Below, one piece after another: positions 1 to 53,731 of a DNA stretch of 53,731 bases. Source of the DNA: a virus; IMG/VR virus record IMGVR_UViG_3300037071_000543, positions 1 to 53,731 of that record, one strand, 5' to 3'. The position numbers and the translations under genes were made by a program. Positions within the stretch are counted from its first letter, which is position 1. Each line of letters starts with the position of its first letter. Under the pieces are notes generated by a model that worked only from the letters and a program-made list of their open reading frames with translations, made no database searches and was not told the origin of the DNA.

Positions 1-951
1 CGCCGCCTTGCTTCGACCGTTCGCAACTTCCTGCTTGGCCGCTTCGATGGCGTCCTCCTCCGTGACGCCTTCCGGCAGCGGGACCGGCCTGACAGTGGAT
101 GCCGCATCCGAGCCAGCCGGTGCCGGGGTCTCGCCTTCGCGTGCCTCCGACGCCGCGCCCGGGGTCCACGAATCCGGGTCCATGCCCATGCTGCGCAGCA
201 CGCGCCGGGTGTGACCGACCGCCGCCGTGACCTGCGCGTCGATCTGCTCCGCCGTGGGATTGCCCATGTTCTTGCGGCTGACATCCATGATGTTGTTGAA
301 CACCGACGCGCCGATCACCGCTGGATCGGCGTTCTTGTTCTTCAGGACCAGCCCCTTGGCTTCCTCCAGCGGCGTGCCGAGGTCGAGCAGGTATTGGATC
401 GTCTTGGCGTCGGCGCTGTTTTCGTTGTCCTTCGTGACGATGTTGACCAGCTTGCCGTCCTTGTCGACGGTGGGCTTGAAAATGCCGGACTCCAGCGTGC
501 CGGTCTGGCCCTCCCTTGTGGAGACCACCGGGGCCGCAGCCGCGCGATCCGCCGCCGCGATGCCTTCCGCAGAGGTGAGACGGGACAGCGTATCCTTTTC
601 CTGCGCCGCGATCTGGTCGTTGGACAGGTCCTTGCGCGCGCCGATTTCCAGCTTGGTTATCCGCTCCTGCGCTGCGATTTGCGCCGCCGATAGCCCCTCC
701 CTCGACTTCCGTTCCTCCCGGGTCAGAGCCTCCTGCGAGGCGATTTGCGCGGTTGTCAGCTTCTCCTGCGAGGCCCGCGACAGGGCGCTTTCCTGCGCCA
801 AGAAGGATTGCCGACGCACCTCGCGGGCATCCTCGCGCTCCGCCTCAAGCTGCCGCAGCTTCTCCTCGCGGGTCGCCTTGATGGCGGAAAGCTGGCCTTC
901 GCCCCAGCCGCGCGCCGCGCCGCCCGCCAATGCCAGTGCGAACCCGACCAT
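1..951 (-). CDS. Helical internal virion/ejection-type protein, C-terminus outside the window
   Basis: The reading frame opens with ATG at 951 and is still open at base 1, giving at least 317 residues. It starts 2 bases after the stop of the preceding gene. After a short hydrophobic start (MVGFALALAGGAARG) the first 130 residues are charged and helical, with the motif QIAxQE recurring every 22 residues (about positions 69, 91 and 113). A globular part follows, then an Ala/Pro/Glu linker near residue 260. In podoviruses the long genes following the transglycosylase usually encode proteins ejected with the DNA. The role here is inferred from position and helical character only; the family is not recognised. 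Confidence 0.75.
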   Translation of the reverse strand, partial: MVGFALALAGGAARGWGEGQLSAIKATREEKLRQLEAEREDAREVRRQSFLAQESALSRASQEKLTTAQIASQEALTREERKSREGLSAAQIAAQERITKLEIGARKDLSNDQIAAQEKDTLSRLTSAEGIAAADRAAAAPVVSTREGQTGTLESGIFKPTVDKDGKLVNIVTKDNENSADAKTIQYLLDLGTPLEEAKGLVLKNKNADPAVIGASVFNNIMDVSRKNMGNPTAEQIDAQVTAAVGHTRRVLRSMGMDPDSWTPGAASEAREGETPAPAGSDAASTVRPVPLPEGVTEEDAIEAAKQEVANGRSKAA

Positions 952-953
952 CG

Positions 954-1694
954 CTATTCTCCTTTCAGCGCCCTGCGCATGCCCTTGGGCTTCGGCTCGA
1001 AGTCTCCCGGCGCATTCGGCCCGCCAGCCGCCGCAGGATTGCCAGCTTGCCCTGCTTCGTCGCTCGCGGCGAGGTCCCGCATGATCTTTTCGAGGGTGCC
1101 GTTCTGATCCATCGCGACCAGCCGGTCGAGGTCCGCCTTGGCCGAGCCCTGATCTATCTCCCCGACCCTAGTCAGCCGCTCGCGGAACCTATCGAGCGCC
1201 ATCAGCCACGCCCGTTCCAGCCCATCCTTGTCCTGCGAATAGTCCTTGATCTTGCCGCGCCGGGAAACCTCCGCAAGCTCCTCCAGAATGTCCGCGCCCG
1301 CATGGTAGAGCACGTCCGGGGGAACCTGATGCCCGGCCTGATCGGCGGCCTGCGCCACCCGGGCGACAACCATTTCGGTGGCCGCCGCGAGACCGCCAAC
1401 CGGATCGCCTTCGTTGCCCTCTTCGGCCCCACCCTCCAGCATCGTGACAATCTGCGGGAAGGTGTTGTCGGAATAGATCAACTCCCACGCCCTGCCGACA
1501 AACCGCTCCATTTCCGCCTGCTCTTCCGGCGAGGCTTGGGTGATTCCCATCTCCTCATCGCCGACCGCAGGCGGCATTGCTGGCTCTTCGTCTGGCCGCG
1601 ACAGGTCTTCACCCCCGGGCTCGACCACCTCCTCTTCGGGCGGAGGCTCTTCGATAGGTTGCCGCATGCCACGGCGTTGCGGATCGAGTGCCAT
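954..1694 (-). CDS. Acidic structural-region protein of unknown function
   Basis: 246 residues. The start MALDPQRRG is chosen because TAATG at 1696-1692 couples it to the stop of the transglycosylase gene. The first 60 residues are Pro/Glu-rich and very acidic (EEPPPEEEVVEP). The rest is predicted helical and acidic, ending in a short basic tail (KPKGMRRALKGE). It lies inside the ejection cassette, so a virion-internal or chaperone-like role is plausible. No family was recognised. Confidence 0.8.
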   Translation of the reverse strand: MALDPQRRGMRQPIEEPPPEEEVVEPGGEDLSRPDEEPAMPPAVGDEEMGITQASPEEQAEMERFVGRAWELIYSDNTFPQIVTMLEGGAEEGNEGDPVGGLAAATEMVVARVAQAADQAGHQVPPDVLYHAGADILEELAEVSRRGKIKDYSQDKDGLERAWLMALDRFRERLTRVGEIDQGSAKADLDRLVAMDQNGTLEKIMRDLAASDEAGQAGNPAAAGGPNAPGDFEPKPKGMRRALKGE

Positions 1695-3775
1695 TATTCG
1701 AGCCCCATGTATTTCGGTGAATATTTCGGAGAGTTGATGTCCCACTTCATCTCAGGCGTCGGCCTCCAGATTCCATCTCCGAGGTATTTCTCTTCGAAGG
1801 TTTCGGTGGTCGGAGTCACGGTCGAGGTCGACTTTTCGCGAGCCTCCTTCCGCGCCGCCGCGTCCGCCAGAATGTCGGCGGTCAGCCGCTCCGGGTCGCC
1901 GTGGTCCGGGTCGCCCGTGCCCTCGCCGGGCTGATAGTAGTTCTCGTGGGTCGCGGCGAAATCGATCAGGTTTTCGCCGATCGACTTGCCGCTGAAAAGC
2001 AGTGAGGCGAGTTGCGCGCCGACGCCCGGGAGCCCGAGCGTGCTGGTCATCACGTCGATGCCGGTCGCGGCCACCTGCCCGAATCCGGTTCGCTGGTAGG
2101 GTGGCGCATCCCGAGGTGTCGGCTTTGGAGCCCGCATCGGAAGGGTCGGATCGGTAGGCTCGACAGTCGTCGTCGGTGCCGCTGGCGTGGCTGGCGTGGC
2201 TGGCTCGACACCTGCGGTCGTTGTCGTCGGCCTCGGAGTCGGTGTCGGCACCGTGGTTGCGGCAACATTGACCCCGGCTTCCTCCAATGCGTTTCTCACC
2301 GCCGCTTCGATCGACGCCATCGTGGTCGGGCTGCTTGGGTCCTGCCCTTGCTCGACCGCCGCTTCCGTCGCCCGCTGCCGCGCCGCCGCCTCAATTTCAG
2401 CAGGCGACTGGGTGGGAGTCGTGGCCGCGACTTGGGTCGTGGAGGTCGACGCCTTATCGAGCGTGCCAGCCATCTTGCGGTCGACATAACCCAGCACGGA
2501 GCCGATCGACTTACCACGCATAATCGAACTGTTGGCGGAGACGGCGGCTGCTCCCAGCACGTCGATCGCCCGATCGTCTGGATTGGCGTTATAGGCGGCC
2601 ACCGCGCCCTGCGGCCCGAGGAAGTGCGAGGCATAGAGCGATTCCGGCGTGACCGCGATGCCGTTCTTCTGAAGATTCGCCGCGTTGTCGATGGTGTATT
2701 GCGCCGTCATCGCCCGGGAGATTGTCGGATCGTTGCGGAGGTCGAGCTTTTCCTGCCGGGAGAGGTGGGCCAGCGTCGGATTTACCCGGTCGAACATGCC
2801 CATCCATGTGCCCGAGGTGAATTGCCCAAGCCCGGTGGCGCTCGAATTGGGGTTTTTGGCCCTTGGATTGTTGGCGCTTTCGACGCCGATCATGCGATCG
2901 ACCACGGCATTGAGGAAGGAATCGGTCATGCCGAATTTCCCACCCACATTGAGAATACCGGCTTGGGTCATGCTTTCCGCCGCGCCGCGTCGAGCCACCT
3001 CTGCCTTGTAATCCGACCAGTCTTGCATGCTGGCGTTTTCCATGCCGCGCACCGATGAGGCCTGTTCGGCCCGGCGCGCTGACAGGTCACTGACGGCTTT
3101 CGCCGTGGTGTAGGCGTCCATGCTTTCGTTTTCGAGCGTGCGGCGGGCCTCCGCCATGTTCATTTGGCTCGCCGTCGCGCCACCAAACCCGGAATATCCA
3201 CTGACCGACGCGCGATCGGCGGCCCGTGCTGCCGCTGTCGAGGTGCCAGCGCCCGGGTCGAACCCGGTGGCCGTGCGACTAGCCGCCGCGCGTGTCGTGT
3301 CGCCCGAATATCCAGCGACGGAAGACCGTTCGGAAGCGCGTGCCGCCGAAGCCGCCCCGATCGAGGTGGCCGACGATGAACGGGCTCCACCTGATGCGGA
3401 AGACTTGGCGACCCCCGAGGTGCCGCTCGACTTGCTATCGCCGGAATATCCAGAGACGGAAGCGCGATCGGAGGCACGCGCCGACGCCATCGAGCCGCTG
3501 CTCTTGTTGCTGGTTGAACCGGCATTGCCGCCGCTGCGGGCTCCGCTGGAGGAGGAGCTTGAGGCGCTTTTGCCCGAGCCGCTTAGGCTCTTGCCGCCCG
3601 AGCTTTGCGAGTCAGAGCGCGCGCTGCCGGTGCTGCCAGCCTTCGATGCGCTCGAACTGCTCGAACTCTTGCTCGAACTGGAGCCGCTGTAGCTGGCCGC
3701 ACCCGAGCCGCTTTTCGACTTGCCGCCCGAGCTTGGCGTATCGCCACGGCCCTGATTGCCGGTGCCGTTGTACAT
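1694..3775 (-). CDS. Virion lytic transglycosylase with Ser/Gly-rich N-terminal region
   Basis: 693 residues. Residues 1-200 are low complexity (Ser/Gly/Ala) and carry three copies of a (D/E)R(A/S)SV(S/A)GYSG motif near residues 103, 149 and 187. Around residues 285-420 is a soluble lytic transglycosylase (SLT) fold. The likely catalytic Glu is in GVESANN, followed by the typical SSATGLGQF stretch, and AAYNAN lies further on. The last 250 residues are Thr/Pro-rich linkers with a short conserved tail. Such enzymes cut peptidoglycan glycan strands, usually from the virion during DNA entry. Both ends use TAATG/TGATG overlaps. The SLT assignment is strong; the virion location is inferred from the neighbours. 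Confidence 0.9.
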   Translation of the reverse strand: MYNGTGNQGRGDTPSSGGKSKSGSGAASYSGSSSSKSSSSSSASKAGSTGSARSDSQSSGGKSLSGSGKSASSSSSSGARSGGNAGSTSNKSSGSMASARASDRASVSGYSGDSKSSGTSGVAKSSASGGARSSSATSIGAASAARASERSSVAGYSGDTTRAAASRTATGFDPGAGTSTAAARAADRASVSGYSGFGGATASQMNMAEARRTLENESMDAYTTAKAVSDLSARRAEQASSVRGMENASMQDWSDYKAEVARRGAAESMTQAGILNVGGKFGMTDSFLNAVVDRMIGVESANNPRAKNPNSSATGLGQFTSGTWMGMFDRVNPTLAHLSRQEKLDLRNDPTISRAMTAQYTIDNAANLQKNGIAVTPESLYASHFLGPQGAVAAYNANPDDRAIDVLGAAAVSANSSIMRGKSIGSVLGYVDRKMAGTLDKASTSTTQVAATTPTQSPAEIEAAARQRATEAAVEQGQDPSSPTTMASIEAAVRNALEEAGVNVAATTVPTPTPRPTTTTAGVEPATPATPAAPTTTVEPTDPTLPMRAPKPTPRDAPPYQRTGFGQVAATGIDVMTSTLGLPGVGAQLASLLFSGKSIGENLIDFAATHENYYQPGEGTGDPDHGDPERLTADILADAAARKEAREKSTSTVTPTTETFEEKYLGDGIWRPTPEMKWDINSPKYSPKYMGLE

Positions 3776-4458
3776 CAGACCCTCACAGCTTCAATCTGCC
3801 CGGATTGCGGATTGTACTTCCACGCCTCTCGCGTCTTGACCGCCATCGTGTTCGCGCCGCCCATGCCGCTACCGCCGCCGACCAGCGCGGATGACGGGAC
3901 CTTGTAGCTATCGGTAATCCGCTGTTCCCGTTCACGAACTGCTTGACGATCGGCCTCCGCCATATCCTCCTGCGACTTGATTTTCTGGTATTCGCCGATG
4001 CCCTGCCCGAGCCCCATCAGCAGCCCGGCCCCACCTTCCGAACTCAGGAAATTGCCCATCCCCTTCAGGAACCCGCCCGTTGACGAACTGGCCCCAGTGG
4101 CCGCGAGACCTGTCGCGGTGTCTGCGGCGGTCACTGCGGCGGTTGTCGCAGCCGGTAGCGCGCCCGCGAAGCCTCCGGTGGCACCTGCCACCCCGGCAGC
4201 GGCAGGGGCCGCAGCGCCCGCCGCAAGCACCCCTGTGGGGCCACCGCTCAGGACCTTGGCCGCGCCATTGAACAGACTGCTCAGGATGCCGGTGCCGCCG
4301 CCACCCAGCAGGCCGGACAGGCCAGCCGCGCCAGCGCCCGTGGCCGCGCTGCCGGTGAACACCGACGCGCCGACTCCCCGCATGGCGGAACCCAGCTTGG
4401 CGACACCCGTGCCGATCGAGGAAAAGACCTTGGTTATGCCGCTGACAAGACCGGACAT
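3775..4458 (-). CDS. Gly/Ala-rich ejection-type protein
   Basis: 227 residues. A GGGAGAGAAGAA ribosome site precedes ATG at 4458, which overlaps the end of the GNAT gene by 25 bases. Residues 1-150 are almost entirely small residues (Gly, Ala, Ser, Thr) with weakly hydrophobic runs. A charged helical stretch follows (QEDMAEADRQAVREREQRI) and then a short polar tail. This composition is common in podovirus proteins that form the transenvelope channel during DNA ejection. That role is inferred; no specific family was identified. Confidence 0.8.
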   Translation of the reverse strand: MSGLVSGITKVFSSIGTGVAKLGSAMRGVGASVFTGSAATGAGAAGLSGLLGGGGTGILSSLFNGAAKVLSGGPTGVLAAGAAAPAAAGVAGATGGFAGALPAATTAAVTAADTATGLAATGASSSTGGFLKGMGNFLSSEGGAGLLMGLGQGIGEYQKIKSQEDMAEADRQAVREREQRITDSYKVPSSALVGGGSGMGGANTMAVKTREAWKYNPQSGQIEAVRV

Positions 4459-4949
4459 TTCTTCTCTCCCAACTCAAGACGGTGGATGATGCCGTACTCC
4501 TTCATCCCGAATTGCTTCCGCAAAATACGGCTGGTCGCGGCTGGGTTGTCGGTGATGACTGCCGACGCCGCGATATGGACCTCAACCACAAGCGGATTTT
4601 TCTTCGCCCACTCGACCATGTTGCGCATGAGGATCGCCGCCTCGCCGGGCTTGGCGTGGTCGTTGACGATCCAGAACAGGTCCGTCGCCATCAGCTTGTC
4701 GCCGATCGCATAGATGCGGGCCAGCGTGGCGTACATCAGCCCGTCGATGCTGCCGTCATTGTCGACCACCTGCACCCAGCACGCGCCGCCCTTCTGGTGG
4801 CCGTGGCGGCCTATCCCGGAGATAACCAGCCGCTTGGCTTCCTCCACATCGACACCGACCGCGCTACCGGCGTAGTGCGAGCGGGCATGGCAATCGAGCA
4901 AAAAGCGGACGATCGCATGGGTGTCGGCGAATTTGGCGTCTCGGATCAT
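4434..4949 (-). CDS. GNAT-fold acetyltransferase-like protein of the virion cassette
   Basis: 171 residues. ATG at 4949 lies 2 bases after the preceding stop, and an in-frame TTG at 4958 would sit inside that gene. The protein opens with MIRDAKFADTHAIVRFLLD, the usual first strand and helix of a GNAT domain. The central strands (CWVQVVDNDGSIDGLMYATL) and a final half (EVHIAASAVITDN, RILRKQFGMKEYGIIHRLEL) match the acetyl-CoA fold. GNAT-like proteins next to ejection genes occur in many podoviruses; their substrate is generally unknown. The fold call is reasonably firm, activity is not shown. Confidence 0.8.
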   Translation of the reverse strand: MIRDAKFADTHAIVRFLLDCHARSHYAGSAVGVDVEEAKRLVISGIGRHGHQKGGACWVQVVDNDGSIDGLMYATLARIYAIGDKLMATDLFWIVNDHAKPGEAAILMRNMVEWAKKNPLVVEVHIAASAVITDNPAATSRILRKQFGMKEYGIIHRLELGEKKCPVLSAA

Positions 4950-4951
4950 GG

Positions 4952-5962
4952 TCACCAATTCAGGTCGACGTTGTACATCTGCTCGACCAAGTTCAGTTGC
5001 GTATTGCGCAAGTTCTTCGCGGCGGTGAGGTAGTCGGCGCGACTGGTGGAGTCGAGATTCGTGTTGGCCATGATGCTCTGGTAGGAGCTTTGGTACATGG
5101 TTTCCATCGAGGTCAGCATGTCAGCCGCCGCCGCGCGATCGCTCGCCGCCAGATTCCATTTGGCAATCGTCGTCTGGAGATTGCGGTCGAGATTGGCTTC
5201 GCTCTGCCGGTAGGCGATGTCGGCCTGCTGCATTTTCTCCGCCGACGCCCGGTCGAGCTTGCCCTCCGACATGCGGAAATTGATGTCGTTTTCCTGCAAG
5301 ACCTGCTGAAGCGCCCGGTTCGCCGCCTCGATGCCCTCGGTCGAGGCGATCTGCCGGATTTGCTGCTCGTTCGCCGCGTCGATCTGCTGGGTCTGGAGGG
5401 TCTGCGCAAGATCGCGATCGAGGTCCGCCTGCGTGCCCAAGAAGCCGCGTTGCGCGATGTTTTCCGCCGTCTGCCAGCCGCGTTCGGCCACTGCTTCCTT
5501 GCTCTGGAATTTCTCTGTCCCGAGCCGTTCGCCGGTCTGGAATTTCTGTTGCGCCTCCTGCGCGGTCATCCCGTATTCGAAGGCGCGCGCCGCTTGGTTC
5601 TTGCCGTAGGCCTGCGCCGCGTCCTGCTGGGCGATCGGCAGGATGTTCTGGAGCACCGCGTCCTGCGATGCGCCGACCGCCATTGAGGAGTTCAAGAGAC
5701 CACGGCGATTTGCTGCCTTCAGGCCCTCTGTGCGCGCCATCTGGTTGAGCTTGGAGTCGGCGGCGGCCAGCTTGGTGACTTGGCTGGCCACCGTGTCATC
5801 CACCTGCGACGGCGCGATCGTTGGCATCGCCTTGTTCGGCTCATCCGGGGTGAGCTTCGACCAGTCCTCATAGGACATTCCGCCCATCGCCGCCGCGTCG
5901 TAGAGCCCTTTCGACTTGATCGACTTGTTCGGATCGAGATTGCCTGCGGTGACAACGGCCAT
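4952..5962 (-). CDS. Glutamine-rich helical internal virion protein
   Basis: 336 residues, starting at MAVVTAGNLDPNKS because TGATG at 5964-5960 couples it to the tail-fibre stop. After about 60 residues the protein is almost entirely helical and rich in Gln, Ala and Asn. It carries repeating segments such as TAQEAQQKFQTGERLGTEKF, AERGWQTAENIAQRGFLGTQ and YRQSEANLDRNLQ. The composition resembles long coiled proteins packed in podovirus heads and ejected into the host. The function is inferred from context. Confidence 0.8.
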   Translation of the reverse strand: MAVVTAGNLDPNKSIKSKGLYDAAAMGGMSYEDWSKLTPDEPNKAMPTIAPSQVDDTVASQVTKLAAADSKLNQMARTEGLKAANRRGLLNSSMAVGASQDAVLQNILPIAQQDAAQAYGKNQAARAFEYGMTAQEAQQKFQTGERLGTEKFQSKEAVAERGWQTAENIAQRGFLGTQADLDRDLAQTLQTQQIDAANEQQIRQIASTEGIEAANRALQQVLQENDINFRMSEGKLDRASAEKMQQADIAYRQSEANLDRNLQTTIAKWNLAASDRAAAADMLTSMETMYQSSYQSIMANTNLDSTSRADYLTAAKNLRNTQLNLVEQMYNVDLNW

Positions 5963-7392
5963 CAGTAGAACTCCCAAATCCGCATGACGGCGGGAGCCCC
6001 ATTGCCGCCCGCGCCGCTGGTGGCAGTCTGGCACCCAGCCGCGCCCGAGCCGCCGCTGCCGAAATTGTTGCCGGGGCTTCCATTGACGACGCCGGGACCT
6101 GTCGAAATCGCGTGGTAGGCTCCCTGACCCAAATTGGTCGAGCCGCCTTCACCTGAAATCGCCGTGGTGTCTGGACCGCAGGACAGGCCGCGCCCGCCGA
6201 TCGCCGCGCCGCCGCCCGTTTGCAGATTGGTCGAGCCGCCAGCGCCGCCGCCTAAGATGATTTGGTTCTGGCTGGCGTTCATGGTGCCGTGCTGACCGGC
6301 GAAGCCACCGTCCCATGTGTAGACCGTGCCAGCGACCGTGATCGTCGTATCGCCACCTTCAAGGCCCGGCAGCGCCAGCCGCCCCAAGCCGCCCGCGCCA
6401 ATCACCACCGCCGCGTTGACGACATTCACGACATCGAGAATCGGGGTCCAGCCGTAGCGGCCAGCGCCGCCGCCGCCGCCTGCGCATGCGGTGCCCACGG
6501 CTGCACTGCCGGTAATGCCGCCACCCGCGCCGCCGCCACCCACCGCCTCGACCAGAATTTGCCGACATCCGGCTGGCTTCGTCCATGTGCCGCTGGCGAC
6601 CATCATGGTGATGGTGAACGGCTTGCCGGGGAAGACCGTGCCGACGCCATCGCCGACCGCGAAGTTGTTGGTGGTCGAGTTCCACTGGAGTTGGCCTTCG
6701 GCGGTCGGAACCGGGGCCGCGCTCGCCGTCAGATTCAGAACCGGCGAGGTGATCGTCTTGCCGGTGAGCGTCTGCGTGCCGTTGATCGTCGCCACGCTGC
6801 CTGCCGCCGTGCCCGGCGTCGAGATGATGAGATTGCCGCCAGCCAGCGTCAGAACGTTGGCGGTATGGGTGAGCGTGAGGTCGCTCGCGGCCCAGTTGAT
6901 GACGCTGCCCGAGGCAAGGAACAGGTCGGACCAAGAGAGCGTCAGACTGCCGAGCGGAGCGCCGTCATTGGCGGCGGGCGCGACCATCACGTCGAAGGAA
7001 TAGCCGCCAGACGCCGCTTCTGCCCCGGCAAAGCGCAGGCTGTTGGCGACATGGGTGATGGTGACATCGCCGGACAGCCAGTTGATGACGCCGCCATTCG
7101 CCAGAAACAGGTCGGAAAAGGCGTTGCCGACCCCTCCGAGCGCCGCCGTGTCGTTGCCATTTGGCAGTGTCGGGCCGTTCGATATGATGCCGCTCTGCCC
7201 GAGAACGGTGCCGGATGCGATGACGTTGCCGTCCTTGTCGACGGAAAACTTGTTGATCGCGCCGACTTGCAGTTCGAGCAGCATAGAGCCAGCCGCCGAC
7301 GCCGCATTCGTCACGTTCATCTTGATCGCGGTGTAGACGGTGCCCGCGCTGTTCCAGAGCGCCGACATGGCATTGATGAATTGGTTGGCCAT
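5962..7392 (-). CDS. Tail fibre with C-terminal glycine-rich receptor-binding domain
   Basis: 476 residues. The N-terminal 260 residues contain beta-rich repeats: SDLFLANGGVINWLSGD and SDLFLASGSVINWAASD are two copies of one module. From about residue 265 (GTWTKPAGCRQILVEAVGGG) a glycine-rich domain follows, full of GGGG and GGSTN loops and ending in MRIWEFY. This layout is typical of phage fibre tips in which glycine-rich loops contact the receptor. It lies between the tail hub and the ejection genes, 3 bases after the hub stop. It is probably one of two adhesins; the other is at 18196-21984. Confidence 0.85.
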   Translation of the reverse strand: MANQFINAMSALWNSAGTVYTAIKMNVTNAASAAGSMLLELQVGAINKFSVDKDGNVIASGTVLGQSGIISNGPTLPNGNDTAALGGVGNAFSDLFLANGGVINWLSGDVTITHVANSLRFAGAEAASGGYSFDVMVAPAANDGAPLGSLTLSWSDLFLASGSVINWAASDLTLTHTANVLTLAGGNLIISTPGTAAGSVATINGTQTLTGKTITSPVLNLTASAAPVPTAEGQLQWNSTTNNFAVGDGVGTVFPGKPFTITMMVASGTWTKPAGCRQILVEAVGGGGAGGGITGSAAVGTACAGGGGGAGRYGWTPILDVVNVVNAAVVIGAGGLGRLALPGLEGGDTTITVAGTVYTWDGGFAGQHGTMNASQNQIILGGGAGGSTNLQTGGGAAIGGRGLSCGPDTTAISGEGGSTNLGQGAYHAISTGPGVVNGSPGNNFGSGGSGAAGCQTATSGAGGNGAPAVMRIWEFY

Positions 7393-7395
7393 TGC

Positions 7396-9267
7396 TTACC
7401 TCTTCAGGCCGCGCCGCGAGAAGTTGTAGGTTTGTGACGAAATCGTGTGCTGCCGGGCGATCGCCGATTCGTGGATCAGGGTGGCTGAGACATTCGGGCC
7501 GATGCCGTTGATGTGATGCTCGATCCGGCCCTCGACGGGCTGGGTCCAGTCGACCTCCGAATAGGGCTGGGTGGTGATGATCGAGGTGCCGGACAGGGAG
7601 TCGGCGAACGCCTCCTCACCGCCGATTCCGTGGGCGTAGTCGACATCGAAGGCCACGCCGATGGTGATCGGATCAGGCGAGTCGATTTCGAATGTCGCCT
7701 TTGTCCAGCGCGTGTTCTGCGAAGGCGATCCAGCCGCGTTGAACGGGAGCCGGATGTAGCTCTTGATCGGCTCACCGTCGAAGGACGTGCCGCGATTGAG
7801 TTCATAGACGAACCCGTCCTGACAGCCGACGAACAGGCGATCGCCCTGCCCGGGCACGACCTCGCCGGAACAGGCGCAGAAGACCTCGATCGGCACCTTG
7901 AACGGCAGTGTCTCGGGCTCCTTGCGCCCGATGTAGACGGCGAGCCCGGTGCCGTCATTCCAGAACAGCCGGTATTGATCCTTGGCCTTGATGCGCAGCG
8001 AGGCGACCGGGAGCACGCCTTGTTCGCGCTTTTGCCGGATCAGCTTCTCGATCTGCTGGGTGACGGAACCGAGCCGCCAGTCGCCGAACGCCGATGTCGT
8101 CGGCAAGGTGCGGACACCACCGTCATCCAAGAACATCGGGTCCTTCATCATTTGCGCCGTGTACGGCTGTGCGCCCGAGGCGTCGGAAATCGGGTTGAGG
8201 CTGAAGGTCGTGGTGTCGTCGCCCGTGATGTACTCGATGCGGTTCTGCGCAAAGACCATCAGCGAGGTCGCAGCGGCAGACAGGAGCCCGGTGATCTGCT
8301 CGCCGAATGAAATCTCGCCAGCGCCCGTGGTGGTGACGAACTCCAGCGGCTCCCCGAGCGATGAGTTGATGATCGTCCCGGAGGTGAACCCCAAAAACAG
8401 GTGGTTCTTGAAGTGGGCGATGAAGGAAGGCGCGTCGAACAGCGCCGACATGATGATGAAGTCGCCATTGTCCGCGACGATGTTGTCGCCGTTTTGCGCC
8501 AGCAGGAAGGAGATTTCGATCGATTCGCCGCCCGTGATGCCGGTGAAGATCGGTGACAGGAAGGTCCCGCTCCACTCGAATGCGGTGTCGGTGCCGCTGC
8601 AAAAATACATGCGGGTCCGCGAGGCCGCGCCGTAGAAATTATGGTTGATGAAGTCGTATTTGCCGCCCGGCTGGATGCCGAGCGCGTTCATCGCCGTCAG
8701 TTGCGCCGACCCGGATGACGACAGCAATTCCTCACCCAGCGTGAAGGTGTCGTGCTCCTGCGAGACAATCAGGTATCCAGCCGCCGTGCCGTCCCAAGCG
8801 CCTTCGCGCAGCACCACGCGATCGATGAAGGCGGTAGCGAGCGAAGTCACGCCAGCCACATACTCGCCGATTTGAAATTCGGTGTCGCCGGACGCGAACT
8901 CCATGAGCGATCCGAAGATCGCTGGCACCCAGCCAGCACTGTCGGCCCGGTACATTCCGGCAGCGCCGCCGTCCACCTTGTCGCGGAAGGAATAGACGTT
9001 GCCGTCGAACACCCACACGCCGCGCACCGGACCAGTACCCGGCACCGGGCCGATCGCCGCGCGGCGGAGGGTGACTTGTTCAGGAACCGTGGTGTCGGAC
9101 GGGCGCGGATGGCCGTCGAACCGCTCATAGCCGCCGCTTGAGGTGTAGCCCGCGTCATCCGGCTCGTAGTTAAGCCCGGCGATCGCCTTTCCCGGCTTCA
9201 CGGCGATCGGCGGGGTGGCCAGATCGAGGCCGCCAGCCATCAGCGAGGTGTGGACCTGTAGGGCCAT
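7396..9267 (-). CDS. Beta-propeller-like tail hub/stopper protein
   Basis: 623 residues, starting at MALQVHTSLMAGG because TAATG at 9269-9265 joins it to the adaptor stop. The body is predicted to be almost all beta strand, with repeated blade-like segments (GVWVFDGNVYSFRD, HLFLGFTSGTIINSSLGEP, RLFVGCQDGFVYEL). The length and position directly after the adaptor match podovirus tail nozzle or stopper proteins of the P22 gp10 or T7 gp12 type. Those close the head-tail channel. The similarity is one of architecture and gene order; residue-level homology was not tested. Confidence 0.75.
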   Translation of the reverse strand: MALQVHTSLMAGGLDLATPPIAVKPGKAIAGLNYEPDDAGYTSSGGYERFDGHPRPSDTTVPEQVTLRRAAIGPVPGTGPVRGVWVFDGNVYSFRDKVDGGAAGMYRADSAGWVPAIFGSLMEFASGDTEFQIGEYVAGVTSLATAFIDRVVLREGAWDGTAAGYLIVSQEHDTFTLGEELLSSSGSAQLTAMNALGIQPGGKYDFINHNFYGAASRTRMYFCSGTDTAFEWSGTFLSPIFTGITGGESIEISFLLAQNGDNIVADNGDFIIMSALFDAPSFIAHFKNHLFLGFTSGTIINSSLGEPLEFVTTTGAGEISFGEQITGLLSAAATSLMVFAQNRIEYITGDDTTTFSLNPISDASGAQPYTAQMMKDPMFLDDGGVRTLPTTSAFGDWRLGSVTQQIEKLIRQKREQGVLPVASLRIKAKDQYRLFWNDGTGLAVYIGRKEPETLPFKVPIEVFCACSGEVVPGQGDRLFVGCQDGFVYELNRGTSFDGEPIKSYIRLPFNAAGSPSQNTRWTKATFEIDSPDPITIGVAFDVDYAHGIGGEEAFADSLSGTSIITTQPYSEVDWTQPVEGRIEHHINGIGPNVSATLIHESAIARQHTISSQTYNFSRRGLKR

Positions 9268-10304
9268 TACGCCAGCGCCGCCCCCCATGTGACCTTGGGA
9301 AGCTGGTGCGCCTCCAGCATCGAGAAATTCGGCAGCATGCGCAGCCGCACGACCGGAATGCGCGGGCCTTCATCGAAGCCCTCGACGTACTGGAGCGCCG
9401 CGTCCTTGATGATCGTGTGGAACTCGGATGGCATTTCGGGAATGTCGGCATCGGCGGTCAGGTATTGGGCGCTTTTGCGATATTGCCCGCGCACCCGGTA
9501 AAAGCGGCTTGGAGGTGGCGAGACGATCAGCTTTTGGTCTGGCGTGAGGCTGTAGACCTGCGGCATGCCGGGCGTCTGGACGCCACGAAGCTGGGTTTCG
9601 TAGAACCGTTCCCACTCCATGAAGCGCAGGTAGCCCTCGCCGCTCTTGCCTGCGCCCGCGCTCGACTCCAAGGCGTAAGCGAACTGAAAAAAGAGATACA
9701 CCGGGTTGGCGACAGCTACATCCTTGGGAAAGACGCCAGTCATATTGGTCAGCCGCATGTAGCCGTGGCCTTGCGCCGCCGCCCAGTCGCCCGACGACAC
9801 AATGGCAGCGACGTTCGCCTTTGGTTGACCCGCCGTCGCTGCCCATATTTCGTCGCCAACCAAGAACGGCCCGAAGATTCCGGCATCATCGAAAGGCAGC
9901 ATGTCGTCGGTCTCATAGATCGACAGGCCGATGTCGGACCCATCGCCCTTGAAGCCCCATTGCGAAAACCGGGTGATCGGCAGGCCGGTGCGCTCGTCCC
10001 GGAAGTCGGTCCCGGCATACTGGGTCTGCACTGGCAAGGTTTCATCGAACGGCTCGGGCGGATCGCCGCCATATAGGGAATAGGTGATCGCCGGGATCAA
10101 CTCCCCGACGAACTCACTGTTGAGCCAGCGCCAGCCTCGGTGGGCATTCTGGATGTCGATGTAGGCCTCGCGCACATAGTCCACGATCAGCCGCAGCCGG
10201 TTGGGTTGCCCGATGACCGTCGAAGGTCTCAGGCTCCCATCGGCCAACGCCTGAATCGTGCCAGTCTGCTGGACCGTCTGCTGGACGATTTCGAGGAAGT
10301 TCAT
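9267..10304 (-). CDS. Head-tail adaptor protein
   Basis: 345 residues. GAGGAGGCTGC precedes ATG at 10304. The N-terminus MNFLEIVQQTVQQTG, followed by RLIVDYVREAYIDIQ and HRGWRWL, is the helical opening common to podovirus adaptor proteins that dock under the portal. The middle is beta-rich. Near the C-terminus MPSEFHTIIKDAALQYVEGF resembles the conserved helix of these adaptors. It overlaps both neighbours by a few bases and precedes the tail hub, as expected. Confidence 0.8.
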   Translation of the reverse strand: MNFLEIVQQTVQQTGTIQALADGSLRPSTVIGQPNRLRLIVDYVREAYIDIQNAHRGWRWLNSEFVGELIPAITYSLYGGDPPEPFDETLPVQTQYAGTDFRDERTGLPITRFSQWGFKGDGSDIGLSIYETDDMLPFDDAGIFGPFLVGDEIWAATAGQPKANVAAIVSSGDWAAAQGHGYMRLTNMTGVFPKDVAVANPVYLFFQFAYALESSAGAGKSGEGYLRFMEWERFYETQLRGVQTPGMPQVYSLTPDQKLIVSPPPSRFYRVRGQYRKSAQYLTADADIPEMPSEFHTIIKDAALQYVEGFDEGPRIPVVRLRMLPNFSMLEAHQLPKVTWGAALA

Positions 10305-10909
10305 GCAGCCTCCTCGTCCTCCCAGTTTTCAGCGCCTTCCTCCCGGGCGATCTGCCGCAACTGCTCTTCGTGCAGCCGCTCCTGCTCCTCCGCCTCCTCG
10401 CGAATCGCGGCGGCCTTTTCCGCCTTGGTGAGGGGTGGCTCGATCAGGAACACGGAGACCGGATATTCCGGGACCTTGCGCCATCCGGTGATCTTGGAGT
10501 CGTCGTCGGTGATCGCGATGTGGGCCACCGCGTTCATCAGCACATGGTAGTATTTGTAGTCGAGCCAGCAGGTTTCAGCGCGCGGAATCCAAATTCCGAT
10601 TCCGTTGACCGAGGCAAAGACCGGCTCACTGCCGCCCGGCTTTTCCTGCGGTTCGATGCGAAGCTGGACACTGCGCCGGTTCGCCCGATGGCGCACGCGC
10701 GGCGGGGCCTTGCGGACCAGCGGAGGGGCGGGCTCGTCCAGACCGTCATCAATCTCGATGTAGTCGACGGGCATGCCAGCCTGCGCCAGCTTGGCCTTGA
10801 TACCGGCCAGCCCCATCTTGGCGTTCACGTCGAGATTGAGGTTTTCGACCACATGGTTGGCGAGCGCCGTGGCGTTCAACAGGTCGATCGGAATCCTACT
10901 TTTTCCCAC
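10301..10909 (-). CDS. Structural-region protein of unknown function
   Basis: 202 residues starting with GTG at 10909; GGAGGGAAAGTCTC upstream gives good spacing, and the gene overlaps the previous one by 14 bases. The N-terminal half is helical. A beta segment includes FASVNGIGIWIPRAETCWLDYKYYHVL, which resembles small head-completion or capsid-linked domains. The last 45 residues are a charged helix rich in Glu. It lies between the acidic lysine-start protein and the adaptor, so a head or connector role is likely. No family was assigned. Confidence 0.75.
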   Translation of the reverse strand: MGKSRIPIDLLNATALANHVVENLNLDVNAKMGLAGIKAKLAQAGMPVDYIEIDDGLDEPAPPLVRKAPPRVRHRANRRSVQLRIEPQEKPGGSEPVFASVNGIGIWIPRAETCWLDYKYYHVLMNAVAHIAITDDDSKITGWRKVPEYPVSVFLIEPPLTKAEKAAAIREEAEEQERLHEEQLRQIAREEGAENWEDEEAA

Positions 10910-11312
10910 GAGACTTTCCCTCCTTGAACTTGATGCCGACTTGCTTGAGCGCGGCGATCTGCGCCTCGGTCACCTCGATCGGCACGCCCTTTTCGAGGCG
11001 GGTCATGTTGCCCTCGACGTACAGCGGGACGGTGCCGCCTTCGTCGCCCTCGATGGTTATGGTCGAGGTGTCGGCGGGAGGCTCCGACTCCTCAGGTGGG
11101 GGCTCGTCCTTTGCTGCGGGCGGCTCCTCATCAGGAGTCTCTACGGACTCCGTGGTATCAGCCGGGGCGTCGGCGGCTTCCTCCGCCGCGTCGATCATGG
11201 CCTCATCGGCCTCCTCCGGGAGTTCTTCGCCGGTTTCGATGTCGTCTTCCGGCAATTCGGTGTCGTCGCCCGAAGATTTTGCTGGCTTCTTCGGCGCGGA
11301 TTTCTTGGCCAT
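10896..11312 (-). CDS. Acidic low-complexity protein of the head region
   Basis: 138 residues. The start MAKKSAPKKPAKSSG is set by a near-perfect AAAGGAGG 6 bases upstream of ATG 11312. A basic first 14 residues are followed by about 75 strongly acidic residues (many Glu, Asp, Pro, Thr). The last 45 residues are ordered (VPLYVEGNMTRLEKGVPIEV) and end in a lysine-rich tail. That ordered part looks like the small beta fold of phage head-associated proteins. The function is unknown. Confidence 0.8.
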   Translation of the reverse strand: MAKKSAPKKPAKSSGDDTELPEDDIETGEELPEEADEAMIDAAEEAADAPADTTESVETPDEEPPAAKDEPPPEESEPPADTSTITIEGDEGGTVPLYVEGNMTRLEKGVPIEVTEAQIAALKQVGIKFKEGKSRGKK

Positions 11313-11341
11313 GAGTGGCCTCCTTTGGGGTTGGGGAAGTG

Positions 11342-11363
11342 CCGGGCAGGAGACCCCGCCCGG
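11342..11363. other. GC-rich hairpin between head genes
   Basis: CCGGGC at 11342-11347 pairs with GCCCGG at 11358-11363, leaving a 10-base loop. It lies just after the stop at 11369 on the minus strand and before the ribosome site of the 10896-11312 gene. No T-run follows, so it is more likely an RNA stability or attenuation element than a full terminator. Confidence 0.35.
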
Positions 11364-11368
11364 AGATG

Positions 11369-11887
11369 TCAGACGGAAGTCGACAGCGCGGTGGCCACAG
11401 CGCCCGAGCCGACCAGATTGGCGTCGATCATCCAGAGCCCTGCCGCGATGTCGACGCATTCGACTTTCGAGCCCTGTAGGCCGCCCGTGGTCGAACCGTT
11501 CATGGTCAGAGTGTCGTCGGCCCCGGTGGCCGCTTCGTTGGAAGCAGCCGCGAAGGTCGCGGTCGAGATGCCGACATTGCCGGTCAGCACGTCCGTGGTG
11601 TTGCCCACCTTGATGACGCCGGACCCGGTGAGCGTGGTCTGCACGATCACCGTGTACTTGTCCTGACTGCCGGTCGCGGCGGGCAGGGTGGCCACGATGC
11701 CAGCCGCCCGGTTGAACAGGGTGATCCGGCCTTCATGGTCGATGCGGTTGAGCGTCACGGTGGCCGCCGTGATGCTGACCACCGACTTGTTTGCGCCGCC
11801 CTCACGCAGGTAGCGTTCGAGCATGTAGTCGTCGCCCCGAGCGATGGCCGACCGGGCGGCGGCGGAGTCCAGTGCGTTGAAAGTCAT
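11369..11887 (-). CDS. Capsid decoration-like or head-associated protein
   Basis: 172 residues. AAGGAG lies 10 bases before ATG 11887. A short helical start (MTFNALDSAAARSAIARGDDYMLERYL) leads into a beta-rich body with Thr, Ala, Gly and Val. One stretch, RIDHEGRITLFNRAAGIVATLPAAT, is the kind of strand-turn sequence found in surface proteins of capsids. The last 40 residues contain ECVDIAAGLWMIDANL. Its position after the capsid gene favours a decoration role, but this is an inference. Confidence 0.65.
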   Translation of the reverse strand: MTFNALDSAAARSAIARGDDYMLERYLREGGANKSVVSITAATVTLNRIDHEGRITLFNRAAGIVATLPAATGSQDKYTVIVQTTLTGSGVIKVGNTTDVLTGNVGISTATFAAASNEAATGADDTLTMNGSTTGGLQGSKVECVDIAAGLWMIDANLVGSGAVATALSTSV

Positions 11888-11913
11888 GTGCGTCGGTCTC
11901 CTTCAGAGGGCGA

Positions 11914-12477
11914 TTAGGTGTCCTCACGGAACGCAATGAAGCGCAGCACCTTGGCCTCTTCGGCGATCACCGATCCGATGGTGAAGCCTTGGGCGTTGGT
12001 CGCTGCCGCGCCTTCGTAGCGTGAGATGGCCGAGGTGCCAGCCACGACCGGAGTCGCAGCCGCCGCGACGGCGACGTTGTGAACCACATTGGCGGTGACG
12101 GTAGCGTCGTCGGTGCCGAGCACACCGGATGCCGCATTCTGGACGACGACTGTTTCGCCCGCGAAGGTGCCGACCAGCGACCCTTCTTGCAGGACAAGGA
12201 AGCCAGCCGCATCGCCAGCCGCGAACGAGCCCGAATAGAGCAGCACGTCTGCGACTTGCGCGGTGGCCCGGGAGGTATTGCCCCGGATGGTCGACCCCTT
12301 GATGATTTCCACGGTGCCGCCCGAGGTGAACGGGACCACCCATTGCAGGAAGGCGGTCGTGATGATGTCGCCGTCCGACGAATTGAAGAGTTGAACGCAG
12401 GTGGGAATCCACCCGAGTTCGACGTTGATGGCCGCCCCATTGCCTACGAGGATGCCGGTCTTGATTGCGGGCTTCAT
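11914..12477 (-). CDS. Head-region beta-rich protein, possibly decoration protein
   Basis: 187 residues. AGGAG lies 8 bases before ATG 12477. Small residues and beta strands dominate. The C-terminal third (ATNAQGFTIGSVIAEEAKVLRFIAFRED) looks ordered. It is the first gene after the terminator that follows the major capsid gene. The combination of size, composition and place fits a capsid-associated protein; it could also be a fibre-like head protein. No family name can be given. Confidence 0.65.
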   Translation of the reverse strand: MKPAIKTGILVGNGAAINVELGWIPTCVQLFNSSDGDIITTAFLQWVVPFTSGGTVEIIKGSTIRGNTSRATAQVADVLLYSGSFAAGDAAGFLVLQEGSLVGTFAGETVVVQNAASGVLGTDDATVTANVVHNVAVAAAATPVVAGTSAISRYEGAAATNAQGFTIGSVIAEEAKVLRFIAFREDT

Positions 12478-12506
12478 GACGAAAGCTCCTGTTTCCGGTT
12501 AAAGCG

Positions 12507-12530
12507 AAAAGGCGGGATCGAGCCCGCCTT
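12507..12530 (-). terminator. Rho-independent terminator after the major capsid gene
   Basis: On the minus strand AGGCGGG and CCCGCCT (12523-12529 and 12510-12516) form a 7-bp GC stem with a 6-base loop, followed by TTTTCGCTTT. It starts 10 bases after the capsid stop at 12540. It probably allows the capsid gene to be expressed above the genes downstream, with partial read-through. Confidence 0.75.
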
Positions 12531-12539
12531 CAATGAGGA

Positions 12540-13538
12540 TCAGAGTTGCGAAACCGCGACTTCCAGACGGGCCATCCAAGCCTGATTGAGGATCAGCGCG
12601 GCGTGGTAAGTCTTCCAGCCGACGTAGCCTCGCTGGCCGAGCGGGTCGTCCTTGGTCTTCTGCCCCACCGGAATAACCGTAGGAGAAACAGCACCTTGGC
12701 CGCGTAGGGCGACCATGCCCCATGCGTCCTGCCCGAAGTAGATGACGGGATAGACATCGGCGTTGACACCGCCCGTCGAGACCATCGAGCCAGCCGCGCC
12801 ACCCGCGTTCAAGAACGGGTTGAGGTCGGGCGACAGCATGTAGCGGACATCCTCGACCGAGCCGATTTCATGCTCCGAAATCGGGTTGCGGGTGCCGTAT
12901 TCGGCAACCACCTTGAAGCCGGGCATGTTTCGAATATCCGACTCAACGTCAGTGTGCGCGACCGCGATGAACGCACCTTCGACCGCCCGCGTGCCGTAGT
13001 CCGAGGACGGCGACAGCGACCGGGTGATCTTGGTTGCCTTCAGGGACTTCAGCGACCGCAGGACGGCGCGCTGCTTGCCGAGCGTGATCGGCGTATTCAC
13101 GTCCGTGCGGACGGTGCCGTTGGCGTAGTAGACAGAGGTGCCAGCGCGGACCACGCCATAATTCAGCGCCTCGATCGTCCGGCCAATGTTCTCGCCAGCC
13201 TGCATCGAAGCATCGTTCAAAACCGGGTCCTCATGCAGGTCCTCGATCTTGTCGGTGACGACGACCACTTGGCCGTACTGCCGCAGGGTGGCCGCGACAT
13301 CTTCGTAGCTGAATTGCGTTTCGGTCGGGGTGACGCCTTCGACCAGCGGCGTGGTGGCTGCTGTGAAGACTCGCGGACGCCGGAACTTGATGGTGTCCGT
13401 CTTGTTTTTCGGCATCGGCTTGGTCAGGCCGAGCTTTTCCAAGACCATGACGGGCTTGGCGTGGCGGAGCATTTGCCTCTCCGCGTAGACGTTTGTGCGG
13501 GGAGAAATTCCGCCATCGGAATATTGGGTCATCGGCAT
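12540..13538 (-). CDS. Major capsid protein, N4-gp56 family
   Basis: 332 residues. It shows the pattern of N4-gp56-family capsid proteins: YAERQMLRHAKPVMVLEKLG, then KNKTDTIKFRRPRVF, then TTPLVEGVTPTE, then a QYGQVVVVTDKIED region. A later AHTDVESDIRNM and a C-terminal VGWKTYHAALILNQ segment are also typical. The protein is expected to form the head shell. AAGGA 8 bases before ATG 13538 supports this start; an alternative ATG is at 13532. Scaffold precedes it and a terminator follows. Confidence 0.9.
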   Translation of the reverse strand: MPMTQYSDGGISPRTNVYAERQMLRHAKPVMVLEKLGLTKPMPKNKTDTIKFRRPRVFTAATTPLVEGVTPTETQFSYEDVAATLRQYGQVVVVTDKIEDLHEDPVLNDASMQAGENIGRTIEALNYGVVRAGTSVYYANGTVRTDVNTPITLGKQRAVLRSLKSLKATKITRSLSPSSDYGTRAVEGAFIAVAHTDVESDIRNMPGFKVVAEYGTRNPISEHEIGSVEDVRYMLSPDLNPFLNAGGAAGSMVSTGGVNADVYPVIYFGQDAWGMVALRGQGAVSPTVIPVGQKTKDDPLGQRGYVGWKTYHAALILNQAWMARLEVAVSQL

Positions 13539-13541
13539 TGA

Positions 13542-13565
13542 AGCGGTCCTTCACAGTAGACCGCT
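13542..13565 (-). promoter_or_regulatory. Hairpin over the capsid gene ribosome site
   Basis: AGCGGTC (13542-13548) and GACCGCT (13559-13565) form a 7-bp stem with a 10-base loop in the scaffold-capsid gap. The AAGGA ribosome site of the capsid gene sits at the loop edge, so the structure could tune capsid translation. Seen in sequence; the effect is inferred. Confidence 0.4.
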
Positions 13566-13572
13566 CAATCCC

Positions 13573-14559
13573 TCATGCGTTGCGATACTTCTGCTCCTCC
13601 GGGTCTATGTCTCGGAAGGCGTTCCACAATTGCTGCGGGTCGCCATCTTCCGGGATGCCGCTGACGGTAGGGCGGGAGCCCCCACCTTGCGGCGATGCCG
13701 AGCTTGCCAGTTGTGCCGCGCGCCGGGAATTGAGCCCTTGGTTCGGAGCCTTGACAGGTGGCGTGACCTCCTGCGCAGGCGGTGCTTTGGCGGCGTCAAC
13801 GAACTGCTTGAAGGCGTCCATCGTAGCGATCGCGCCTTGCGGATCGATGATGGCCTCCTGATTGGTAAGGAAGGCTTGGCGCAATTTAAGCGGCTGATCG
13901 ACAATCCACTTGCCGAACGCGGCTCCGTTCTCGCGCAAATAGCCGTCCCAGCCGGGATGCTTGCTTTCGAGCAGAGTTTCGTTCGCCTTCAGTTCGCTGT
14001 CCATCTCAAGATCGGCGGCCTCTTGGCGGCTCTTCTCGACGGCATCGAACCGTGAAAGTTTCTCAGCGATCGGAGCCAGCTTCTTCTGAAGCGGGGTGGC
14101 GATCTCTGGATATTCAGCGGCCAATTCAGCAAGTGGATCGGCGGCTTCTCCGTCCGCAGCGGGTGGGGGCTGTTGCGCAGCAGCCGCGTTCCGCTCCTTG
14201 AGCCTGCGAGTGTAGGAGGCAATCCGGCCTTCGATCGATCGGCGGGCATGCTCCGTCTGCGCGGTCTCAAGCGCCTTGACCTGTGCGTCGTGCGCGGCCT
14301 TCAACTCTGGCGGCGCTGTTGCCCACGGGTCGGGGGCGGTCTTGTCGTCCTCCGGTGGTTTGGCTGCGGCTCCCGCGCCGGGTGCGGCTGGCTTCTCCTC
14401 CGGTGGCGTATCTTTACCATCTTCGGGATTTTCTGCAAACGCATCAGGATCGTGGCCGTTGGCCGCAGGCTTCGCGCCCACTTCGGCGGCCTCCGCCTCC
14501 TCCATTTCCTTCCAGAAATCCTCTTCGGTCTTTTCTTCGTCGGGCTTCAGTTCGGGCAT
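13573..14559 (-). CDS. Putative scaffolding protein
   Basis: 328 residues. GAGGAGGAAGC precedes ATG 14559. It is acidic, Pro/Ala/Glu-rich in the first 125 residues and helical later (RRSIEGRIASYTRRLKERNAA, QEAADLEMDSELKANETLLES). The C-terminal third is disordered with a short basic patch (NSRRAAQLA). It sits between portal and major capsid genes, where tailed phages encode the scaffold that guides head assembly. Sequence alone is not diagnostic; position and composition make the call. Confidence 0.7.
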   Translation of the reverse strand: MPELKPDEEKTEEDFWKEMEEAEAAEVGAKPAANGHDPDAFAENPEDGKDTPPEEKPAAPGAGAAAKPPEDDKTAPDPWATAPPELKAAHDAQVKALETAQTEHARRSIEGRIASYTRRLKERNAAAAQQPPPAADGEAADPLAELAAEYPEIATPLQKKLAPIAEKLSRFDAVEKSRQEAADLEMDSELKANETLLESKHPGWDGYLRENGAAFGKWIVDQPLKLRQAFLTNQEAIIDPQGAIATMDAFKQFVDAAKAPPAQEVTPPVKAPNQGLNSRRAAQLASSASPQGGGSRPTVSGIPEDGDPQQLWNAFRDIDPEEQKYRNA

Positions 14560-14568
14560 GCTTCCTCC

Positions 14569-14799
14569 TCAGACGCCGCTGCGATCGCGGGGTCGTAGCT
14601 CATGCGGTATCGCGGTCTTCGGGACAACGGCTGGCTTCACCAACTCCAGCACCTCCCGCATGGCCGCGATCTTGCCGCGCAAATACTGGCTTTCGCCATA
14701 GGCTTGGTCCGGCTGTTCGAGCCGGGTGCGGGCGGCCTCGATAATCTCCAGCGCCTTGGCCGCGACCTCGCGCCAAGTGTCGGTGTAGGCGTCGATCAT
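14569..14799 (-). CDS. Small helical protein next to the portal
   Basis: 76 residues; ATGA overlap with the portal stop fixes the start at 14799. A helix-rich sequence (EVAAKALEIIEAARTRLEQ, YLRGKIAAMREVLELVKPA) is followed by a basic tail. Similar small genes occur between portal and scaffold in other podoviruses. The role is unknown. Confidence 0.8.
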   Translation of the reverse strand: MIDAYTDTWREVAAKALEIIEAARTRLEQPDQAYGESQYLRGKIAAMREVLELVKPAVVPKTAIPHELRPRDRSGV

Positions 14800-17213
14800 G
14801 CTGCCTTTGCCTTCTTCTTCGGCTTGGAGCCGCCGCTGACATAGCCGCCAGAGGAGGTTGGAATCTCGCCGCGCGCCCGGGCCTCCGCCGCGTTCTTCTG
14901 CTCGATCGCCACCTCGGAGGCGAATATCCGCTCCTTCGACTGGTTGTCGAGTTCCTTGCCCGCCAGCATAGCCTCAAGCTCCTGCACGCTCATGTTGAGG
15001 TTGGCGGCCAGCCCGTTCATCTGCGCGTCGTAATGCTTATCAGCGACATACCGCTTGGTCGCATTGTCCTGATTCGATAGCTGGACCTGCAATTCCGCCC
15101 GCTTGATTTCCGCCTCCTTGGCCTCCCTCGCCTGATCGGCGGCCACCTTGGCCGCGACCGCCGCTTCGCTTTCGGCCTGCGCCGCCGCGAGCACCGCGTC
15201 GATTTCGTCGTCGGTCAGCATCACCTCTTCAGCCGGGATCATGTAGGCTTGGAAAATCTTCTTCAGCAGTTCGCGATTGCGCAGCATCGGCCCGAAGATC
15301 GGATGGCCGCCAAGCTGGATGGCGATCACCATGAGATTCTGCGCCTGCAATTCGCGCATCAGCAGCACGCTCGAACCGCGCGCGTCGACCTGATAGTCGC
15401 CCTTGATTTCCTCTTTCGGGTTGAACTGCATGTTCCAGTCGTAGGACCGCCGAATGTCCGGCGTGGTCACATCGTCATCGAAGTTCTTGACGAACGAGCG
15501 GAACACCACATTGGCGGAATTGTGCATCAGCGCGGTGCCGAGCGCCGTCTTCTCGACGTTCTGCGTGCCGACTTCGCCCTGCTGGCCCTGAATGGCCTGC
15601 GGCACCGACGACATCTTGTCGATGAACCGTTCGCAGAGGGCGATGATGTTTATCATGTCCTCCTGCCGGGCCTCGATATGGAATAGCTGAAACGGCGGGT
15701 TCTCCTTCTGGATGCCGTTCTTGGCCCGCCAGACCTTGCGGGGCTTCAGCTTGTAGTCGCCGTCTTCCGGCTCGATGTTCTGCGTGTCGATGATGACCTG
15801 CGGGCCGCTCGACACCCCGGCGTTGTCCATCATGGCGCGGAATGCGCCGTTCAACGCCGACTGCGGATCGCGCAAAAGCGCGGGCATGCCGTAGCCGAAA
15901 ATCGAGGCTTCGTCCTTGATGAGATTGTAGACCGAGTAGATGCACTCGCCGGAATCGTATGGGTAGACGGCGAATTTCAGGATTTCGCCCTGACAGAACC
16001 AGATGCAGACGTTGATTTCGATGAGTGGGTCGATTTCCTCGATCTGCCGCAGCGCCTCCCCGGCGATCGTCTGCACGGTTCCGTCGCGGCTGGAGGTGAG
16101 CATGTGCATGGCGAGCGCCTGCATGTCCTCGGGCTCCAGCGGCCCATAGTATTCGAACACATGGTAGAGGTCGCCCGTGACCTGCTGGGTGGCCGCCCGG
16201 ATGTTGCGAAGCTGTGCGAGGTAGGACGGCGCGGTGGTCGACGGGGCCAGCGTCAACAGTCGCCGGATCGCATCCTTGTCGAAGCCCTGTAGGTGCTGAA
16301 GCTGGCGGATCATGCGCCGGTTCATCAAGTGGCGCTCGAACGTGCCGTTGCCGTTCTCGATGTCGGTGGCGTCCATGTCGGGGAAGAATCCCCAAATGTC
16401 GACATCGCGGAATGCGGGTTGCTGGCCGGTCGAGATGTCGAGCCGGTACTCGCCTGACTCCTCATCGGTCTTCCAGCCGCGCCGCACCTTGTCGCCAGTG
16501 ACCGGACCCTTGGTCACCCCGGTGCCGAGCTTGACGCTGCAATCGATCTGCTTGCGCTTGATCGTCTGGTAGCGGCATTCGGTCAGTTGGTCGTCAATCT
16601 CCTTCTCCATGAGGTCCGACCGCTTGCGGGCCTCTTCCAGCTTGGCCGACAGCATGGCCGCCGCCGCCTTCGCCTCATCAGCCTCCGCCTGCTTTTCCTG
16701 CGCCTGCGCGGCGAGCGCCTGCTGCTCCTCCGGGGGAGCTTCCGCGCCGATTTCCTGCGCTTGCGCCGCCTGATCCTGCGCGGCCTTGGCCTGCTCGATC
16801 TTCTCGCGCGCCGCCGCTGCGGCGGCCTCCACCTTGTCCGACAGCGTGGGTACGGGCGTCGGCGAAATGCCCCAGTTCTTCTCGTCGGTGGGGAATAGCA
16901 AGTCCTTCAGCCGGGCCGCCATCGCGTCGGTCTTGTCCCGGGTGACGTTGATGAAAAGCTGCGACCGCTCCTCCTCGAACAGGACCTTGGCGGTCGCCAT
17001 GTCATAGCGCCCGTGATACTGCTCAAGATCTTCAATCCAGCGGGTTTCGAGCGATTGCCGCTTGCCGATGCGGGAATTGACCTCCGCCTCCAGCCGCCCG
17101 ACGATCGCCTTCAACTGGTCCTTCGACGGTGGCCGAATCTCCTGCTGGCTGCGAATGCTTTGCGGCAATTGCGGATTCGACGCCGGGGGGTTTTGAACCA
17201 TCATGTCGGCCAT
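14796..17213 (-). CDS. Portal protein
   Basis: 805 residues. The start MADMMVQNPP at 17213 lies 2 bases after the terminase nuclease stop and has CAGGA upstream. Longer in-frame starts would run into the terminase gene. Recognisable portal features are QRSQLFINVTRDKTDAMAAR-type sequence near residue 85, a long stem-like helix around 120-210, FRDVDIWGFFPDMDATD, PYDSGECIYSVYNLI, NALSRD-type helices, and a long Ala/Glu/Gln-rich C-terminal coiled coil (about 690-790) with a lysine tail. The dodecameric portal is the DNA entry and exit channel and the terminase dock. Length suits podovirus portals of the large type. Confidence 0.9.
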   Translation of the reverse strand: MADMMVQNPPASNPQLPQSIRSQQEIRPPSKDQLKAIVGRLEAEVNSRIGKRQSLETRWIEDLEQYHGRYDMATAKVLFEEERSQLFINVTRDKTDAMAARLKDLLFPTDEKNWGISPTPVPTLSDKVEAAAAAAREKIEQAKAAQDQAAQAQEIGAEAPPEEQQALAAQAQEKQAEADEAKAAAAMLSAKLEEARKRSDLMEKEIDDQLTECRYQTIKRKQIDCSVKLGTGVTKGPVTGDKVRRGWKTDEESGEYRLDISTGQQPAFRDVDIWGFFPDMDATDIENGNGTFERHLMNRRMIRQLQHLQGFDKDAIRRLLTLAPSTTAPSYLAQLRNIRAATQQVTGDLYHVFEYYGPLEPEDMQALAMHMLTSSRDGTVQTIAGEALRQIEEIDPLIEINVCIWFCQGEILKFAVYPYDSGECIYSVYNLIKDEASIFGYGMPALLRDPQSALNGAFRAMMDNAGVSSGPQVIIDTQNIEPEDGDYKLKPRKVWRAKNGIQKENPPFQLFHIEARQEDMINIIALCERFIDKMSSVPQAIQGQQGEVGTQNVEKTALGTALMHNSANVVFRSFVKNFDDDVTTPDIRRSYDWNMQFNPKEEIKGDYQVDARGSSVLLMRELQAQNLMVIAIQLGGHPIFGPMLRNRELLKKIFQAYMIPAEEVMLTDDEIDAVLAAAQAESEAAVAAKVAADQAREAKEAEIKRAELQVQLSNQDNATKRYVADKHYDAQMNGLAANLNMSVQELEAMLAGKELDNQSKERIFASEVAIEQKNAAEARARGEIPTSSGGYVSGGSKPKKKAKAA

Positions 17214-17215
17214 AA

Positions 17216-17965
17216 TCAGTATCCTGCCCTGTGATCGGCGACACCCATGCCAGCGCCGTGGCCGTTCGGCTTCATCGGCGGCAGCGTGGCCACCTTGTTC
17301 CACGTCAGCCACAGATACCGCATGTCATCCATGAGGTGATCGGCTTGGTGAGCGACGATCTTGCCCTTTTCGTCGCGCTGGTAGACCCGGTATTCCGCCT
17401 TGAAGTTCTGGAGCGTCGAGAAAATCTTAAGCTGCCCGAGCACCAAGGCCTGCCAGACCGCGACCAGCCCGGCCTCCAATTCGTTGTTGGCGTCGATCAG
17501 CTTGAGCCCGAGCGACACATATTCCGCCTTGAGTTGGGTGCCGTCCTTCTGGCTGGAGCCCTGCGATGCCGGGTCGATCGCGCCGCGAATCCACTCGCCG
17601 CGCGTCTTGATCGCCGCCGCATGGACGACCGGAAGCTGCTGGCCCTTATAGTGCTCCGAGTACAGGTAGATGATCCCGTCGACCGGGTTTTGCGCGCCCC
17701 ACAGCGCCGCCGTCCGGTTCCACCCTACATCCAGCGCATAGGCCTTCTTCCAGCCCCACGGGATCGCAAACGGCTTGACCTCGATGTCGCCGATCGGAAC
17801 CGGATAGATCACGCCAGCGCCCATCGACGGCTCGCCCCTCGATCGCGCATCCCGCAGGTACGGCGGGGTCGAGTCCAAGAGTTCGCGCTTGCCCTTCTCG
17901 TCCAAGTGGGGAACGTCATCCCACCCGGCCTGCACGATGTATCTGGACGGGGCGACTTCAGGCAT
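17216..17965 (-). CDS. Terminase large subunit, nuclease half (separate gene)
   Basis: 249 residues forming a complete RNase H-like terminase nuclease domain. The N-terminal RYIVQAGWDDVPHLDEKGKR and PPYLRDARSRGEPSMGAG are the stretch that normally follows the ATPase domain in one-piece terminases. The three acidic sites are present: YALDVGW (about residue 77), GAIDPASQG (about 128) and DHLMDDMRYL near the C-terminus. The ATP-binding half is absent here and lies at 27148-27936, with 17 other genes between. The protein presumably joins that half on the portal, whose gene follows 2 bases later. It is not a truncated remnant: its start and stop are intact. Confidence 0.92.
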   Translation of the reverse strand: MPEVAPSRYIVQAGWDDVPHLDEKGKRELLDSTPPYLRDARSRGEPSMGAGVIYPVPIGDIEVKPFAIPWGWKKAYALDVGWNRTAALWGAQNPVDGIIYLYSEHYKGQQLPVVHAAAIKTRGEWIRGAIDPASQGSSQKDGTQLKAEYVSLGLKLIDANNELEAGLVAVWQALVLGQLKIFSTLQNFKAEYRVYQRDEKGKIVAHQADHLMDDMRYLWLTWNKVATLPPMKPNGHGAGMGVADHRAGY

Positions 17966-17968
17966 CAG

Positions 17969-18184
17969 TCACTCCACCAACTTCGGAAGACTCATCCCGC
18001 CACCCGACCCTATGAGGTCGAGCAGCAGCAGGATCACGATGATGCACAGCACCACGATGGCCGCCACCTTCAAAATCCTCTGCGGCGGCTCCGGGATGAA
18101 TTGATCCACCACATACACGAATAGGTAGTAGAGAATGCCCATAATCAGCAGGTAAATGATGAGGTTGATAATCGCGCCTATCAT
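17969..18184 (-). CDS. Small two-helix membrane protein, holin candidate
   Basis: 71 residues. GAGAGG is spaced well before ATG 18184, and the stop lies 3 bases before the terminase nuclease start. Two membrane helices are evident, about residues 2-27 (LIIYLLIMGILYYLFVYVV) and 40-61 (VAAIVVLCIIVILLLLDLIG), separated by a short EPPQR loop. Size and topology fit class II holins, but similar two-helix proteins also occur with no lysis role. It lies between tail fibre and terminase, an unusual place for a holin. Confidence 0.7.
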   Translation of the reverse strand: MIGAIINLIIYLLIMGILYYLFVYVVDQFIPEPPQRILKVAAIVVLCIIVILLLLDLIGSGGGMSLPKLVE

Positions 18185-18195
18185 CACAGCACCTC

Positions 18196-21100
18196 TCAGT
18201 TGTTCATCCAGCGTGACATGACCAGCATCAGGCCCTCGCGCTGATCTTCCCTGCCGTCGACCACGCCGGGCCGGGAGGCGAACACGCCACCTGCCCGCAT
18301 GAACATCGGCTGGCCGGTCGGGAACACACGGGCCACCCATTCGACCTCGATGGAGTCCTCTGGCGCGGTGAGCGCCTGCATCTGCACCCCGGTGAGGGTG
18401 ACTTGGACGTGGTAGCGAATGAGGATGGTGACGGTGCCATACTCAGTTTGCAGCGCGTCGATCGTTGACGCGCCCTGCGGCGGATCGTTTTTGTACGGGT
18501 GGGTTGGGGACAGAAGGCCCTGTAGTCCCCACTTCCAAGCGAGGTAGCCGTCGATCTTGGGATAGACGCTCTCGGTCAGATCGGCGTTGTAGAGCACCAA
18601 CTCCGCGACATCGAAATCGCCGGTATCGGCCTGCGAATCGGGGTCGCGGCCACCCAGCCCGTATTCCCCTCCCATGCCGCCCGGCAGGCCGGAAGACGCC
18701 GCGACTGTTCCGTTCTTGCGAAATTCGGTGATGGTGCCGTCCGCGTTGCCGCCGTAAATCTTCCAGTCTTGGTTCGAGGTTGAACCAGTAAGGGCCGACA
18801 CGGTATCGGCGAAGGCGTCCTGCCCGTCCGGCGAAAAGCCGACATAGAGGTTTTTCGGGGCCATCGCGGCAAAGCAGTAGCCGTCATGCGGGAAGCCGGT
18901 CACGGGGTTCCACTTGCGCACCACGTAGGCCATCGACCATATCGCGTCGGTGAACTCGGCATCGCCGCGCAACCGGCTTTGCAGCGCGGTGAAGCGGACG
19001 ACCGGGCGGCCATTCATCGCGGTTGACCGATAGACCGGCAGCGGCGTGCCGACCATCACGGGATCGAGGCCGATCGCCTCATCCGTCAACGGCCATTCCG
19101 TGACCTCTTCGCCCTCCTCCAGATCGAGCATGGTGGCGTCGAGGTGGACCCTAAGCCCGCCGATCAGGCTGGGCCGCCACGGCAGGTAGCCGAATCGGAT
19201 GTTGTTGAAGGTGATGAACGACATCGAGCCCGGGCTCACCGTCATCGCGACCATGTAGTTGCCGGACGGGTAGACCTCCATGAAGCCCTGCGTGACCGCG
19301 TGGGTGATGCCCAAGCTCATCGTCAACTGGAAGCCGGTGATGAAGACGCGCCGGTTCTCGACCGCCTGCACGTCGCCGACCGAGGCGACCAAGAAGTTGC
19401 CGGTGATGACATCGGCGTCGACATCGACACTGACATCCGCGATCACGTCGCCACGGCTCATCGTCATCTGATTGCCGGTGACGAAGACCTCCCCGGCAGA
19501 AGGCGTCGAGACGGTGACCGTGCCCGATGCGATCGTCATCAAGTTAGTGGTCAGCAGGCCGAGCGTCTGCGGCCCGGTGACGAAATCGTCAAAGAAATTG
19601 CCGATCGAACCGCCGCCGATAATCCCGGTATCGGTCGAGGTGAGTGTGGCCCCGATCGCTCCCGAAGCCATCAAGGTGCCGTTCTTGAACACATACCAGT
19701 TCGATCCGACCGCCGCGAGGCGCAGCACATCGCCGTCGACATAGCCGCCATCGCCCGAGTTATAGATTTGCGCGATGGTGCCGAGCCCCGCCGTCTCCCG
19801 CCAGACTTCGACATGCCCGAAATTGATAGCCGTGGTCGCGCCGTGGAAGAGGCCGACGAACTGATTGTGGTCCGGCATCCGGCAGCACGCGCCGGGGCCG
19901 TAAATCAATTCATCTCCGATCGCGGTGAACTCGATGAAGTGGTCGAGCACGCCGGGCGATGGGTTGCACTTGTACGCGGAGCCGGACTCATCGACGGAGG
20001 TCGAGCGCAACTGGTTGCCGCTGACCGCCAGCCCGGCGAACCGGCCATCATGCACCCACGTTCCGCCGCTTGAGGCGATCGGCGTCGATTCGAGTGGGCC
20101 GTCCGCCCGGTCGAAATGGTCGTAAAACAGCGGATCGGCGAAGGTGGTAAGTGGCCCGGCCTCGAAATTCTCGGCGACCTCGCCGATGAATCCTCGACCG
20201 ACAATGCCGGTGCCGACATCGTTGAGCGCCGCGCCGATCGCCCCGCTCGACATCACCGCGCCGTCATTCTTGAGCGTCCAGTTGGAGCCCTCGCATTCAA
20301 GCCGCAGGAGGTCGCCGGTCGCCACCGCAGCCGCGCCCGAGGTGTAGAGGGTGACGAACGTGCCAGCCACCCGGCGAGCCACTACGACCTGCCCAGCGCC
20401 CGCGCCTTCGTTGCCGACATGGAAGCCGACGAAGTTGTTGCGATCGGCCAACCGGCAGCAGACAAACGATTGCGCGCCAACGTGCGAGATGGAGCCAGCC
20501 AGCCCGGCAGGCACGATGCACTCGACATAGTGGTCCGCCGATCCGACCGATGGCGTCTTGTAGGCGGAGCCGACGCTATCGGTGACCCCCGCGTACAGAA
20601 TGTTGTTGAACACCGACAGCCCGTGGACGATCGCGCTATCCCATACCCAGTTCCAACCGCCCGAGGCGGTCTTGCACGGCGCTTCCTCCAGCCAGCCGTC
20701 CGCCCGGTTGAAGGTGTCGGCGAAGGTGGTTTCCGTGCCAGCCGAGACCGAGACGTTGTTGAGGCTCATCGTCAGCAGGTTGGTGGTGAGTGTCGCGCCG
20801 CTCGCCGCGCCGCTGGTCAGCCCGGCCTCGAAATTGTCGAGGAAAGGATTCTGCACCGCCTGCCGGTTATGGATGCCGACCCGCGTGCCGATCCAGCCAG
20901 AGGCCGACAGCGCCATCGAGACGATCAGCACGGCATTCAGCCGGACCTCGATCTGATCCCCGGCAATCCGCGCCTCGATCGTGTCGCCCGAGGCAATGCC
21001 GTGATTGGTGTTGTAGATCGAGGTGAAGGTGCCGCCCGTCACCCGGTAGATTTGCAGGTTCGCGCCAGCGGTTCGCAGGCCGATGTACTTGTCCCGGCTT

Positions 21101-21984
21101 TCGCCGCGCAGCACGACGAAGCTGTTCGCGCTCGCATCCCGGGAGGTCCACGAAACCCAGTGGTTGACGTTGCCGATGTCGAAGTAGGTGAGCGACCCGC
21201 CGCTGGTGGTGTTGGCCGCCGCCCACTGGTTTCCAGAAATGCCGCCCGTGTTGACGCCGAGCCCGTCCGTCGCCCACGTCTGCCCGCCCGAGGTTGTCGG
21301 AGTGTTTTCGATCCAGTTGTCGGCGCGGTTGAAGTTGTCGGTGAAGGTGGCCGCGCCCTTGTCGATGCCGCCGACCGATGGCGAGGAGGTCGACATCGCC
21401 ACTTGCGAGCCGGTGGCGTTGACGCTGATTGCGCTGGCCAGCGACCCGAACTCAAGATCGTCGGCGAAGGTCGCCACCGTGGTGCGCGCCACCACCCCGG
21501 TATCCGTGGAGGTGAGCGTGCCGTTGCCGATCGCCCCGGAGGTGACGACCGTGCCGTTCTTGCGCAGTTGCCAGTTAGTGCCCGAGCACTCCAGCCGCAG
21601 CACGTCGCCAGCCGCGACAGCGCCGCCAGCCGAGGAATACAAGTTCGACAGCGAGCCGCCGACGCGCCGGTAGACCTCGATCACCGAGCCGTCATTGCGG
21701 ACTCCGACGAAGTTCGAACGATCGGCCAACCGGCAGCAGACAAACGGGCCGCTCGAAATCGAGGTGGTGGCGACCTTGTACTGGGCATAGTGGTCCGCCG
21801 TGCCCTGATTGACCGACTTGTACGCGGTCCCGGTCGAGTTCGAGGTGTTGCAGCGAAGCTGGTTGGTGTTGATCTGGAGCCCGGCAGCGACCAGCCCGTC
21901 ATGGGTCCAGTCGCCACCGCCCGACGCCGTGGCGGAGGCTTCCAGATTGGCATTGGCCCTATCGAAACTGTCGGTGAAGGGCAT
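18196..21984 (-). CDS. Large tail fibre/adhesin with tandem lectin-like modules
   Basis: 1262 residues. GGGAGGG precedes ATG 21984. The first 820 residues contain four tandem modules of about 200 residues, each with a D(S/T/H)F(D/N)RADG start, a VCCRLADRNNFVG-type core and a DVLRLECSGTNW repeat. They resemble concanavalin/LamG sugar-binding folds. Short linkers recur between modules (TGNQMTMS, TTNLLTMSLNN, TGFQLTMSLG). Around residue 960 a further lectin-like domain starts (GLRVHLDATMLDLEEG). It is probably a receptor-binding fibre. It lies between the two halves of the terminase, far from the other tail genes. Confidence 0.8.
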   Translation of the reverse strand: MPFTDSFDRANANLEASATASGGGDWTHDGLVAAGLQINTNQLRCNTSNSTGTAYKSVNQGTADHYAQYKVATTSISSGPFVCCRLADRSNFVGVRNDGSVIEVYRRVGGSLSNLYSSAGGAVAAGDVLRLECSGTNWQLRKNGTVVTSGAIGNGTLTSTDTGVVARTTVATFADDLEFGSLASAISVNATGSQVAMSTSSPSVGGIDKGAATFTDNFNRADNWIENTPTTSGGQTWATDGLGVNTGGISGNQWAAANTTSGGSLTYFDIGNVNHWVSWTSRDASANSFVVLRGESRDKYIGLRTAGANLQIYRVTGGTFTSIYNTNHGIASGDTIEARIAGDQIEVRLNAVLIVSMALSASGWIGTRVGIHNRQAVQNPFLDNFEAGLTSGAASGATLTTNLLTMSLNNVSVSAGTETTFADTFNRADGWLEEAPCKTASGGWNWVWDSAIVHGLSVFNNILYAGVTDSVGSAYKTPSVGSADHYVECIVPAGLAGSISHVGAQSFVCCRLADRNNFVGFHVGNEGAGAGQVVVARRVAGTFVTLYTSGAAAVATGDLLRLECEGSNWTLKNDGAVMSSGAIGAALNDVGTGIVGRGFIGEVAENFEAGPLTTFADPLFYDHFDRADGPLESTPIASSGGTWVHDGRFAGLAVSGNQLRSTSVDESGSAYKCNPSPGVLDHFIEFTAIGDELIYGPGACCRMPDHNQFVGLFHGATTAINFGHVEVWRETAGLGTIAQIYNSGDGGYVDGDVLRLAAVGSNWYVFKNGTLMASGAIGATLTSTDTGIIGGGSIGNFFDDFVTGPQTLGLLTTNLMTIASGTVTVSTPSAGEVFVTGNQMTMSRGDVIADVSVDVDADVITGNFLVASVGDVQAVENRRVFITGFQLTMSLGITHAVTQGFMEVYPSGNYMVAMTVSPGSMSFITFNNIRFGYLPWRPSLIGGLRVHLDATMLDLEEGEEVTEWPLTDEAIGLDPVMVGTPLPVYRSTAMNGRPVVRFTALQSRLRGDAEFTDAIWSMAYVVRKWNPVTGFPHDGYCFAAMAPKNLYVGFSPDGQDAFADTVSALTGSTSNQDWKIYGGNADGTITEFRKNGTVAASSGLPGGMGGEYGLGGRDPDSQADTGDFDVAELVLYNADLTESVYPKIDGYLAWKWGLQGLLSPTHPYKNDPPQGASTIDALQTEYGTVTILIRYHVQVTLTGVQMQALTAPEDSIEVEWVARVFPTGQPMFMRAGGVFASRPGVVDGREDQREGLMLVMSRWMNN

Positions 21985-22011
21985 GCGTCGAGCCCTCCCG
22001 GGAGCCTTCGA

Positions 22012-22449
22012 TCAGACGATCCTGATAATGGCGTTCGATGCGTCGGCGGCTGGGAAGATCACCGTGAAGTCGCCAGCCGACGATGACTTGTCGGACCCGA
22101 ACGACAGCACGACCACCGAAGGATCGGCCACGGGCGTGGTCACCGTGTCGTTGTAGATCATCGCGCCATTGGCGGTGATCGTCGCGGTCGACCATGTGGT
22201 GTCGGCGAAGTCGGCGATCGCCGTCGACCCGGAGAGCGTCACGGTCTGCCCGGTGAGCACGTTGCCGGTCGCCGTGTAGCCGGTGCCCGAGACCTCGCCG
22301 GATGCCGTGTAGGCCCCGGTGGTGCCGTCGAGCGTGGCCCCCGAGGTGTACAGCGCCATCTTGAAGGTGTTGCCGCCTGTCCCGAGATTGTGCATCCCGA
22401 GCATCACGTCGCGCTTGAAATTCTGGCAGATAGCTTGCGTGATCGCCAT
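22012..22449 (-). CDS. Conserved beta-rich phage protein, virion-associated family
   Basis: 145 residues. The sequence AICQNFKRDVMLGMHNL, then FKMALYTSGATL, then EVSGTGYTATGNVL, then FADTTWSTATITANGAMIYN and a closing DASNAIIRI is a pattern shared by a small protein found in many tailed phages. It is often encoded beside fibre genes. Its exact role is not established; a capsid or fibre accessory role is commonly suspected. The next gene upstream stops 2 bases before its start. Confidence 0.75.
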   Translation of the reverse strand: MAITQAICQNFKRDVMLGMHNLGTGGNTFKMALYTSGATLDGTTGAYTASGEVSGTGYTATGNVLTGQTVTLSGSTAIADFADTTWSTATITANGAMIYNDTVTTPVADPSVVVLSFGSDKSSSAGDFTVIFPAADASNAIIRIV

Positions 22450-22450
22450 C

Positions 22451-22714
22451 TCACTTCCCCTTTTCGAGCATCAGGTGAGTCTGATAGGCGCGGTCGGATG
22501 CTATCGCCCGCTTGATGCCGTCGAGCACGACGACCTTCATCTGCTCGCGGAAGGCATGGGCTTGGTCGCGGATCGGTTGCGGCGCGGTGTCCGCCACCCG
22601 GATCAGCTTGTCAACGATGCGCTCCGCGAAGAACTCGGGGGGATGTCCACCGTTCGAGGTGGTGACGACTTGGACGGTGCCGACAGCCATCGGCTGTTCG
22701 TCGGTCCAACTCAT
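22451..22714 (-). CDS. Conserved small phage protein
   Basis: 87 residues, start overlapping the preceding stop (ATGA at 22714). The pattern HPPEFFAERIVDKLIRVADTA, then PIRDQAHAFREQMKVVVLDGIKRAI matches a short helical protein that accompanies the 145-residue beta-rich protein in many phage genomes. The function is unknown. Confidence 0.8.
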   Translation of the reverse strand: MSWTDEQPMAVGTVQVVTTSNGGHPPEFFAERIVDKLIRVADTAPQPIRDQAHAFREQMKVVVLDGIKRAIASDRAYQTHLMLEKGK

Positions 22715-23268
22715 AGGATCAGCGCCTTCATGGCCGCGATGCGGTTTTCGAGGTCAGCCTGCTCTTTCGCGATCTTGTGCTCCAGCGCGTTGAGCTTGGA
22801 CTCACGATCCTCCAGCGTCCAGCGCACCTGCGCCGCCAGCTTCTCCTGCTCGACCACCGTCCGCTCGCGCTGCTCGATTTCGTGGCGCTTGGCCGCGAGG
22901 GTGGCGAAGGCTTCCGCGAGTTCGCCGTCCTTCTTGGCGTACCCGGCCAGCATCTCGGAGTCCTGTTCGTCGGCCAGCTTGATCTTGCGGGTGAGGTCCG
23001 CCTCCCGCTTGTCCAGCCCCTCGCGGGCGAACGCGATGTCGGCCTCATGCTTGTCGAGTTCTTCCGTCTTGGCGGTGAGCACCTGCTCGCGCTCATCCAG
23101 CTTTTTGGCCAGCCCGTCGAGCTTCTGCTGCGCCGCGATCATGCTCGCCATTGCGTTCTGGATTTCGACAATACGGGCTTCCGTCGCTTGCGGATCGGAG
23201 ACGATAGCGAGCAGCTTGTCGAGCGAATCGGTGGCCTTGACTGCTTCCCCCCGGGTGCCGCTCATCAT
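22711..23268 (-). CDS. Long coiled-coil protein
   Basis: 185 residues; two adjacent ATG codons (23268, 23265). From residue 35 to the end it is one continuous amphipathic helix with heptads (LAKKLDEREQVLTAKTEEL, RHEIEQRERTVVEQEKLA). This resembles assembly chaperones or fibre-associated coiled coils encoded next to fibre genes. No family can be named. Confidence 0.75.
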   Translation of the reverse strand: MMSGTRGEAVKATDSLDKLLAIVSDPQATEARIVEIQNAMASMIAAQQKLDGLAKKLDEREQVLTAKTEELDKHEADIAFAREGLDKREADLTRKIKLADEQDSEMLAGYAKKDGELAEAFATLAAKRHEIEQRERTVVEQEKLAAQVRWTLEDRESKLNALEHKIAKEQADLENRIAAMKALIL

Positions 23269-23269
23269 G

Positions 23270-23575
23270 TCAGAGGCTCCCGATGACGGCGATCTTGAAG
23301 CTCCTGCCGGGTGGCACCCCGGTGAACCGGGTTTCGCCCGCAGCCATGCGCTGCGCCGTGGTCACTGCGGTGGGATTGACGCCCCAAGCCACGCAGCAGG
23401 CTTCCTGCGCATGAACCATCAGGAAGGCGGTGCGCTCATTGAAGGCGTTGGACTGGGTGGAAGCGCCGGTCACGACGACCGTTTGCTCCGCGTTGGCGGG
23501 CTCGACCCCAGCCGCGACCCCGTAGCCGCCAAGATCGCGGGCGAGGTTGGCGTACTCCGTCACGAACAGCGGCAT
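23270..23575 (-). CDS. Small beta-rich protein of unknown function
   Basis: 101 residues. GGGAGG lies 6 bases before ATG 23575. A beta-rich sequence (TVVVTGASTQSNAF, ETRFTGVPPGRSFKIAVIG) suggests a virion component. It is the first gene of the fibre cluster after a 190-base gap that could hold its promoter. Confidence 0.75.
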   Translation of the reverse strand: MPLFVTEYANLARDLGGYGVAAGVEPANAEQTVVVTGASTQSNAFNERTAFLMVHAQEACCVAWGVNPTAVTTAQRMAAGETRFTGVPPGRSFKIAVIGSL

Positions 23576-23766
23576 GCCCGACCTCCCTCATCGATGTCTG
23601 TGAGGGCGGAGAATATTCCTCATATCGGTTGAAAACACAATCGCTTGTGTTTTTGGCCTCCGGGATCGATTCCAGCCCGACAATTACCCGGACGTTACCG
23701 CTGGGGTGGCACCTATGCGATCCTTGCATGGCGGGGCGTGTCAGCCATCCAGCAAGGGCGCATAGC
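23576..23766. other. Intergenic region before the fibre cluster, with palindrome
   Basis: 191 bases with no gene of its own. AAAACACAA (23632-23640) and TTGTGTTTT (23645-23653) form a 9-bp palindromic stem around TCGC, suitable for a repressor site. On the minus strand TTGTGT at the end of this palindrome and AATATT 17 bases later could be a weak sigma-70 promoter for the fibre cluster. Promoter is tentative. Confidence 0.4.
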
Positions 23767-24069
23767 TCAGAATTTGAAGTCGACCCCCTTGCTGCGGTCC
23801 TTCAGCCGGACGGCGAGGTCGCCGATCGCCCCGTTGAGCGCGCCGATCATCTTGGTCACGTCATCCTCGGTGTACTCGTACAGCGAGCGGTTGCTCAGGT
23901 TGCCCATGTTCTTGATGCCACCGAGCGTCCGCGTCATGCGGAATGCGCCAATGCGCAGGAACTTCTCGCGCTTGGTCTCGGTCCTGCCGGGATGCAACAC
24001 CACGGGCGGCTCTGGCGGTGGGCTCTCATGCTGGGGAGGGACTTCCTCCGTGATCTTCCTGCGTGGCAT
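23767..24069 (-). CDS. Small phage protein of unknown function
   Basis: 100 residues, start MPRRKITEEV because GGGAGG lies 6 bases before ATG 24069. A Pro-rich first 40 residues are followed by an ordered helical part (LRIGAFRMTRTLGGIKNMGN, EDDVTKMIGALNGAIGDLAVRL). Similar short proteins occur in phage structural-accessory clusters. No function is known. Confidence 0.75.
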   Translation of the reverse strand: MPRRKITEEVPPQHESPPPEPPVVLHPGRTETKREKFLRIGAFRMTRTLGGIKNMGNLSNRSLYEYTEDDVTKMIGALNGAIGDLAVRLKDRSKGVDFKF

Positions 24070-24082
24070 GTCATCCTCCCTG

Positions 24083-24256
24083 TCAGTGCGCCTGTCGGCG
24101 CTTGTGAAGCGCGTCTTCCTTGCCCCGCGCATAGGCCCTTCGAAGGGCGTCGGCGATCTTCTCGATGCCGTCTTCAGCGTCATCGGTCAGGTTGTCGTAG
24201 ATGTCCTTCGCCTCGATCGCATTCCAAGCCTCCCGGATTTCCTTCTTCATGCCCAT
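24083..24256 (-). CDS. Small charged helical protein
   Basis: 57 residues. ATG at 24256 overlaps the preceding stop (TGATG). The whole sequence is helical and charged (MKKEIREAWNAIEAKDIYDN, KIADALRRAYARGKEDAL). The tight coupling to both neighbours and uniform codon use support it as a gene. The function is unknown. Confidence 0.7.
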   Translation of the reverse strand: MGMKKEIREAWNAIEAKDIYDNLTDDAEDGIEKIADALRRAYARGKEDALHKRRQAH

Positions 24257-24486
24257 CAGATCACCAAGCGCAAATCGAGTTCCTGCCCGGTGACCGAGCG
24301 CGGCGGATCGTGATGCAGCAGTTCGCGGTCGAACTCCCCGAGCCGGTCCTCATCGTGCGTCTGCGGCGAAATCAGCGGAATCAGGCAGGTGACCGGCGTT
24401 CCTGATTCGGTCTCGCCTTCCCACACCCGGGCGCTGGCCCCGTTGACCATAACCACCTTGTCCGTCGAGGCGATCGTGATCTTCAT
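24256..24486 (-). CDS. Conserved small phage protein
   Basis: 76 residues starting MKITIASTDKVVMVNGASARVWEG-type: strand, turn, strand, then TPVTCLIPLISPQT. This beta-sheet pattern is common in small phage proteins of no known role. Start and stop overlap neighbouring genes. Confidence 0.75.
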   Translation of the reverse strand: MKITIASTDKVVMVNGASARVWEGETESGTPVTCLIPLISPQTHDEDRLGEFDRELLHHDPPRSVTGQELDLRLVI

Positions 24487-25052
24487 TGCTCGGGCTGCTC
24501 CTGCTCGTCCGCCTGCCGGTAGCGATCCTCACCCTCCAGAAACATCAGGTAGGCATGCGCCCGGGTGACCACCTGTTCGAGCGAGCCATGCGGATCGGCC
24601 TCCTGCGCCATGCGGAGTGCCATCTCGCGGCGGAAGTCGGCGCGATCGCGCTGCCGCCGCTCCTCCTCACCGGCTTGACTGAACACCCCGACATTGGCCC
24701 GGTTGACAAATTGTTGCTTGGCCGCGTCCGCGTAGCTGCCCGGGCCGCCCTTGCCCTCGACGGAGAGCGGAAGAGGCGGCGGCATGCGCAGGAAGTCGCC
24801 TTCAGCGTGCGCCGTGGCGTCCATGCTAGGGTCTGTCGGCTGCGGGCCGGTCACCCCGTAGGGCTCATCGAAGTCGCTATCCTCCATGTCGGGAGGCGGC
24901 GGAGGCGGCGGGTCCATCGGAGCCGTCAGGTCCACCTGCGTTTTGGTAGGCTCGATATACGGGATCGGCTTTGAGGTAAGCGCCTCATCCTCATCGAACT
25001 CGGGCAGCTTGTAGCCCGGCATTCCCGTCACTGGGTCCTTCACGAATGGCAT
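24483..25052 (-). CDS. Proline-rich protein of unknown function
   Basis: 189 residues. ATG 25052 is preferred over 25058 because GGGAGG then has normal spacing. The first 85 residues are Pro-rich and acidic with a run of prolines. The last 90 are helical and charged (EEERRQRDRADFRREMALRM). A CGTA(C)TAC-type site lies 22 bases upstream of the start and may control this gene and those following it. Confidence 0.75.
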   Translation of the reverse strand: MPFVKDPVTGMPGYKLPEFDEDEALTSKPIPYIEPTKTQVDLTAPMDPPPPPPPDMEDSDFDEPYGVTGPQPTDPSMDATAHAEGDFLRMPPPLPLSVEGKGGPGSYADAAKQQFVNRANVGVFSQAGEEERRQRDRADFRREMALRMAQEADPHGSLEQVVTRAHAYLMFLEGEDRYRQADEQEQPEQ

Positions 25053-25073
25053 GGTCATCCTCCCTTGGAATTT

Positions 25074-25082
25074 CGTACTACA
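25074..25082 (-). promoter_or_regulatory. Single CGTA-S-TACG-type operator
   Basis: CGTACTACA on the plus strand, TGTAGTACG on the minus: one end base differs from the perfect palindrome. It lies between the Tad2-like gene stop and the next gene start. TTGAAT 17 bases before TAGTAC on the minus strand gives a possible but weak promoter. Confidence 0.5.
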
Positions 25083-25118
25083 CCCGAGTGCGCGATTATT
25101 CAATCCGTGATCCCGGCA

Positions 25119-25385
25119 CTATGAAATCCTGAATGGCCCCTCATCCGCCAACTGCATCACCGGGACGATCGACCAATCCTCCGCCAGCATGTCCGTCTGG
25201 CTGGCCAGCCACGGCACCAAATCGCCCTGCACGGTTCGCATGAAGATGTACGGCAAGGTCATCTTCGAGTTCTCATCCGGGACTTGCAGCGCGAGGTACA
25301 TCCCCTTGCCGTTCCACCCCTTGCGGCACACCAAACCGCCATCCCGCAGCCGATCGAGCGCCCAGCCAAAGTCGGTCTTTTCCAT
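25119..25385 (-). CDS. tad2: Tad2-like (DUF2829) Thoeris anti-defence protein
   Basis: 88 residues. ATG 25385 has GAGGAGG 6 bases upstream. The sequence follows the DUF2829/Tad2 pattern from end to end: FGWALDRLRDGGLVCRKGWNGKGM, then LPYIFMRT, then VPWLASQTDMLAEDWSIV (positions about 5-28, 47-54 and 60-77). Tad2 proteins are established sponges that bind the cyclic-ADPR-type signal of Thoeris immunity and so protect the phage. Family membership is firm from these motifs; ligand and activity here are inferred. It lies in a run of small genes within the split terminase interval. Confidence 0.85.
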   Translation of the reverse strand: MEKTDFGWALDRLRDGGLVCRKGWNGKGMYLALQVPDENSKMTLPYIFMRTVQGDLVPWLASQTDMLAEDWSIVPVMQLADEGPFRIS

Positions 25386-25396
25386 GTCCGTCCTCC

Positions 25397-25630
25397 TCAA
25401 TTCAGCCGCGCGCCCGGCAGCGCCGGGACTCCCGCGAGCGTTCCACCTGCCAGCACAAGCTCGACCCCGGCGTCGGTCAGCTTGAAGGTAAGCCCGTAAT
25501 CCTCATCATCGACCGGCACGCAGAGCCCGGCCCGGTAGGCCGCGCGCCATTGTTCCGCCCGTTCCTCCGAGCATTCCTCATCCGCGATGAACTCCGCGAG
25601 CACACGCTCGACCAGCAAAGCCTCATCCAT
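25397..25630 (-). CDS. Small acidic protein
   Basis: 77 residues. The helical N-terminal part is acidic (VLAEFIADEECSEERAEQWR), and the C-terminal part looks like a short sheet (YGLTFKLTDAGVELVLAG). It overlaps the preceding gene by 8 bases. It may be an inhibitor-type protein given the Tad2-like neighbour, but nothing specific was recognised. Confidence 0.7.
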   Translation of the reverse strand: MDEALLVERVLAEFIADEECSEERAEQWRAAYRAGLCVPVDDEDYGLTFKLTDAGVELVLAGGTLAGVPALPGARLN

Positions 25631-25862
25631 CGGTTTCCTCCTCGAACCGGGCCAGCGCCCGGCGCAGCGCGTCCGCCTTGATCTGCGTCTCGACGCTGAT
25701 AAGCCCGCCGTTGCCGCCCTTCCACTGTGTGCCGATCATGATCCCATTGTCATCGAACGAGATGGATTCGACCAGTTCCTTGGCCGCGTGCCATAGCTGG
25801 CCGACCGACTCCGCCCACAGCGACACCTCATCCGGGTTCATGCCCTCGGGCGTCAGCGTCAT
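25623..25862 (-). CDS. Small protein of unknown function
   Basis: 79 residues starting MTLTPEGMNPDEVSLWAESV; the start is set by an ATGA overlap with the previous gene. A helix, a beta hairpin (ISFDDNGIMIGTQW) and a final helix are predicted. No family recognised. Confidence 0.75.
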   Translation of the reverse strand: MTLTPEGMNPDEVSLWAESVGQLWHAAKELVESISFDDNGIMIGTQWKGGNGGLISVETQIKADALRRALARFEEETDG

Positions 25863-26311
25863 CGCAATTCCTCGAACGCAGCCCAGTCGAACACGAAGCA
25901 AGGCTCCATATCGCCCGGCGATCCGTTGCGATCCTTCCGCCCGGCCCAAATGACACGATCGCTATGCAGGTTCATCCGGGTCCAGCGGATGACGCCATCA
26001 TCGAAGCGAACGGCCAGACGGGACGGAGTGCCGCTGCACTGCTTGAGCGCCCAGCACGATCGCACCTTGAGCACCGACAACCAATACCCGTCACCGTCGC
26101 GATAGCGCCAGTTGCGGCCTTTAGCCTCAAGGTAGAAATCGACTGGCGGGTGATCGCCGCAGCCACGCCTGAGCATGGCGAAGTCAGGCCCGTAGGACAG
26201 GGCGTTGATCTTCTCGAAATCGTAGCCCCAAGCCTCCGCGCACTCCTTGGCGATCGCCCGCTCGACGGCCTTGGTTGCGTCGTTTTCGAATAGCGGACGC
26301 GCCGTCATCAT
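25859..26311 (-). CDS. PD-(D/E)XK-like fold candidate
   Basis: 150 residues. Two ATG codons (26311, 26308) overlap the preceding stop. The sequence GPDFAMLRRG, then VDFYLEAKGRNW has an Asp, spacing and an E-x-K that match the core of PD-(D/E)XK nucleases. A following strand-rich part contains LAVRFDDGVIRWTR. It could be a small phage nuclease or a DNA-binding relative. The call rests on this motif only. Confidence 0.5.
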   Translation of the reverse strand: MMTARPLFENDATKAVERAIAKECAEAWGYDFEKINALSYGPDFAMLRRGCGDHPPVDFYLEAKGRNWRYRDGDGYWLSVLKVRSCWALKQCSGTPSRLAVRFDDGVIRWTRMNLHSDRVIWAGRKDRNGSPGDMEPCFVFDWAAFEELR

Positions 26312-26628
26312 GTGTCAGCCAATTCGAAGGCTGCAACGATTTGCGCGACGTTGACCGACGCCGTGGTGCGGCTGGTTGGCGCAAACAGGAGCCGTCCCGG
26401 GCTGTCCCGCAGCCAGACATCCTCCCCGGTCTTCATGGTGACATCGATCCACAGCGAACCATCAGCCGCCAGATGAACCGCTTCGATACACTCGATCGCG
26501 AGCGTGTGCCCGGTGATAAGCAAAAGGCCGAACGACCAGCAGTCATCCATCATGCGAGGGATAAACCAAGCAGGAAGCAGCCTCTTCGCATCGATCCCCT
26601 TTGTGAGATATTCCTCACTCACATCCAT
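26308..26628 (-). CDS. Small beta-rich protein of unknown function
   Basis: 106 residues starting MDVSEEYLTKGIDAKRLL. A GGGGG run with normal spacing precedes ATG 26628. The middle contains strands (SFGLLLITGHTLAIECIEAV, LWIDVTMKTGEDVWL). An end motif SRTTASVNVAQIVAAFELAD suggests a domain with a final helix. No family was recognised. Confidence 0.7.
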   Translation of the reverse strand: MDVSEEYLTKGIDAKRLLPAWFIPRMMDDCWSFGLLLITGHTLAIECIEAVHLAADGSLWIDVTMKTGEDVWLRDSPGRLLFAPTSRTTASVNVAQIVAAFELADT

Positions 26629-26645
26629 CACATCCCCCTTTGCCG

Positions 26646-26960
26646 TTATTGCGGACGGCCACTGCCGTTGAGATTCACCACCTTCTTGGCGGCCTCCATA
26701 GCGGCCTCCGCCTCGGCCACCTCCTTGTCGTAAAGGCGCTTTTCGACGCGCCATGCCAGTTCGCCCTTCAGCGCGGCGATGTCCTGCTCCAAGCAGACCC
26801 TCCGGTGCTCAAGCTCCAGCTTGGCCAGTTCCCGCTTCAGGGAGCTATCCGGCGTGTCTTCGATCTGTTCCTTGGCTTCCCAACCGCTACCGAACTCTTC
26901 CCCCCATTGCCGGTCGATGTATTTGTCCGCTGCCCGGATCATATCTGCCAGTACGCTCAT
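26646..26960 (-). CDS. Helical charged protein
   Basis: 104 residues; ATG 26960 overlaps the preceding stop and GAGGAGAGGA lies upstream. The sequence is helical with a coiled coil (LKRELAKLELEHRRVCLEQD, EKRLYDKEVAEAEAAMEAAK). The function is unknown. Confidence 0.75.
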   Translation of the reverse strand: MSVLADMIRAADKYIDRQWGEEFGSGWEAKEQIEDTPDSSLKRELAKLELEHRRVCLEQDIAALKGELAWRVEKRLYDKEVAEAEAAMEAAKKVVNLNGSGRPQ

Positions 26961-27148
26961 TGTTCCTCTCCTCTTTTTTCTAGTATCGCAATCTGCTTCT
27001 TAAGACCATCGACCAGCTTGCGGGCCTCCTCCGGTATGATCTTGAAGGTGATAGACACCTCATCGTGCTTTCCTGATAGTGTCACCATGATAACATCGAC
27101 GAAGATGCTTGCCTTAATATTGATGCCGCTATCCGGTCCTCTTGCCAT
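26957..27148 (-). CDS. Small protein directly after the terminase ATPase gene
   Basis: 63 residues, MARGPDSGINIKASIFVDVI; its ATG shares a base with the terminase stop (TGATG at 27150-27146). Strand-rich first half, helical second half (EEARKLVDGLKKQIAILEK). It is not a continuation of the terminase: no nuclease motif is present. The function is unknown. Confidence 0.75.
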   Translation of the reverse strand: MARGPDSGINIKASIFVDVIMVTLSGKHDEVSITFKIIPEEARKLVDGLKKQIAILEKRGEEQ

Positions 27149-27936
27149 CACATCATCCCTAGTTGTGGTCGATCGCTTGCCATTTGGAATTGCTGCACGG
27201 TCTCGGTGATCCCCTGAAGCGGGGTGAAGGTGAGGAGCATGATGCCGTTGGTCGTCATCAGGCGAATGATGCACTCGCCGTAGACATCCATCGGGCATTC
27301 CTCATCCGCCCAAATCACATGCTGGGACGTGCCCTCGAACGAGCCTCGACCTTGCTCGTAGGATTTCATACCCAAGGTCGACCAGCCGCCCGACACATGC
27401 CGGACCTTCACCAAGTCGGTGAGGTCTTCGACGCCGCGCTTCCACGTCACCCTGCCTATCAGATTGCCCGGGACCATGCCGGTTCCGGCGAGTTGCTTGC
27501 GAGTGCCATCGTAGGCCACAGGGCCGAGCAGGGCGGCCTGCACGATGTCGCGGGTGGATTCGTTCTTCTTGCCGCACGCCCACGCCCTGACAGGCCCGTC
27601 AAAGCGCCTGCCGTCCCACCAACCGGGATAGAGCCCGGTGAGGTGCGCGGTCACCTCGAACGCCCCGGTGATCGTCTTGCCTACACGATTAGCTGCCAAA
27701 AAGCAGCGTTCCCGGTAACTGGCCCCAGCCTCGAAGAACTCGACATGCTTCGGGTAGTGACGCCGGGCATAGACAAGCACGGTGCCGTCGAGGTCGAGCC
27801 GGTCTTCATCCGGGAAGAGTTCGAAGAACTGGCGCTGCTGGAGCCGTCGCGACATGGTGGCCGCGAGCGCGGCGTAGTGCTGCCGGGTTTGCAGCGGGAG
27901 GAGGTCCATGTCCTCCAGAGGCAGGAGGTCCAGCAT
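27148..27936 (-). CDS. Terminase large subunit, ATPase half (separate gene)
   Basis: 262 residues forming a complete packaging ATPase domain. The P-loop is AANRVGKT (about residues 81-88), the Walker B strand with catalytic Glu is VIWADEE, and the coupling motif is LLTFTPLQG near the C-terminus. It ends QMASDRPQLGMM, just where one-piece terminases continue into the nuclease domain. That domain is encoded at 17216-17965. No intein or intron splice motif was seen at the break. It would power DNA packaging at the portal and must work with the nuclease half in trans. It follows the terminase small subunit region, the usual place for this gene. Confidence 0.92.
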   Translation of the reverse strand: MLDLLPLEDMDLLPLQTRQHYAALAATMSRRLQQRQFFELFPDEDRLDLDGTVLVYARRHYPKHVEFFEAGASYRERCFLAANRVGKTITGAFEVTAHLTGLYPGWWDGRRFDGPVRAWACGKKNESTRDIVQAALLGPVAYDGTRKQLAGTGMVPGNLIGRVTWKRGVEDLTDLVKVRHVSGGWSTLGMKSYEQGRGSFEGTSQHVIWADEECPMDVYGECIIRLMTTNGIMLLTFTPLQGITETVQQFQMASDRPQLGMM

Positions 27937-27937
27937 G

Positions 27938-28207
27938 TCACTGGACGGTCATCGGGACGAAGCTGACCATCTCTCCGAGTTCGCCCTTTTGGGCCGCGTC
28001 GTGGACTACCCGCTGCATCGCGTTGCGAAAGCCGTCATCGCCGAAGGACCGCGCCACCCCGAGCGCCACGATGAAGTCGACCGGCACCGGCTCGTTCGCT
28101 TCGTGGTCGGGAATCGTGATGAAGCACTGCCCTTTGCGGATTACCATCTTGATGTCGCCCGGCTCTGGTTCGGGCGGGTGGTCGTATTTAGTCACCGTCG
28201 CTTCCAT
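27938..28207 (-). CDS. Small protein between terminase subunit genes
   Basis: 89 residues. GAGAGACG lies before ATG 28207 and the stop is 1 base before the terminase start. A beta strand set (DIKMVIRKGQCFITIPD) precedes helices (VDFIVALGVARSFGDDGFRN). The function is unknown; its place suggests a DNA-packaging accessory. Confidence 0.7.
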   Translation of the reverse strand: MEATVTKYDHPPEPEPGDIKMVIRKGQCFITIPDHEANEPVPVDFIVALGVARSFGDDGFRNAMQRVVHDAAQKGELGEMVSFVPMTVQ

Positions 28208-28458
28208 CGTCTCTCATCCCCATTCGAAGGAAGCGGCAGGGAGAGAAAGGCCCTAAACTCCCTGCCGCCGATTCCCATCACGGACTTTCCTAGCCGCGTC
28301 ACCTTGACCCCAACAATAAACTGGCACGAGGAGCCAGCGGGAGGCGGGGAGGTGACTTTTCGTTGTTGGGCTGGCCGCTCGCCCTCAAAATGCGCCTCCC
28401 TACCTACCGAGTGAATGCCGATTCCCATCCGGCCACCGTACCACGAAACTGCCAGAGG
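28208..28458. other. Terminase-region gap with nested inverted repeats
   Basis: No well-supported gene. CCCAACAA (28309-28316) and TTGTTGGG (28363-28370) form an 8-bp stem enclosing CTGGC/GCCAG (28321-28325 and 28333-28337). Nested repeats next to the terminase small subunit gene could be a packaging recognition site or an RNA structure. A 78-residue open frame here lacks a good ribosome site. Confidence 0.4.
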
Positions 28459-28896
28459 TCAATGCTTCACGCCAGCCTTGATCGATCGCACCTCCGCGTG
28501 GATCGCCGCCATTTCGAAGCGGATTTCGTCATCCGTCATCGAACTGTAATTGTGGTTGAAGGTCGAGACGTTGACGCTCCGATCGATGAACAGCCCAAAC
28601 AGTTTGGCCTTGCACGCCCCGGCTTGGACGGCGGCTGACACCTGCCCGAGCTTGAGCGCGTAGGCTCGATCCTCATCGAACTGCGCGGCCATCGAATCGA
28701 TCGTCACCTCGACCCGCGCCAGCGCCTTGCCTTGGAGTTCGGCGATCCGCGCGACGACATTGCCTTTTCTAGCCAGCCTCGACGCATGTTGCATGGATGG
28801 TCGATACCCTGCCAGCGCATATGCCTCATCCAATGTCTTGCCGGTGACGCGGAACTGACAGAACGATTCCTGTCTGGCATTTTTGAGAATTGGCAT
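28459..28896 (-). CDS. Terminase small subunit
   Basis: 145 residues, starting MPILKNARQESFCQF with GAGG 7 bases before ATG 28896. The first half has the terminase small-subunit HTH pattern: RQESFCQFRVTGKTLDEAYALAGY, then HASRLARKGNVVARIAELQ. The remainder is helical with a central helix for oligomerisation (ALKLGQVSAAVQAGACKAKLF). It should bind packaging sites and load the large subunit. The repeat region at 29.1-29.3 kb upstream is a candidate binding site. Confidence 0.8.
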   Translation of the reverse strand: MPILKNARQESFCQFRVTGKTLDEAYALAGYRPSMQHASRLARKGNVVARIAELQGKALARVEVTIDSMAAQFDEDRAYALKLGQVSAAVQAGACKAKLFGLFIDRSVNVSTFNHNYSSMTDDEIRFEMAAIHAEVRSIKAGVKH

Positions 28897-29071
28897 CAGA
28901 CATCCTCTGAGTTTGCCAAGCGGTGAGCGCCGCGTGATGCTGATCGACGTTCCGGCTTGGATTTTTCCATGCGAATTTGAACATCGCCATTTTCTGCTCT
29001 TCGGCAAGTGCCTCCCGGTTGGGATAGCTTTGAACGAATACGTCCCATTTGGCTTTGTGTTCTGGCGTCAT
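28826..29071 (-). CDS. Small protein overlapping the terminase small subunit gene
   Basis: 81 residues. GGAGGGGAAA before ATG 29071 is a strong ribosome site. Helical N-terminal part (PEHKAKWDVFVQSYPN, AMFKFAWKNP) with lysine and aromatic residues. It overlaps the next gene by 71 bases, which is long for this genome. The family is unknown; the ribosome site supports it. Confidence 0.6.
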   Translation of the reverse strand: MTPEHKAKWDVFVQSYPNREALAEEQKMAMFKFAWKNPSRNVDQHHAALTAWQTQRMSDANSQKCQTGIVLSVPRHRQDIG

Positions 29072-29091
29072 TTTCCCCTCCGGTTCATCGA

Positions 29092-29312
29092 AAAAGTGGC
29101 TGGACCATGTGGTTCAACCTCCCCTCATAGAGGGGGAGGGTTGTGAACCAGTCCACAAGGGTGGTCTCCGGTTTCGATTTTGGTCCAACCAATGTTGCTA
29201 TGTAAATATGTGAAAACATTAACAAATCTATCGATGCTGGTTCAACCTAAACCCCTGAACCAAAAAGGGCTGGACAAATCGCTTTTGGTTCACACTTTAT
29301 GCGGGTGAACCA
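29092..29312. repeat. TGGTTCA/TGAACCA iteron-like cluster with hairpin; possible origin or packaging site
   Basis: Heptamer TGGTTCA and its complement alternate at 29110, 29144, 29238, 29256, 29286 and 29306, with a near copy TGGTCCAACCA at 29181 and GGTTCA at 29092. The first pair closes a long hairpin (29111-29149) with a CCTCCCCTC/GAGGGGGAGG stem. An AT-rich stretch (29195-29236) with TAAATATG and AAAACATTAAC lies in the middle. Iterons, AT-rich DNA and a neighbouring RepA-like gene are origin features; the neighbouring terminase small subunit makes a packaging site also possible. Confidence 0.6.
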
Positions 29313-30403
29313 GCAACTTCTGATGTGCCTAATTCGAGCGCCTTTTCGCCCTCCTTGGTGAGGACCAGTTTGCCCGAATAATCACGCATCCACTTCTTTT
29401 CGCGGAGCCGATCGACGGTCCTGCGGGCGGTGCTTCGCGATGTCTGCGCCTTCACCGCGATTTCGCGCTCTGACAGGTTGGCCTCCGCGTGGACGGCGGC
29501 GAGTATGGCAAGCTCGACCCGGTTTTGTTCGGTCTTGAGTTCGGCCTCGCGGCTTTCGACCATTGGCCGGACCACGGTGGCCGCCATCTGGTTGCCTTCG
29601 CTATCGAGCAGGTATTCAGGCTTGATGATCGCGGACTCCAGTTTGATCGGATCGAACGGGATGCCGCGCAGCTTGCCGAGCCAGTGGAAGGTGGCGACGT
29701 TGCCCTCCACCCATGAGGTGAGGTTGCCGTCGAGTTCATTGGTGATGGCCGAGCCGCCGCGTGGCAGCAGATCGTCGCGCTTGGCCCGCTTGACCGGGTG
29801 AGCCACGATAATCCCGACAGGTCGCGCCGGGTGGAACTCCAGCAGCGATCGGAAGTCGGCGGCGAAGTCGAGCATGGCCGTATTGAGGCTGTCATCGTCG
29901 CCGAGGAAGAAGGCTTGCAGGCTGTCGAAGACGACCAGCGCAAGGTCTGGATACTCGCCGAGCAAATACTGGATGCGATCGGTCGCCTCCGAGATGTCGA
30001 ACACGCCTTCATGCCAGACGATCGGCAGATCGTAGGGATCGATGCCAAGCTCCGAGCACATCCCGTAGAACTGGTAGCGGACGTTATCGGGGTTTTCGCC
30101 AGCGAAAATTACAACCGTGCCTTGCTGGCACTTGCGACCGCAGAACCACTCGCCGCGCGCCACCTTGATGGCCATCAGGAGAGCGATCAACGTTTTGCAG
30201 TGCCCAGTGTTGCCGGTGAATGTGTAGGTCGATCCGCGTAGCAAAACACCTGCCACCAAATAATCCGGTGGTTGCATCTTTTCGAGAAATTCGACGGAAC
30301 TGATGAAGCCGTTGAACTTGCGGCCTCGCTTGCGGGCCTTTTTGGGCTTGGAGAAAGCGCCTTCGCCATTGAAAAACGGTCGTTGGCCCGGCTCATGTGT
30401 CAC
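29297..30403 (-). CDS. RepA-like RecA-fold ATPase with C-terminal winged helix
   Basis: 368 residues from GTG 30403 (AGG 6 bases upstream); a longer ATG start at 30472 is possible. The P-loop is GNTGHCKT (about residue 62), where Cys replaces the usual Gly before Lys. Walker B is LALVVFDSLQAF, and GIIVAHPVKRAK with RGGSAITNELDG follow as in RepA/AAA_25 helicase-type ATPases. The last 70 residues form a winged-helix region (LSEREIAVKAQTSRSTARRT, LREKKWMRDY). Such proteins open or load replication forks. The adjacent repeat region makes a replication role likely. Confidence 0.8.
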   Translation of the reverse strand: MTHEPGQRPFFNGEGAFSKPKKARKRGRKFNGFISSVEFLEKMQPPDYLVAGVLLRGSTYTFTGNTGHCKTLIALLMAIKVARGEWFCGRKCQQGTVVIFAGENPDNVRYQFYGMCSELGIDPYDLPIVWHEGVFDISEATDRIQYLLGEYPDLALVVFDSLQAFFLGDDDSLNTAMLDFAADFRSLLEFHPARPVGIIVAHPVKRAKRDDLLPRGGSAITNELDGNLTSWVEGNVATFHWLGKLRGIPFDPIKLESAIIKPEYLLDSEGNQMAATVVRPMVESREAELKTEQNRVELAILAAVHAEANLSEREIAVKAQTSRSTARRTVDRLREKKWMRDYSGKLVLTKEGEKALELGTSEVAGSPA

Positions 30404-30566
30404 AAAACACCTGCCGACCGCTTGAATTGTGGGGGAAAATGGATAGATTGCATGGGAGTAGACCCTCCTCATCCGTTCGCAGGTTGGTGGAGTTTCTGGG
30501 GCCGGTGGTGTTCGAAGCACCCCGGCCCCCATTCTTATCCGGCTCACCGGATTTTTCTAGCCCCAT
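30393..30566 (-). CDS. Possible small coupled open reading frame
   Basis: 57 residues, MGLEKSGEPDKNGGRGASN, starting 7 bases after the VRR-NUC stop and overlapping the RepA start by 11 bases. The ribosome site is weak and the composition is polar with no recognisable fold. It may be a leader that couples translation of the ATPase gene, or may not be expressed. Confidence 0.3.
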   Translation of the reverse strand: MGLEKSGEPDKNGGRGASNTTGPRNSTNLRTDEEGLLPCNLSIFPHNSSGRQVFCDT

Positions 30567-30575
30567 AGTCCGATT

Positions 30576-31043
30576 TCAAACCGACACCCGGACCTGTCGG
30601 CGGATCGCTCCCCAGCCTTCGAGCACGGCCAGCGCATCATCCACGGTGTCGACCCACGCCACCTTGCCCCCGGCCTGCTCGACCTCATCCATGAACAAAA
30701 GCTGTGATTCGGTGGGCTTCTCGCCGCGCCGCTTGAGTTCCAGCACATGCACGCGCGCGCCGCCCGGCTGGATCAGGATGAAGTCGGACACCCCGGCCCG
30801 GGCTCCCATGCGCTTGAGCCGTCCGCCCTCGATCGATCGGCGGGTGATTGTGCCGTCCTTGTTCTCCTTCCAGATTGCCGATCGCTCGCCGCCGTTGGGC
30901 GGGTGAAACCACAGCCAGCCCGGAGCCTTGCCAACCCGCAGGTAGTCGGCGATGACGCAGTGCATTTCGAACTCGGTCGCGCCTGTCGGTCTCACTCCGC
31001 GCTGCCGTGGCCCCTTCAGCAAATCCAGTTGGCGCTCGACCAT
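30576..31043 (-). CDS. VRR-NUC nuclease
   Basis: 155 residues. The VRR-NUC pattern is clear: TEFEMHCVIADYLRVGKAPGW, GVSDFILIQPG, then VHVLELKRRGEKPTESQLLF (Asp near residue 88, E-L-K near 103 and the S-Q pair near 113). These are PD-(D/E)XK enzymes acting on branched or nicked DNA. ATG 31043 follows TGTACTACG, an operator-type palindrome, so expression is probably repressed from the central control region. It is the first gene of the leftward block. Confidence 0.88.
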   Translation of the reverse strand: MVERQLDLLKGPRQRGVRPTGATEFEMHCVIADYLRVGKAPGWLWFHPPNGGERSAIWKENKDGTITRRSIEGGRLKRMGARAGVSDFILIQPGGARVHVLELKRRGEKPTESQLLFMDEVEQAGGKVAWVDTVDDALAVLEGWGAIRRQVRVSV

Positions 31044-31123
31044 CGTAGTACAATCCCTCTTGCACTCCCCGCTGCAATCTGTAACCTTGGCATTTCACTT
31101 TGGCTACAGGGAGGATGAGACCC
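31044..31123. promoter_or_regulatory. Central divergent control region
   Basis: 80 bases separating leftward and rightward genes. CGTAGTACA (31044-31052) touches the start codon of the VRR-NUC gene. TGTAACC (31080-31086) and GGCTACA (31102-31108) are half-sites of the 17-bp operator found at 34463 and 45485, here with centres about two helical turns apart. TTGCAC (31060) and TTGGCA (31087) are possible -35 elements; no good -10 was found. Confidence 0.5.
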
Positions 31124-31249
31124 GTGAAAACCTTGATTGCGACTTTCGTACTATCGCTGGCGCTGGCTGGCGTTGTTTACGCCAAGACCTGCCGGACCAC
31201 CTGCACGACGATCGGCGACACCCAGTTCTGCCGCACCTCATGCCTCTGA
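31124..31249 (+). CDS. Exported cysteine-rich micropeptide
   Basis: 41 residues from GTG 31124, preferred because GGAGG (31110-31114) is then 9 bases upstream; an ATG at 31115 touches that site. MKTLIATFVLSLALAGVVYA is a signal peptide with a likely cut after VYA. The mature 21 residues carry two CxxxC pairs (CRTTC and CRTSC), spaced for two disulfides. It would act in the periplasm. The role is unknown. Confidence 0.65.
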   Translation: MKTLIATFVLSLALAGVVYAKTCRTTCTTIGDTQFCRTSCL

Positions 31250-31256
31250 CCGGAGG

Positions 31257-31346
31257 ATGTTCGACTTCATCGACTTCAGGGAACTGATTTTCATATTCCT
31301 GTTCGGCATGGTGTTCGGCTTCGTGCTGGGCGTCATCCTGATATGA
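31257..31346 (+). CDS. Tiny single-helix membrane peptide
   Basis: 29 residues, MFDFIDFRELIFIFLFGMVF and so on, essentially one membrane helix. GGAGG lies directly before the ATG, too close for standard initiation, so expression may depend on coupling to the gene before it. Confidence 0.45.
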   Translation: MFDFIDFRELIFIFLFGMVFGFVLGVILI

Positions 31347-31354
31347 GGTGAGCT

Positions 31355-31753
31355 ATGCCGCAGCCGTTCAACCGGACTTGGATCATCAACGCGCCGTGGG
31401 CGCACCCGGTCTGGAGCCAGTACGCGCTGCTGCTGTACGACCTGACCACGCCGATGGACGACCTGCCGCCGCCTATCCTCTACCGGGAGGGCGACACCCA
31501 TGAGTTCCTGCTGTACGCGATGGACCCGGATGTGCCGGTCAAGCCGGGCAAGGAACCGCCGAAGGACACCGAGATGCAGCTACTTGGTCCGGCGAATCAC
31601 GGCTATCAGTTCAAGGCGGACTCCGACGCGGCGGCGGAGCAGCGTATGGATGAGGTGGTCGAGGCGATCGAGCAAGGCGTACTCCACCCGGACACCGACT
31701 TCCGCAAGGACTGGGACGAGATATTCAAGGACGCCTATTCGCTCAAGAGGTGA
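31355..31753 (+). CDS. Conserved phage protein of unknown function
   Basis: 132 residues. GAGGTGAGCT precedes the ATG. The N-terminal FNRTWIINAPWAHPVWSQYA, then LYDLTTP, then ILYREGDTHEFLLYAMDP is a pattern repeated in many phages of Gram-negative hosts. The C-terminal part is acidic (RMDEVVEAIEQGVLHPDTDF). No function has been established for the family. Confidence 0.8.
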   Translation: MPQPFNRTWIINAPWAHPVWSQYALLLYDLTTPMDDLPPPILYREGDTHEFLLYAMDPDVPVKPGKEPPKDTEMQLLGPANHGYQFKADSDAAAEQRMDEVVEAIEQGVLHPDTDFRKDWDEIFKDAYSLKR

Positions 31754-31757
31754 CACG

Positions 31758-31922
31758 ATGCCACTGAAAAAGGGCAAGTCGAAAAAGACCATCTCCAAGA
31801 ACATCAAGGAGATGAAGAAGGCCGGATACCCGCAGGATCAGGCGGTGGCCGCGAGCCTCGACACCGCGCGCAAGTCGGGTGCCAAGATTCCGAAGCATAA
31901 GGGCATGAGGCTGAAGTCGTGA
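31758..31922 (+). CDS. Small basic phage protein
   Basis: 54 residues, MPLKKGKSKKTISKNIKEMK, then YPQDQAVAASLDTARKSGAK. This short Lys-rich protein with a QAVAAAL-type helix is widespread in phages. It may bind nucleic acid. The function is unknown. Confidence 0.8.
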   Translation: MPLKKGKSKKTISKNIKEMKKAGYPQDQAVAASLDTARKSGAKIPKHKGMRLKS

Positions 31923-32122
31923 AGACCAGCGACGTTCTTGCCGCCGCCAAGAAGGTGCCGAAAGGCGATGGTAAAGGCGCGATCAAATGCCCGCGTTGCC
32001 CGAATACGCTGCACTGGTGGCGCAAGGGCACCCGCCTGAAACTGCGGTGCGACATGGAAACCTGCCTGTGGGATGACGTGATCGAGACCAGCGTCGTGTC
32101 GATGCGGGGAGGTGACGAATGA
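31919..32122 (+). CDS. Small zinc-ribbon protein A
   Basis: 67 residues from GTG 31919 (GTGA overlap). CPRC and CDMETC, separated by about 19 residues, form a probable Zn ribbon around LHWWRKGTRLKLRC. It is similar to the product of the next gene (CPAC, LRLQCSTPNC), so the two look like a tandem duplication. The function is unknown. Confidence 0.75.
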   Translation: MKTSDVLAAAKKVPKGDGKGAIKCPRCPNTLHWWRKGTRLKLRCDMETCLWDDVIETSVVSMRGGDE

Positions 32123-32316
32123 CGACCCGGGAGGAGTTCGACGGCGTGTTCGGCAAGGTGCTGAAGGCGCTGCCGCTGGTTCCAAAAGAGGGTTTCAGCG
32201 GCTCGTTCAAGTGCCCGGCCTGCGAAGACGGCACCGTCTATTGGAGACGCGCGCCGCGCAACAAGCACCTGCGGCTGCAATGCAGCACGCCAAACTGTGT
32301 CTGGATGTTCCAATGA
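32119..32316 (+). CDS. Small zinc-ribbon protein B, paralogue of A
   Basis: 65 residues, ATGA overlap with A. KCPAC, TVYWRR, LRLQCSTPNCVWMF aligns with protein A (KCPRC, TLHWWRK, LKLRCDMETCLWD). The N-terminal helix differs. A role in nucleic acid binding is possible. Confidence 0.75.
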   Translation: MTTREEFDGVFGKVLKALPLVPKEGFSGSFKCPACEDGTVYWRRAPRNKHLRLQCSTPNCVWMFQ

Positions 32317-32522
32317 AGCTCGATCCCCGCTGGCTACCGCGCTCCTACCCGGAGCTATTGCAGGACGTGATTGCCATGCACGCCAACATCGATTCGCATG
32401 ACACCACCGAGGCCAAGCGCATGGCGACCATGCTCGAACCTGCGGTGGTGGTCGCCCGCGAGCAGCTTGACAGAATCACCCAAGCCGCGATCGCCCGGAT
32501 GATTGGCGGCCAGCATGGGTAA
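32313..32522 (+). CDS. Small helical protein
   Basis: 69 residues, MKLDPRWLPRSYPELLQDVI, with an ATGA overlap at its start. Helical, containing REQLDRITQAAIARMI near the end. It overlaps the following gene by 8 bases. The function is unknown. Confidence 0.75.
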   Translation: MKLDPRWLPRSYPELLQDVIAMHANIDSHDTTEAKRMATMLEPAVVVAREQLDRITQAAIARMIGGQHG

Positions 32523-32778
32523 GCTCTCGCCGATCGTCTCGCGTCAGATCGACATGCTGACCGACGACCTTTCGCTGACCTGCCACGGCGCGGATGTCGG
32601 CATCGTCGCGGTCGCGCTGGCCCGGGTGCTTTCCAGCGCCCTGATGAACATCCCGGACGGGCACCGCGATGTCGCCTTTGACGCCTTCGTCGTGCTGGCC
32701 CGCAACAACCTGCTGCTTGGCGAGAAAGGCCAGAAGGTCGAGGAAGCATGGAACAGTATTCAACCACGTTCGAAATAA
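32515..32778 (+). CDS. Small helical protein
   Basis: 87 residues, MGKLSPIVSRQIDMLTDDLS. A hydrophobic helix-rich middle (DVGIVAVALARVLSSALMN) does not look like a membrane segment. It overlaps both neighbours. The function is unknown. Confidence 0.75.
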   Translation: MGKLSPIVSRQIDMLTDDLSLTCHGADVGIVAVALARVLSSALMNIPDGHRDVAFDAFVVLARNNLLLGEKGQKVEEAWNSIQPRSK

Positions 32779-32993
32779 TCCGCACCGTGATCGACCGCGC
32801 CGACCGCGCCATGCGCGAGCGGAACATCTACGCCAGCATCACGATCGAACTCGACCAGAAGGACTGGGACGAGTTCCGTCACACCCTGCCGCCGATGGTT
32901 ACTCCCTTCATCGCGATCCGGGGGATCACCCCACCGCCCGATGATTTCGTCGCGGTCACCGTGGGTGGGCATACCGTGAGGCTGAAGCAATGA
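32748..32993 (+). CDS. Small alpha/beta protein
   Basis: 81 residues, MEQYSTTFEIIRTVIDRADR, then SITIELDQKDWDEFR and DDFVAVTVGGHTVRL. It overlaps the previous gene by 31 bases, as others in this run do. The function is unknown. Confidence 0.7.
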   Translation: MEQYSTTFEIIRTVIDRADRAMRERNIYASITIELDQKDWDEFRHTLPPMVTPFIAIRGITPPPDDFVAVTVGGHTVRLKQ

Positions 32994-33220
32994 AGAAGCA
33001 GTACGCGGGGCGGAAGGTGACGGTGGCCGAGCCGAGGGTGACCATCAACGGCGTCGACCTGTCAGTCGGGCAGGCGATGACGCTGCGGGTGGCAATGGCC
33101 CAGTTTCTCGAAGACATGAGCCACCCGAACGCGCTGGGCACCGACGAGCACGGGCGCAGGATGACTGCCGCTTACCGCGAGCACGCCCGCAACATCAGCG
33201 CCATGATCCTGCGCCTATGA
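32990..33220 (+). CDS. Small protein of unknown function
   Basis: 76 residues, MKKQYAGRKVTVAEPRVTIN, then VGQAMTLRVAMAQFLEDM. A beta hairpin followed by helices, basic overall. ATGA overlaps on both sides. Confidence 0.75.
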   Translation: MKKQYAGRKVTVAEPRVTINGVDLSVGQAMTLRVAMAQFLEDMSHPNALGTDEHGRRMTAAYREHARNISAMILRL

Positions 33221-33549
33221 GCAAGAATCTGGTTTTCATCCTCCCACCGAAGGACGGGCACCTCACCGCGCCGCAGAACGAGCCAGCGCGGAAGCTGACG
33301 CACAAGCGGCTGGCGTGGCTGCAAATTCTCGAAATGGGGCCGGGTCACCGGAACAGCAATGTCGGCTTCTACTGCATGACTGCCGGGTGGAGCGAGTGGA
33401 ACTATGTCGACGCCAAGACCGGCGAACACCTCACCTCCGAGGCTGCGGCGGCGCTACGCTACGATGAGCGCGTCCGCACAGATGGGGAGCGGCTGACGCC
33501 GAAAGGCCGCTGGATCGCCAAGTTTGGCCGCGTGGGAGAGATTTATTGA
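33217..33549 (+). CDS. Protein with winged-helix-like composition
   Basis: 110 residues. LTHKRLAWLQILEMGPGH, then FYCMTAGWSEWNYV, then RLTPKGRWIAKFG resembles small winged-helix domains of phage accessory genes, where a final LTPKG turn is common. DNA binding is an inference. Confidence 0.6.
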   Translation: MSKNLVFILPPKDGHLTAPQNEPARKLTHKRLAWLQILEMGPGHRNSNVGFYCMTAGWSEWNYVDAKTGEHLTSEAAAALRYDERVRTDGERLTPKGRWIAKFGRVGEIY

Positions 33550-33764
33550 CCGAGCACCAAGACTGGAAGTGGTGGAAGGACGAAGCCTACAAGGCAGCGA
33601 CCCGCGCCGATGCTGCGGAGAAGGACGCGGCGGCGTTGCGAGAGGCCATAGAGCGTGTGCTTACCGGCAGGGAAGTTTACAAGGGCGACCACACAGAAGT
33701 GGAAAGTTACGACACCGGCACCATAGAGAACATCCTCAGTGCCGCGTTGGAGGCCAAGCCATGA
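33546..33764 (+). CDS. Small helical protein
   Basis: 72 residues from TTG 33546, overlapping the preceding stop (TTGA). Helical and charged (DEAYKAATRADAAEKDAAAL), with a final SYDTGTIENILSAAL. Similar coiled N-terminal regions occur in the next gene. The function is unknown. Confidence 0.65.
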   Translation: MTEHQDWKWWKDEAYKAATRADAAEKDAAALREAIERVLTGREVYKGDHTEVESYDTGTIENILSAALEAKP

Positions 33765-34252
33765 CGCCCGATGCTGATCCGGTGGCTTGGCAAAACCGCT
33801 ATCGGTCGCGGAGTTGGCCGTCAGAAGAATGGTCGGAGTGGTCGGAATGGCGTGATGGGAAGCAGCCTGAGTTGCGGACAAAAGCAGAAGACGGAGGCTG
33901 CTACGACACGGAAGAGCGTCCGCTTTACACACGTCCCGACCCTGAACTTGTCAAGGCTATGGGCCGCGCCGAGGCTGCGGAGCAGCGGGTGGTAGAACTG
34001 GTGGAATCGCGCAACGGAATCCTCGACCAGCGTGATGCCTTCCATAAGCGCGTCAAGGAACTGGAGGCCTCGCGCAGCGAAATTATCATCCTGCGCAATA
34101 CCTTCCGTAAGCGCGTCAAGGAACTGGAGGCGCGGCTGGCGAGTGAAGAGTCGGCGTCGAGCCAGACCCGGGCCGAACGCTATAATCTGGCGCAGCAGGT
34201 CAAGGAACTGACCAGACGGCTGGAAGCCCTGCAACAGGAGGTGTCGAAATGA
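33761..34252 (+). CDS. Coiled-coil protein with common phage N-terminal motif
   Basis: 163 residues. VAWQNRYRSRSWPSEEWSEW and YDTEERPLYTRPDPE form a pattern found in many phage and prophage proteins. The remaining 95 residues are a coiled coil with an internal repeat: two copies of a FxKRVKELEA segment about 22 residues apart. The function is unknown. Confidence 0.75.
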   Translation: MTPDADPVAWQNRYRSRSWPSEEWSEWSEWRDGKQPELRTKAEDGGCYDTEERPLYTRPDPELVKAMGRAEAAEQRVVELVESRNGILDQRDAFHKRVKELEASRSEIIILRNTFRKRVKELEARLASEESASSQTRAERYNLAQQVKELTRRLEALQQEVSK

Positions 34253-34455
34253 CCCGAACGGAAGCGATCGACCGCGTGCTGACCTATCTGCGGATGCTGC
34301 TTGGACGGCCCGGTATCGACCCGGAAATGGTGGCCAAGGCCAACGAATCGATCATCCTGCTAGAGCAGGAAAAGGTCGACATCGCCACCCGTGAGGCCGA
34401 ACTTGCGGCGATCACCGACAGCCTGCAATCGATCCTCGGTTCGCGATCGTCTTGA
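34249..34455 (+). CDS. Small helical protein
   Basis: 68 residues, MTRTEAIDRVLTYLRMLLGR, then KANESIILLEQEKVDIATRE. A short helical hairpin is likely. It ends at the promoter that precedes the Cro-like gene. Confidence 0.7.
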   Translation: MTRTEAIDRVLTYLRMLLGRPGIDPEMVAKANESIILLEQEKVDIATREAELAAITDSLQSILGSRSS

Positions 34456-34481
34456 CGCTGCCTGTAGCATCCGGTTACAAC
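34452..34481 (+). promoter_or_regulatory. Promoter with 17-bp operator before the Cro-like gene
   Basis: TTGACG (34452-34457) and TACAAC (34476-34481), 18 bases apart, form a plausible sigma-70 promoter. The palindrome TGTAGCATCCGGTTACA (34463-34479) lies between and over the -10. A repressor bound there would block the promoter, as in lambdoid switches. The same 17-bp pattern recurs at 45485. Confidence 0.6.
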
Positions 34482-34504
34482 TACGCCAAACCGGGAGGAT
34501 AAGC

Positions 34505-34825
34505 ATGCCGCTTGAAATCGTGCAGCGCGCCGCCGACAAAGCGGGCGGGCTGGCAGTCTTGGCGCGGGCGCTTGGCATCAGCCACACGGCATTCTATCGC
34601 TGGAAGGCGGTGCCGCCAGATCGCGTGCTCCAGATCGAGGAGATAACCGGAATCCCCCGATATGAAATCCGGCCCGACATCTACCCGTCACCCGACCGGC
34701 AAGAGCAGATCAATATCGAATCGGAATTGCGCGCGATGATTCGCCGCTATACGACCCGGCTGACCAGCCAGCAAATCCGCGCCGCGCTCCGCACCGCCAT
34801 CAACGAAGTGCGAGACCTCCCGTGA
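34505..34825 (+). CDS. Cro/YdaS-like repressor
   Basis: 106 residues. GGGAGGA precedes the ATG. Residues 5-60 match the Cro/YdaS-type helix-turn-helix: ADKAGGLAVLARALGISHTA, FYRWKAVPPDRVLQIEEITG, PRYEIRPDIYP. The recognition helix is expected around SHTAFYRW. The last 40 residues are helical and charged. It is preceded by a promoter with a 17-bp palindrome, so it probably controls itself and the other sites of that type. Confidence 0.85.
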   Translation: MPLEIVQRAADKAGGLAVLARALGISHTAFYRWKAVPPDRVLQIEEITGIPRYEIRPDIYPSPDRQEQINIESELRAMIRRYTTRLTSQQIRAALRTAINEVRDLP

Positions 34826-35208
34826 CCACGCCGTCCTATGTCGAGTTCCGATCGTCGCTCTGTGCCTGCCGACCGCGCATGGAGCCCAAACCACAGGGCA
34901 TCATGCCGCTGATACGGACCCAGCATCGCGGCTACCGGACGGTCAAATATCTGGTCGACGTGTTCCCGGAGAAGGTCGACCGCAAGCGCCTGCGCATGGC
35001 GGCTGGAATCAGTGGCCGCGACCCGCGCCATAGCGCCAACTTCGAATGGCACCTCCTGCGGATCAACGATACCTTGCCGCTCACCGGCTGGCAGATCGAG
35101 TCCAACGAGACCGACACCCTCTACTGGCTGGAGCCAATCAACGAAGGGCACCACATGCGGTTGGTGCGCGAATTTCAAAGGAGACGGGAGCATGCCAGTG
35201 GGACATAA
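34822..35208 (+). CDS. Putative winged-helix regulator
   Basis: 128 residues from GTG 34822, overlapping the repressor stop. The sequence RTVKYLVDVFPEKVDRKRLRM, then NFEWHLLRINDTLPLTGWQI, then DTLYWLEPIN fits helix-helix-wing domains of OmpR-type, where GWQIES sits before the wing. It follows the Cro-like gene, which fits a regulatory pair. The fold is inferred. Confidence 0.5.
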   Translation: MTTPSYVEFRSSLCACRPRMEPKPQGIMPLIRTQHRGYRTVKYLVDVFPEKVDRKRLRMAAGISGRDPRHSANFEWHLLRINDTLPLTGWQIESNETDTLYWLEPINEGHHMRLVREFQRRREHASGT

Positions 35209-35797
35209 CTCGGGCCAGTTGACGGAAGACGAACGCAAATCGCTATTCTTCAGCCACGTCCGCAAGCGCATGGCGATCGACGCCAAGATCAAGACCTTGC
35301 GAACCGAGCGCAAGGAGGACGGCGCGGCGGCGCAGAGCTTTGGCATCGTGCTGAAGGACATGGACTTCGCCATCGAAGCCATGCAGGCCGACGACAAGGC
35401 GAAGATCAGCGACCGCTACCTCTCGCACGGCGAGATTCTCAACTGGCTTGGTCTGGTCACCGGCTTTCAGGCGGACCTGCTGCGCGATCGCGCTCCCGCC
35501 CTCGATCGCATCGAGAATGACGGGCAGGTGGCCGGGCTGGCGGGCAAGAGCGAAGGGCAGAGCGGATACCCGGCCAAGTCGGATGAGGACACGGCATGGC
35601 GCAAGGGCCACCGCGAAGGCCAACGGATCATGCGCGACAACCTCAAGGCCGCGATGGACAAGAAGAACGCGGAGAACAAGGCGACCGTCGAAGGCCTCAA
35701 GGGCGACAAGCCCAAGCCCGAGCCCAAGAAGACCGGCAAGGTGGTGCCGATGAGGCCGAAGTCGACCAAGCCGCCGACCCCGCCGCCTGCTGCATAA
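35192..35797 (+). CDS. Conserved helical protein with disordered tail
   Basis: 201 residues. AAGGAGACGGGAGC precedes ATG 35192. The N-terminal MPVGHNSGQLTEDERKSLFF is a start seen in several phage and alphaproteobacterial proteins. The body is helical, with GIVLKDMDFAIEAMQ and WLGLVTGFQADLL. The last 60 residues are Lys/Pro-rich. It may bind DNA. No function is known. Confidence 0.7.
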   Translation: MPVGHNSGQLTEDERKSLFFSHVRKRMAIDAKIKTLRTERKEDGAAAQSFGIVLKDMDFAIEAMQADDKAKISDRYLSHGEILNWLGLVTGFQADLLRDRAPALDRIENDGQVAGLAGKSEGQSGYPAKSDEDTAWRKGHREGQRIMRDNLKAAMDKKNAENKATVEGLKGDKPKPEPKKTGKVVPMRPKSTKPPTPPPAA

Positions 35798-35895
35798 AAC
35801 GGCATCGCATCAGGTGAGAATCCCCGGAAAGGATGCTCGCGCCTGCTGCATAAAAACAGGGGCGCTAAAATTCAAAAACGAATTATGACGCCCCC
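35785..35895 (+). repeat. Direct repeat and hairpin leader
   Basis: GCCTGCTGCATAAAA occurs twice (35785-35799, 35841-35855). A hairpin follows: GGGGCG (35859-35864) with CGCCCC (35889-35894), and an inner AATTC/GAATT stem (35869-35873, 35880-35884). As a terminator it would work on the minus strand, where TGTTTTTA follows. On the plus strand it ends 17 bases before the next start and could control that gene. Confidence 0.5.
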
Positions 35896-35912
35896 AAAAA
35901 AGGAGAATTTGC

Positions 35913-36269
35913 ATGGCCCAAATGTTGAAACTGTCCGGCGATCCAGATGACGACGACCTTGAGGAGGCCGTCGAGGCGGCGATGAAGGACCTCGCGCCGC
36001 CGAAGGTGAGTGATCCAGTCGGTCGACCCTTCAACCCCGAGCAGTCAGCGCCGCCCGGCACGCTGGTGACCCAATACCGGCAGTCGTTCGCCAACCAGAT
36101 TCGCCTGCTTCAGGAGCGCATCGACACGCTCAACAACGAAGCCCGCATGCTTACGAGCGAATACCGCCGCAAGATGGAGGAGATTGAGACCAAGCTCCGC
36201 CGCCTCACCGTGGTCAAGGCGTCGGTCGAGGGCGCGCACACCCACCTGCTGCGCCGGGAAGATGAGTGA
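35913..36269 (+). CDS. Coiled-coil protein of unknown function
   Basis: 118 residues. AAAGGAG lies before the ATG. An acidic N-terminal part (DPDDDDLEEAVEAAMKDL) leads to a long coiled coil (LLQERIDTLNNEARMLTSEY, RKMEEIETKLRRL). It overlaps the methyltransferase-like gene by 8 bases. The function is unknown. Confidence 0.75.
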   Translation: MAQMLKLSGDPDDDDLEEAVEAAMKDLAPPKVSDPVGRPFNPEQSAPPGTLVTQYRQSFANQIRLLQERIDTLNNEARMLTSEYRRKMEEIETKLRRLTVVKASVEGAHTHLLRREDE

Positions 36270-36828
36270 CTGGTTCTTCGCCCCGCTCAGGCCGCTCTAC
36301 TACGAAGTGATCGTCATCGACCCGGCGTTGCACTTCAAACTGTACAGCGAGGCCGGGGCGAAGAAATCCCCGCAGGCCCAATACCGGACGATGGCCGACA
36401 ATGACATTCTCGACCTGCCTGTCGGAAGCCTCGCGTCGTTGGGATGCCTGATGTTCCTGTGGGCGACCGCGCCAAAACTGCCGCTGGCGCTCAAGATGGT
36501 CGAGGCGTGGGGCTTCACCTACAAATCCGTCATGGTCTGGCGCAAGGTGACCACCAACGGCAAGGTCCGCTGGGGGCCGGGCTACCGGGTGCGATCGACC
36601 GGCGAACTGGTCATCGTCGCCACCCTCGGCAATCCCCGGCAGACCTACATCCCGCCGACGATCTTCGATGGCGTGGCCCGCGAGCACAGCCGAAAGCCGG
36701 AGGAGTTCTATGCGCTGGTCGAGAAGATCATGCCGCACGCGCGCCGCGCTGACGTGTTTAGTCGACAGCTTCGCCCGGGCTGGGAGAGCTTCGGCGATCA
36801 GACACTTCTGTTCGAGGAGGGAAGCTGA
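36262..36828 (+). CDS. MT-A70-type adenine methyltransferase homologue with degenerate DPPW
   Basis: 188 residues, starting MSDWFFAPLRPLYY. It follows the MT-A70 phage methyltransferase pattern throughout: VIVIDP (about residue 20), LMFLWATAPKLPLAL, WGFTYKSVMVWRK, GYRVRSTGELVIVATLGNPR, HSRKPEEFYALVEKIMPHA, RPGWESFGDQ. However, the catalytic DPPW is DPAL here, losing the second Pro and the aromatic residue. It could be weakly active, act on a different base, or be a non-catalytic binding relative. Intact flanks and reading frame argue against decay. Confidence 0.8.
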   Translation: MSDWFFAPLRPLYYEVIVIDPALHFKLYSEAGAKKSPQAQYRTMADNDILDLPVGSLASLGCLMFLWATAPKLPLALKMVEAWGFTYKSVMVWRKVTTNGKVRWGPGYRVRSTGELVIVATLGNPRQTYIPPTIFDGVAREHSRKPEEFYALVEKIMPHARRADVFSRQLRPGWESFGDQTLLFEEGS

Positions 36829-37421
36829 TGTTTGTGGCCGCGTACCGCCGCACAATGGCCAGCGCCAAGCGGATCATCGAAGACGAGGACAACCCGACGC
36901 CGCGCCGCGCCAAGCTCATCGAGCAGGCGCGCGCATGGCAGGAAAAGGCACACGCGCGCCAACGCCGGTTCGACGCCGACCAGCGCGCCGCCGACGAAAC
37001 CCGCAATCGGCTGATCGAGGAGTCGCCGGTCAGGATTCCGATCCTCGAAATACCGACGCCGCTCGACATCATGCAGAAGGTCGCCAACTGGCACGGGATA
37101 ACTCTGGATGAACTGCGCGGCGAGTCGCGGGAATGGCCGACGATCGCTGCCCGATTCGACGCGATCGCCGCCGTCTACCTGAATTGCCGGATGGGCGGGA
37201 AACCCCCGAGCCTGCCGTACATGGCCCGGTTCTTCGGCCAGCGTCACCACACGACGATCCTTGCCGCGCTGAAAAAGCGCAAGATCACTCGGCAGCCTGC
37301 TTCTTCTGCGATGACGGCATCCGCGAGCGTATGCGTTGACGAATCTTCTGCCGCGTCTTCGACGGTGGTGAAGGAGGCGCAGGCGGCGCAGGCGGAGGCG
37401 GCGGCGGCATCGCCTGCTTGA
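36828..37421 (+). CDS. DnaA domain IV-like DNA-binding protein
   Basis: 197 residues. The C-terminal half matches DnaA domain IV: MQKVANWHGITLDELRGESR, then SLPYMARFFGQRHHTTILAA, where RHHTT corresponds to the DnaA signature GRDHTT that contacts DnaA boxes. No AAA+ domain is present; the N-terminal 80 residues are a charged helix. It may bind host or phage origin boxes, either recruiting or blocking replication. The last 45 residues (Ala/Ser-rich) are antisense to the neighbouring repressor gene and may be an extension without function. Confidence 0.75.
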   Translation: MFVAAYRRTMASAKRIIEDEDNPTPRRAKLIEQARAWQEKAHARQRRFDADQRAADETRNRLIEESPVRIPILEIPTPLDIMQKVANWHGITLDELRGESREWPTIAARFDAIAAVYLNCRMGGKPPSLPYMARFFGQRHHTTILAALKKRKITRQPASSAMTASASVCVDESSAASSTVVKEAQAAQAEAAAASPA

Positions 37422-37569
37422 GCGTATCATTGACCCGCTGTAGCCAGCCCGGCCCGGTCGCTCTGTAATAATCCACGATTTCCGGCTCCAGCCGCAGCGT
37501 CAGCAGTGCCTTGCGCGACGGTGGCCGCCCGACCTTTTTCTTCTCTTTCACTTCCATTTTCGCCGTCAT
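37285..37569 (-). CDS. Ribbon-helix-helix repressor, BrnA-antitoxin-like
   Basis: 94 residues. GGGAG lies 7 bases before ATG 37569. ALLTLRLEPEIVDYYRATGP, then WLQRVNDTLKQAM is the ribbon strand and two helices of the BrnA/CopG type (about residues 21-53). A Pro-rich spacer and a basic tail follow. No toxin partner is adjacent. It is the only leftward gene in this region and its own upstream gap carries two CGTACTACG palindromes, so it probably represses itself and the genes beyond. Its end overlaps the DnaA-like gene tail to tail by 137 bases. Confidence 0.8.
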   Translation of the reverse strand: MTAKMEVKEKKKVGRPPSRKALLTLRLEPEIVDYYRATGPGWLQRVNDTLKQAMPPPPPPAPPAPPSPPSKTRQKIRQRIRSRMPSSQKKQAAE

Positions 37570-37595
37570 GCCGATGCTCCCAACTTTTTTAATTC

Positions 37596-37639
37596 CGTAC
37601 TACGATTTACCCTTGCTGGCAAACTCGTTTCGTACTACG
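37596..37639. promoter_or_regulatory. Paired CGTACTACG operators in a divergent gap
   Basis: Two perfect CGTACTACG palindromes at 37596-37604 and 37631-37639, starts 35 bases apart. They lie between the repressor gene (leftward) and the 37680 gene (rightward). TTGCTG sits between them. The same spacing recurs at 41865/41900, so cooperative binding by dimers is likely. Confidence 0.65.
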
Positions 37640-37679
37640 TAATAGGTGGACGGGAAGAAAGCAAGGAGAAACCACGGAA

Positions 37680-38075
37680 ATGAAAACAGCCTTCCAGACC
37701 TACGCCAGCCAAGCCCGGGAGAAGGGCGACACGGCGCTGGCCAAGCGGATCGAGATGGAAAGGCGGATGGCCAGTGCGCTGGTCAAGGCCTGCCTCGAAC
37801 GCGGCTACTGGGTCTCGGTCAATGACGGCGGCGAATGGGTGGTCAAGCACTCCCGCAGCTACCAGAGAGTGATGGAAGCCCTCTACTCGACCGACCTCGA
37901 CTTGGTTCGGATCAGCAAGCTGGACGACGAAGGCGCGATCAAGGGAGCCGGGACCTTCCACCTGATCTACGGGAATGACGGCTACGACCTGATCGCCGAC
38001 CACTCCGACAACGAAGCCTGCAACGCGATCTGGAACGAAGTGATCGGCCCGCTGGCCGACAAGATGCAGGCCTGA
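37680..38075 (+). CDS. Accessory protein of unknown function
   Basis: 131 residues. AGGAGAAACC and a usual spacing lead to the ATG. The sequence RRMASALVKACLERGYWVSV, then VMEALYSTDLDLVRI, then FHLIYGNDGYDLIADHSD looks like a compact alpha/beta domain. Related sequences tend to occur on plasmids and phages of alphaproteobacteria. The function is unknown. It is the first gene after the paired operators and so probably regulated. Confidence 0.75.
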   Translation: MKTAFQTYASQAREKGDTALAKRIEMERRMASALVKACLERGYWVSVNDGGEWVVKHSRSYQRVMEALYSTDLDLVRISKLDDEGAIKGAGTFHLIYGNDGYDLIADHSDNEACNAIWNEVIGPLADKMQA

Positions 38076-38122
38076 CAACCGCGCCGGGGCGGACCCCCGG
38101 CATCCTCCACGGGGAAACCCAA

Positions 38123-38293
38123 ATGACCGAGTTCGAAAAGTGGATGGCCAAGGTCGACGCCATCCTGATGAAGAAGTGCGGCCTCGACAGCCGCGACCTC
38201 GATGATTGGCGCTACGCCGACGCCTTCGAAGAGGGGGAGAGCCCCGCCCATGCGGCGAGGGACGCCTACGAAGCGGCGAACGGAGACTACTGA
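38123..38293 (+). CDS. Small conserved protein (DUF5419-like)
   Basis: 56 residues, MTEFEKWMAKVDAILMKKCG, then LDDWRYADAFEEGESPAHAA. The FxxWMxKVDxIL start and a WRY...F.EG.SP..AA helical end match a small family common in phages and plasmids. No function is known. TGATG joins it to the next gene. Confidence 0.75.
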   Translation: MTEFEKWMAKVDAILMKKCGLDSRDLDDWRYADAFEEGESPAHAARDAYEAANGDY

Positions 38294-38496
38294 TGGGCTA
38301 CCGAATTTACGAAACAGAAGGCCACATCCGCCGCACGGTCGCGGTGGACATCCCCTCGATCGCCGAGGCCCGCGCCTTCCTTGAGGGTTGGGGCGAGGTG
38401 ATCTGTTTCGAGCGCGATCCAGACTACGACGCCGCCGACTGCGCCCTGCTGCGCAAGAGCGGCAACCTCCACGTCTACGCCATCGAAAGGAACTGA
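38293..38496 (+). CDS. Small alpha/beta protein
   Basis: 67 residues, MGYRIYETEGHIRRTVAVDI. A helix between strands (IAEARAFLEGWGEVICFERD) and LHVYAIERN at the end suggest a small ferredoxin-like fold. The function is unknown. Confidence 0.7.
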   Translation: MGYRIYETEGHIRRTVAVDIPSIAEARAFLEGWGEVICFERDPDYDAADCALLRKSGNLHVYAIERN

Positions 38497-38497
38497 A

Positions 38498-38896
38498 ATG
38501 GAACGCTACCTTCAACTCTTCGAAGACCCCAAGGACGCCGTGGCCGAGGGTTACGCGGAGTTCAACCGCAACCCGACACTCACGGTCGACATCCCGGACG
38601 GCGGCTTCACCATCTCCGCCCGGACCAGCGAGGGCAAGCGGGTCACCTTCGCCTTCCAGCCCTACCGCCACGGCGGCCCGCCCCAGTGCGTCGATGTCGC
38701 CTACCACGACAACGGCACCTTCCGCCTCGATCGCCCGGACGACAAGATACCGACCTTCAACATCATAGTCTTCGGGCAGACCTCGCACGGTCGCGGCCAC
38801 TCCGACCAGTTGGACACCCGCAAGGCCGAGTTCAAGCCCGGGATCGTCTGTGTCCTGATGGACGGCAAGAAGGAGACCAACGATGCCGAGAAGTGA
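38498..38896 (+). CDS. Small beta-rich protein
   Basis: 132 residues. Strands TLTVDIPDGGFTISARTSEG and RVTFAFQPYRHGG and NIIVFGQTSHGRGHS are followed by an acidic tail. It overlaps the DUF3560 gene by 14 bases. The function is unknown. Confidence 0.7.
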   Translation: MERYLQLFEDPKDAVAEGYAEFNRNPTLTVDIPDGGFTISARTSEGKRVTFAFQPYRHGGPPQCVDVAYHDNGTFRLDRPDDKIPTFNIIVFGQTSHGRGHSDQLDTRKAEFKPGIVCVLMDGKKETNDAEK

Positions 38897-39674
38897 TTAC
38901 GAAGCCCGCCAGAACGCCCGCCGCGAGCGACTGGCTGACAAGGCCGAGCGGCTGCGCAAGGAAGCACAGGCCCGGTCCAAGGCGGGCTGGGACGCCCTGC
39001 ACGCCATCCCCTTCGGCCAGCCGATCCTTGTCGGCCACCACTCCGAGCAGCGCGATCGCAACTACCGCAAGCGCGCCATCGGCAACATCGACAAGTCGGT
39101 GATGCTCAACAAGGCCGCAGGCGAGGCCGAGGCCCGCGCCGACAACATGGGTAGCGGCGGAATCTCCAGCGACGACCCGACCGCGATCGACAAGCTCAAG
39201 GCCAAGCTGGCCAAGCTGGAGGCCGAGCAGGCGCAGATGGTCGCCACCAACAAGGCGGTGCGATCCAAGGACCCGACCGCCGCCCTGACCGCGCTGGGCT
39301 TCGGAGCCGCCACGATCGGCGCGCTGCTGACGCCCGACTACGCGGGGCGCAAGGGCATCCCGAGCTACGCCCTCTCGAACGCCAGCGCGGTGATCCGCCA
39401 GACCCGGCAGAGGATCGAGCAACTTGAACGCGAATGCACTCGCGTGCAAGTGGTGACCGAGACCAACATCGGGCTCACGGCGATCGAGAACACCGACGCC
39501 AACCGGGTGCAACTGATCTTCCCCGGCAAGCCCGACGCGGAGACCCGCACCCTGCTGAAGCGATACGGCTTCCGCTGGAGCCCGAGCGAAGGCGCGTGGC
39601 AGCGGCTCCTCAACAACGCGGGCATCTACGCGGCCCGCACCGTGATCGACCACCTCACAGCAAAGGAGACATAA
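38883..39674 (+). CDS. DUF3560 protein
   Basis: 263 residues. The N-terminal part is helical (RQNARRERLADKAERLRKEA), with GQPILVGHHSEQRDRNYRKR in the middle as in DUF3560. A long coiled coil (residues 95-130) follows. The C-terminal RVQLIFPGKPDAETRTLLKR, YGFRWSPSEGAWQR is the usual end of these proteins. The family is common in plasmids and phages; its function is not known, though the C-terminal part resembles DNA-processing domains. Confidence 0.85.
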   Translation: MPRSDYEARQNARRERLADKAERLRKEAQARSKAGWDALHAIPFGQPILVGHHSEQRDRNYRKRAIGNIDKSVMLNKAAGEAEARADNMGSGGISSDDPTAIDKLKAKLAKLEAEQAQMVATNKAVRSKDPTAALTALGFGAATIGALLTPDYAGRKGIPSYALSNASAVIRQTRQRIEQLERECTRVQVVTETNIGLTAIENTDANRVQLIFPGKPDAETRTLLKRYGFRWSPSEGAWQRLLNNAGIYAARTVIDHLTAKET

Positions 39675-39947
39675 ATGGCCAAGCAGTATCCCGACCGGAC
39701 CCTTGAGAAGGCGCTGCGCCAGCGCGGCTTCGATGTCGTCTGCCACTGGCAGATGAAGGGACCGCCCAACACGATGATCGCGTGGATGGAATACCTCTTC
39801 GCCAGCAACGGCGAGGTGGGCGGCGGGATGATCGTCCAGACCTTCAAGGAAGGCGGCTGGTCCGTCTACGTCGCGCCGACCCACAAGAACGACACCGAGA
39901 CCACGATCGACGCGGTGATCGCAACACTCGAAAGGAAATGCACATGA
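39675..39947 (+). CDS. Small alpha/beta protein
   Basis: 90 residues, starting right after the DUF3560 stop. DRTLEKALRQRGFDVVCHWQ, then GGGMIVQTFKEGGWSVYVAP. An N-terminal helix and a sheet are predicted. The function is unknown. Confidence 0.7.
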   Translation: MAKQYPDRTLEKALRQRGFDVVCHWQMKGPPNTMIAWMEYLFASNGEVGGGMIVQTFKEGGWSVYVAPTHKNDTETTIDAVIATLERKCT

Positions 39948-40204
39948 CCAAGCATGACGACCGGCTCCCGGCATTCTGCGCCAGCCGGATGCCGACCACC
40001 AACGAGCCTATCCTCCTTCACCGGGGCCACAAGGGTTTCTGGCCCGCGCCTTTCCCGGAGTTCGACCCGGAGGAGTTCAACCGCGACATGGGCGTCACCA
40101 ACGCGCAGCGGATGGCGATGGAGATCGGATCGATCTTCGGCTTCGACGTTCCCGGGGCGAACCCGGACATGCACACCCACCTCAACTGTGGAGAGACCAA
40201 ATGA
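39944..40204 (+). CDS. Accessory protein of unknown function
   Basis: 86 residues; ATGA overlap sets the start. TTNEPILLHRGHKGFWPAPF and FNRDMGVTNAQRMAMEIGS, then a His-rich end (DMHTHLNCGE). It could bind metal. The function is unknown. Confidence 0.7.
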   Translation: MTKHDDRLPAFCASRMPTTNEPILLHRGHKGFWPAPFPEFDPEEFNRDMGVTNAQRMAMEIGSIFGFDVPGANPDMHTHLNCGETK

Positions 40205-40596
40205 ACACCCACCGCTTTGACAGCACGGGCGATGCCTACGACGAATGCCAGTGGAACGAAGAGGTCAAGACCGGCGACACGCTGGTGATCGAGGAGCCCG
40301 ACTGGCGCGGCGGTGTCATCGGGCGCGACGAAGACGGCTTCAAGGTCTACGCCCACGCGGACAATCCGATCGCCATCACCGTAGTCGGGCTGGCATGGGC
40401 GTGGCCGCTGGCGGTCACCGTCGAGCGCGGCGAGCTTCACACCATCGAGGACAGCCTCGACGCCTACGAGCGCGTGATCGCCGACGCTGGCATCACCTGC
40501 GACCAGATCAAGGTGGCGCTCGACGCGGCCACGGGCATCAACGCCCCGGTTCGCCCGCTCTGGAGCGAATACCTCAAATCGAAAGGCAAAAATTAA
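40201..40596 (+). CDS. Accessory protein with SH3-like part
   Basis: 131 residues. TGDTLVIEEPDWRGGVIGRD and GFKVYAHADNPIAIT look like a small barrel. A helical end follows (LDAYERVIADAGITCDQIKV). The function is unknown. Confidence 0.7.
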   Translation: MNTHRFDSTGDAYDECQWNEEVKTGDTLVIEEPDWRGGVIGRDEDGFKVYAHADNPIAITVVGLAWAWPLAVTVERGELHTIEDSLDAYERVIADAGITCDQIKVALDAATGINAPVRPLWSEYLKSKGKN

Positions 40597-40597
40597 C

Positions 40598-40966
40598 ATG
40601 CCCTACAAGAGCGACACTCACCCGCGCTGCCGGTACTGCGGAGAACTGATCCGCAAGTACACGCACACCGTCTGGTTCAACCGCCCGCGAAGCGGTCGAC
40701 CGGAAATCCCGCGCACCAAGGAGGAGGCGCAAAAACTCATCAACGGCGTCATCACATCGGTCAGATGGGAACGTTACGACCCCGACGCCCTCTGCAAGGT
40801 GGTTGGCAAGCCCGAGTACGATTACATCGACTGGATCGGCGTGTGGGACGGCGAGAGCTATGTCCATGAGTTCTTCTGCAACGGCGAGCACGCCAAGCAG
40901 TTCGCCAACCTGATGGCCAGCAACGGCCACGTCACGCGGGCCTTCATCGCCAAGGGTGGAGCCTGA
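40598..40966 (+). CDS. Zinc-binding accessory protein
   Basis: 122 residues. CRYCGELIRKYTHTVWF near the start and HEFFCNGEHAKQFANLM near the end form a probable two-part zinc site with C-x2-C and C/H ligands. Between them lies an acidic helical segment. TGATG couples it to the next gene. The function is unknown. Confidence 0.75.
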   Translation: MPYKSDTHPRCRYCGELIRKYTHTVWFNRPRSGRPEIPRTKEEAQKLINGVITSVRWERYDPDALCKVVGKPEYDYIDWIGVWDGESYVHEFFCNGEHAKQFANLMASNGHVTRAFIAKGGA

Positions 40967-41856
40967 TGCTCCTCCCGCAGGCCGACGCCGTGAACGTGAT
41001 AACCGAAGTGCTTGAACACCTCGCCGACTGGCCGATCAAGACCGCTGCCGGATTCCGCAATGCGGTCTTGGAAGGCGGCTTCGCCGTCAACCCGCTGCTC
41101 AACATCAAGAAGGAGGAGGACGCGCTGTTCCTGAAGGCTGGCATCGAGACGACCGTGCGCGAAGGCCGCATGATCGACTTCGGATTCCTGCCCAACGACC
41201 TCATCAAGCTGGAGAGCGTGCGCTCCCGCAAGATGTTCGAGGCGCAAGAGTTCGATCTGCCCTACGAAATCTGGCTGGGCGTGGCGCGCTGGGAAGGCGG
41301 GATGAACGGATACCTATTCAGCCAGTCGCCCTACAACCCCACCGACATCACCGCGATCGAACTCTACGGCGTGACGATCCCCCACTTGGGCGACCTGATC
41401 CTTGTCTATGATGTCATCAGCATCGACATCGGAACCCCGACCCGAGTCCGGGTGGCCGACTTCGGCGCGCCGCAGACCGTCGAGGATATGGAAGCCCGTG
41501 GCGCGAACTCCCTCGACCCGCTGGTTACCTTCCTCCGCCTGCTGGCCGACGCCTCGATCCCGGTCGCGGACATCCCGGAGCCGGTCAAGTTGAACAAGGC
41601 GCGGGCCAAGCACGGCAAGCTGCCGATCCCGCCGCATACCGAGGTCTGCACCCGGGATTATGTGGTTGCCTTCCGATCGGCCAGCACGGCCACAGGGGAA
41701 GGCAGGGGCGGGCATCACGCCTCACCCGTGGCACACTGGAGGCGGGCGCACCATCGCCGTCTGGCGAGCGGGAAAGTGGTGCCAGTGCGGTCGAGCAAGG
41801 TGAACTGGCGAGACACGGCGGAGATGCACCGGCTGTTTTACCGGGTGCCAAAATAA
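40966..41856 (+). CDS. Conserved phage protein of unknown function
   Basis: 296 residues. The first 170 residues are alpha/beta with an MFEAQEFDLPYEIWLGVARW core. The last 50 residues (GRGGHHASPVAHWRRAHHRR and GKVVPVRSSKVN) form a basic His/Arg motif common to several phage proteins. It could bind nucleic acid. It ends 8 bases before the first of a pair of CGTAGTACG operators. Confidence 0.75.
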   Translation: MLLPQADAVNVITEVLEHLADWPIKTAAGFRNAVLEGGFAVNPLLNIKKEEDALFLKAGIETTVREGRMIDFGFLPNDLIKLESVRSRKMFEAQEFDLPYEIWLGVARWEGGMNGYLFSQSPYNPTDITAIELYGVTIPHLGDLILVYDVISIDIGTPTRVRVADFGAPQTVEDMEARGANSLDPLVTFLRLLADASIPVADIPEPVKLNKARAKHGKLPIPPHTEVCTRDYVVAFRSASTATGEGRGGHHASPVAHWRRAHHRRLASGKVVPVRSSKVNWRDTAEMHRLFYRVPK

Positions 41857-41864
41857 TTTCGTTT

Positions 41865-41908
41865 CGTAGTACGATTTCTGTTGACCGGCCCGCGAATATC
41901 GTAGTACG
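41865..41908 (+). promoter_or_regulatory. Paired CGTAGTACG operators
   Basis: Perfect palindromes at 41865-41873 and 41900-41908, starts 35 bases apart, the same spacing as at 37.6 kb. TTGACC at 41881-41886 between them is a good -35; a -10 is not obvious. They precede a block of accessory genes that starts with TTG at 41931. Confidence 0.65.
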
Positions 41909-41930
41909 GTATTCGTGAAAGGAGCCGACA

Positions 41931-42146
41931 TTGAACGACAAGACCGACATCATCAGCGGCGGGGTCGTGGAACTGAATGGCAGGCGCTACAGCGTCAACC
42001 AGTTCAACCGGACCCTGAGCATCGCCAACATCACCCGGCGCTGGAGCGGCGGCGGGGTCATCACGGTCTACCGCAGCCTCAACCGCTTCGGCCCGACCTT
42101 CAAGGCGGTCTCGGTCGCCTACTGGGCCGGAAAGGAGACCTCATGA
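41931..42146 (+). CDS. Small beta-rich protein
   Basis: 71 residues from TTG 41931; AAGGAG lies 6 bases upstream. GGVVELNGRRYSVNQFNRTL, then VITVYRSLNRFGPTFKAVSV suggest a small sheet. The function is unknown. Confidence 0.7.
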   Translation: MNDKTDIISGGVVELNGRRYSVNQFNRTLSIANITRRWSGGGVITVYRSLNRFGPTFKAVSVAYWAGKETS

Positions 42147-42265
42147 CCATCCTCTGCGACACCATCTTCGAGTTCCTCGACGTGATCGACGGGCTCGTCC
42201 GGCGCGGCCTGACCTTCCGGGCCGACGCCAAGACCTTCACCATCGAACTCACCGGAGGCTACTGA
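42143..42265 (+). CDS. Very small protein
   Basis: 40 residues, MTILCDTIFEFLDVIDGLVR. Overlaps on both sides (ATGA, TGATG) and a helix-strand layout support it. The function is unknown. Confidence 0.6.
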   Translation: MTILCDTIFEFLDVIDGLVRRGLTFRADAKTFTIELTGGY

Positions 42266-42579
42266 TGAACAAGGCAAGAGAAGCCCTGACCCGCGCGGTC
42301 AACAAGGCGATCGCTGACGGAGCGCCGCGCTACGTGAACAAGCCCGCCTTCGACTGGAAGACCTACCCCAACCCCGACGACATCCGCAGCGGGTGCAAGG
42401 TCTCTTGGTACTACTACCGCAGCCGCGAGGATGCGGAAGCCTGCTCCGTGGCCGCCAAGCACAACGCCATCCGGCAGAGGGAGCTTGGCTTCGACTTCGG
42501 CTACCAGAGCCCGGGCTCGATCGAGATGGCTCACCCCAACTCCAAGTACGCCGGGATGTGGGAGGTGTGCCTCCCTTGA
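42265..42579 (+). CDS. Accessory protein of unknown function
   Basis: 104 residues. NKAREALTRAVNKAIADGAP, then CKVSWYYYRSREDAEACSVA, then GFDFGYQSPGSIE. Aromatic-rich middle and a helix of small residues; seems a single domain. No family was recognised. Confidence 0.7.
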   Translation: MNKAREALTRAVNKAIADGAPRYVNKPAFDWKTYPNPDDIRSGCKVSWYYYRSREDAEACSVAAKHNAIRQRELGFDFGYQSPGSIEMAHPNSKYAGMWEVCLP

Positions 42580-43112
42580 CCACGGCAGACATCCGCAACA
42601 TCGTTCAAGATCAAGCCGAAGGCTGGGCGCTCATCGGAGCGCCCGCCCTGATGGAGCGGTTCGTGCTCCGCAACGGCCAAGTCTGCAAGGGCGGCAAGCT
42701 GCCCACTGGCTACCGGCGAGGCCGGGCCAAGCAGTGCTTCATGAACTCGATCAAGCTGGTCACCCGCAAGCCCGGGCTCCGCTACGTCGAGGGCTACACG
42801 ATGGGCGACGAAATCCCCTTCCTCATCCATCACGGATGGGCGCTCGACGCCGACGACCGGGTGATCGACGTGACCCTGCCGGAGCCCGACCGATACCAGT
42901 ACATCGGCATCGTGATGACCCGCGAGAGGATGCTGGATGAAGTATCCCGCCTCGATGTCTACGGCGTCCTCGATACCGGCTGCGGGCTCAACGCCGACTT
43001 CATGTTCCGCCACGACCCGCCGCTGGAGGCGATCGTCAAAAAGGTGATCGCGGACGGCAAGAACTACCGCGCCATCCTCCAGAGCAACCACGAAGAAAGG
43101 ACCGACCAATGA
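42576..43112 (+). CDS. Accessory protein with possible papain-like Cys-His-Asp site
   Basis: 178 residues from TTG 42576 (TTGA overlap; GGAGG 10 bases upstream). Cys and Asn in KQCFMNSIKLV, then YVEGYTMGDEIPF, HHGWALDADDRVIDVTLPE and a final YGVLDTG follow the order seen in papain-like domains of plasmid and phage proteins. The active-site set would be Cys, His and Asp. Fold and activity are inferred only. Confidence 0.6.
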   Translation: MTTADIRNIVQDQAEGWALIGAPALMERFVLRNGQVCKGGKLPTGYRRGRAKQCFMNSIKLVTRKPGLRYVEGYTMGDEIPFLIHHGWALDADDRVIDVTLPEPDRYQYIGIVMTRERMLDEVSRLDVYGVLDTGCGLNADFMFRHDPPLEAIVKKVIADGKNYRAILQSNHEERTDQ

Positions 43113-43315
43113 CCGAAACGATCGACCTGACACCGACATGGCTGGGCGTCCTGCCCGCGCTGCTGGCGGCCTACGAGAACGGCACATGGCGCGGCAAGAC
43201 GATCGCGCTTGAGGAACTGACCCGCATGGCCAAGCTCGCCGACAAGTACGCGGCGATCGGGAAGGCGGATTTCGAGGCCGAGAAGGCCCTGAAGATGGCA
43301 ACGGAGGGACGCTGA
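43109..43315 (+). CDS. Small helical protein
   Basis: 68 residues, TWLGVLPALLAAYENGTWRG, then ALEELTRMAKLADKYAAIGK. This helical form is common in phage accessory proteins. ATGA overlap at the start. The function is unknown. Confidence 0.75.
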   Translation: MTETIDLTPTWLGVLPALLAAYENGTWRGKTIALEELTRMAKLADKYAAIGKADFEAEKALKMATEGR

Positions 43316-43316
43316 C

Positions 43317-43664
43317 ATGCTGGAACTGAAATCGGCCAAGGGCGACCGCGCCCAACACTACCAGAACCTCAACGACTGGAGCCGCAACGGCTACCCGGCG
43401 CGCGAGATGCTGGGCAAGTTCTGGCAGATCGACGCCTACACCTACGACGAGGCGCTGGGCCAGCTTCCCCCGGAATACTGTCCGGGCGGCTTCCGCTGGA
43501 TCGAGTACCTGACCGGCGACATCTCCGCCACCTTCATCCGCGTCGGCGGCGACTATTGGTGCGGCTACACCGACAAGACCTCGACCAAGCCGGGCCTTCT
43601 CATCAACACCGTGACCAAGCGGATGATCGAGGGAGCCCGCCGATCGGCCCAACGGGTTTCGTAG
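43317..43664 (+). CDS. Accessory protein of unknown function
   Basis: 115 residues. NDWSRNGYPAREMLGKFWQI, then GGDYWCGYTDKTSTKPG. A single alpha/beta domain rich in aromatic residues. The stop codon TAG lies inside the CGTAGCACG operator. Confidence 0.7.
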   Translation: MLELKSAKGDRAQHYQNLNDWSRNGYPAREMLGKFWQIDAYTYDEALGQLPPEYCPGGFRWIEYLTGDISATFIRVGGDYWCGYTDKTSTKPGLLINTVTKRMIEGARRSAQRVS

Positions 43665-43691
43665 CACGGACCCCTTGCATTCCGTAGTACA
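43660..43691 (+). promoter_or_regulatory. Paired CGTAG(C/T)AC operators
   Basis: CGTAGCACG (43660-43668) and CGTAGTACA (43683-43691), each one base off the perfect form, starts 23 bases apart rather than 35. TTGCAT (43676) lies between. They precede the 43724 gene and its block. Confidence 0.55.
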
Positions 43692-43723
43692 AATCACCAC
43701 GTTCGAATATGGAGGTTAAGACG

Positions 43724-43888
43724 ATGACGCAACGCCAGAAACTCAAGGCCATCATGGCCCACCCCTACTACCAGACGCTCCGCAAGAGCTTCGGCGCGAA
43801 GGACTCGCTGGCCACGATCCGGCTCCTGATCGCCTTCAACACGGGGCAGAAGACCACCCAACCCGAGAACCGGAAGGAATGCAAATGA
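43724..43888 (+). CDS. Small basic protein
   Basis: 54 residues, MTQRQKLKAIMAHPYYQTLR, then SLATIRLLIAFNTGQKT. GGAGG at 43711 is 8 bases before the start. The function is unknown. It is the first gene after the third operator pair. Confidence 0.7.
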   Translation: MTQRQKLKAIMAHPYYQTLRKSFGAKDSLATIRLLIAFNTGQKTTQPENRKECK

Positions 43889-44142
43889 CCGACCTGATAG
43901 CCATGCCGACACTGGGCAAGACCGAGAGCGGCGGCGAAATCAAGATGCGCCGCACCCTGATGCCGAGCGCGGGCGCGGTCCCGGCTGAAATCGTGCTCTG
44001 CTACCTCCCGCACAATCCGGTCACGCCCTTCGTGACGTGGCAGCGCAACACCGACGAGTTCGTGTCGACCTACTGGGGCCACTACTTCCAGAGCAGCGAG
44101 ACCGACGAAGCGATCGCCGACTTCCTGAAGCGGGGGAGGTAG
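43885..44142 (+). CDS. Small accessory protein
   Basis: 85 residues; ATGA overlap at 43885 with AAGGA upstream (an ATG at 43879 is less likely). LPHNPVTPFVTWQRNTDEFV, then WGHYFQSSETDEAIADFLKR. A protein of this type is found in plasmids and phages. The function is unknown. Confidence 0.7.
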   Translation: MTDLIAMPTLGKTESGGEIKMRRTLMPSAGAVPAEIVLCYLPHNPVTPFVTWQRNTDEFVSTYWGHYFQSSETDEAIADFLKRGR

Positions 44143-44144
44143 AC

Positions 44145-44621
44145 ATGCAGGCCAAGGACATCAAGATCGGCAACGAATACGCGGTCCAATACAGCGGCAA
44201 GATCGTCTTCCTGCGGGCGGTCGAGACGATCGCCGTCAATGACGGTCGCGTCACGACCAACCACGTCGCTGGCTACCTCGACGGCGAGACCGGCTACTCG
44301 AAAGTGCGGTTTCCGGTGAAGTCCATCCTTGATGACGCCGAATCCTACAAGCTGGCGGAGGCCGAGAAAATCCGCCGTCGAGCGGCTGAAGAGGCGCGGC
44401 TCGCGACCGAGACGAAGAAGAGGGAATATGCCAGTTGCCTGCTTGCCAAAGCGATCGGCGCGGCAGTCATCTTGGAGAGTAGGGCCAGCCCGAACCGGGA
44501 GAAGCTGGACGGCCCTTGCATCTCTGCCGTCCGCCGCGACATTACGATCAACCAGCACGCCATCGACGCCCTGACCAACTTCTTGCAAGACCAAGGCGTC
44601 AAACTGGATGAAGAGATGTAA
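44145..44621 (+). CDS. Accessory protein with coiled-coil middle
   Basis: 158 residues. Barrel-like N-terminal part (KDIKIGNEYAVQYSGKIVFL), a charged helix of about 30 residues (EAEKIRRRAAEEARLATETK), and a helical end. The function is unknown. Confidence 0.7.
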   Translation: MQAKDIKIGNEYAVQYSGKIVFLRAVETIAVNDGRVTTNHVAGYLDGETGYSKVRFPVKSILDDAESYKLAEAEKIRRRAAEEARLATETKKREYASCLLAKAIGAAVILESRASPNREKLDGPCISAVRRDITINQHAIDALTNFLQDQGVKLDEEM

Positions 44622-44648
44622 GATCGGCCAGCAACCGAGGGCACGATC

Positions 44649-45479
44649 ATGGCTGACCTAATCCCCACCCAGCAACCGGCATTCATGGGCGAGTGGAATT
44701 TCGTCACCACCTACACCGCACCGCCGTCAACCGGGCAGGTGCGGATCAACAACGCCACGCAGACCGCCGCGACCTTGTTGTGGGTCCATGAGGTGACCGC
44801 CAACGGTCTCGATGCGATCCCGGTCCTGTCGCAGCTTGTGCCCGGGCATGTGCTCGACATGCACGACAAGGACGATCCGCTCAAGTGGCAGCACTATGTC
44901 GTCACCGCGCCGCCGATCGACAAGGGCACCTACTGGGAGATTCCGGTCGCTTGGCTGAAGGGCGGCAACGCCGTCACCCAGCAGCGAATCATGTTCTCCT
45001 GCGTCGGCATACGTGTCGCGGTCACTGGCCGCCAGATGGCAGTCAGCCGTGGCAGCTTGACCGTCGACCTATCGAAGAGCGTCACGGTCTACCTGCAAGG
45101 CGCGGCGATGATCGCCCGGACCCCGGCAACGATCGAAAGCACGGGCGAGACCATCCATCACGAATATGCCTTCCCGTTCAGCAACGCGGCTGGCATCAGC
45201 CCCGGCATGACCTTGCGGCAATGGTACGCCGGGCAGGCCGCGATGGGCTTCATCTCCGCGAACCCAGCCGCCAATCTAGTCGGCAAGCTATCGCAGCTTG
45301 CGTTCCGGGTGGCCGACTCGATGATCGCTTTCGAGCGGCGGGAAGCTGCCGGGTTTATCGAGCCGCCTGTACCCACGGCGCAGCCGCCGCGCGGATCACA
45401 GACTCCGCCATTGAGGCAGTCGATCGCGCCCGGCAAGGCGCAGATAACTGTCCTACAAAAAAGATCGGTGAGGGGTTGA
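44649..45479 (+). CDS. Structural-type protein in the rightward block
   Basis: 276 residues. The first 100 residues (GEWNFVTTYTAPPSTGQVRI, then KWQHYVVTAPPIDKGTYWEI) follow a beta sandwich repeat found in phage fibre and baseplate-type proteins. The second half is different: VAVTGRQMAVSRGSLTVDLS resembles the fibre linker motif TGxQMxMSxG of the leftward tail fibre. It may be a virion adhesin or a secreted protein outside the main structural block. It ends inside the promoter for the next operon. Confidence 0.6.
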   Translation: MADLIPTQQPAFMGEWNFVTTYTAPPSTGQVRINNATQTAATLLWVHEVTANGLDAIPVLSQLVPGHVLDMHDKDDPLKWQHYVVTAPPIDKGTYWEIPVAWLKGGNAVTQQRIMFSCVGIRVAVTGRQMAVSRGSLTVDLSKSVTVYLQGAAMIARTPATIESTGETIHHEYAFPFSNAAGISPGMTLRQWYAGQAAMGFISANPAANLVGKLSQLAFRVADSMIAFERREAAGFIEPPVPTAQPPRGSQTPPLRQSIAPGKAQITVLQKRSVRG

Positions 45480-45503
45480 CACCCTGTAACCAATGGCTAC
45501 ATT
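45476..45503 (+). promoter_or_regulatory. Promoter with 17-bp operator before the recombination operon
   Basis: TTGACA (45476-45481) is a perfect -35; TACATT (45498-45503), 16 bases later, is a fair -10. The palindrome TGTAACCAATGGCTACA (45485-45501) lies across the spacer and -10. It matches the 17-bp site at 34463 in length and half-sites. Confidence 0.65.
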
Positions 45504-45537
45504 TATGTAAGAAGAAACGTTCTTGATGGGATAGATC

Positions 45538-46455
45538 ATGAACCAGACAAGTCGGAGGGAGCCCGCCCGGGGCGGCTACCTCTTCGAAGATCACGAAGGC
45601 ACGGACCTCCGCGCCTCACCCCGGTCCTCAAACGACGACATCCGCCGCAACACCTCGATCGTCAACGGTGGCGATCGCACGGAGATGGTCGACTGCCCGA
45701 AGTGCCGGGGCTCTGGCATGACGCGGTGGGGAGCCTGCTTCAGGTGCCAGAAGTCTGGCCAGCGCGGCAAGGTCTCGATGCGATCGGCAGCAGCCAGCAA
45801 GGCGGTGAAGACCCGCGAGAAGAACGTGTGGGAGGCACGCGAGGAGTTCAACCGCGAGTGCTCCAAGGAACTGGCCTACATGGCCAAGCGAGCCGACAAG
45901 GGCTCGACCTTCTACCGGGGCCTGCTCGACGGGCTCAACACCTACGGGACGCTCACCGAGAACAAGCTGGCGATCGTCCGGGCCGATATGGCCAAGGACG
46001 CCGAGTTCTGGGCCGCCAAGCGCGCCGCCGCCCCGGTGGTGAACATCTCCGCGATCGAAGCCCTCTTCGCCACGGCGGTCGAGAACGACATCAAGCGCCC
46101 GGTCTTCCGCGCTGACGGGCTGGAAATCAGCCGGGCACCCGCGACGGGCCGCAACGCTGGCGCTCTCTACGTCCGCAGGGATGGGGAGTACGCGGGCAAG
46201 ATCGCGGGCGGCAAGTTCCAGAAGGTCTACAACGCCCCCGCCGACACGCTGGATCGCCTGCTCGCGGTCGCGGCTGACCCGCTGGCCGAGAGCGTCAAGT
46301 ACGCTCGCAAGACCGGCAACTGCGGATGCTGCGGGCGCGGGCTGGTCGATCCGGTCTCGATCCGCTCCGGGATAGGCCCGATCTGCGCTGAGAAGTGGGG
46401 CCTCGACTGGAGGCGCGATGCGGCTCGCGAGAGCCTGCGCGCGGAGGAAGAGTAG
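45538..46455 (+). CDS. Zinc-finger protein with DnaJ-type and DUF6011-like fingers
   Basis: 305 residues. CPKCRGSGMTRWGACFRCQK (about residue 53) is a DnaJ-type Cys finger. The C-terminal GNCGCCGRGLVDPVSIRSGI and GPICAEKWG resembles the DUF6011 finger. Between them are a helical part and a beta part (ISRAPATGRNAGALYVRRDG). Such proteins are frequent in phages and may bind nucleic acids. It is the first gene after a strong promoter with an operator. Confidence 0.75.
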   Translation: MNQTSRREPARGGYLFEDHEGTDLRASPRSSNDDIRRNTSIVNGGDRTEMVDCPKCRGSGMTRWGACFRCQKSGQRGKVSMRSAAASKAVKTREKNVWEAREEFNRECSKELAYMAKRADKGSTFYRGLLDGLNTYGTLTENKLAIVRADMAKDAEFWAAKRAAAPVVNISAIEALFATAVENDIKRPVFRADGLEISRAPATGRNAGALYVRRDGEYAGKIAGGKFQKVYNAPADTLDRLLAVAADPLAESVKYARKTGNCGCCGRGLVDPVSIRSGIGPICAEKWGLDWRRDAARESLRAEEE

Positions 46456-46461
46456 GGGGGA

Positions 46462-46508
46462 GGGTGGCCGCGCTTCCGGGGGGATGAGTGGAGGTGGTGC
46501 GGCCACCC
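46462..46508 (+). other. Hairpin leader
   Basis: GGGTGGCCGC (46462-46471) and GCGGCCACCC (46499-46508) form a 10-bp perfect stem with a 27-base G-rich loop. It lies between the zinc-finger gene and the exported metalloprotein gene. No T-run, so a leader structure or processing site is more likely than a terminator. Confidence 0.45.
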
Positions 46509-46546
46509 AAGTTCTCATGGCAAATGAGAGACGAAAGGACACTATC

Positions 46547-46924
46547 ATGAAATCGCTGGCTTTGGCACTGGCACTTTTTGCCAGCCCGGCCTTTGCCGAC
46601 GCCAGCCTGCCGCCACCCCAGTACGACATCGGTGGCGAAGCCGAATGGGAGACGGTGGCGCTCCTCAAGGAAATGTTCGGAGCCGACACGCCGGTCCTCT
46701 ACGGGGTCGCGGTCGAGGACGTAAAGTTCTTCTGCGACTTCATTTCGATCGAGCGGTACGGGACATTCTACCCAGCGGTGACTGGACCCGGCGAGACGCT
46801 GGTCGGATGCCTGATCCGCGATGAGCCCGACTATTCGAACCCGGCGATCGTCTACTCCTCCGGGAAGGTTTTGAGACACGAAGTCGGCCACCTGCTTGGC
46901 TGGCCCGGGGAGCACCCGCGATGA
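46547..46924 (+). CDS. Exported HExxH protein
   Basis: 125 residues, start MKSLALALALFASPAFADAS with AAAGGA upstream; this is a clear signal peptide with a cut near AFA-D. Residues near the C-terminus form HEVGHLLGWPGEH, a zinc metallopeptidase motif HExxHxxG with a third His two positions later than in classic metzincins. Two Cys (FFCDF and VGCLI) may form a disulfide. A periplasmic protease or amidase role is an inference. Export is unusual for this operon. Confidence 0.65.
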   Translation: MKSLALALALFASPAFADASLPPPQYDIGGEAEWETVALLKEMFGADTPVLYGVAVEDVKFFCDFISIERYGTFYPAVTGPGETLVGCLIRDEPDYSNPAIVYSSGKVLRHEVGHLLGWPGEHPR

Positions 46925-47223
46925 GCGACATGCTGGCTATGATCGTGAAGCAGCCAAGGAACTACTGCGCCACGGCGGGCGACGTGTGGGCATCGATCGA
47001 CACCATTGCCGAGATGTCCGGGATGTCGCTGGGCAGGCTGGCACTCACGGCTGACCTCGACCAGTCGATGTTCGCTCCCAGTCGGCGGGCGCGCAACGCG
47101 CTGTCACTGTCCACGATCCTCAAGCTGCTCGACGCCTTGGACCTTACGATCGGCGACTGGGCAGAACTGGTCGAGGCCGAGGTAGCGAAGCGCATCGATT
47201 ACGAACGCAGGAGAGGTTTATGA
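46921..47223 (+). CDS. XRE/CI-like repressor
   Basis: 100 residues, ATGA overlap. The sequence SIDTIAEMSGMSLGRLALTA, then DLDQSMFAPSRRARNALSLS, then TILKLLDALDLTIGDWAELV is a lambda-repressor-type HTH with recognition around DQSMFAPS. It belongs to the operon whose promoter holds the 17-bp palindrome. It may compete with the Cro-like protein at the same sites. Confidence 0.7.
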   Translation: MSDMLAMIVKQPRNYCATAGDVWASIDTIAEMSGMSLGRLALTADLDQSMFAPSRRARNALSLSTILKLLDALDLTIGDWAELVEAEVAKRIDYERRRGL

Positions 47224-48197
47224 CTGACGCATGGGAATCTTGGCGGAAGCGGCTTGTGGACCCGCGCATTCCGATCACCACCACCCCTGAATGGGGTTTC
47301 TACAAGACCCGCTACGAGAACAAGCCTTGGGAGCCGGTCGCCATCTGGCAGGACGAAAACGGCAAGTGGATCGCGTACCGCTCCGGGAAGGAAGTCGAGA
47401 CCGAGAAGATCGACAAGCTATGGGAGTGGTGCTGCGGTCGACCGATCACGGAAGAGGCCTACGACAAGGCGGTTGAGACCGGCGAGTGGGACGGCGACGA
47501 CCCGACCGTGGCCAGCATGATCGGCCACAATGTCGGTGATATTTCCGATGTCGAGCTTCTGAAGGACCAGATCGAAAACGCCAAGCAGGGAGCCGACGCC
47601 TACCGCAAGATCACGTCCGACGATCAGGCGGCGAAGGCGCAGTCGCTCCGGGCGCGGATGAACGAACTCGCCGGGCTCGCGGACAAAAAGCGCGAGGCGC
47701 TGAAAAAGCCGCACCTTGAGGCCGGGCGGCAGGTGGATGCCGAATGGCAACCGATCATCAAGGACGCCAAGGCGGTCGCTGACGTGCTGCGCAAGGCGAT
47801 CGAGGATCACGAAACGGCGAAGCTGCAAGAGCGCCGCCGCATCGAACGCGAACGGCAGCGGGCAGAGCAGGAGAGATTGGCCGAGGAAGAGCGCGCCCGG
47901 GAGGAAGCGCGCGCCGCCGAAGCCGCAGGACGGACGGTCGTGTTACCCCCGACGCCTGCACCTCTCCCGCCCCCGCTGCCACCGCCAGAGACCAAGGTCA
48001 AGGGCACCTATGGCCGGGCCGCCAATGTCGGCACGGAACTGGTCGTCACCGCCGTCATCGATCAGGACGCGCTCTACCACTTCCTGCGGGAGCATAACGA
48101 CCTGCGGCGGTGCCTGTACGATCTTGCGACCCGGGCGGTGCGGGCCGGGCACAATCCTCCCGGCATCACCTACGAAGAAAGGGCGAAGGTCACATGA
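47220..48197 (+). CDS. Coiled-coil protein of the recombination operon
   Basis: 325 residues. The N-terminal part is alpha/beta (YKTRYENKPWEPVAIWQDEN). From 120 to 240 it is a charged coiled coil with Arg/Glu runs. A Pro linker follows and then a conserved end (DALYHFLREHNDLRRCLYDL, ATRAVRAGHNPPGITYEERA). The end motif is shared with phage proteins found near annealing proteins. Its role is unknown; it may work with the Bet-type protein. Confidence 0.7.
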   Translation: MTDAWESWRKRLVDPRIPITTTPEWGFYKTRYENKPWEPVAIWQDENGKWIAYRSGKEVETEKIDKLWEWCCGRPITEEAYDKAVETGEWDGDDPTVASMIGHNVGDISDVELLKDQIENAKQGADAYRKITSDDQAAKAQSLRARMNELAGLADKKREALKKPHLEAGRQVDAEWQPIIKDAKAVADVLRKAIEDHETAKLQERRRIERERQRAEQERLAEEERAREEARAAEAAGRTVVLPPTPAPLPPPLPPPETKVKGTYGRAANVGTELVVTAVIDQDALYHFLREHNDLRRCLYDLATRAVRAGHNPPGITYEERAKVT

Positions 48198-48655
48198 CGA
48201 TCGAGTTCATCAAGGGCCGGAATTTCACCGAGTCGGATTTTTTCGAGTTCATCGGCCCGCCCGGCAACGGCAAGACCCTTTCGCCGCTGCCGCATGCGGA
48301 GCCGATCGACCCGCTGGAGTTCTTGAATCTGCTGGCCAGCGGCGGCCACGGCATGGTTCCTAAATGGGGCTACGCCCGCTTGCCGGAAGATGAGTTTCGT
48401 AATACACGTAGCCAGTGGACCCAGTTCTTTCTGACCACCCACATGGGGCGCGGGCTCGACGGCAGCGGCTACGCGGTCACATGGGGCGGAGCCCGGTGGA
48501 TCGACGGCAAGGCGTATCAAACGCCGATCGTCCGGCGCTTTGCCATCTGCAAGCATGAGAAGGAAGACGCGCCGGGCGCGAATCACTCGCGCGGCTGGCA
48601 TCCCGGGCACTGCAAGCTGTGCGGGATGGATATGTCCTACGATAGCGGAGATTGA
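48194..48655 (+). CDS. Zinc-binding protein of unknown function
   Basis: 153 residues, ATGA overlap. CKHEKEDAPGANHSRGWHPG, then HCKLCGMD form a possible zinc site near the C-terminus. GPPGNGKT near residue 21 looks like a P-loop but is not followed by an ATPase fold. The function is unknown. Confidence 0.65.
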   Translation: MTIEFIKGRNFTESDFFEFIGPPGNGKTLSPLPHAEPIDPLEFLNLLASGGHGMVPKWGYARLPEDEFRNTRSQWTQFFLTTHMGRGLDGSGYAVTWGGARWIDGKAYQTPIVRRFAICKHEKEDAPGANHSRGWHPGHCKLCGMDMSYDSGD

Positions 48656-48657
48656 AA

Positions 48658-49698
48658 TTGGCCAACGAAGTCGCGCTGCAACCGTCCCGCCTGCCGATCG
48701 CCCCGGCGATCGCCAAGGAATACGACCTCTCCCCGGCAAGCTGGCGGGTGCTGGTCGAGCAGACATTCCCAGCTGCCAAGACGGTCGAGGCCGTGCTCAT
48801 GGCGCTGGCCTACTGCCACGCCCGCAAGCTCGACATCTTCAAGCGGCCAGTCCACATCGTCCCTATGTGGAGCCCGCAAAAGGGCGACTACATCGAAACC
48901 GTGTGGGAGGGCATCGCCTCGATCCGCACCACCGCGAGCCGGACAGGCGAATACGCGGGCATCGACGCGGTGGAGTTCGGCCCGGTGGTCGAGCAGACAT
49001 TTCGCGGCGAGGCCTACGACTACAAGGCCAAGCGCATGGAGCCGATCCAGAAGGACGTGCTCTACCCGGAATGGGCGTCGGTCGTGGTCTACCGGATCAT
49101 CAAGGGCGTCAAGTGCGCCTTCCATGCCAAGGTCCACTGGCGCGAGATGTACGCGACGATGGGCAAGTCTGGCGTGCCCAACGAGATGTGGACGAAAAGG
49201 CCGTTCGGCCAGATCGACAAGTGCGTCGAGGCCGCCGCGCTGCGCAAGGCTTTCCCGGAGGAACTGGGCAACACCTACATCTCCGATGAGATGGAGGGCC
49301 GGACGATCGACGCGGAGGCTGGCCCGGTTGCCGAGGTGAAGCCACGGCTGGCACCGCCGAAGCCGCCTGCCAAGGAGGAGACCAAGCAGATCGAGGCGGA
49401 GCCCGAGAAGACCAAGGCGGAGCCGAAAAAGACCCCGCCGAAGCCGCCGACCGCCAAGAAGGAACCGGAACCGGAGGAGGAAGGTGAGGCCGAAGGCGAG
49501 GCCGAGCAGGCCGAGACCCCCGGCGACATGCTGTCGATGCTGGATGAGGCGCTGTCGGCGGCCACGACCGTCGAAGAGGTCGAGCAAATCTATGACGAAT
49601 CGGACATCGAGGCCGCGCTCCAGAGCCATCAGAACGGAGACCAGTTTGCTGGCGTGGCGCTGGGCATCAAGCGCAGGCACATGAAGCGGGTGGCGTGA
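48658..49698 (+). CDS. bet: Bet/RecT-type single-strand annealing protein
   Basis: 346 residues from TTG 48658 (GGAG 8 bases upstream; TTG 48652 is closer). It follows the phage Bet pattern: VEAVLMALAYCHARKLDIFK, then RPVHIVPMW and YIETVWEGIASIRTTASRTG, then SVVVYRIIKGVKCAFHAKVH, then KCVEAAALRKAFPEELGNTY. The last 130 residues are Pro/Glu/Lys-rich and acidic, longer than usual. It pairs complementary single strands in phage recombination. The matching 5'-3' exonuclease is not obvious in the window; the VRR-NUC protein is one possible partner. Confidence 0.88.
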   Translation: MANEVALQPSRLPIAPAIAKEYDLSPASWRVLVEQTFPAAKTVEAVLMALAYCHARKLDIFKRPVHIVPMWSPQKGDYIETVWEGIASIRTTASRTGEYAGIDAVEFGPVVEQTFRGEAYDYKAKRMEPIQKDVLYPEWASVVVYRIIKGVKCAFHAKVHWREMYATMGKSGVPNEMWTKRPFGQIDKCVEAAALRKAFPEELGNTYISDEMEGRTIDAEAGPVAEVKPRLAPPKPPAKEETKQIEAEPEKTKAEPKKTPPKPPTAKKEPEPEEEGEAEGEAEQAETPGDMLSMLDEALSAATTVEEVEQIYDESDIEAALQSHQNGDQFAGVALGIKRRHMKRVA

Positions 49699-50597
49699 TG
49701 GCTGTCTCGCGCGGCAAGGTCAGCGACGGGCCAAAGATTTCGATGGTGGTCGAGAAGGGCCGACTGGTCCCTGCGTCCGCCTTCGACTTCGAATTGCTCA
49801 ACGCATGGCGCGAGGGCGCGATCGTCAACGTCAGCCCCGTGCTGGCCCAAAACAGGCCGCTGGAGCGCCGCTACTTCGCGATGCTATCCAAGCTCATCAA
49901 GGTCGCGGAAACGCCTTGGACGAACACCGAGGCGGCGCACGAAGCGATTAAGCTGGCGACCGGGTTTGTCGAGCCGTACCAGAGGAAAAACGGCGAGTGG
50001 GCTGCGGACGCGCGCCACATCTCGACGTTCACCGACACCGAATTGCAGGAGTTTTTCGAACTGTTCTGCGGCATTGTGCGCAGGCGGTTCGAGATTGACC
50101 CGGACACCCTGCGCAAGGAAGCGCCGGACACGGGCTCTCTTCCATCCAGATCGTCGGAGGCTTCCAGCGCGACTGCCGGAACCGACGATGGCCCCGGCGT
50201 TGACCCTATCCCGGTCGACGCTGGGGAACCTTTCTCCTCTGCCCCCCCGGCTTTGGTGGAGGACGAACCGGAGGCGGGTGATGTTTCTCCATCGTCACCC
50301 GCCGATGGTCCGCTCACCAAGGAAGACATGGCTTGGCTGAAGACGGCGGCGCGCATGCTGGTCGCGGCCACGGCTGTCGGCGGTGGTGTGTCAGAGGTCA
50401 CCGTTCTCGACCGGCAATGGGCGGCGATCCTCCGCTACAACACCGCCCGGTCAGTCACCCCGCAGGCCCGCGCGATCGCGCTGCGCATTCACGAATATTG
50501 CGATGCGGCGGTCGTCGGCGGAGGTCCGTTCGAGCGCGACTGGATCGCCAATATGGCAGGCTGCAAGGTCGAGGATTTGCGCCCGGAGGCACGATGA
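49698..50597 (+). CDS. DUF1367 protein with extra C-terminal part
   Basis: 299 residues; TGATG sets ATG 49698. Residues 40-125 follow DUF1367 (NRPLERRYFAMLSKLIKVAE, then EAAHEAIKLATGFVEPYQRK, then FTDTELQEFFELFCGIVRRR), a family near phage recombination genes. A low-complexity linker and a helical C-terminal part (DRQWAAILRYNTARSVTPQA) follow. It lies right after the annealing protein. The biochemical role is unknown. Confidence 0.75.
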   Translation: MAVSRGKVSDGPKISMVVEKGRLVPASAFDFELLNAWREGAIVNVSPVLAQNRPLERRYFAMLSKLIKVAETPWTNTEAAHEAIKLATGFVEPYQRKNGEWAADARHISTFTDTELQEFFELFCGIVRRRFEIDPDTLRKEAPDTGSLPSRSSEASSATAGTDDGPGVDPIPVDAGEPFSSAPPALVEDEPEAGDVSPSSPADGPLTKEDMAWLKTAARMLVAATAVGGGVSEVTVLDRQWAAILRYNTARSVTPQARAIALRIHEYCDAAVVGGGPFERDWIANMAGCKVEDLRPEAR

Positions 50598-50851
50598 AGA
50601 TCAACCTCGCGAAGGACGAATCGGAACGCGAGTTCGACTGGGAACTCCACTCTTGGAGCATCCCGAACCCGGAGGGTGCGCCCGGTCATTTCAACATCTG
50701 GCACCAAGACGGCGGGATCGCGCTCTCCAACGATGAAGACCTGTACGAATCCATCCAGATGGATACCGCCGAGGAGGTCGACCAACTGATCGAGCGGCTG
50801 ATCGCGGCGAGAAAGGACGTGTTTGGTGTACACGAACAAGGAGAAGGCTGA
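50594..50851 (+). CDS. Small acidic protein
   Basis: 85 residues, MKINLAKDESEREFDWELHS, then DLYESIQMDTAEEVDQLIER. Overlaps both neighbours. A small alpha/beta domain; no family recognised. Confidence 0.7.
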   Translation: MKINLAKDESEREFDWELHSWSIPNPEGAPGHFNIWHQDGGIALSNDEDLYESIQMDTAEEVDQLIERLIAARKDVFGVHEQGEG

Positions 50852-51008
50852 CGAAGCCCGGCGCGAGGTGGGCTACCGCGAGCACGTCTATGAGCGGCGC
50901 GTCAATGACGGGAAGATGTCCCGGCAGACTGCCGATCGGCGGATCGCGATCATGAAGGAAATCCAAGAGGAATATGAAGCCGCAGCCGCGACGGAGCGAC
51001 TGCTTTAA
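50826..51008 (+). CDS. Small helical protein
   Basis: 60 residues from GTG 50826 (AAAGGA 8 bases upstream). MYTNKEKADEARREVGYREH, then VYERRVNDGKMSRQTADRRI. A helical, charged protein typical of phage recombination operons. The function is unknown. Confidence 0.75.
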   Translation: MYTNKEKADEARREVGYREHVYERRVNDGKMSRQTADRRIAIMKEIQEEYEAAAATERLL

Positions 51009-51022
51009 CAGGAGACTGGCAA

Positions 51023-51463
51023 ATGGGAATTTTCGGAAAACTTCTTGGCTCCAAGGCCAAGGACGCCGTGCAGAAATTCAGCGGCAACACCGACTTCCTT
51101 GAGGCGCTGTGCGCCGGGTGCGCGCTCACCGCTGCGGCGGAAGGCGGGATCGATGACAAGGAGTTCGACACCACGCTGAAGGTCATTCAGGCCAACAGCG
51201 CGATCGCTGCCGGGTTTTCGACACGCGACATTGAAAGCGCGTTCTCGCGGATGGCCCCGAAGACCGGCACGCGCATGGGCAAGAGCGAACTCAAACGGGA
51301 GATTGAGGAGGCGGTGGCGCGCGACAAGAACATGGGCGAGGCGATCGTGCTGGCCTGCCTCGACGTGGCCGATACGGGCGGCATCAGCCCGGAGGAAGAG
51401 ACGGTGATGAAGACGATCGCCGAAATCTGTCAGGTGAATTACGAAAAGCTGAAGGCCGGTTGA
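51023..51463 (+). CDS. TerB-like protein
   Basis: 146 residues. The helical pattern DFLEALCAGCALTAAAEGGI, then DDKEFDTTLKVIQANSAI, then EAIVLACLDVADTGGISPEE and a final AEICQVNYEKL match TerB, an all-helical family linked to tellurite resistance and phage inhibition in some plasmids. The TerB fold has a conserved acidic site, and DDKEFD and SPEEE would supply it. In this phage the role is unknown. Confidence 0.85.
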   Translation: MGIFGKLLGSKAKDAVQKFSGNTDFLEALCAGCALTAAAEGGIDDKEFDTTLKVIQANSAIAAGFSTRDIESAFSRMAPKTGTRMGKSELKREIEEAVARDKNMGEAIVLACLDVADTGGISPEEETVMKTIAEICQVNYEKLKAG

Positions 51464-51464
51464 A

Positions 51465-51674
51465 ATGAAATTCCAATCCGATCCGCCCCCTGTGACGGAC
51501 AGGGCGCTCGACTGGGCGCGGCAGCGCATTCTCGGGGTCGCCATATCGGCGGCCTCCTTCGTCACGCTGGTCAGCCTGATCGCCCCGGCGTGGCTCGACT
51601 TCCTGCTCGACCTGTCGATGGTCGGGCTGATCGCTCTGGTCGGGAAGCTGGCGAGGAAGAAGGTGCCGAAATGA
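51465..51674 (+). CDS. Small two-helix membrane protein
   Basis: 69 residues, starting MKFQSDPPPVTDRALDWARQ. Two membrane helices follow (about 22-44, LGVAISAASFVTLVSLIAPA, and 46-63, LLDLSMVGLIALVGKLA) and a lysine tail. It could be a holin; size and two-helix topology allow it. Position after TerB, without an endolysin gene, leaves this open. Confidence 0.7.
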   Translation: MKFQSDPPPVTDRALDWARQRILGVAISAASFVTLVSLIAPAWLDFLLDLSMVGLIALVGKLARKKVPK

Positions 51675-52138
51675 GGTGCAATTTTTGCGACATCATTCTG
51701 AATGCCGACCCGGGCGAAGGCCCAATCGAGAACGGCCAGATTTCACTGTGCGCCAACTGCGGCGAGTGGCATGTGGTCGACGGCCCGGATAGCCTGCGCA
51801 AGCCGACGCCCGAGGAGTACGAGACGATCGTGACCACTCCCGAGTACAAGACCATCCGGGCGATGTGGAGGGTCGTCAACGAAGAGTTGAGTGGGGAGGA
51901 GGCCGGGCTGACATTCCGGGCGGAGTGGGAAGAATACCGGCAAATGGTCTGCAAAAAGCTGGGTCCGAAAGGGCAGCGGTATGTCAATGACGCCTTCTAT
52001 GCGGGCGCTATCAGCCTGCTAAAGTGCCTGAAGGACACCGCGAACGGGGCCACCGCCAGAGATGACAAGTTCGACGCCTTCAAAGGATTGCACGCGGAAC
52101 TGGCGGCCTACATCGAGTTCAGGAGGATCAATCGATGA
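51671..52138 (+). CDS. Zinc-ribbon protein with helical body
   Basis: 155 residues; ATGA overlap. CNFCDIILNADPGEGPIENG then LCANCGEWHVV is a C-x2-C pair ribbon. The remaining 110 residues are helical (WRVVNEELSGEEAGLTFRAE). The function is unknown. Confidence 0.7.
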   Translation: MRCNFCDIILNADPGEGPIENGQISLCANCGEWHVVDGPDSLRKPTPEEYETIVTTPEYKTIRAMWRVVNEELSGEEAGLTFRAEWEEYRQMVCKKLGPKGQRYVNDAFYAGAISLLKCLKDTANGATARDDKFDAFKGLHAELAAYIEFRRINR

Positions 52139-52488
52139 GCTTGGAAGAATCCGACGCGGCTGCTGCCGCCGTCCAGAAAACGCCGAACCGGGTGACCCTC
52201 GACTACATCAGGTCACGGATCGCCTACGAGCATGTCTACACGCTCGACACGGCGGGCGACGAAGCCCGGTGGCCGAATGACTTCAACCCGTGGGTCCATA
52301 CCTGCTGCGCGATGGTCCTGAAAAACGGATTCGTCGTGTTCGGCCACTCCGCGCCCGCCGACCCGGAGAACTACAACGCGGAGCTTGGCGCGAAATTCGC
52401 CCGGGAGGATTGCATCCGGCAGATATGGAAGCTGGAGGCCTACCTGCTGCGCGAGCAGATGATGGATCAAGGGGCGTCCAATGACTGA
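52135..52488 (+). CDS. Phage N4 gp49/Sf6 gene 66 family protein
   Basis: 117 residues. VTLDYIRSRIAYEHVY, then THC-type TCCAMVLKNGFVVFGHSAPA, then NYNAELGAKFAREDCIRQIW, KLEAYLLREQM. The LKNGFVV..SA..DP.NY...LG...A...A...IW.LE.Y pattern is that of the gp49/66 family, common in phages and of unknown function. It overlaps the Acb2-like gene by 8 bases. Confidence 0.85.
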   Translation: MSLEESDAAAAAVQKTPNRVTLDYIRSRIAYEHVYTLDTAGDEARWPNDFNPWVHTCCAMVLKNGFVVFGHSAPADPENYNAELGAKFAREDCIRQIWKLEAYLLREQMMDQGASND

Positions 52489-52684
52489 CCGGATGCTTCA
52501 GTTTTTCGCCCATAACGACATGCCGGACAATGAGATGGACGTGGCGATCCAGTTCGACACGCTGGCCCATCAGGTCGTCAAGAACCTGCCACGCACGCCC
52601 GAGCGCACGGTCTGCCTGCGCAAGCTGCTTGAGGCGAGGGATTGCGCGCTGCGCTGCCTGATCGAGGACCAGCATGTCGGGTGA
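52481..52684 (+). CDS. Acb2/Tad1-hairpin family candidate (nucleotide sponge)
   Basis: 67 residues. The sequence RMLQFFAHNDMPDNEMDVAI, then FDTLAHQVVKNLPRTPERTV, then CLRKLLEARDCALRCLIED is a two-helix hairpin with the LPR..ER...LRKLLEA.D.A.R pattern seen in Acb2-type proteins. Those proteins bind cyclic nucleotides from CBASS or Thoeris and stop the defence. The match covers the whole protein. It sits far from the Tad2-like gene, so the phage may carry two separate sponges. The ligand is not shown. Confidence 0.7.
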   Translation: MTDRMLQFFAHNDMPDNEMDVAIQFDTLAHQVVKNLPRTPERTVCLRKLLEARDCALRCLIEDQHVG

Positions 52685-52928
52685 TGAATACCGCGCGGTC
52701 ACCGCGACGGTCTTGCGAGTAAGCCCCAACTCGTTCGAAATCCGCACGCCTCCGACCCGGATTGAAAGCCGGACGCCGGGGGCGCGCACCGCGATTCCGC
52801 GATCGCTGATCCACGGGGCGGACGATCGCTACATCGAGACCATGCTGCCGCGCGGCGCGGTCGAGCCGTTCGAGTGGACGTTCCGGCTGGTCGAGTGGAA
52901 GGCCGAGCAACTGGGGCTGGCCGGATAA
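52674..52928 (+). CDS. Small protein of unknown function
   Basis: 84 residues. YRAVTATVLRVSPNSFEIRT suggests an OB-like or barrel start; EPFEWTFRLVEWKAEQLGLA ends in a helix. It overlaps the preceding gene by 11 bases. No function is known. Confidence 0.7.
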   Translation: MSGDEYRAVTATVLRVSPNSFEIRTPPTRIESRTPGARTAIPRSLIHGADDRYIETMLPRGAVEPFEWTFRLVEWKAEQLGLAG

Positions 52929-53285
52929 ATGGGCATCGTCTCAAAGCGCCTCCGCGATTCCGCCAAGGGCCGCGACTGCACCTTGCGCTTTGACTGCTGC
53001 AACTTCCTGCCGGAAACGACCGTGCTGGCCCACCTGCCGAGCCCCGTGGGAGGCGTTGCGACCAAGGGCGATGATTGGCATGCGGTGTTCGCTTGCGCCG
53101 CCTGCCATGCCGCGCTGGACGAAAGCCGCTACCTCAACGCCACGGCTGGCTATGCCCTGCGTGCCCTGCAAAGAACGCAGGCGATTTGGGTCGCGGAAGG
53201 ATTGCTTGTCGTCGCGGGCGATCGCGAGCCCAAGCCGCGCCCGACCACCTCCAAGAACCTGCCACCAAAGAGGCTGTTCAAATGA
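52929..53285 (+). CDS. DUF1364 (YbcO-like) nuclease family protein
   Basis: 118 residues. SKRLRDSAKGRDCTLRFDCC, then PETTVLAHLPSPVG, then DWHAVFACAACHAALDESR and ALQRTQAIWVAEGLL fit the DUF1364 family, a zinc HNH-type nuclease family in lambdoid and other phages. Cys in LRFDCC and ACAACH would bind zinc. It may cut branched DNA in recombination. The family match is good, activity is inferred. Confidence 0.85.
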   Translation: MGIVSKRLRDSAKGRDCTLRFDCCNFLPETTVLAHLPSPVGGVATKGDDWHAVFACAACHAALDESRYLNATAGYALRALQRTQAIWVAEGLLVVAGDREPKPRPTTSKNLPPKRLFK

Positions 53286-53704
53286 ACCCGCATGCCGCCT
53301 ACGCTCTGGCCCACCCGGTCTTCGACCCGGAGACGCAAATCACCCGCGCCTACTTCTGGCGCGATGGCCGCCTCAGTCTAGGGCTGACCGTCAATATCGG
53401 CATGGAATGAATCCGCTACGCCGATGGCCGACCACTCTGGCAGTTGAGCATCGCGCTCACCAAGAGTGATGGGTCAGTGGTGCCGGTGCTCCGTTGGAGT
53501 CCGAATGCAAGGCGGAAGATCGAGGCGGCCCGGGATGCGATCTTCCGGCAGATCGGCACGACCGAGCCGCTGATCGAGGAGGAAGGCGTGTCGCCATTCG
53601 GCGCGCATATCGTCTCGATCAACTGGCGCAAGCCGCTCAAGATCGAGGAAGTGAACCAGATGGGCCAGACGCCCGAGGTCAAGGTGCGACCGGGCCGGGC
53701 TTAA
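53282..53704 (+). pseudogene. Protein interrupted by an in-frame TGA
   Basis: MNPHAAYALAHPVFDPET begins at 53282 (ATGA overlap), and the frame ends at TGA 53408-53410 after NIGME. The same frame then stays open for 97 codons to 53704 (IRYADGRPLWQLSIALTKSD, and so on). There is no good start between; TTG at 53444 is the first candidate. The parts read as one protein if the TGA was once TGG (Trp). It may be a nonsense mutation, a read-through stop, or a sequencing error. The function is unknown. Confidence 0.6.
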
Positions 53705-53731
53705 CGGGAGTTCCTGCCTTCGTGCGGCTTT
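53705..53731. other. Right end, no feature seen
   Basis: 27 bases after the last stop. Joined to base 1, the minus-strand gene there would stay open and run antisense through the last plus-strand gene, with no natural end. So this looks like an assembly edge and not a closed circle. Confidence 0.4.

What the first reader, a model, noticed from the sequence alone, without database searches (positions are those of the whole stretch)
17216..27936. Terminase large subunit encoded as two domain-sized genes 9.2 kb apart
The ATPase half (27148-27936) has Walker A, Walker B with Glu, and the coupling TFTP motif. The nuclease half (17216-17965) has all three catalytic acids. Each has its own start and stop. 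Together they make about 511 residues, a normal length. The break falls at the inter-domain linker. Between them are 17 genes, including a 1262-residue fibre. Introns and inteins in terminases are known, but no splice motifs are visible here. The packaging motor must be built from two polypeptides in trans.
Basis: partly seen in the sequence, partly recalled or inferred. Interest (0 to 1): 0.9.

Follow-up and report, generated by a model that had tools for sequence, protein, structure and literature searches.

The report
Phage packaging motor gene in two pieces
The gene for the motor that stuffs DNA into this virus is split into two separate genes lying 9 thousand bases apart; many related viruses have the same cut, so the motor is probably assembled from two proteins rather than one.

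Summary
TerL-N (27148-27936) and TerL-C (17216-17965) are complementary halves of a P22-like (Terminase_6) large terminase: TerS, TerL-N, 17 genes, TerL-C, portal. It is not an assembly artefact. The same cut is present in eight other IMG/VR contigs of the window's close clade with 2.9-12.2 kb gaps (a ninth contig is identical to the window), in 95 non-redundant split loci overall, in named bacterial genomes, and in a closed plasmid-prophage of cultured Endozoicomonas.

Gaps run from overlapping ATGA junctions to 12.2 kb. Fused and split forms interleave on the tree (14 changes, at least 7 forced), so fission recurred at one point. Catalytic residues are intact, both halves are under purifying selection, and nothing is missing at the cut. 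No intron, junction intein or second terminase was found.

One correction: structural mapping puts the cut between the ATPase core and its lid, so the lid travels with the nuclease.

The gap holds a conserved structural/fibre module plus a variable cassette, here including a Tad2-like anti-Thoeris gene.

Consecutive-gene split terminases are already reported (Arthrobacter cluster AY). The different cut point, its recurrence and the kilobase separation make this a new variant. Function in trans is inferred.

The parts
28459..28896 (-). Terminase small subunit (TerS), start at the ATG homologous to relatives
   Evidence: phrog_51 1.4e-9; 41-54% identity to TerS of six relatives over nearly their full length
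27938..28207 (-). 89-aa gene between TerS and TerL-N, conserved in 7 genomes of the clade, function unknown
27148..27936 (-). TerL-N: ATPase core of the large terminase (Walker A, Walker B + Glu, coupling motif)
   Evidence: AF2 pLDDT 93.7; Z 15.8 to P74-26 ATPase residues 10-208
23767..27148 (-). Variable cassette of small accessory genes next to TerL-N
   Evidence: gene calls and comparison of nine genomes
25859..26311 (-). Putative PDDEXK nuclease gene within the cassette
   Evidence: PF24579 1.3e-13
25119..25385 (-). Tad2-like (Thoeris anti-defence) gene within the cassette
   Evidence: PF11195 1.4e-25
23270..23575 (-). 101-aa gene, the most widely shared gap gene (17 loci); the only gap gene in L177 and L181
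22012..23268 (-). Three conserved genes of 185, 87 and 145 aa next to the fibre gene (145-aa protein: phrog_644 8.9e-21, unknown function)
18196..21984 (-). 1262-aa fibre-like virion protein gene
   Evidence: phrog_2804 virion structural protein 2e-13; related genes in the same place in relatives
17969..18184 (-). 71-aa hydrophobic (probable membrane) protein gene directly upstream of TerL-C, conserved in 8 genomes
   Evidence: hydrophobicity read from the sequence
17216..17965 (-). TerL-C: lid/linker subdomain (residues 1-46) plus RNase H-fold nuclease (47-231)
   Evidence: AF2 pLDDT 83.3; Z 24.9 to P22 nuclease 289-482
14796..17213 (-). Portal protein gene, directly downstream of TerL-C
   Evidence: phrog_332 head-tail adaptor 2.8e-30, portal families phrog_156 and phrog_1216 weaker; same position in relatives

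Best explanation
A headful-type large terminase gene was broken by gene fission at the boundary between the ATPase core and the lid. Each half then kept or gained its own stop or start, at first as overlapping, translationally coupled genes. In the window's lineage, virion genes and accessory genes later accumulated between the halves. The phage makes two proteins, an ATPase core and a lid-nuclease, that assemble non-covalently at the portal and package DNA as a two-chain motor. Shown: two complete complementary ORFs, conservation of the split across many genomes, intact motifs, purifying selection, and no intron, junction intein or second terminase found. Inferred: non-covalent assembly and packaging, and the order of events.
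For: Same cut in 95 non-redundant split loci against 77 fused loci. 31 of the split pairs measured have overlapping halves, mostly a 4-bp ATGA/GTGA-type overlap, some 1 bp. No residues missing: coupling motif to WDDVPH measures median 41 aa fused, 44 aa as N tail plus C head in split forms. Walker A/B, coupling and nuclease residues are conserved over fused and split members together. dN/dS about 0.09-0.21 for both halves in the closer pairs of the window clade. N- and C-half distances correlate (r = 0.81) in lineages with gaps over 1 kb. TerL-C is followed by the portal in most relatives with room. TerL-N is predicted to fold alone as a complete core with only its last 8 residues disordered. 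A closed replicon of a cultured bacterium shows TerS, N-half, C-half. No Rfam family in the window nor, apart from one tRNA, in seven related loci with gaps or adjacent halves.
Against: No protein, RNA or biochemical data. From memory, the isolated T4 gp17 domains keep ATPase or nuclease activity but not packaging, and the lid/linker couples the domains (review PMC7617512), so a cut there could be expected to impair the motor. The window record is linear, so a second terminase outside it cannot be strictly excluded.
Confidence: 0.85

Rival explanations
1. The halves are rejoined by trans-splicing of RNA (split group I/II intron) or of protein (split intein).
For: Inteins do occur in this family: L057, L178 and L192 carry intein-like inserts of about 280-320 aa exactly in the Walker A motif, and L189 has one elsewhere in the ATPase domain. 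Campylobacter phage IBB_35 TerL has an intein and an intron (PMC3322345); Mic1 TerL has two inteins (PMC7156551).
Against: Each half has its own start and stop. N tails are about 19-46 aa counted from the coupling motif, too short for an intein fragment. C halves begin with a start codon, often overlapping the N stop by 4 bp, leaving no room for intron or intein pieces. No Rfam intron matches. All inteins seen lie at other sites.
Confidence: 0.03
2. The halves do not form a stable two-chain motor subunit: the ATPase core alone translocates DNA, and the lid-nuclease acts separately, for example only for initial and headful cutting.
For: Separate genes allow different dosage and timing. phi29's packaging ATPase works without an active terminase nuclease (general knowledge).
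Against: The C half carries the lid, which is coupled to the ATP cycle in solved terminases (PMC7617512). The lid segment stays conserved in split forms (W15, P19, R38-R41, G44, P46 invariant).
Confidence: 0.1
3. The separation in the window is an assembly error, or one half is a decaying gene replaced by a terminase outside the record.
For: The record is linear and may be incomplete.
Against: Independent contigs 62-84% identical show the same layout with different gaps. Prophages in named genomes and a closed replicon show the split. dN/dS well below 1. Contigs of 60-64 kb in the clade show just one N and one C match each.
Confidence: 0.02

Closest known systems
Split large terminase of Arthrobacter cluster AY phages (BillyTP gp2/gp3, PP978841; PMC11920828)
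   Same: ATPase and nuclease parts of the large terminase encoded by two separate genes.
   Different: Consecutive, slightly overlapping genes; no detectable sequence similarity to this family; by sequence the cut seems to lie after the lid (359-aa ATPase half, 198-aa nuclease half), whereas here it lies before the lid; no insert.
P22-like large terminases (Terminase_6; P22 gp2; fused relatives EBPR podovirus 1, Chlorobiaceae phage CV-1-33)
   Same: Homologous core, lid and nuclease, same motifs, same order TerS-TerL-portal.
   Different: One polypeptide there, two genes here.
Adjacent split terminases within the same family (MW202785.1 ct2G2228; Endozoicomonas gorgoniicola plasmid-prophage NZ_CP103299.1)
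   Same: Same cut point, both halves complete, TerS upstream and portal downstream.
   Different: Halves adjacent (10-130 bp apart) rather than 9.2 kb apart; annotated without comment, the C half as hypothetical protein in the plasmid.
Phage Aeh1 NrdA split by the MobE homing endonuclease (recalled from memory, not tested here)
   Same: An essential enzyme encoded in two pieces that assemble.
   Different: There a homing endonuclease marks the break; here none was recognised in the window, and HNH in only 1 of 75 gap proteins of relatives.

Membership tests
P22-like (Terminase_6) large terminase | P-loop ATPase core with Walker A, Walker B + Glu and coupling motif | tested here: met
   PF03237 6e-15; motifs invariant or nearly so; Z 15.8 to P74-26 ATPase
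P22-like (Terminase_6) large terminase | RNase H-fold nuclease with conserved acids | tested here: met
   PF17289 over cut-off; Z 24.9 to P22 nuclease; D79 and D131 invariant, D209 and D213 at 90% or more, over 60 relatives
P22-like (Terminase_6) large terminase | Gene next to TerS and portal | tested here: met
   TerS upstream of the N half, portal directly downstream of the C half
P22-like (Terminase_6) large terminase | Single polypeptide | tested here: not met
   Two ORFs separated by 9,182 bp, each with its own start and stop; homologous to the family in both halves, so called a split member
Split terminase of Arthrobacter cluster AY type | Consecutive ATPase and nuclease genes | tested here: not met
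   17 genes lie between the halves
Split terminase of Arthrobacter cluster AY type | Same cut point (after the lid) | tested here: not met
   BillyTP halves are 359 and 198 aa, the lid-like segment being read by eye at the end of the first; here the lid is on the C half
Intein or intron at the break | Splicing domain or ribozyme at the junction | tested here: not met
   No Rfam match; tails too short; overlapping genes in relatives
Homing-endonuclease-fractured gene | Homing endonuclease gene in the break | tested here: inconclusive
   None recognised in the window's gap; a putative PDDEXK nuclease is there; HNH in 1 of 75 gap proteins of relatives; an ancestral one could have been lost
Two-chain packaging motor | Physical association and packaging activity of N and C | not testable with these tools
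   Needs protein experiments; complex prediction not available here

The most novel reading that the evidence does not exclude
Large terminases of this family work as true two-chain motors in which the ATPase core and its own lid are on different polypeptides. Fission at this point is tolerated so well that it recurred many times and turned the cut into a locus where phages accumulate virion and counter-defence genes.
Probability: 0.55. Interest if true: 0.75.

Novelty: new variant of a known kind. Interest (0 to 1): 0.62.

Why it matters
Models of viral DNA packaging lean on mechanical coupling of ATPase core, lid and nuclease within one chain. Natural motors cut between core and lid would be a ready-made test of whether that covalent link is needed. 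The C half can be annotated as hypothetical protein, so terminase-based phage classification may miss or mis-tree these viruses. The cut also appears to serve as a site where accessory genes, including Tad2-like anti-defence genes, collect.

Tried and rejected
Assembly artefact: rejected by independent contigs, named bacterial genomes and a closed replicon.

Intron or intein at the break: not found. Inteins in the family sit in Walker A or elsewhere in the ATPase domain.

Second terminase in the record: none for PF03237, PF17289 or PF03354 beyond the two halves.

Homing endonuclease in the gap as a general cause: 1 HNH in 75 gap proteins.

TerS frameshift: suspected from ORF calls, rejected; TerS is intact at 28459-28896.

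DNA-level relatives among annotated phages: none by megablast. Single-query scan of bacterial genomes: none; the profile scan found 40.

Literature: ten searches; only cluster AY found as a direct precedent. 'Split terminase' gives no paper. The library lacks most subscription journals, so absence is weak evidence.

Collapsing weak tree branches in my own script gave the same count at every threshold and was not trusted; the treekit counts are used.

The structure of the two halves together could not be predicted: single chains only.

Full report
Observation. The two ORFs are on the minus strand at the stated coordinates. TerL-N (27148-27936, 262 aa) matches Terminase_6N at 6e-15 and the half-length family phrog_31467 at 1.6e-80. 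TerL-C (17216-17965, 249 aa) matches Terminase_6C at 8e-5, just over the curated cut-off, and phrog_5653 (199 positions, terminase large subunit) at 2e-16. A profile of TerL-C relatives finds the P22 nuclease structure 4dkw at 1e-30. In transcription order the locus is TerS (28459-28896), an 89-aa gene, TerL-N, 17 genes, TerL-C, portal. The record is the whole 53,731-bp IMG/VR contig, linear, and holds no other terminase that I could find.

The junctions are tight. The TerL-N stop overlaps the start of the next gene (TGATG), and the TerL-C ATG follows the stop of the upstream gene by a few bases behind a GGTGGAG ribosome-binding-like sequence. Both halves therefore sit inside what looks like a continuous operon; no promoter or transcript data were examined.

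Not an artefact. Scans of IMG/VR with each half and coordinate checks on whole records show both halves on one contig in G001 (100% identical to the window over 13.2 kb; possibly not independent), G002 (gap 11.5 kb), G003 (7.5), G007 (2.9), G008 (8.9), G010 (4.7), G012 (11.2), G014 (8.8) and G015 (12.2 kb). Apart from G001 their C halves are 62-84% identical to the window's. Profiles of both halves led to about 240 loci. After removing duplicates and short matches, 95 are split and 77 fused. These numbers are not a prevalence estimate, because the queries were mostly split forms and result lists were capped. Split forms occur in named bacterial genomes, among them Azospirillum sp. B506 (2.7 kb gap), Azospirillum agricola (1.2 kb), Sphingopyxis flava (1.8 kb), Novosphingobium (1.3 kb), Chromohalobacter canadensis (1.1 kb), and with overlapping halves in Vibrio galatheae, Kushneria aurantia and Neptunomonas marina. 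In the closed 54,159-bp plasmid-prophage of cultured Endozoicomonas gorgoniicola PS125 the order is TerS, 'terminase family protein', 'hypothetical protein' (the C half), then a 679-aa gene in the portal position.

A graded series at one point. Of the split pairs measured, 31 overlap, most by 4 bp (stop and start sharing ATGA or GTGA), several by 1 bp; others are separated by tens to hundreds of bases, and 26 loci by more than 1 kb. The cut falls between the helix after the coupling motif TFTPLxG...F(LP) and S(K/R)xxVQAxWDDVPHL. The stretch from TFTP to WDDVPH is 41 aa (median) in fused forms and 44 aa as N tail plus C head in split forms, so essentially nothing was lost. On a maximum-likelihood tree of 172 concatenated sequences, fused/split needs 14 changes, at least 7 forced by well-supported branches, against 56.5 for shuffled labels. 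The window lies in a 48-row all-split clade (SH-aLRT 92) and in a 9-row clade with gaps all over 1 kb (96). The tree is a quick search and unrooted, so fission and re-fusion cannot be separated; that known TerLs elsewhere are single chains (general knowledge) favours repeated fission.

Where the cut falls in the fold. The TerL-N model (pLDDT 93.7, pTM 0.89) is a complete core with only its last 8 residues disordered. It aligns to P74-26 ATPase residues 10-208 (Z 15.8, rmsd 3.2, 171 aligned), D6E 11-189 and Sf6 4-162. The TerL-C model (pLDDT 83.3) aligns from its residue 47 to P22 nuclease 289-482 (Z 24.9, rmsd 2.2, 183 aligned) and from residue 49 to D6E 233-416. D6E residues 190-232, the segment between core and nuclease (lid/linker), thus correspond to residues 1-48 of TerL-C, where the model has two helices (23-32, 35-43); Foldseek's alignment to full-length D6E spans 228 columns, more than the nuclease alone, though at high rmsd. 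So the lid travels with the nuclease half. In a review the lid/linker coordinates the ATP cycle with core-nuclease movement (PMC7617512), which makes this an unexpected place to cut.

What lies in the gap. In the window's close clade the gap has two parts: next to TerL-C a conserved module (101, 185, 87 and 145 aa, a fibre-like gene, a 71-aa hydrophobic protein) and next to TerL-N a variable set of small genes. In the window the latter includes a Tad2-like anti-Thoeris gene (1.4e-25) and a putative PDDEXK nuclease (1.3e-13). The 101-aa family occurs in 17 loci and is the only gap gene in L177 and L181, so accretion around it is a plausible history. Elsewhere the gaps hold Tad2-like genes (L059, L101), a HipA gene next to a helix-turn-helix gene on the opposite strand (L149), a resolvase, tail-fibre genes and other small genes; one HNH endonuclease among 75 proteins. 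The cut therefore behaves like an insertion site for accessory genes, not like the scar of one recognisable mobile element.

Selection and co-inheritance. In the closest informative pairs dN/dS is about 0.09-0.21 for both halves (Nei-Gojobori, dS often near 1, so approximate; more distant pairs are unreliable because of codon bias). Distances of the two halves correlate at r = 0.81 in lineages with gaps over 1 kb, 0.57 in fused forms and only 0.17 in adjacent split forms; the last value is unexplained and may reflect saturation or exchange at the cut.

Mechanism. Best explanation: fission in the core-lid connection, first as coupled genes, then separation by insertions; the proteins meet again at the portal as core plus lid-nuclease. 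Shown: gene structure, recurrence, completeness, conservation. Inferred: association, stoichiometry, packaging and the order of events. RNA or protein trans-splicing is disfavoured because overlapping junctions leave no room for intron or intein pieces; inteins exist in the family, but in the Walker A motif of L057, L178 and L192 and elsewhere in the ATPase domain of L189.

Known or new. Cluster AY Arthrobacter phages have ATPase and nuclease domains in two consecutive genes (PMC11920828). Their proteins show no detectable similarity to this family and are, by sequence, cut after the lid. I found no report of a cut before the lid, of recurrent splitting, or of halves separated by kilobases, but the literature library is partial. 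I rate this a new variant of a known kind.

Noticed in passing
window 25119-25385 (-); L059:8834-9424; L101:2471-2779: Tad2-like (anti-Thoeris) genes recur inside the TerL gap of different phages, which suggests the gap is a place to look for counter-defence genes.
   Followed up: partly
L057, L178, L192 (N-half ORFs): Intein-like inserts of about 280-320 aa exactly in the Walker A motif (NRVGK/C...HHN/T) of TerL-N halves that are also split; L189 (fused TerL) has an insert of about 320 aa elsewhere in the ATPase domain.
   Followed up: partly
L149:9279-11722: Three opposite-strand genes, including HipA and a helix-turn-helix partner (toxin-antitoxin-like), lie between the two TerL halves.
   Followed up: partly
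window 12540-13538 (-): N4-gp56-family major capsid protein (9e-92) combined with a P22-like terminase; the Endozoicomonas plasmid-prophage has the same pairing.
   Followed up: no
window 23270-23575 (-): 101-aa protein without any Pfam, PHROG or NCBIfam match that is the commonest gene in the TerL gap across relatives.
   Followed up: partly
39 loci with adjacent or overlapping halves: Distances of the two halves correlate weakly (r = 0.17) in adjacent-split lineages compared with 0.57 in fused and 0.81 in far-split ones; possible domain exchange at the cut, or saturation.
   Followed up: no
L131 (777-bp gap), L111 (2,492-bp gap): Gaps between the TerL halves in which my simple gene caller found little or no coding sequence; no Rfam match either.
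   Followed up: partly
L243:5998-6720 (NZ_CP103299.1 28772-29494): The C half of a split terminase is annotated only as hypothetical protein in a finished genome.
   Followed up: yes

Follow-up and report, generated by a model that had tools for sequence, protein, structure and literature searches.

In phage lambda, the origin lies in gene O and its iterons are read by a winged-helix initiator. In SaPI/PICI elements, which are phage-inducible islands of Staphylococcus and of Gram-negative bacteria, two sets of iterons flank an AT-rich region (PMC6092414), and the C-terminal domain of the SaPI Rep recognizes iterons directly downstream of its gene, as stated in the passage of PMC7581432 that cites Ubeda 2007. 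The C-terminal domain of SCCmec Cch2 also binds repeats directly downstream of rep (PMC7581432), and deletion of oriV abolishes replication of SGI1 (PMC7433901). At oriV of RSF1010, where iterons occur together with stem-loops, RepC is needed for the iterons and the ssi hairpins for priming, and in the crenarchaeal plasmid pRN1 (orf904), the origin lies immediately 3′ of rep and includes an essential stem-loop (PMC4234260).

Here, we analyzed a viral DNA of 53,731 bp (hereafter the window), which is a whole IMG/VR virus entry without end repeats and carries an array of alternating TGGTTCA/TGAACCA heptamers at the end of a rep gene. Reading from the sequence, we estimate a probability of roughly 0.84 that this array serves the phage as its replication origin, of the iteron type and belonging to the adjacent upstream rep gene. 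This reading is strongly supported because the array follows a RepA-type helicase gene, contains an AT-rich core, is replaced by differing arrays at the same place in relatives, and covaries with Rep. Environmental phage origins are mostly unmapped, and the literature collection that we searched contained nothing on the origins of AAA_25 phages.

The proposed origin is laid out like the SaPI/PICI origins, although we do not class it as a member of that family. It lies directly 3′ of a helicase gene and has two iteron sets around an AT-rich region, and C-terminal reading of the iterons by Rep is a candidate third likeness, given a predicted winged helix and a consistent switch of repeats between two relatives (L006 and L007; see below). 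SaPI Reps, however, are DUF927 or D5-type helicases, whereas the Rep encoded here is of the AAA_25 type, and the window belongs to a tailed phage that encodes capsid and terminase proteins of its own, not to a satellite. With RSF1010, the locus shares a RepA-type helicase fold and the presence of iterons and a hairpin at the putative origin, but in RSF1010, a separate RepC recognizes the iterons, whereas here a winged helix is predicted within the helicase polypeptide; among the annotated ORFs of the window, we found no RepC. Such an arrangement suggests that origin recognition can be a task of the RepA-type helicase itself, one that RSF1010 leaves to RepC. As in pRN1, the proposed origin and its hairpin lie just downstream of rep, but pRN1 has an SF3 helicase fused to a primase and a 100-nt stem-loop instead of an iteron array. 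The likeness to lambda is that TGGTTCA copies occur inside phage_rep_O/DnaD-type genes of other phages; the lambda initiator, in contrast, is not the helicase, and the iterons are contained in its gene. SCCmec Cch2 and SGI1 also have repeats directly 3′ of rep but differ in helicase or initiator family, repeat sequence, and arrangement.

The heptamer array and the adjacent Rep protein

Six exact heptamers lie within 29110–29312, and their orientation alternates strictly: 29110–29116 (+), 29144–29150 (−; the plus strand reads TGAACCA), 29238–29244 (+), 29256–29262 (−), 29286–29292 (+), and 29306–29312 (−), the last of these within the final codons of rep. Three more copies carry one mismatch, namely a variant iteron TGGTCCA at 29101–29107 (−; TGGACCA on the plus strand), the same variant at 29181–29187 (+), and a doubtful, outermost CGGTTCA at 29081–29087 (+), so that the array spans 29081–29312 in total. 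In 20,000 dinucleotide-preserving shuffles of this interval, the heptamer count never exceeded two, and TGGTTCA is the 7-mer of highest density in the window, tied solely by a GC triplet repeat. The at least six alternating heptamers noted near 29092–29312 in the initial annotation are thus present and far beyond what shuffling yields. Read in the direction of rep, the array thus begins inside the end of this gene, and its far end is ≈200 bp past the stop codon.

The iterons form two sets, 29101–29187 and 29238–29312, on either side of the 50-mer of lowest GC content in the record. This 50-mer begins at 29177 and is 28% GC, with no other place in the 53,731 bp as low; we propose that the AT-rich core (29177–29236), which had also been recognized initially, is an unwinding element. 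Between two facing iterons lies a G/C hairpin, CCTCCCCTC-ATA-GAGGGGGAGG (29118–29139), with one bulged base. Extended by these iterons, the first of which doubles as its left foot, the hairpin reads TGGTTCAACCTCCCCTC-ATA-GAGGGGGAGGGTTGTGAACCA (29110–29150). The region folds well below shuffled sequences (z = −4.6 and −4.2 on the two strands), in agreement with the strong hairpin described earlier. An intrinsic terminator was considered and rejected: the array holds no terminator-like site, and the hairpin lacks a T run. An Rfam search of the region gave no match. A host-type origin was likewise rejected, as no DnaA box with zero or one mismatch is found in 29000–29400; with alternating orientation and no DnaA box, the locus also departs from the direct-repeat layout of classical plasmid iteron origins. 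The GC-skew check that had been suggested was uninformative, with no clean switch at 29 kb. In direct DNA comparison, relatives of the window gave short matches only, and an overlapping contig, L002, is identical to it across 7 kb.

The genes immediately flanking the array are all on the minus strand, in the order VRR-NUC nuclease (30576–31043), Rep (29297–30547), array, small ORF (28826–29071), terminase small subunit (TerS, 28459–28896), and terminase ATPase. The array had been described as lying between a RepA-like ATPase gene and terS; the first neighbor is as described, but the array does not abut terS, the 81-residue small ORF being located between them. This ORF looks conserved; in a by-eye comparison, similar ORFs occupy the same place in two relatives (L006 and L008). 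The start of TerS, inferred from relatives, is probably at 28896.

Profile searches assign Rep to AAA_25 (6e-18), the RSF1010 RepA type, with weak matches to winged-helix families at its C terminus and none to a DUF927 or D5 family; the C terminus of a Rep relative that is 53% identical passes the MarR cut-off. The start codon is uncertain, with the first ≈60 codons not conserved. A tblastn search for Rep relatives in a phage database and a PDB search with the Rep sequence each returned none. We built an AlphaFold model on 24 family members (mean pLDDT 88.7, pTM 0.83); an earlier model from a shallow alignment (pLDDT 42.6) was not used. The best structural match to the helicase core is RSF1010 RepA (1g8y; Z = 21.7, RMSD 2.7 over 215 residues), with DnaB and RecA-like chains scoring just below it, and the rows of the structural alignment (VIA-align) span Rep residues 14–273. 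In this model, Rep has a RecA-like helicase fold of the RSF1010 RepA type, which bears out the initial designation of a RepA-like ATPase. The Walker A motif (30191–30214, minus strand) is unusual in having a cysteine in place of a glycine, GNTGHCKT compared with GPTGHGKT in the 53% identical relative. The C terminus is modeled as helix-helix-helix-strand-strand, and this predicted winged helix (residues ≈331–412, encoded by 29312–29557, minus strand) is our proposed iteron-binding domain.

Arrays in relatives of Rep and of the terminase

Relatives of Rep were retrieved from entire genomes of alphaproteobacteria, with Rep as the query, and from viral contigs, with a profile of Rep; most are 25–53% identical. 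Among loci with enough sequence, the strongest hexamer cluster falls between −100 and +350 of the Rep stop in 29 of 35 genome loci (top 2% of windows). In the viral loci, the strongest heptamer cluster is in this interval in 22 of 39 and is not top-ranked there in the other 17, and the interval contains a 50-mer from the AT-richest 1% of the locus in 26 of 39. The repeated words vary and include CGTACC, CGTTCC, CTGAACA, CGGGACA, CGATACG, CGCACGA, and CAAAACG, among others. Of 43 strong arrays, 41 combine both orientations, and 28 enclose the AT minimum, compared with 16.4 expected from span alone. Across the wider AAA_25 family, similarity between iterons tracks similarity between Reps (Mantel p = 5e-4), with the C terminus not separable from the ATPase as the driver in that family (partial r = 0.08). 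The closest Rep relative, L281 (53% identical over 338 residues), lies near a tyrosine integrase and has six copies of TGCCCA after the Rep stop; no TerS or TerL homologue occurs within 18 kb of it. Likewise, the flanks of the 39 viral Rep relatives contain no homologue of TerS or of the ATPase half of TerL; one relative, L316, has a weak match to the nuclease half. Because arrays are present without a neighboring terminase, the repeats go with Rep.

These recurrent arrays also bear on whether the heptamers are operators through which Rep or another phage regulator controls how the terS-terL operon or rep is transcribed, with no origin function. Iteron-binding initiators frequently double as promoter repressors, and the AT-rich core contains a single weak promoter-like match on the minus strand (29206–29177). 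We nevertheless consider a purely regulatory array unlikely, as arrays that lie across an AT minimum after many replication helicase genes, with varied genes downstream, suit origins better, and an operator role could coexist with origin function.

The relatives of the terminase, drawn from IMG/VR, give the complementary comparison. TerL is 72–77% identical in the closest set and 48% identical in L051. These phages keep VRR-NUC, TerS (41–54% identical), and TerL but differ by exchange of the gene that separates VRR-NUC from TerS: it encodes an AAA_25 protein in L004, L005, L013, and L051, a VapE protein in L006 (and, by alignment, in L007), a D5 protein in L008, and a PrimPol-AAA_25 protein in L012. 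Among the first ten TerL relatives, no TGGTTCA cluster is found except in L003, the identical twin of the window. Instead, a different repeat fills the slot after rep in five of eight phages with related terminases, the words being GTCTCA (10 copies, L006), GTACCA (9 copies, L007), AGTGTA (L008), GAAATCA (L012), and CGTAAC (9 copies, L051).

A blind search for the densest heptamers placed a leading cluster after rep in the window, L006/L010, L007, L008, L012, and L051. The gap after the rep stop ranked first or near first among windows of the locus in the same set (the window, L006, L007, L008, L012, and L051) and was not top-ranked in L004, L005, and L013. In eight of nine loci, this gap also includes a stretch that ranks among the most AT-rich there. 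A search tolerating mismatches found nothing significant in L004 and L013, both with AAA_25 Reps, or in L012; the array of L012 is weak, as is that of L005 with mismatches allowed. Besides iterons, the gaps of L005, L006, L007, and L008 contain alternating CG/GC tracts (GCGCGCGCA-like), which are possibly a second origin element. L006/L010 have, ≈660 bp past the rep stop and apart from the GTCTCA iterons, a second array of four to five copies of GGACGAAAA.

Since the repeats change or vanish while TerS and TerL stay, TerS probably does not read them. This speaks against a packaging (pac/cos) site bound by TerS, such a site having been offered as the alternative to an origin. Pac sites are commonly in or close to terS, and the array lies only ≈200–400 bp upstream of that gene. 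Nonetheless, phages with TerS 41–54% and TerL mostly 72–77% identical carry other repeats or none at this place, and L281 and the 39 viral loci described above combine related Reps with flanks free of such terminase homologues, so we reject a packaging site as very improbable: the repeats track Rep, not the terminase. The other half of that initial proposal, a replication origin, gains from the position of the array, its AT core, the arrays of relatives, and the covariation with Rep.

The pair L006 and L007 illustrates this covariation. Their VapE Reps have near-identical helicase cores and have diverged over the last ≈100 and the first ≈100 residues. The regions downstream share a common backbone, GGCGCGCrCAGGAAArGGGTTTT...AGTGCCCT, found elsewhere in just one more record, that of L010, and on this backbone every iteron differs, GTCTCA in L006 versus GTACCA in L007. 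Such a switch is expected if one end of Rep reads the iterons, which by the SaPI precedent would be the C terminus. The pair offers a natural experiment in the joint change of specificity of an initiator and its origin.

Proposed initiation and the breadth of the origin type

In the origin that we propose, the winged helix of Rep would bind heptamers of both sets, and Rep hexamers would assemble at each. The AT-rich core would then melt, Rep would load itself as the replicative helicase and move outward, and the first primers would be laid by a separate phage primase or by that of the host. A candidate for the former is a primase-like protein (phrog_19458) encoded by a separate gene at 38883–39674 (plus strand). 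The G/C hairpin may be a priming signal exposed in single-stranded DNA, comparable with the RSF1010 ssi hairpins, or may act in a transcript.

The hairpin of the window is suggestive because RSF1010, which has the same type of helicase, primes at its ssi hairpins. In a first, mostly genome-derived set of related loci, hairpins of the C-first type (CCCC-TTA-GGGG) are present in 27 of 42 gaps compared with 111 of 558 control windows (p = 3e-9). The viral set did not reproduce this preference (9 of 34 versus 109 of 668, p = 0.15), and we therefore regard a GC-rich hairpin as recurrent in the related gaps but not defining.

The array is very probably an initiation site of a widespread kind, with a landing-pad word that varies between phages and a layout that stays constant. 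As a practical rule, candidate origins can be located from sequence by looking past the stop codon of a replication gene of the AAA_25, VapE, or D5 type for heptamers arrayed in mixed orientation around an AT minimum. More tentatively, these loci may constitute a widespread class of origins, in phages and prophages alike, whose Rep is both a helicase of the RSF1010 RepA type and, through a winged helix of its own, the origin-binding protein. The heptamers of this class would switch with the DNA-reading part of Rep on a backbone that is kept, leaving the origins of related phages mutually blind, and the associated G/C hairpin would be a priming signal.

We also scanned all of IMG/VR for three alternating TGGTTCA copies, defining as dense those places where at least five copies fall within 300 bp. 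The scan returned 118 places, 27 of them dense, compared with 69 places and 3 dense for a permuted heptamer. The 27 dense places fall into 14 groups, including the window's own twin (L153). Apart from L153, and with L108 and L115 left out, 10 of the 11 annotated groups have their dense array next to or within replication genes. These genes encode Toprim/DUF927 primase-helicases, PrimPol-AAA_25 (L147), VapE (L191), lambda-O or DnaD-like initiators, and an uncharacterized protein whose gene is directly 5′ of DnaB. The exception, L165, has its dense cluster near an IS1595 transposase. Although that case, and the existence of centromeres and recombination sites built from short inverted repeats in arrays, could point to some other cis-acting site (centromere or parS-like, or for recombination) or to a remnant of mobile-element repeats, we give this hardly any weight, as a helicase gene directly adjoins the array, the AT minimum lies within it, and this layout recurs across many Rep relatives. 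In L097, L135, L177, L200, and related loci, Toprim/DUF927 primase genes adjoin 10–12 TGGTTCA copies, and in L097, an SSB gene lies on the other side of the array.

The split terminase and other genes of the window

The terminase large subunit of the window is split into an ATPase half (27936–27148, 262 residues) and a nuclease half (17965–17216, 249 residues), both on the minus strand and 9.2 kb apart. The literature collection that we searched contained nothing on split terminases. The same split occurs in ten relatives and in the window's twin contig, with the halves separated by 20 bp in Acetobacter musti, 0.3–0.7 kb in Rhizobiaceae, and up to 11.5 kb in the L004 record; in the annotated phage relative MW202478, TerL is one gene. 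From these sequences, the group looks like a clade with a split TerL in which genes have accumulated between the halves. Elsewhere in the window, a recombination module (47220–50597, plus strand) encodes homologues of an exonuclease, a single-strand annealing protein (RecT-like), and NinB.
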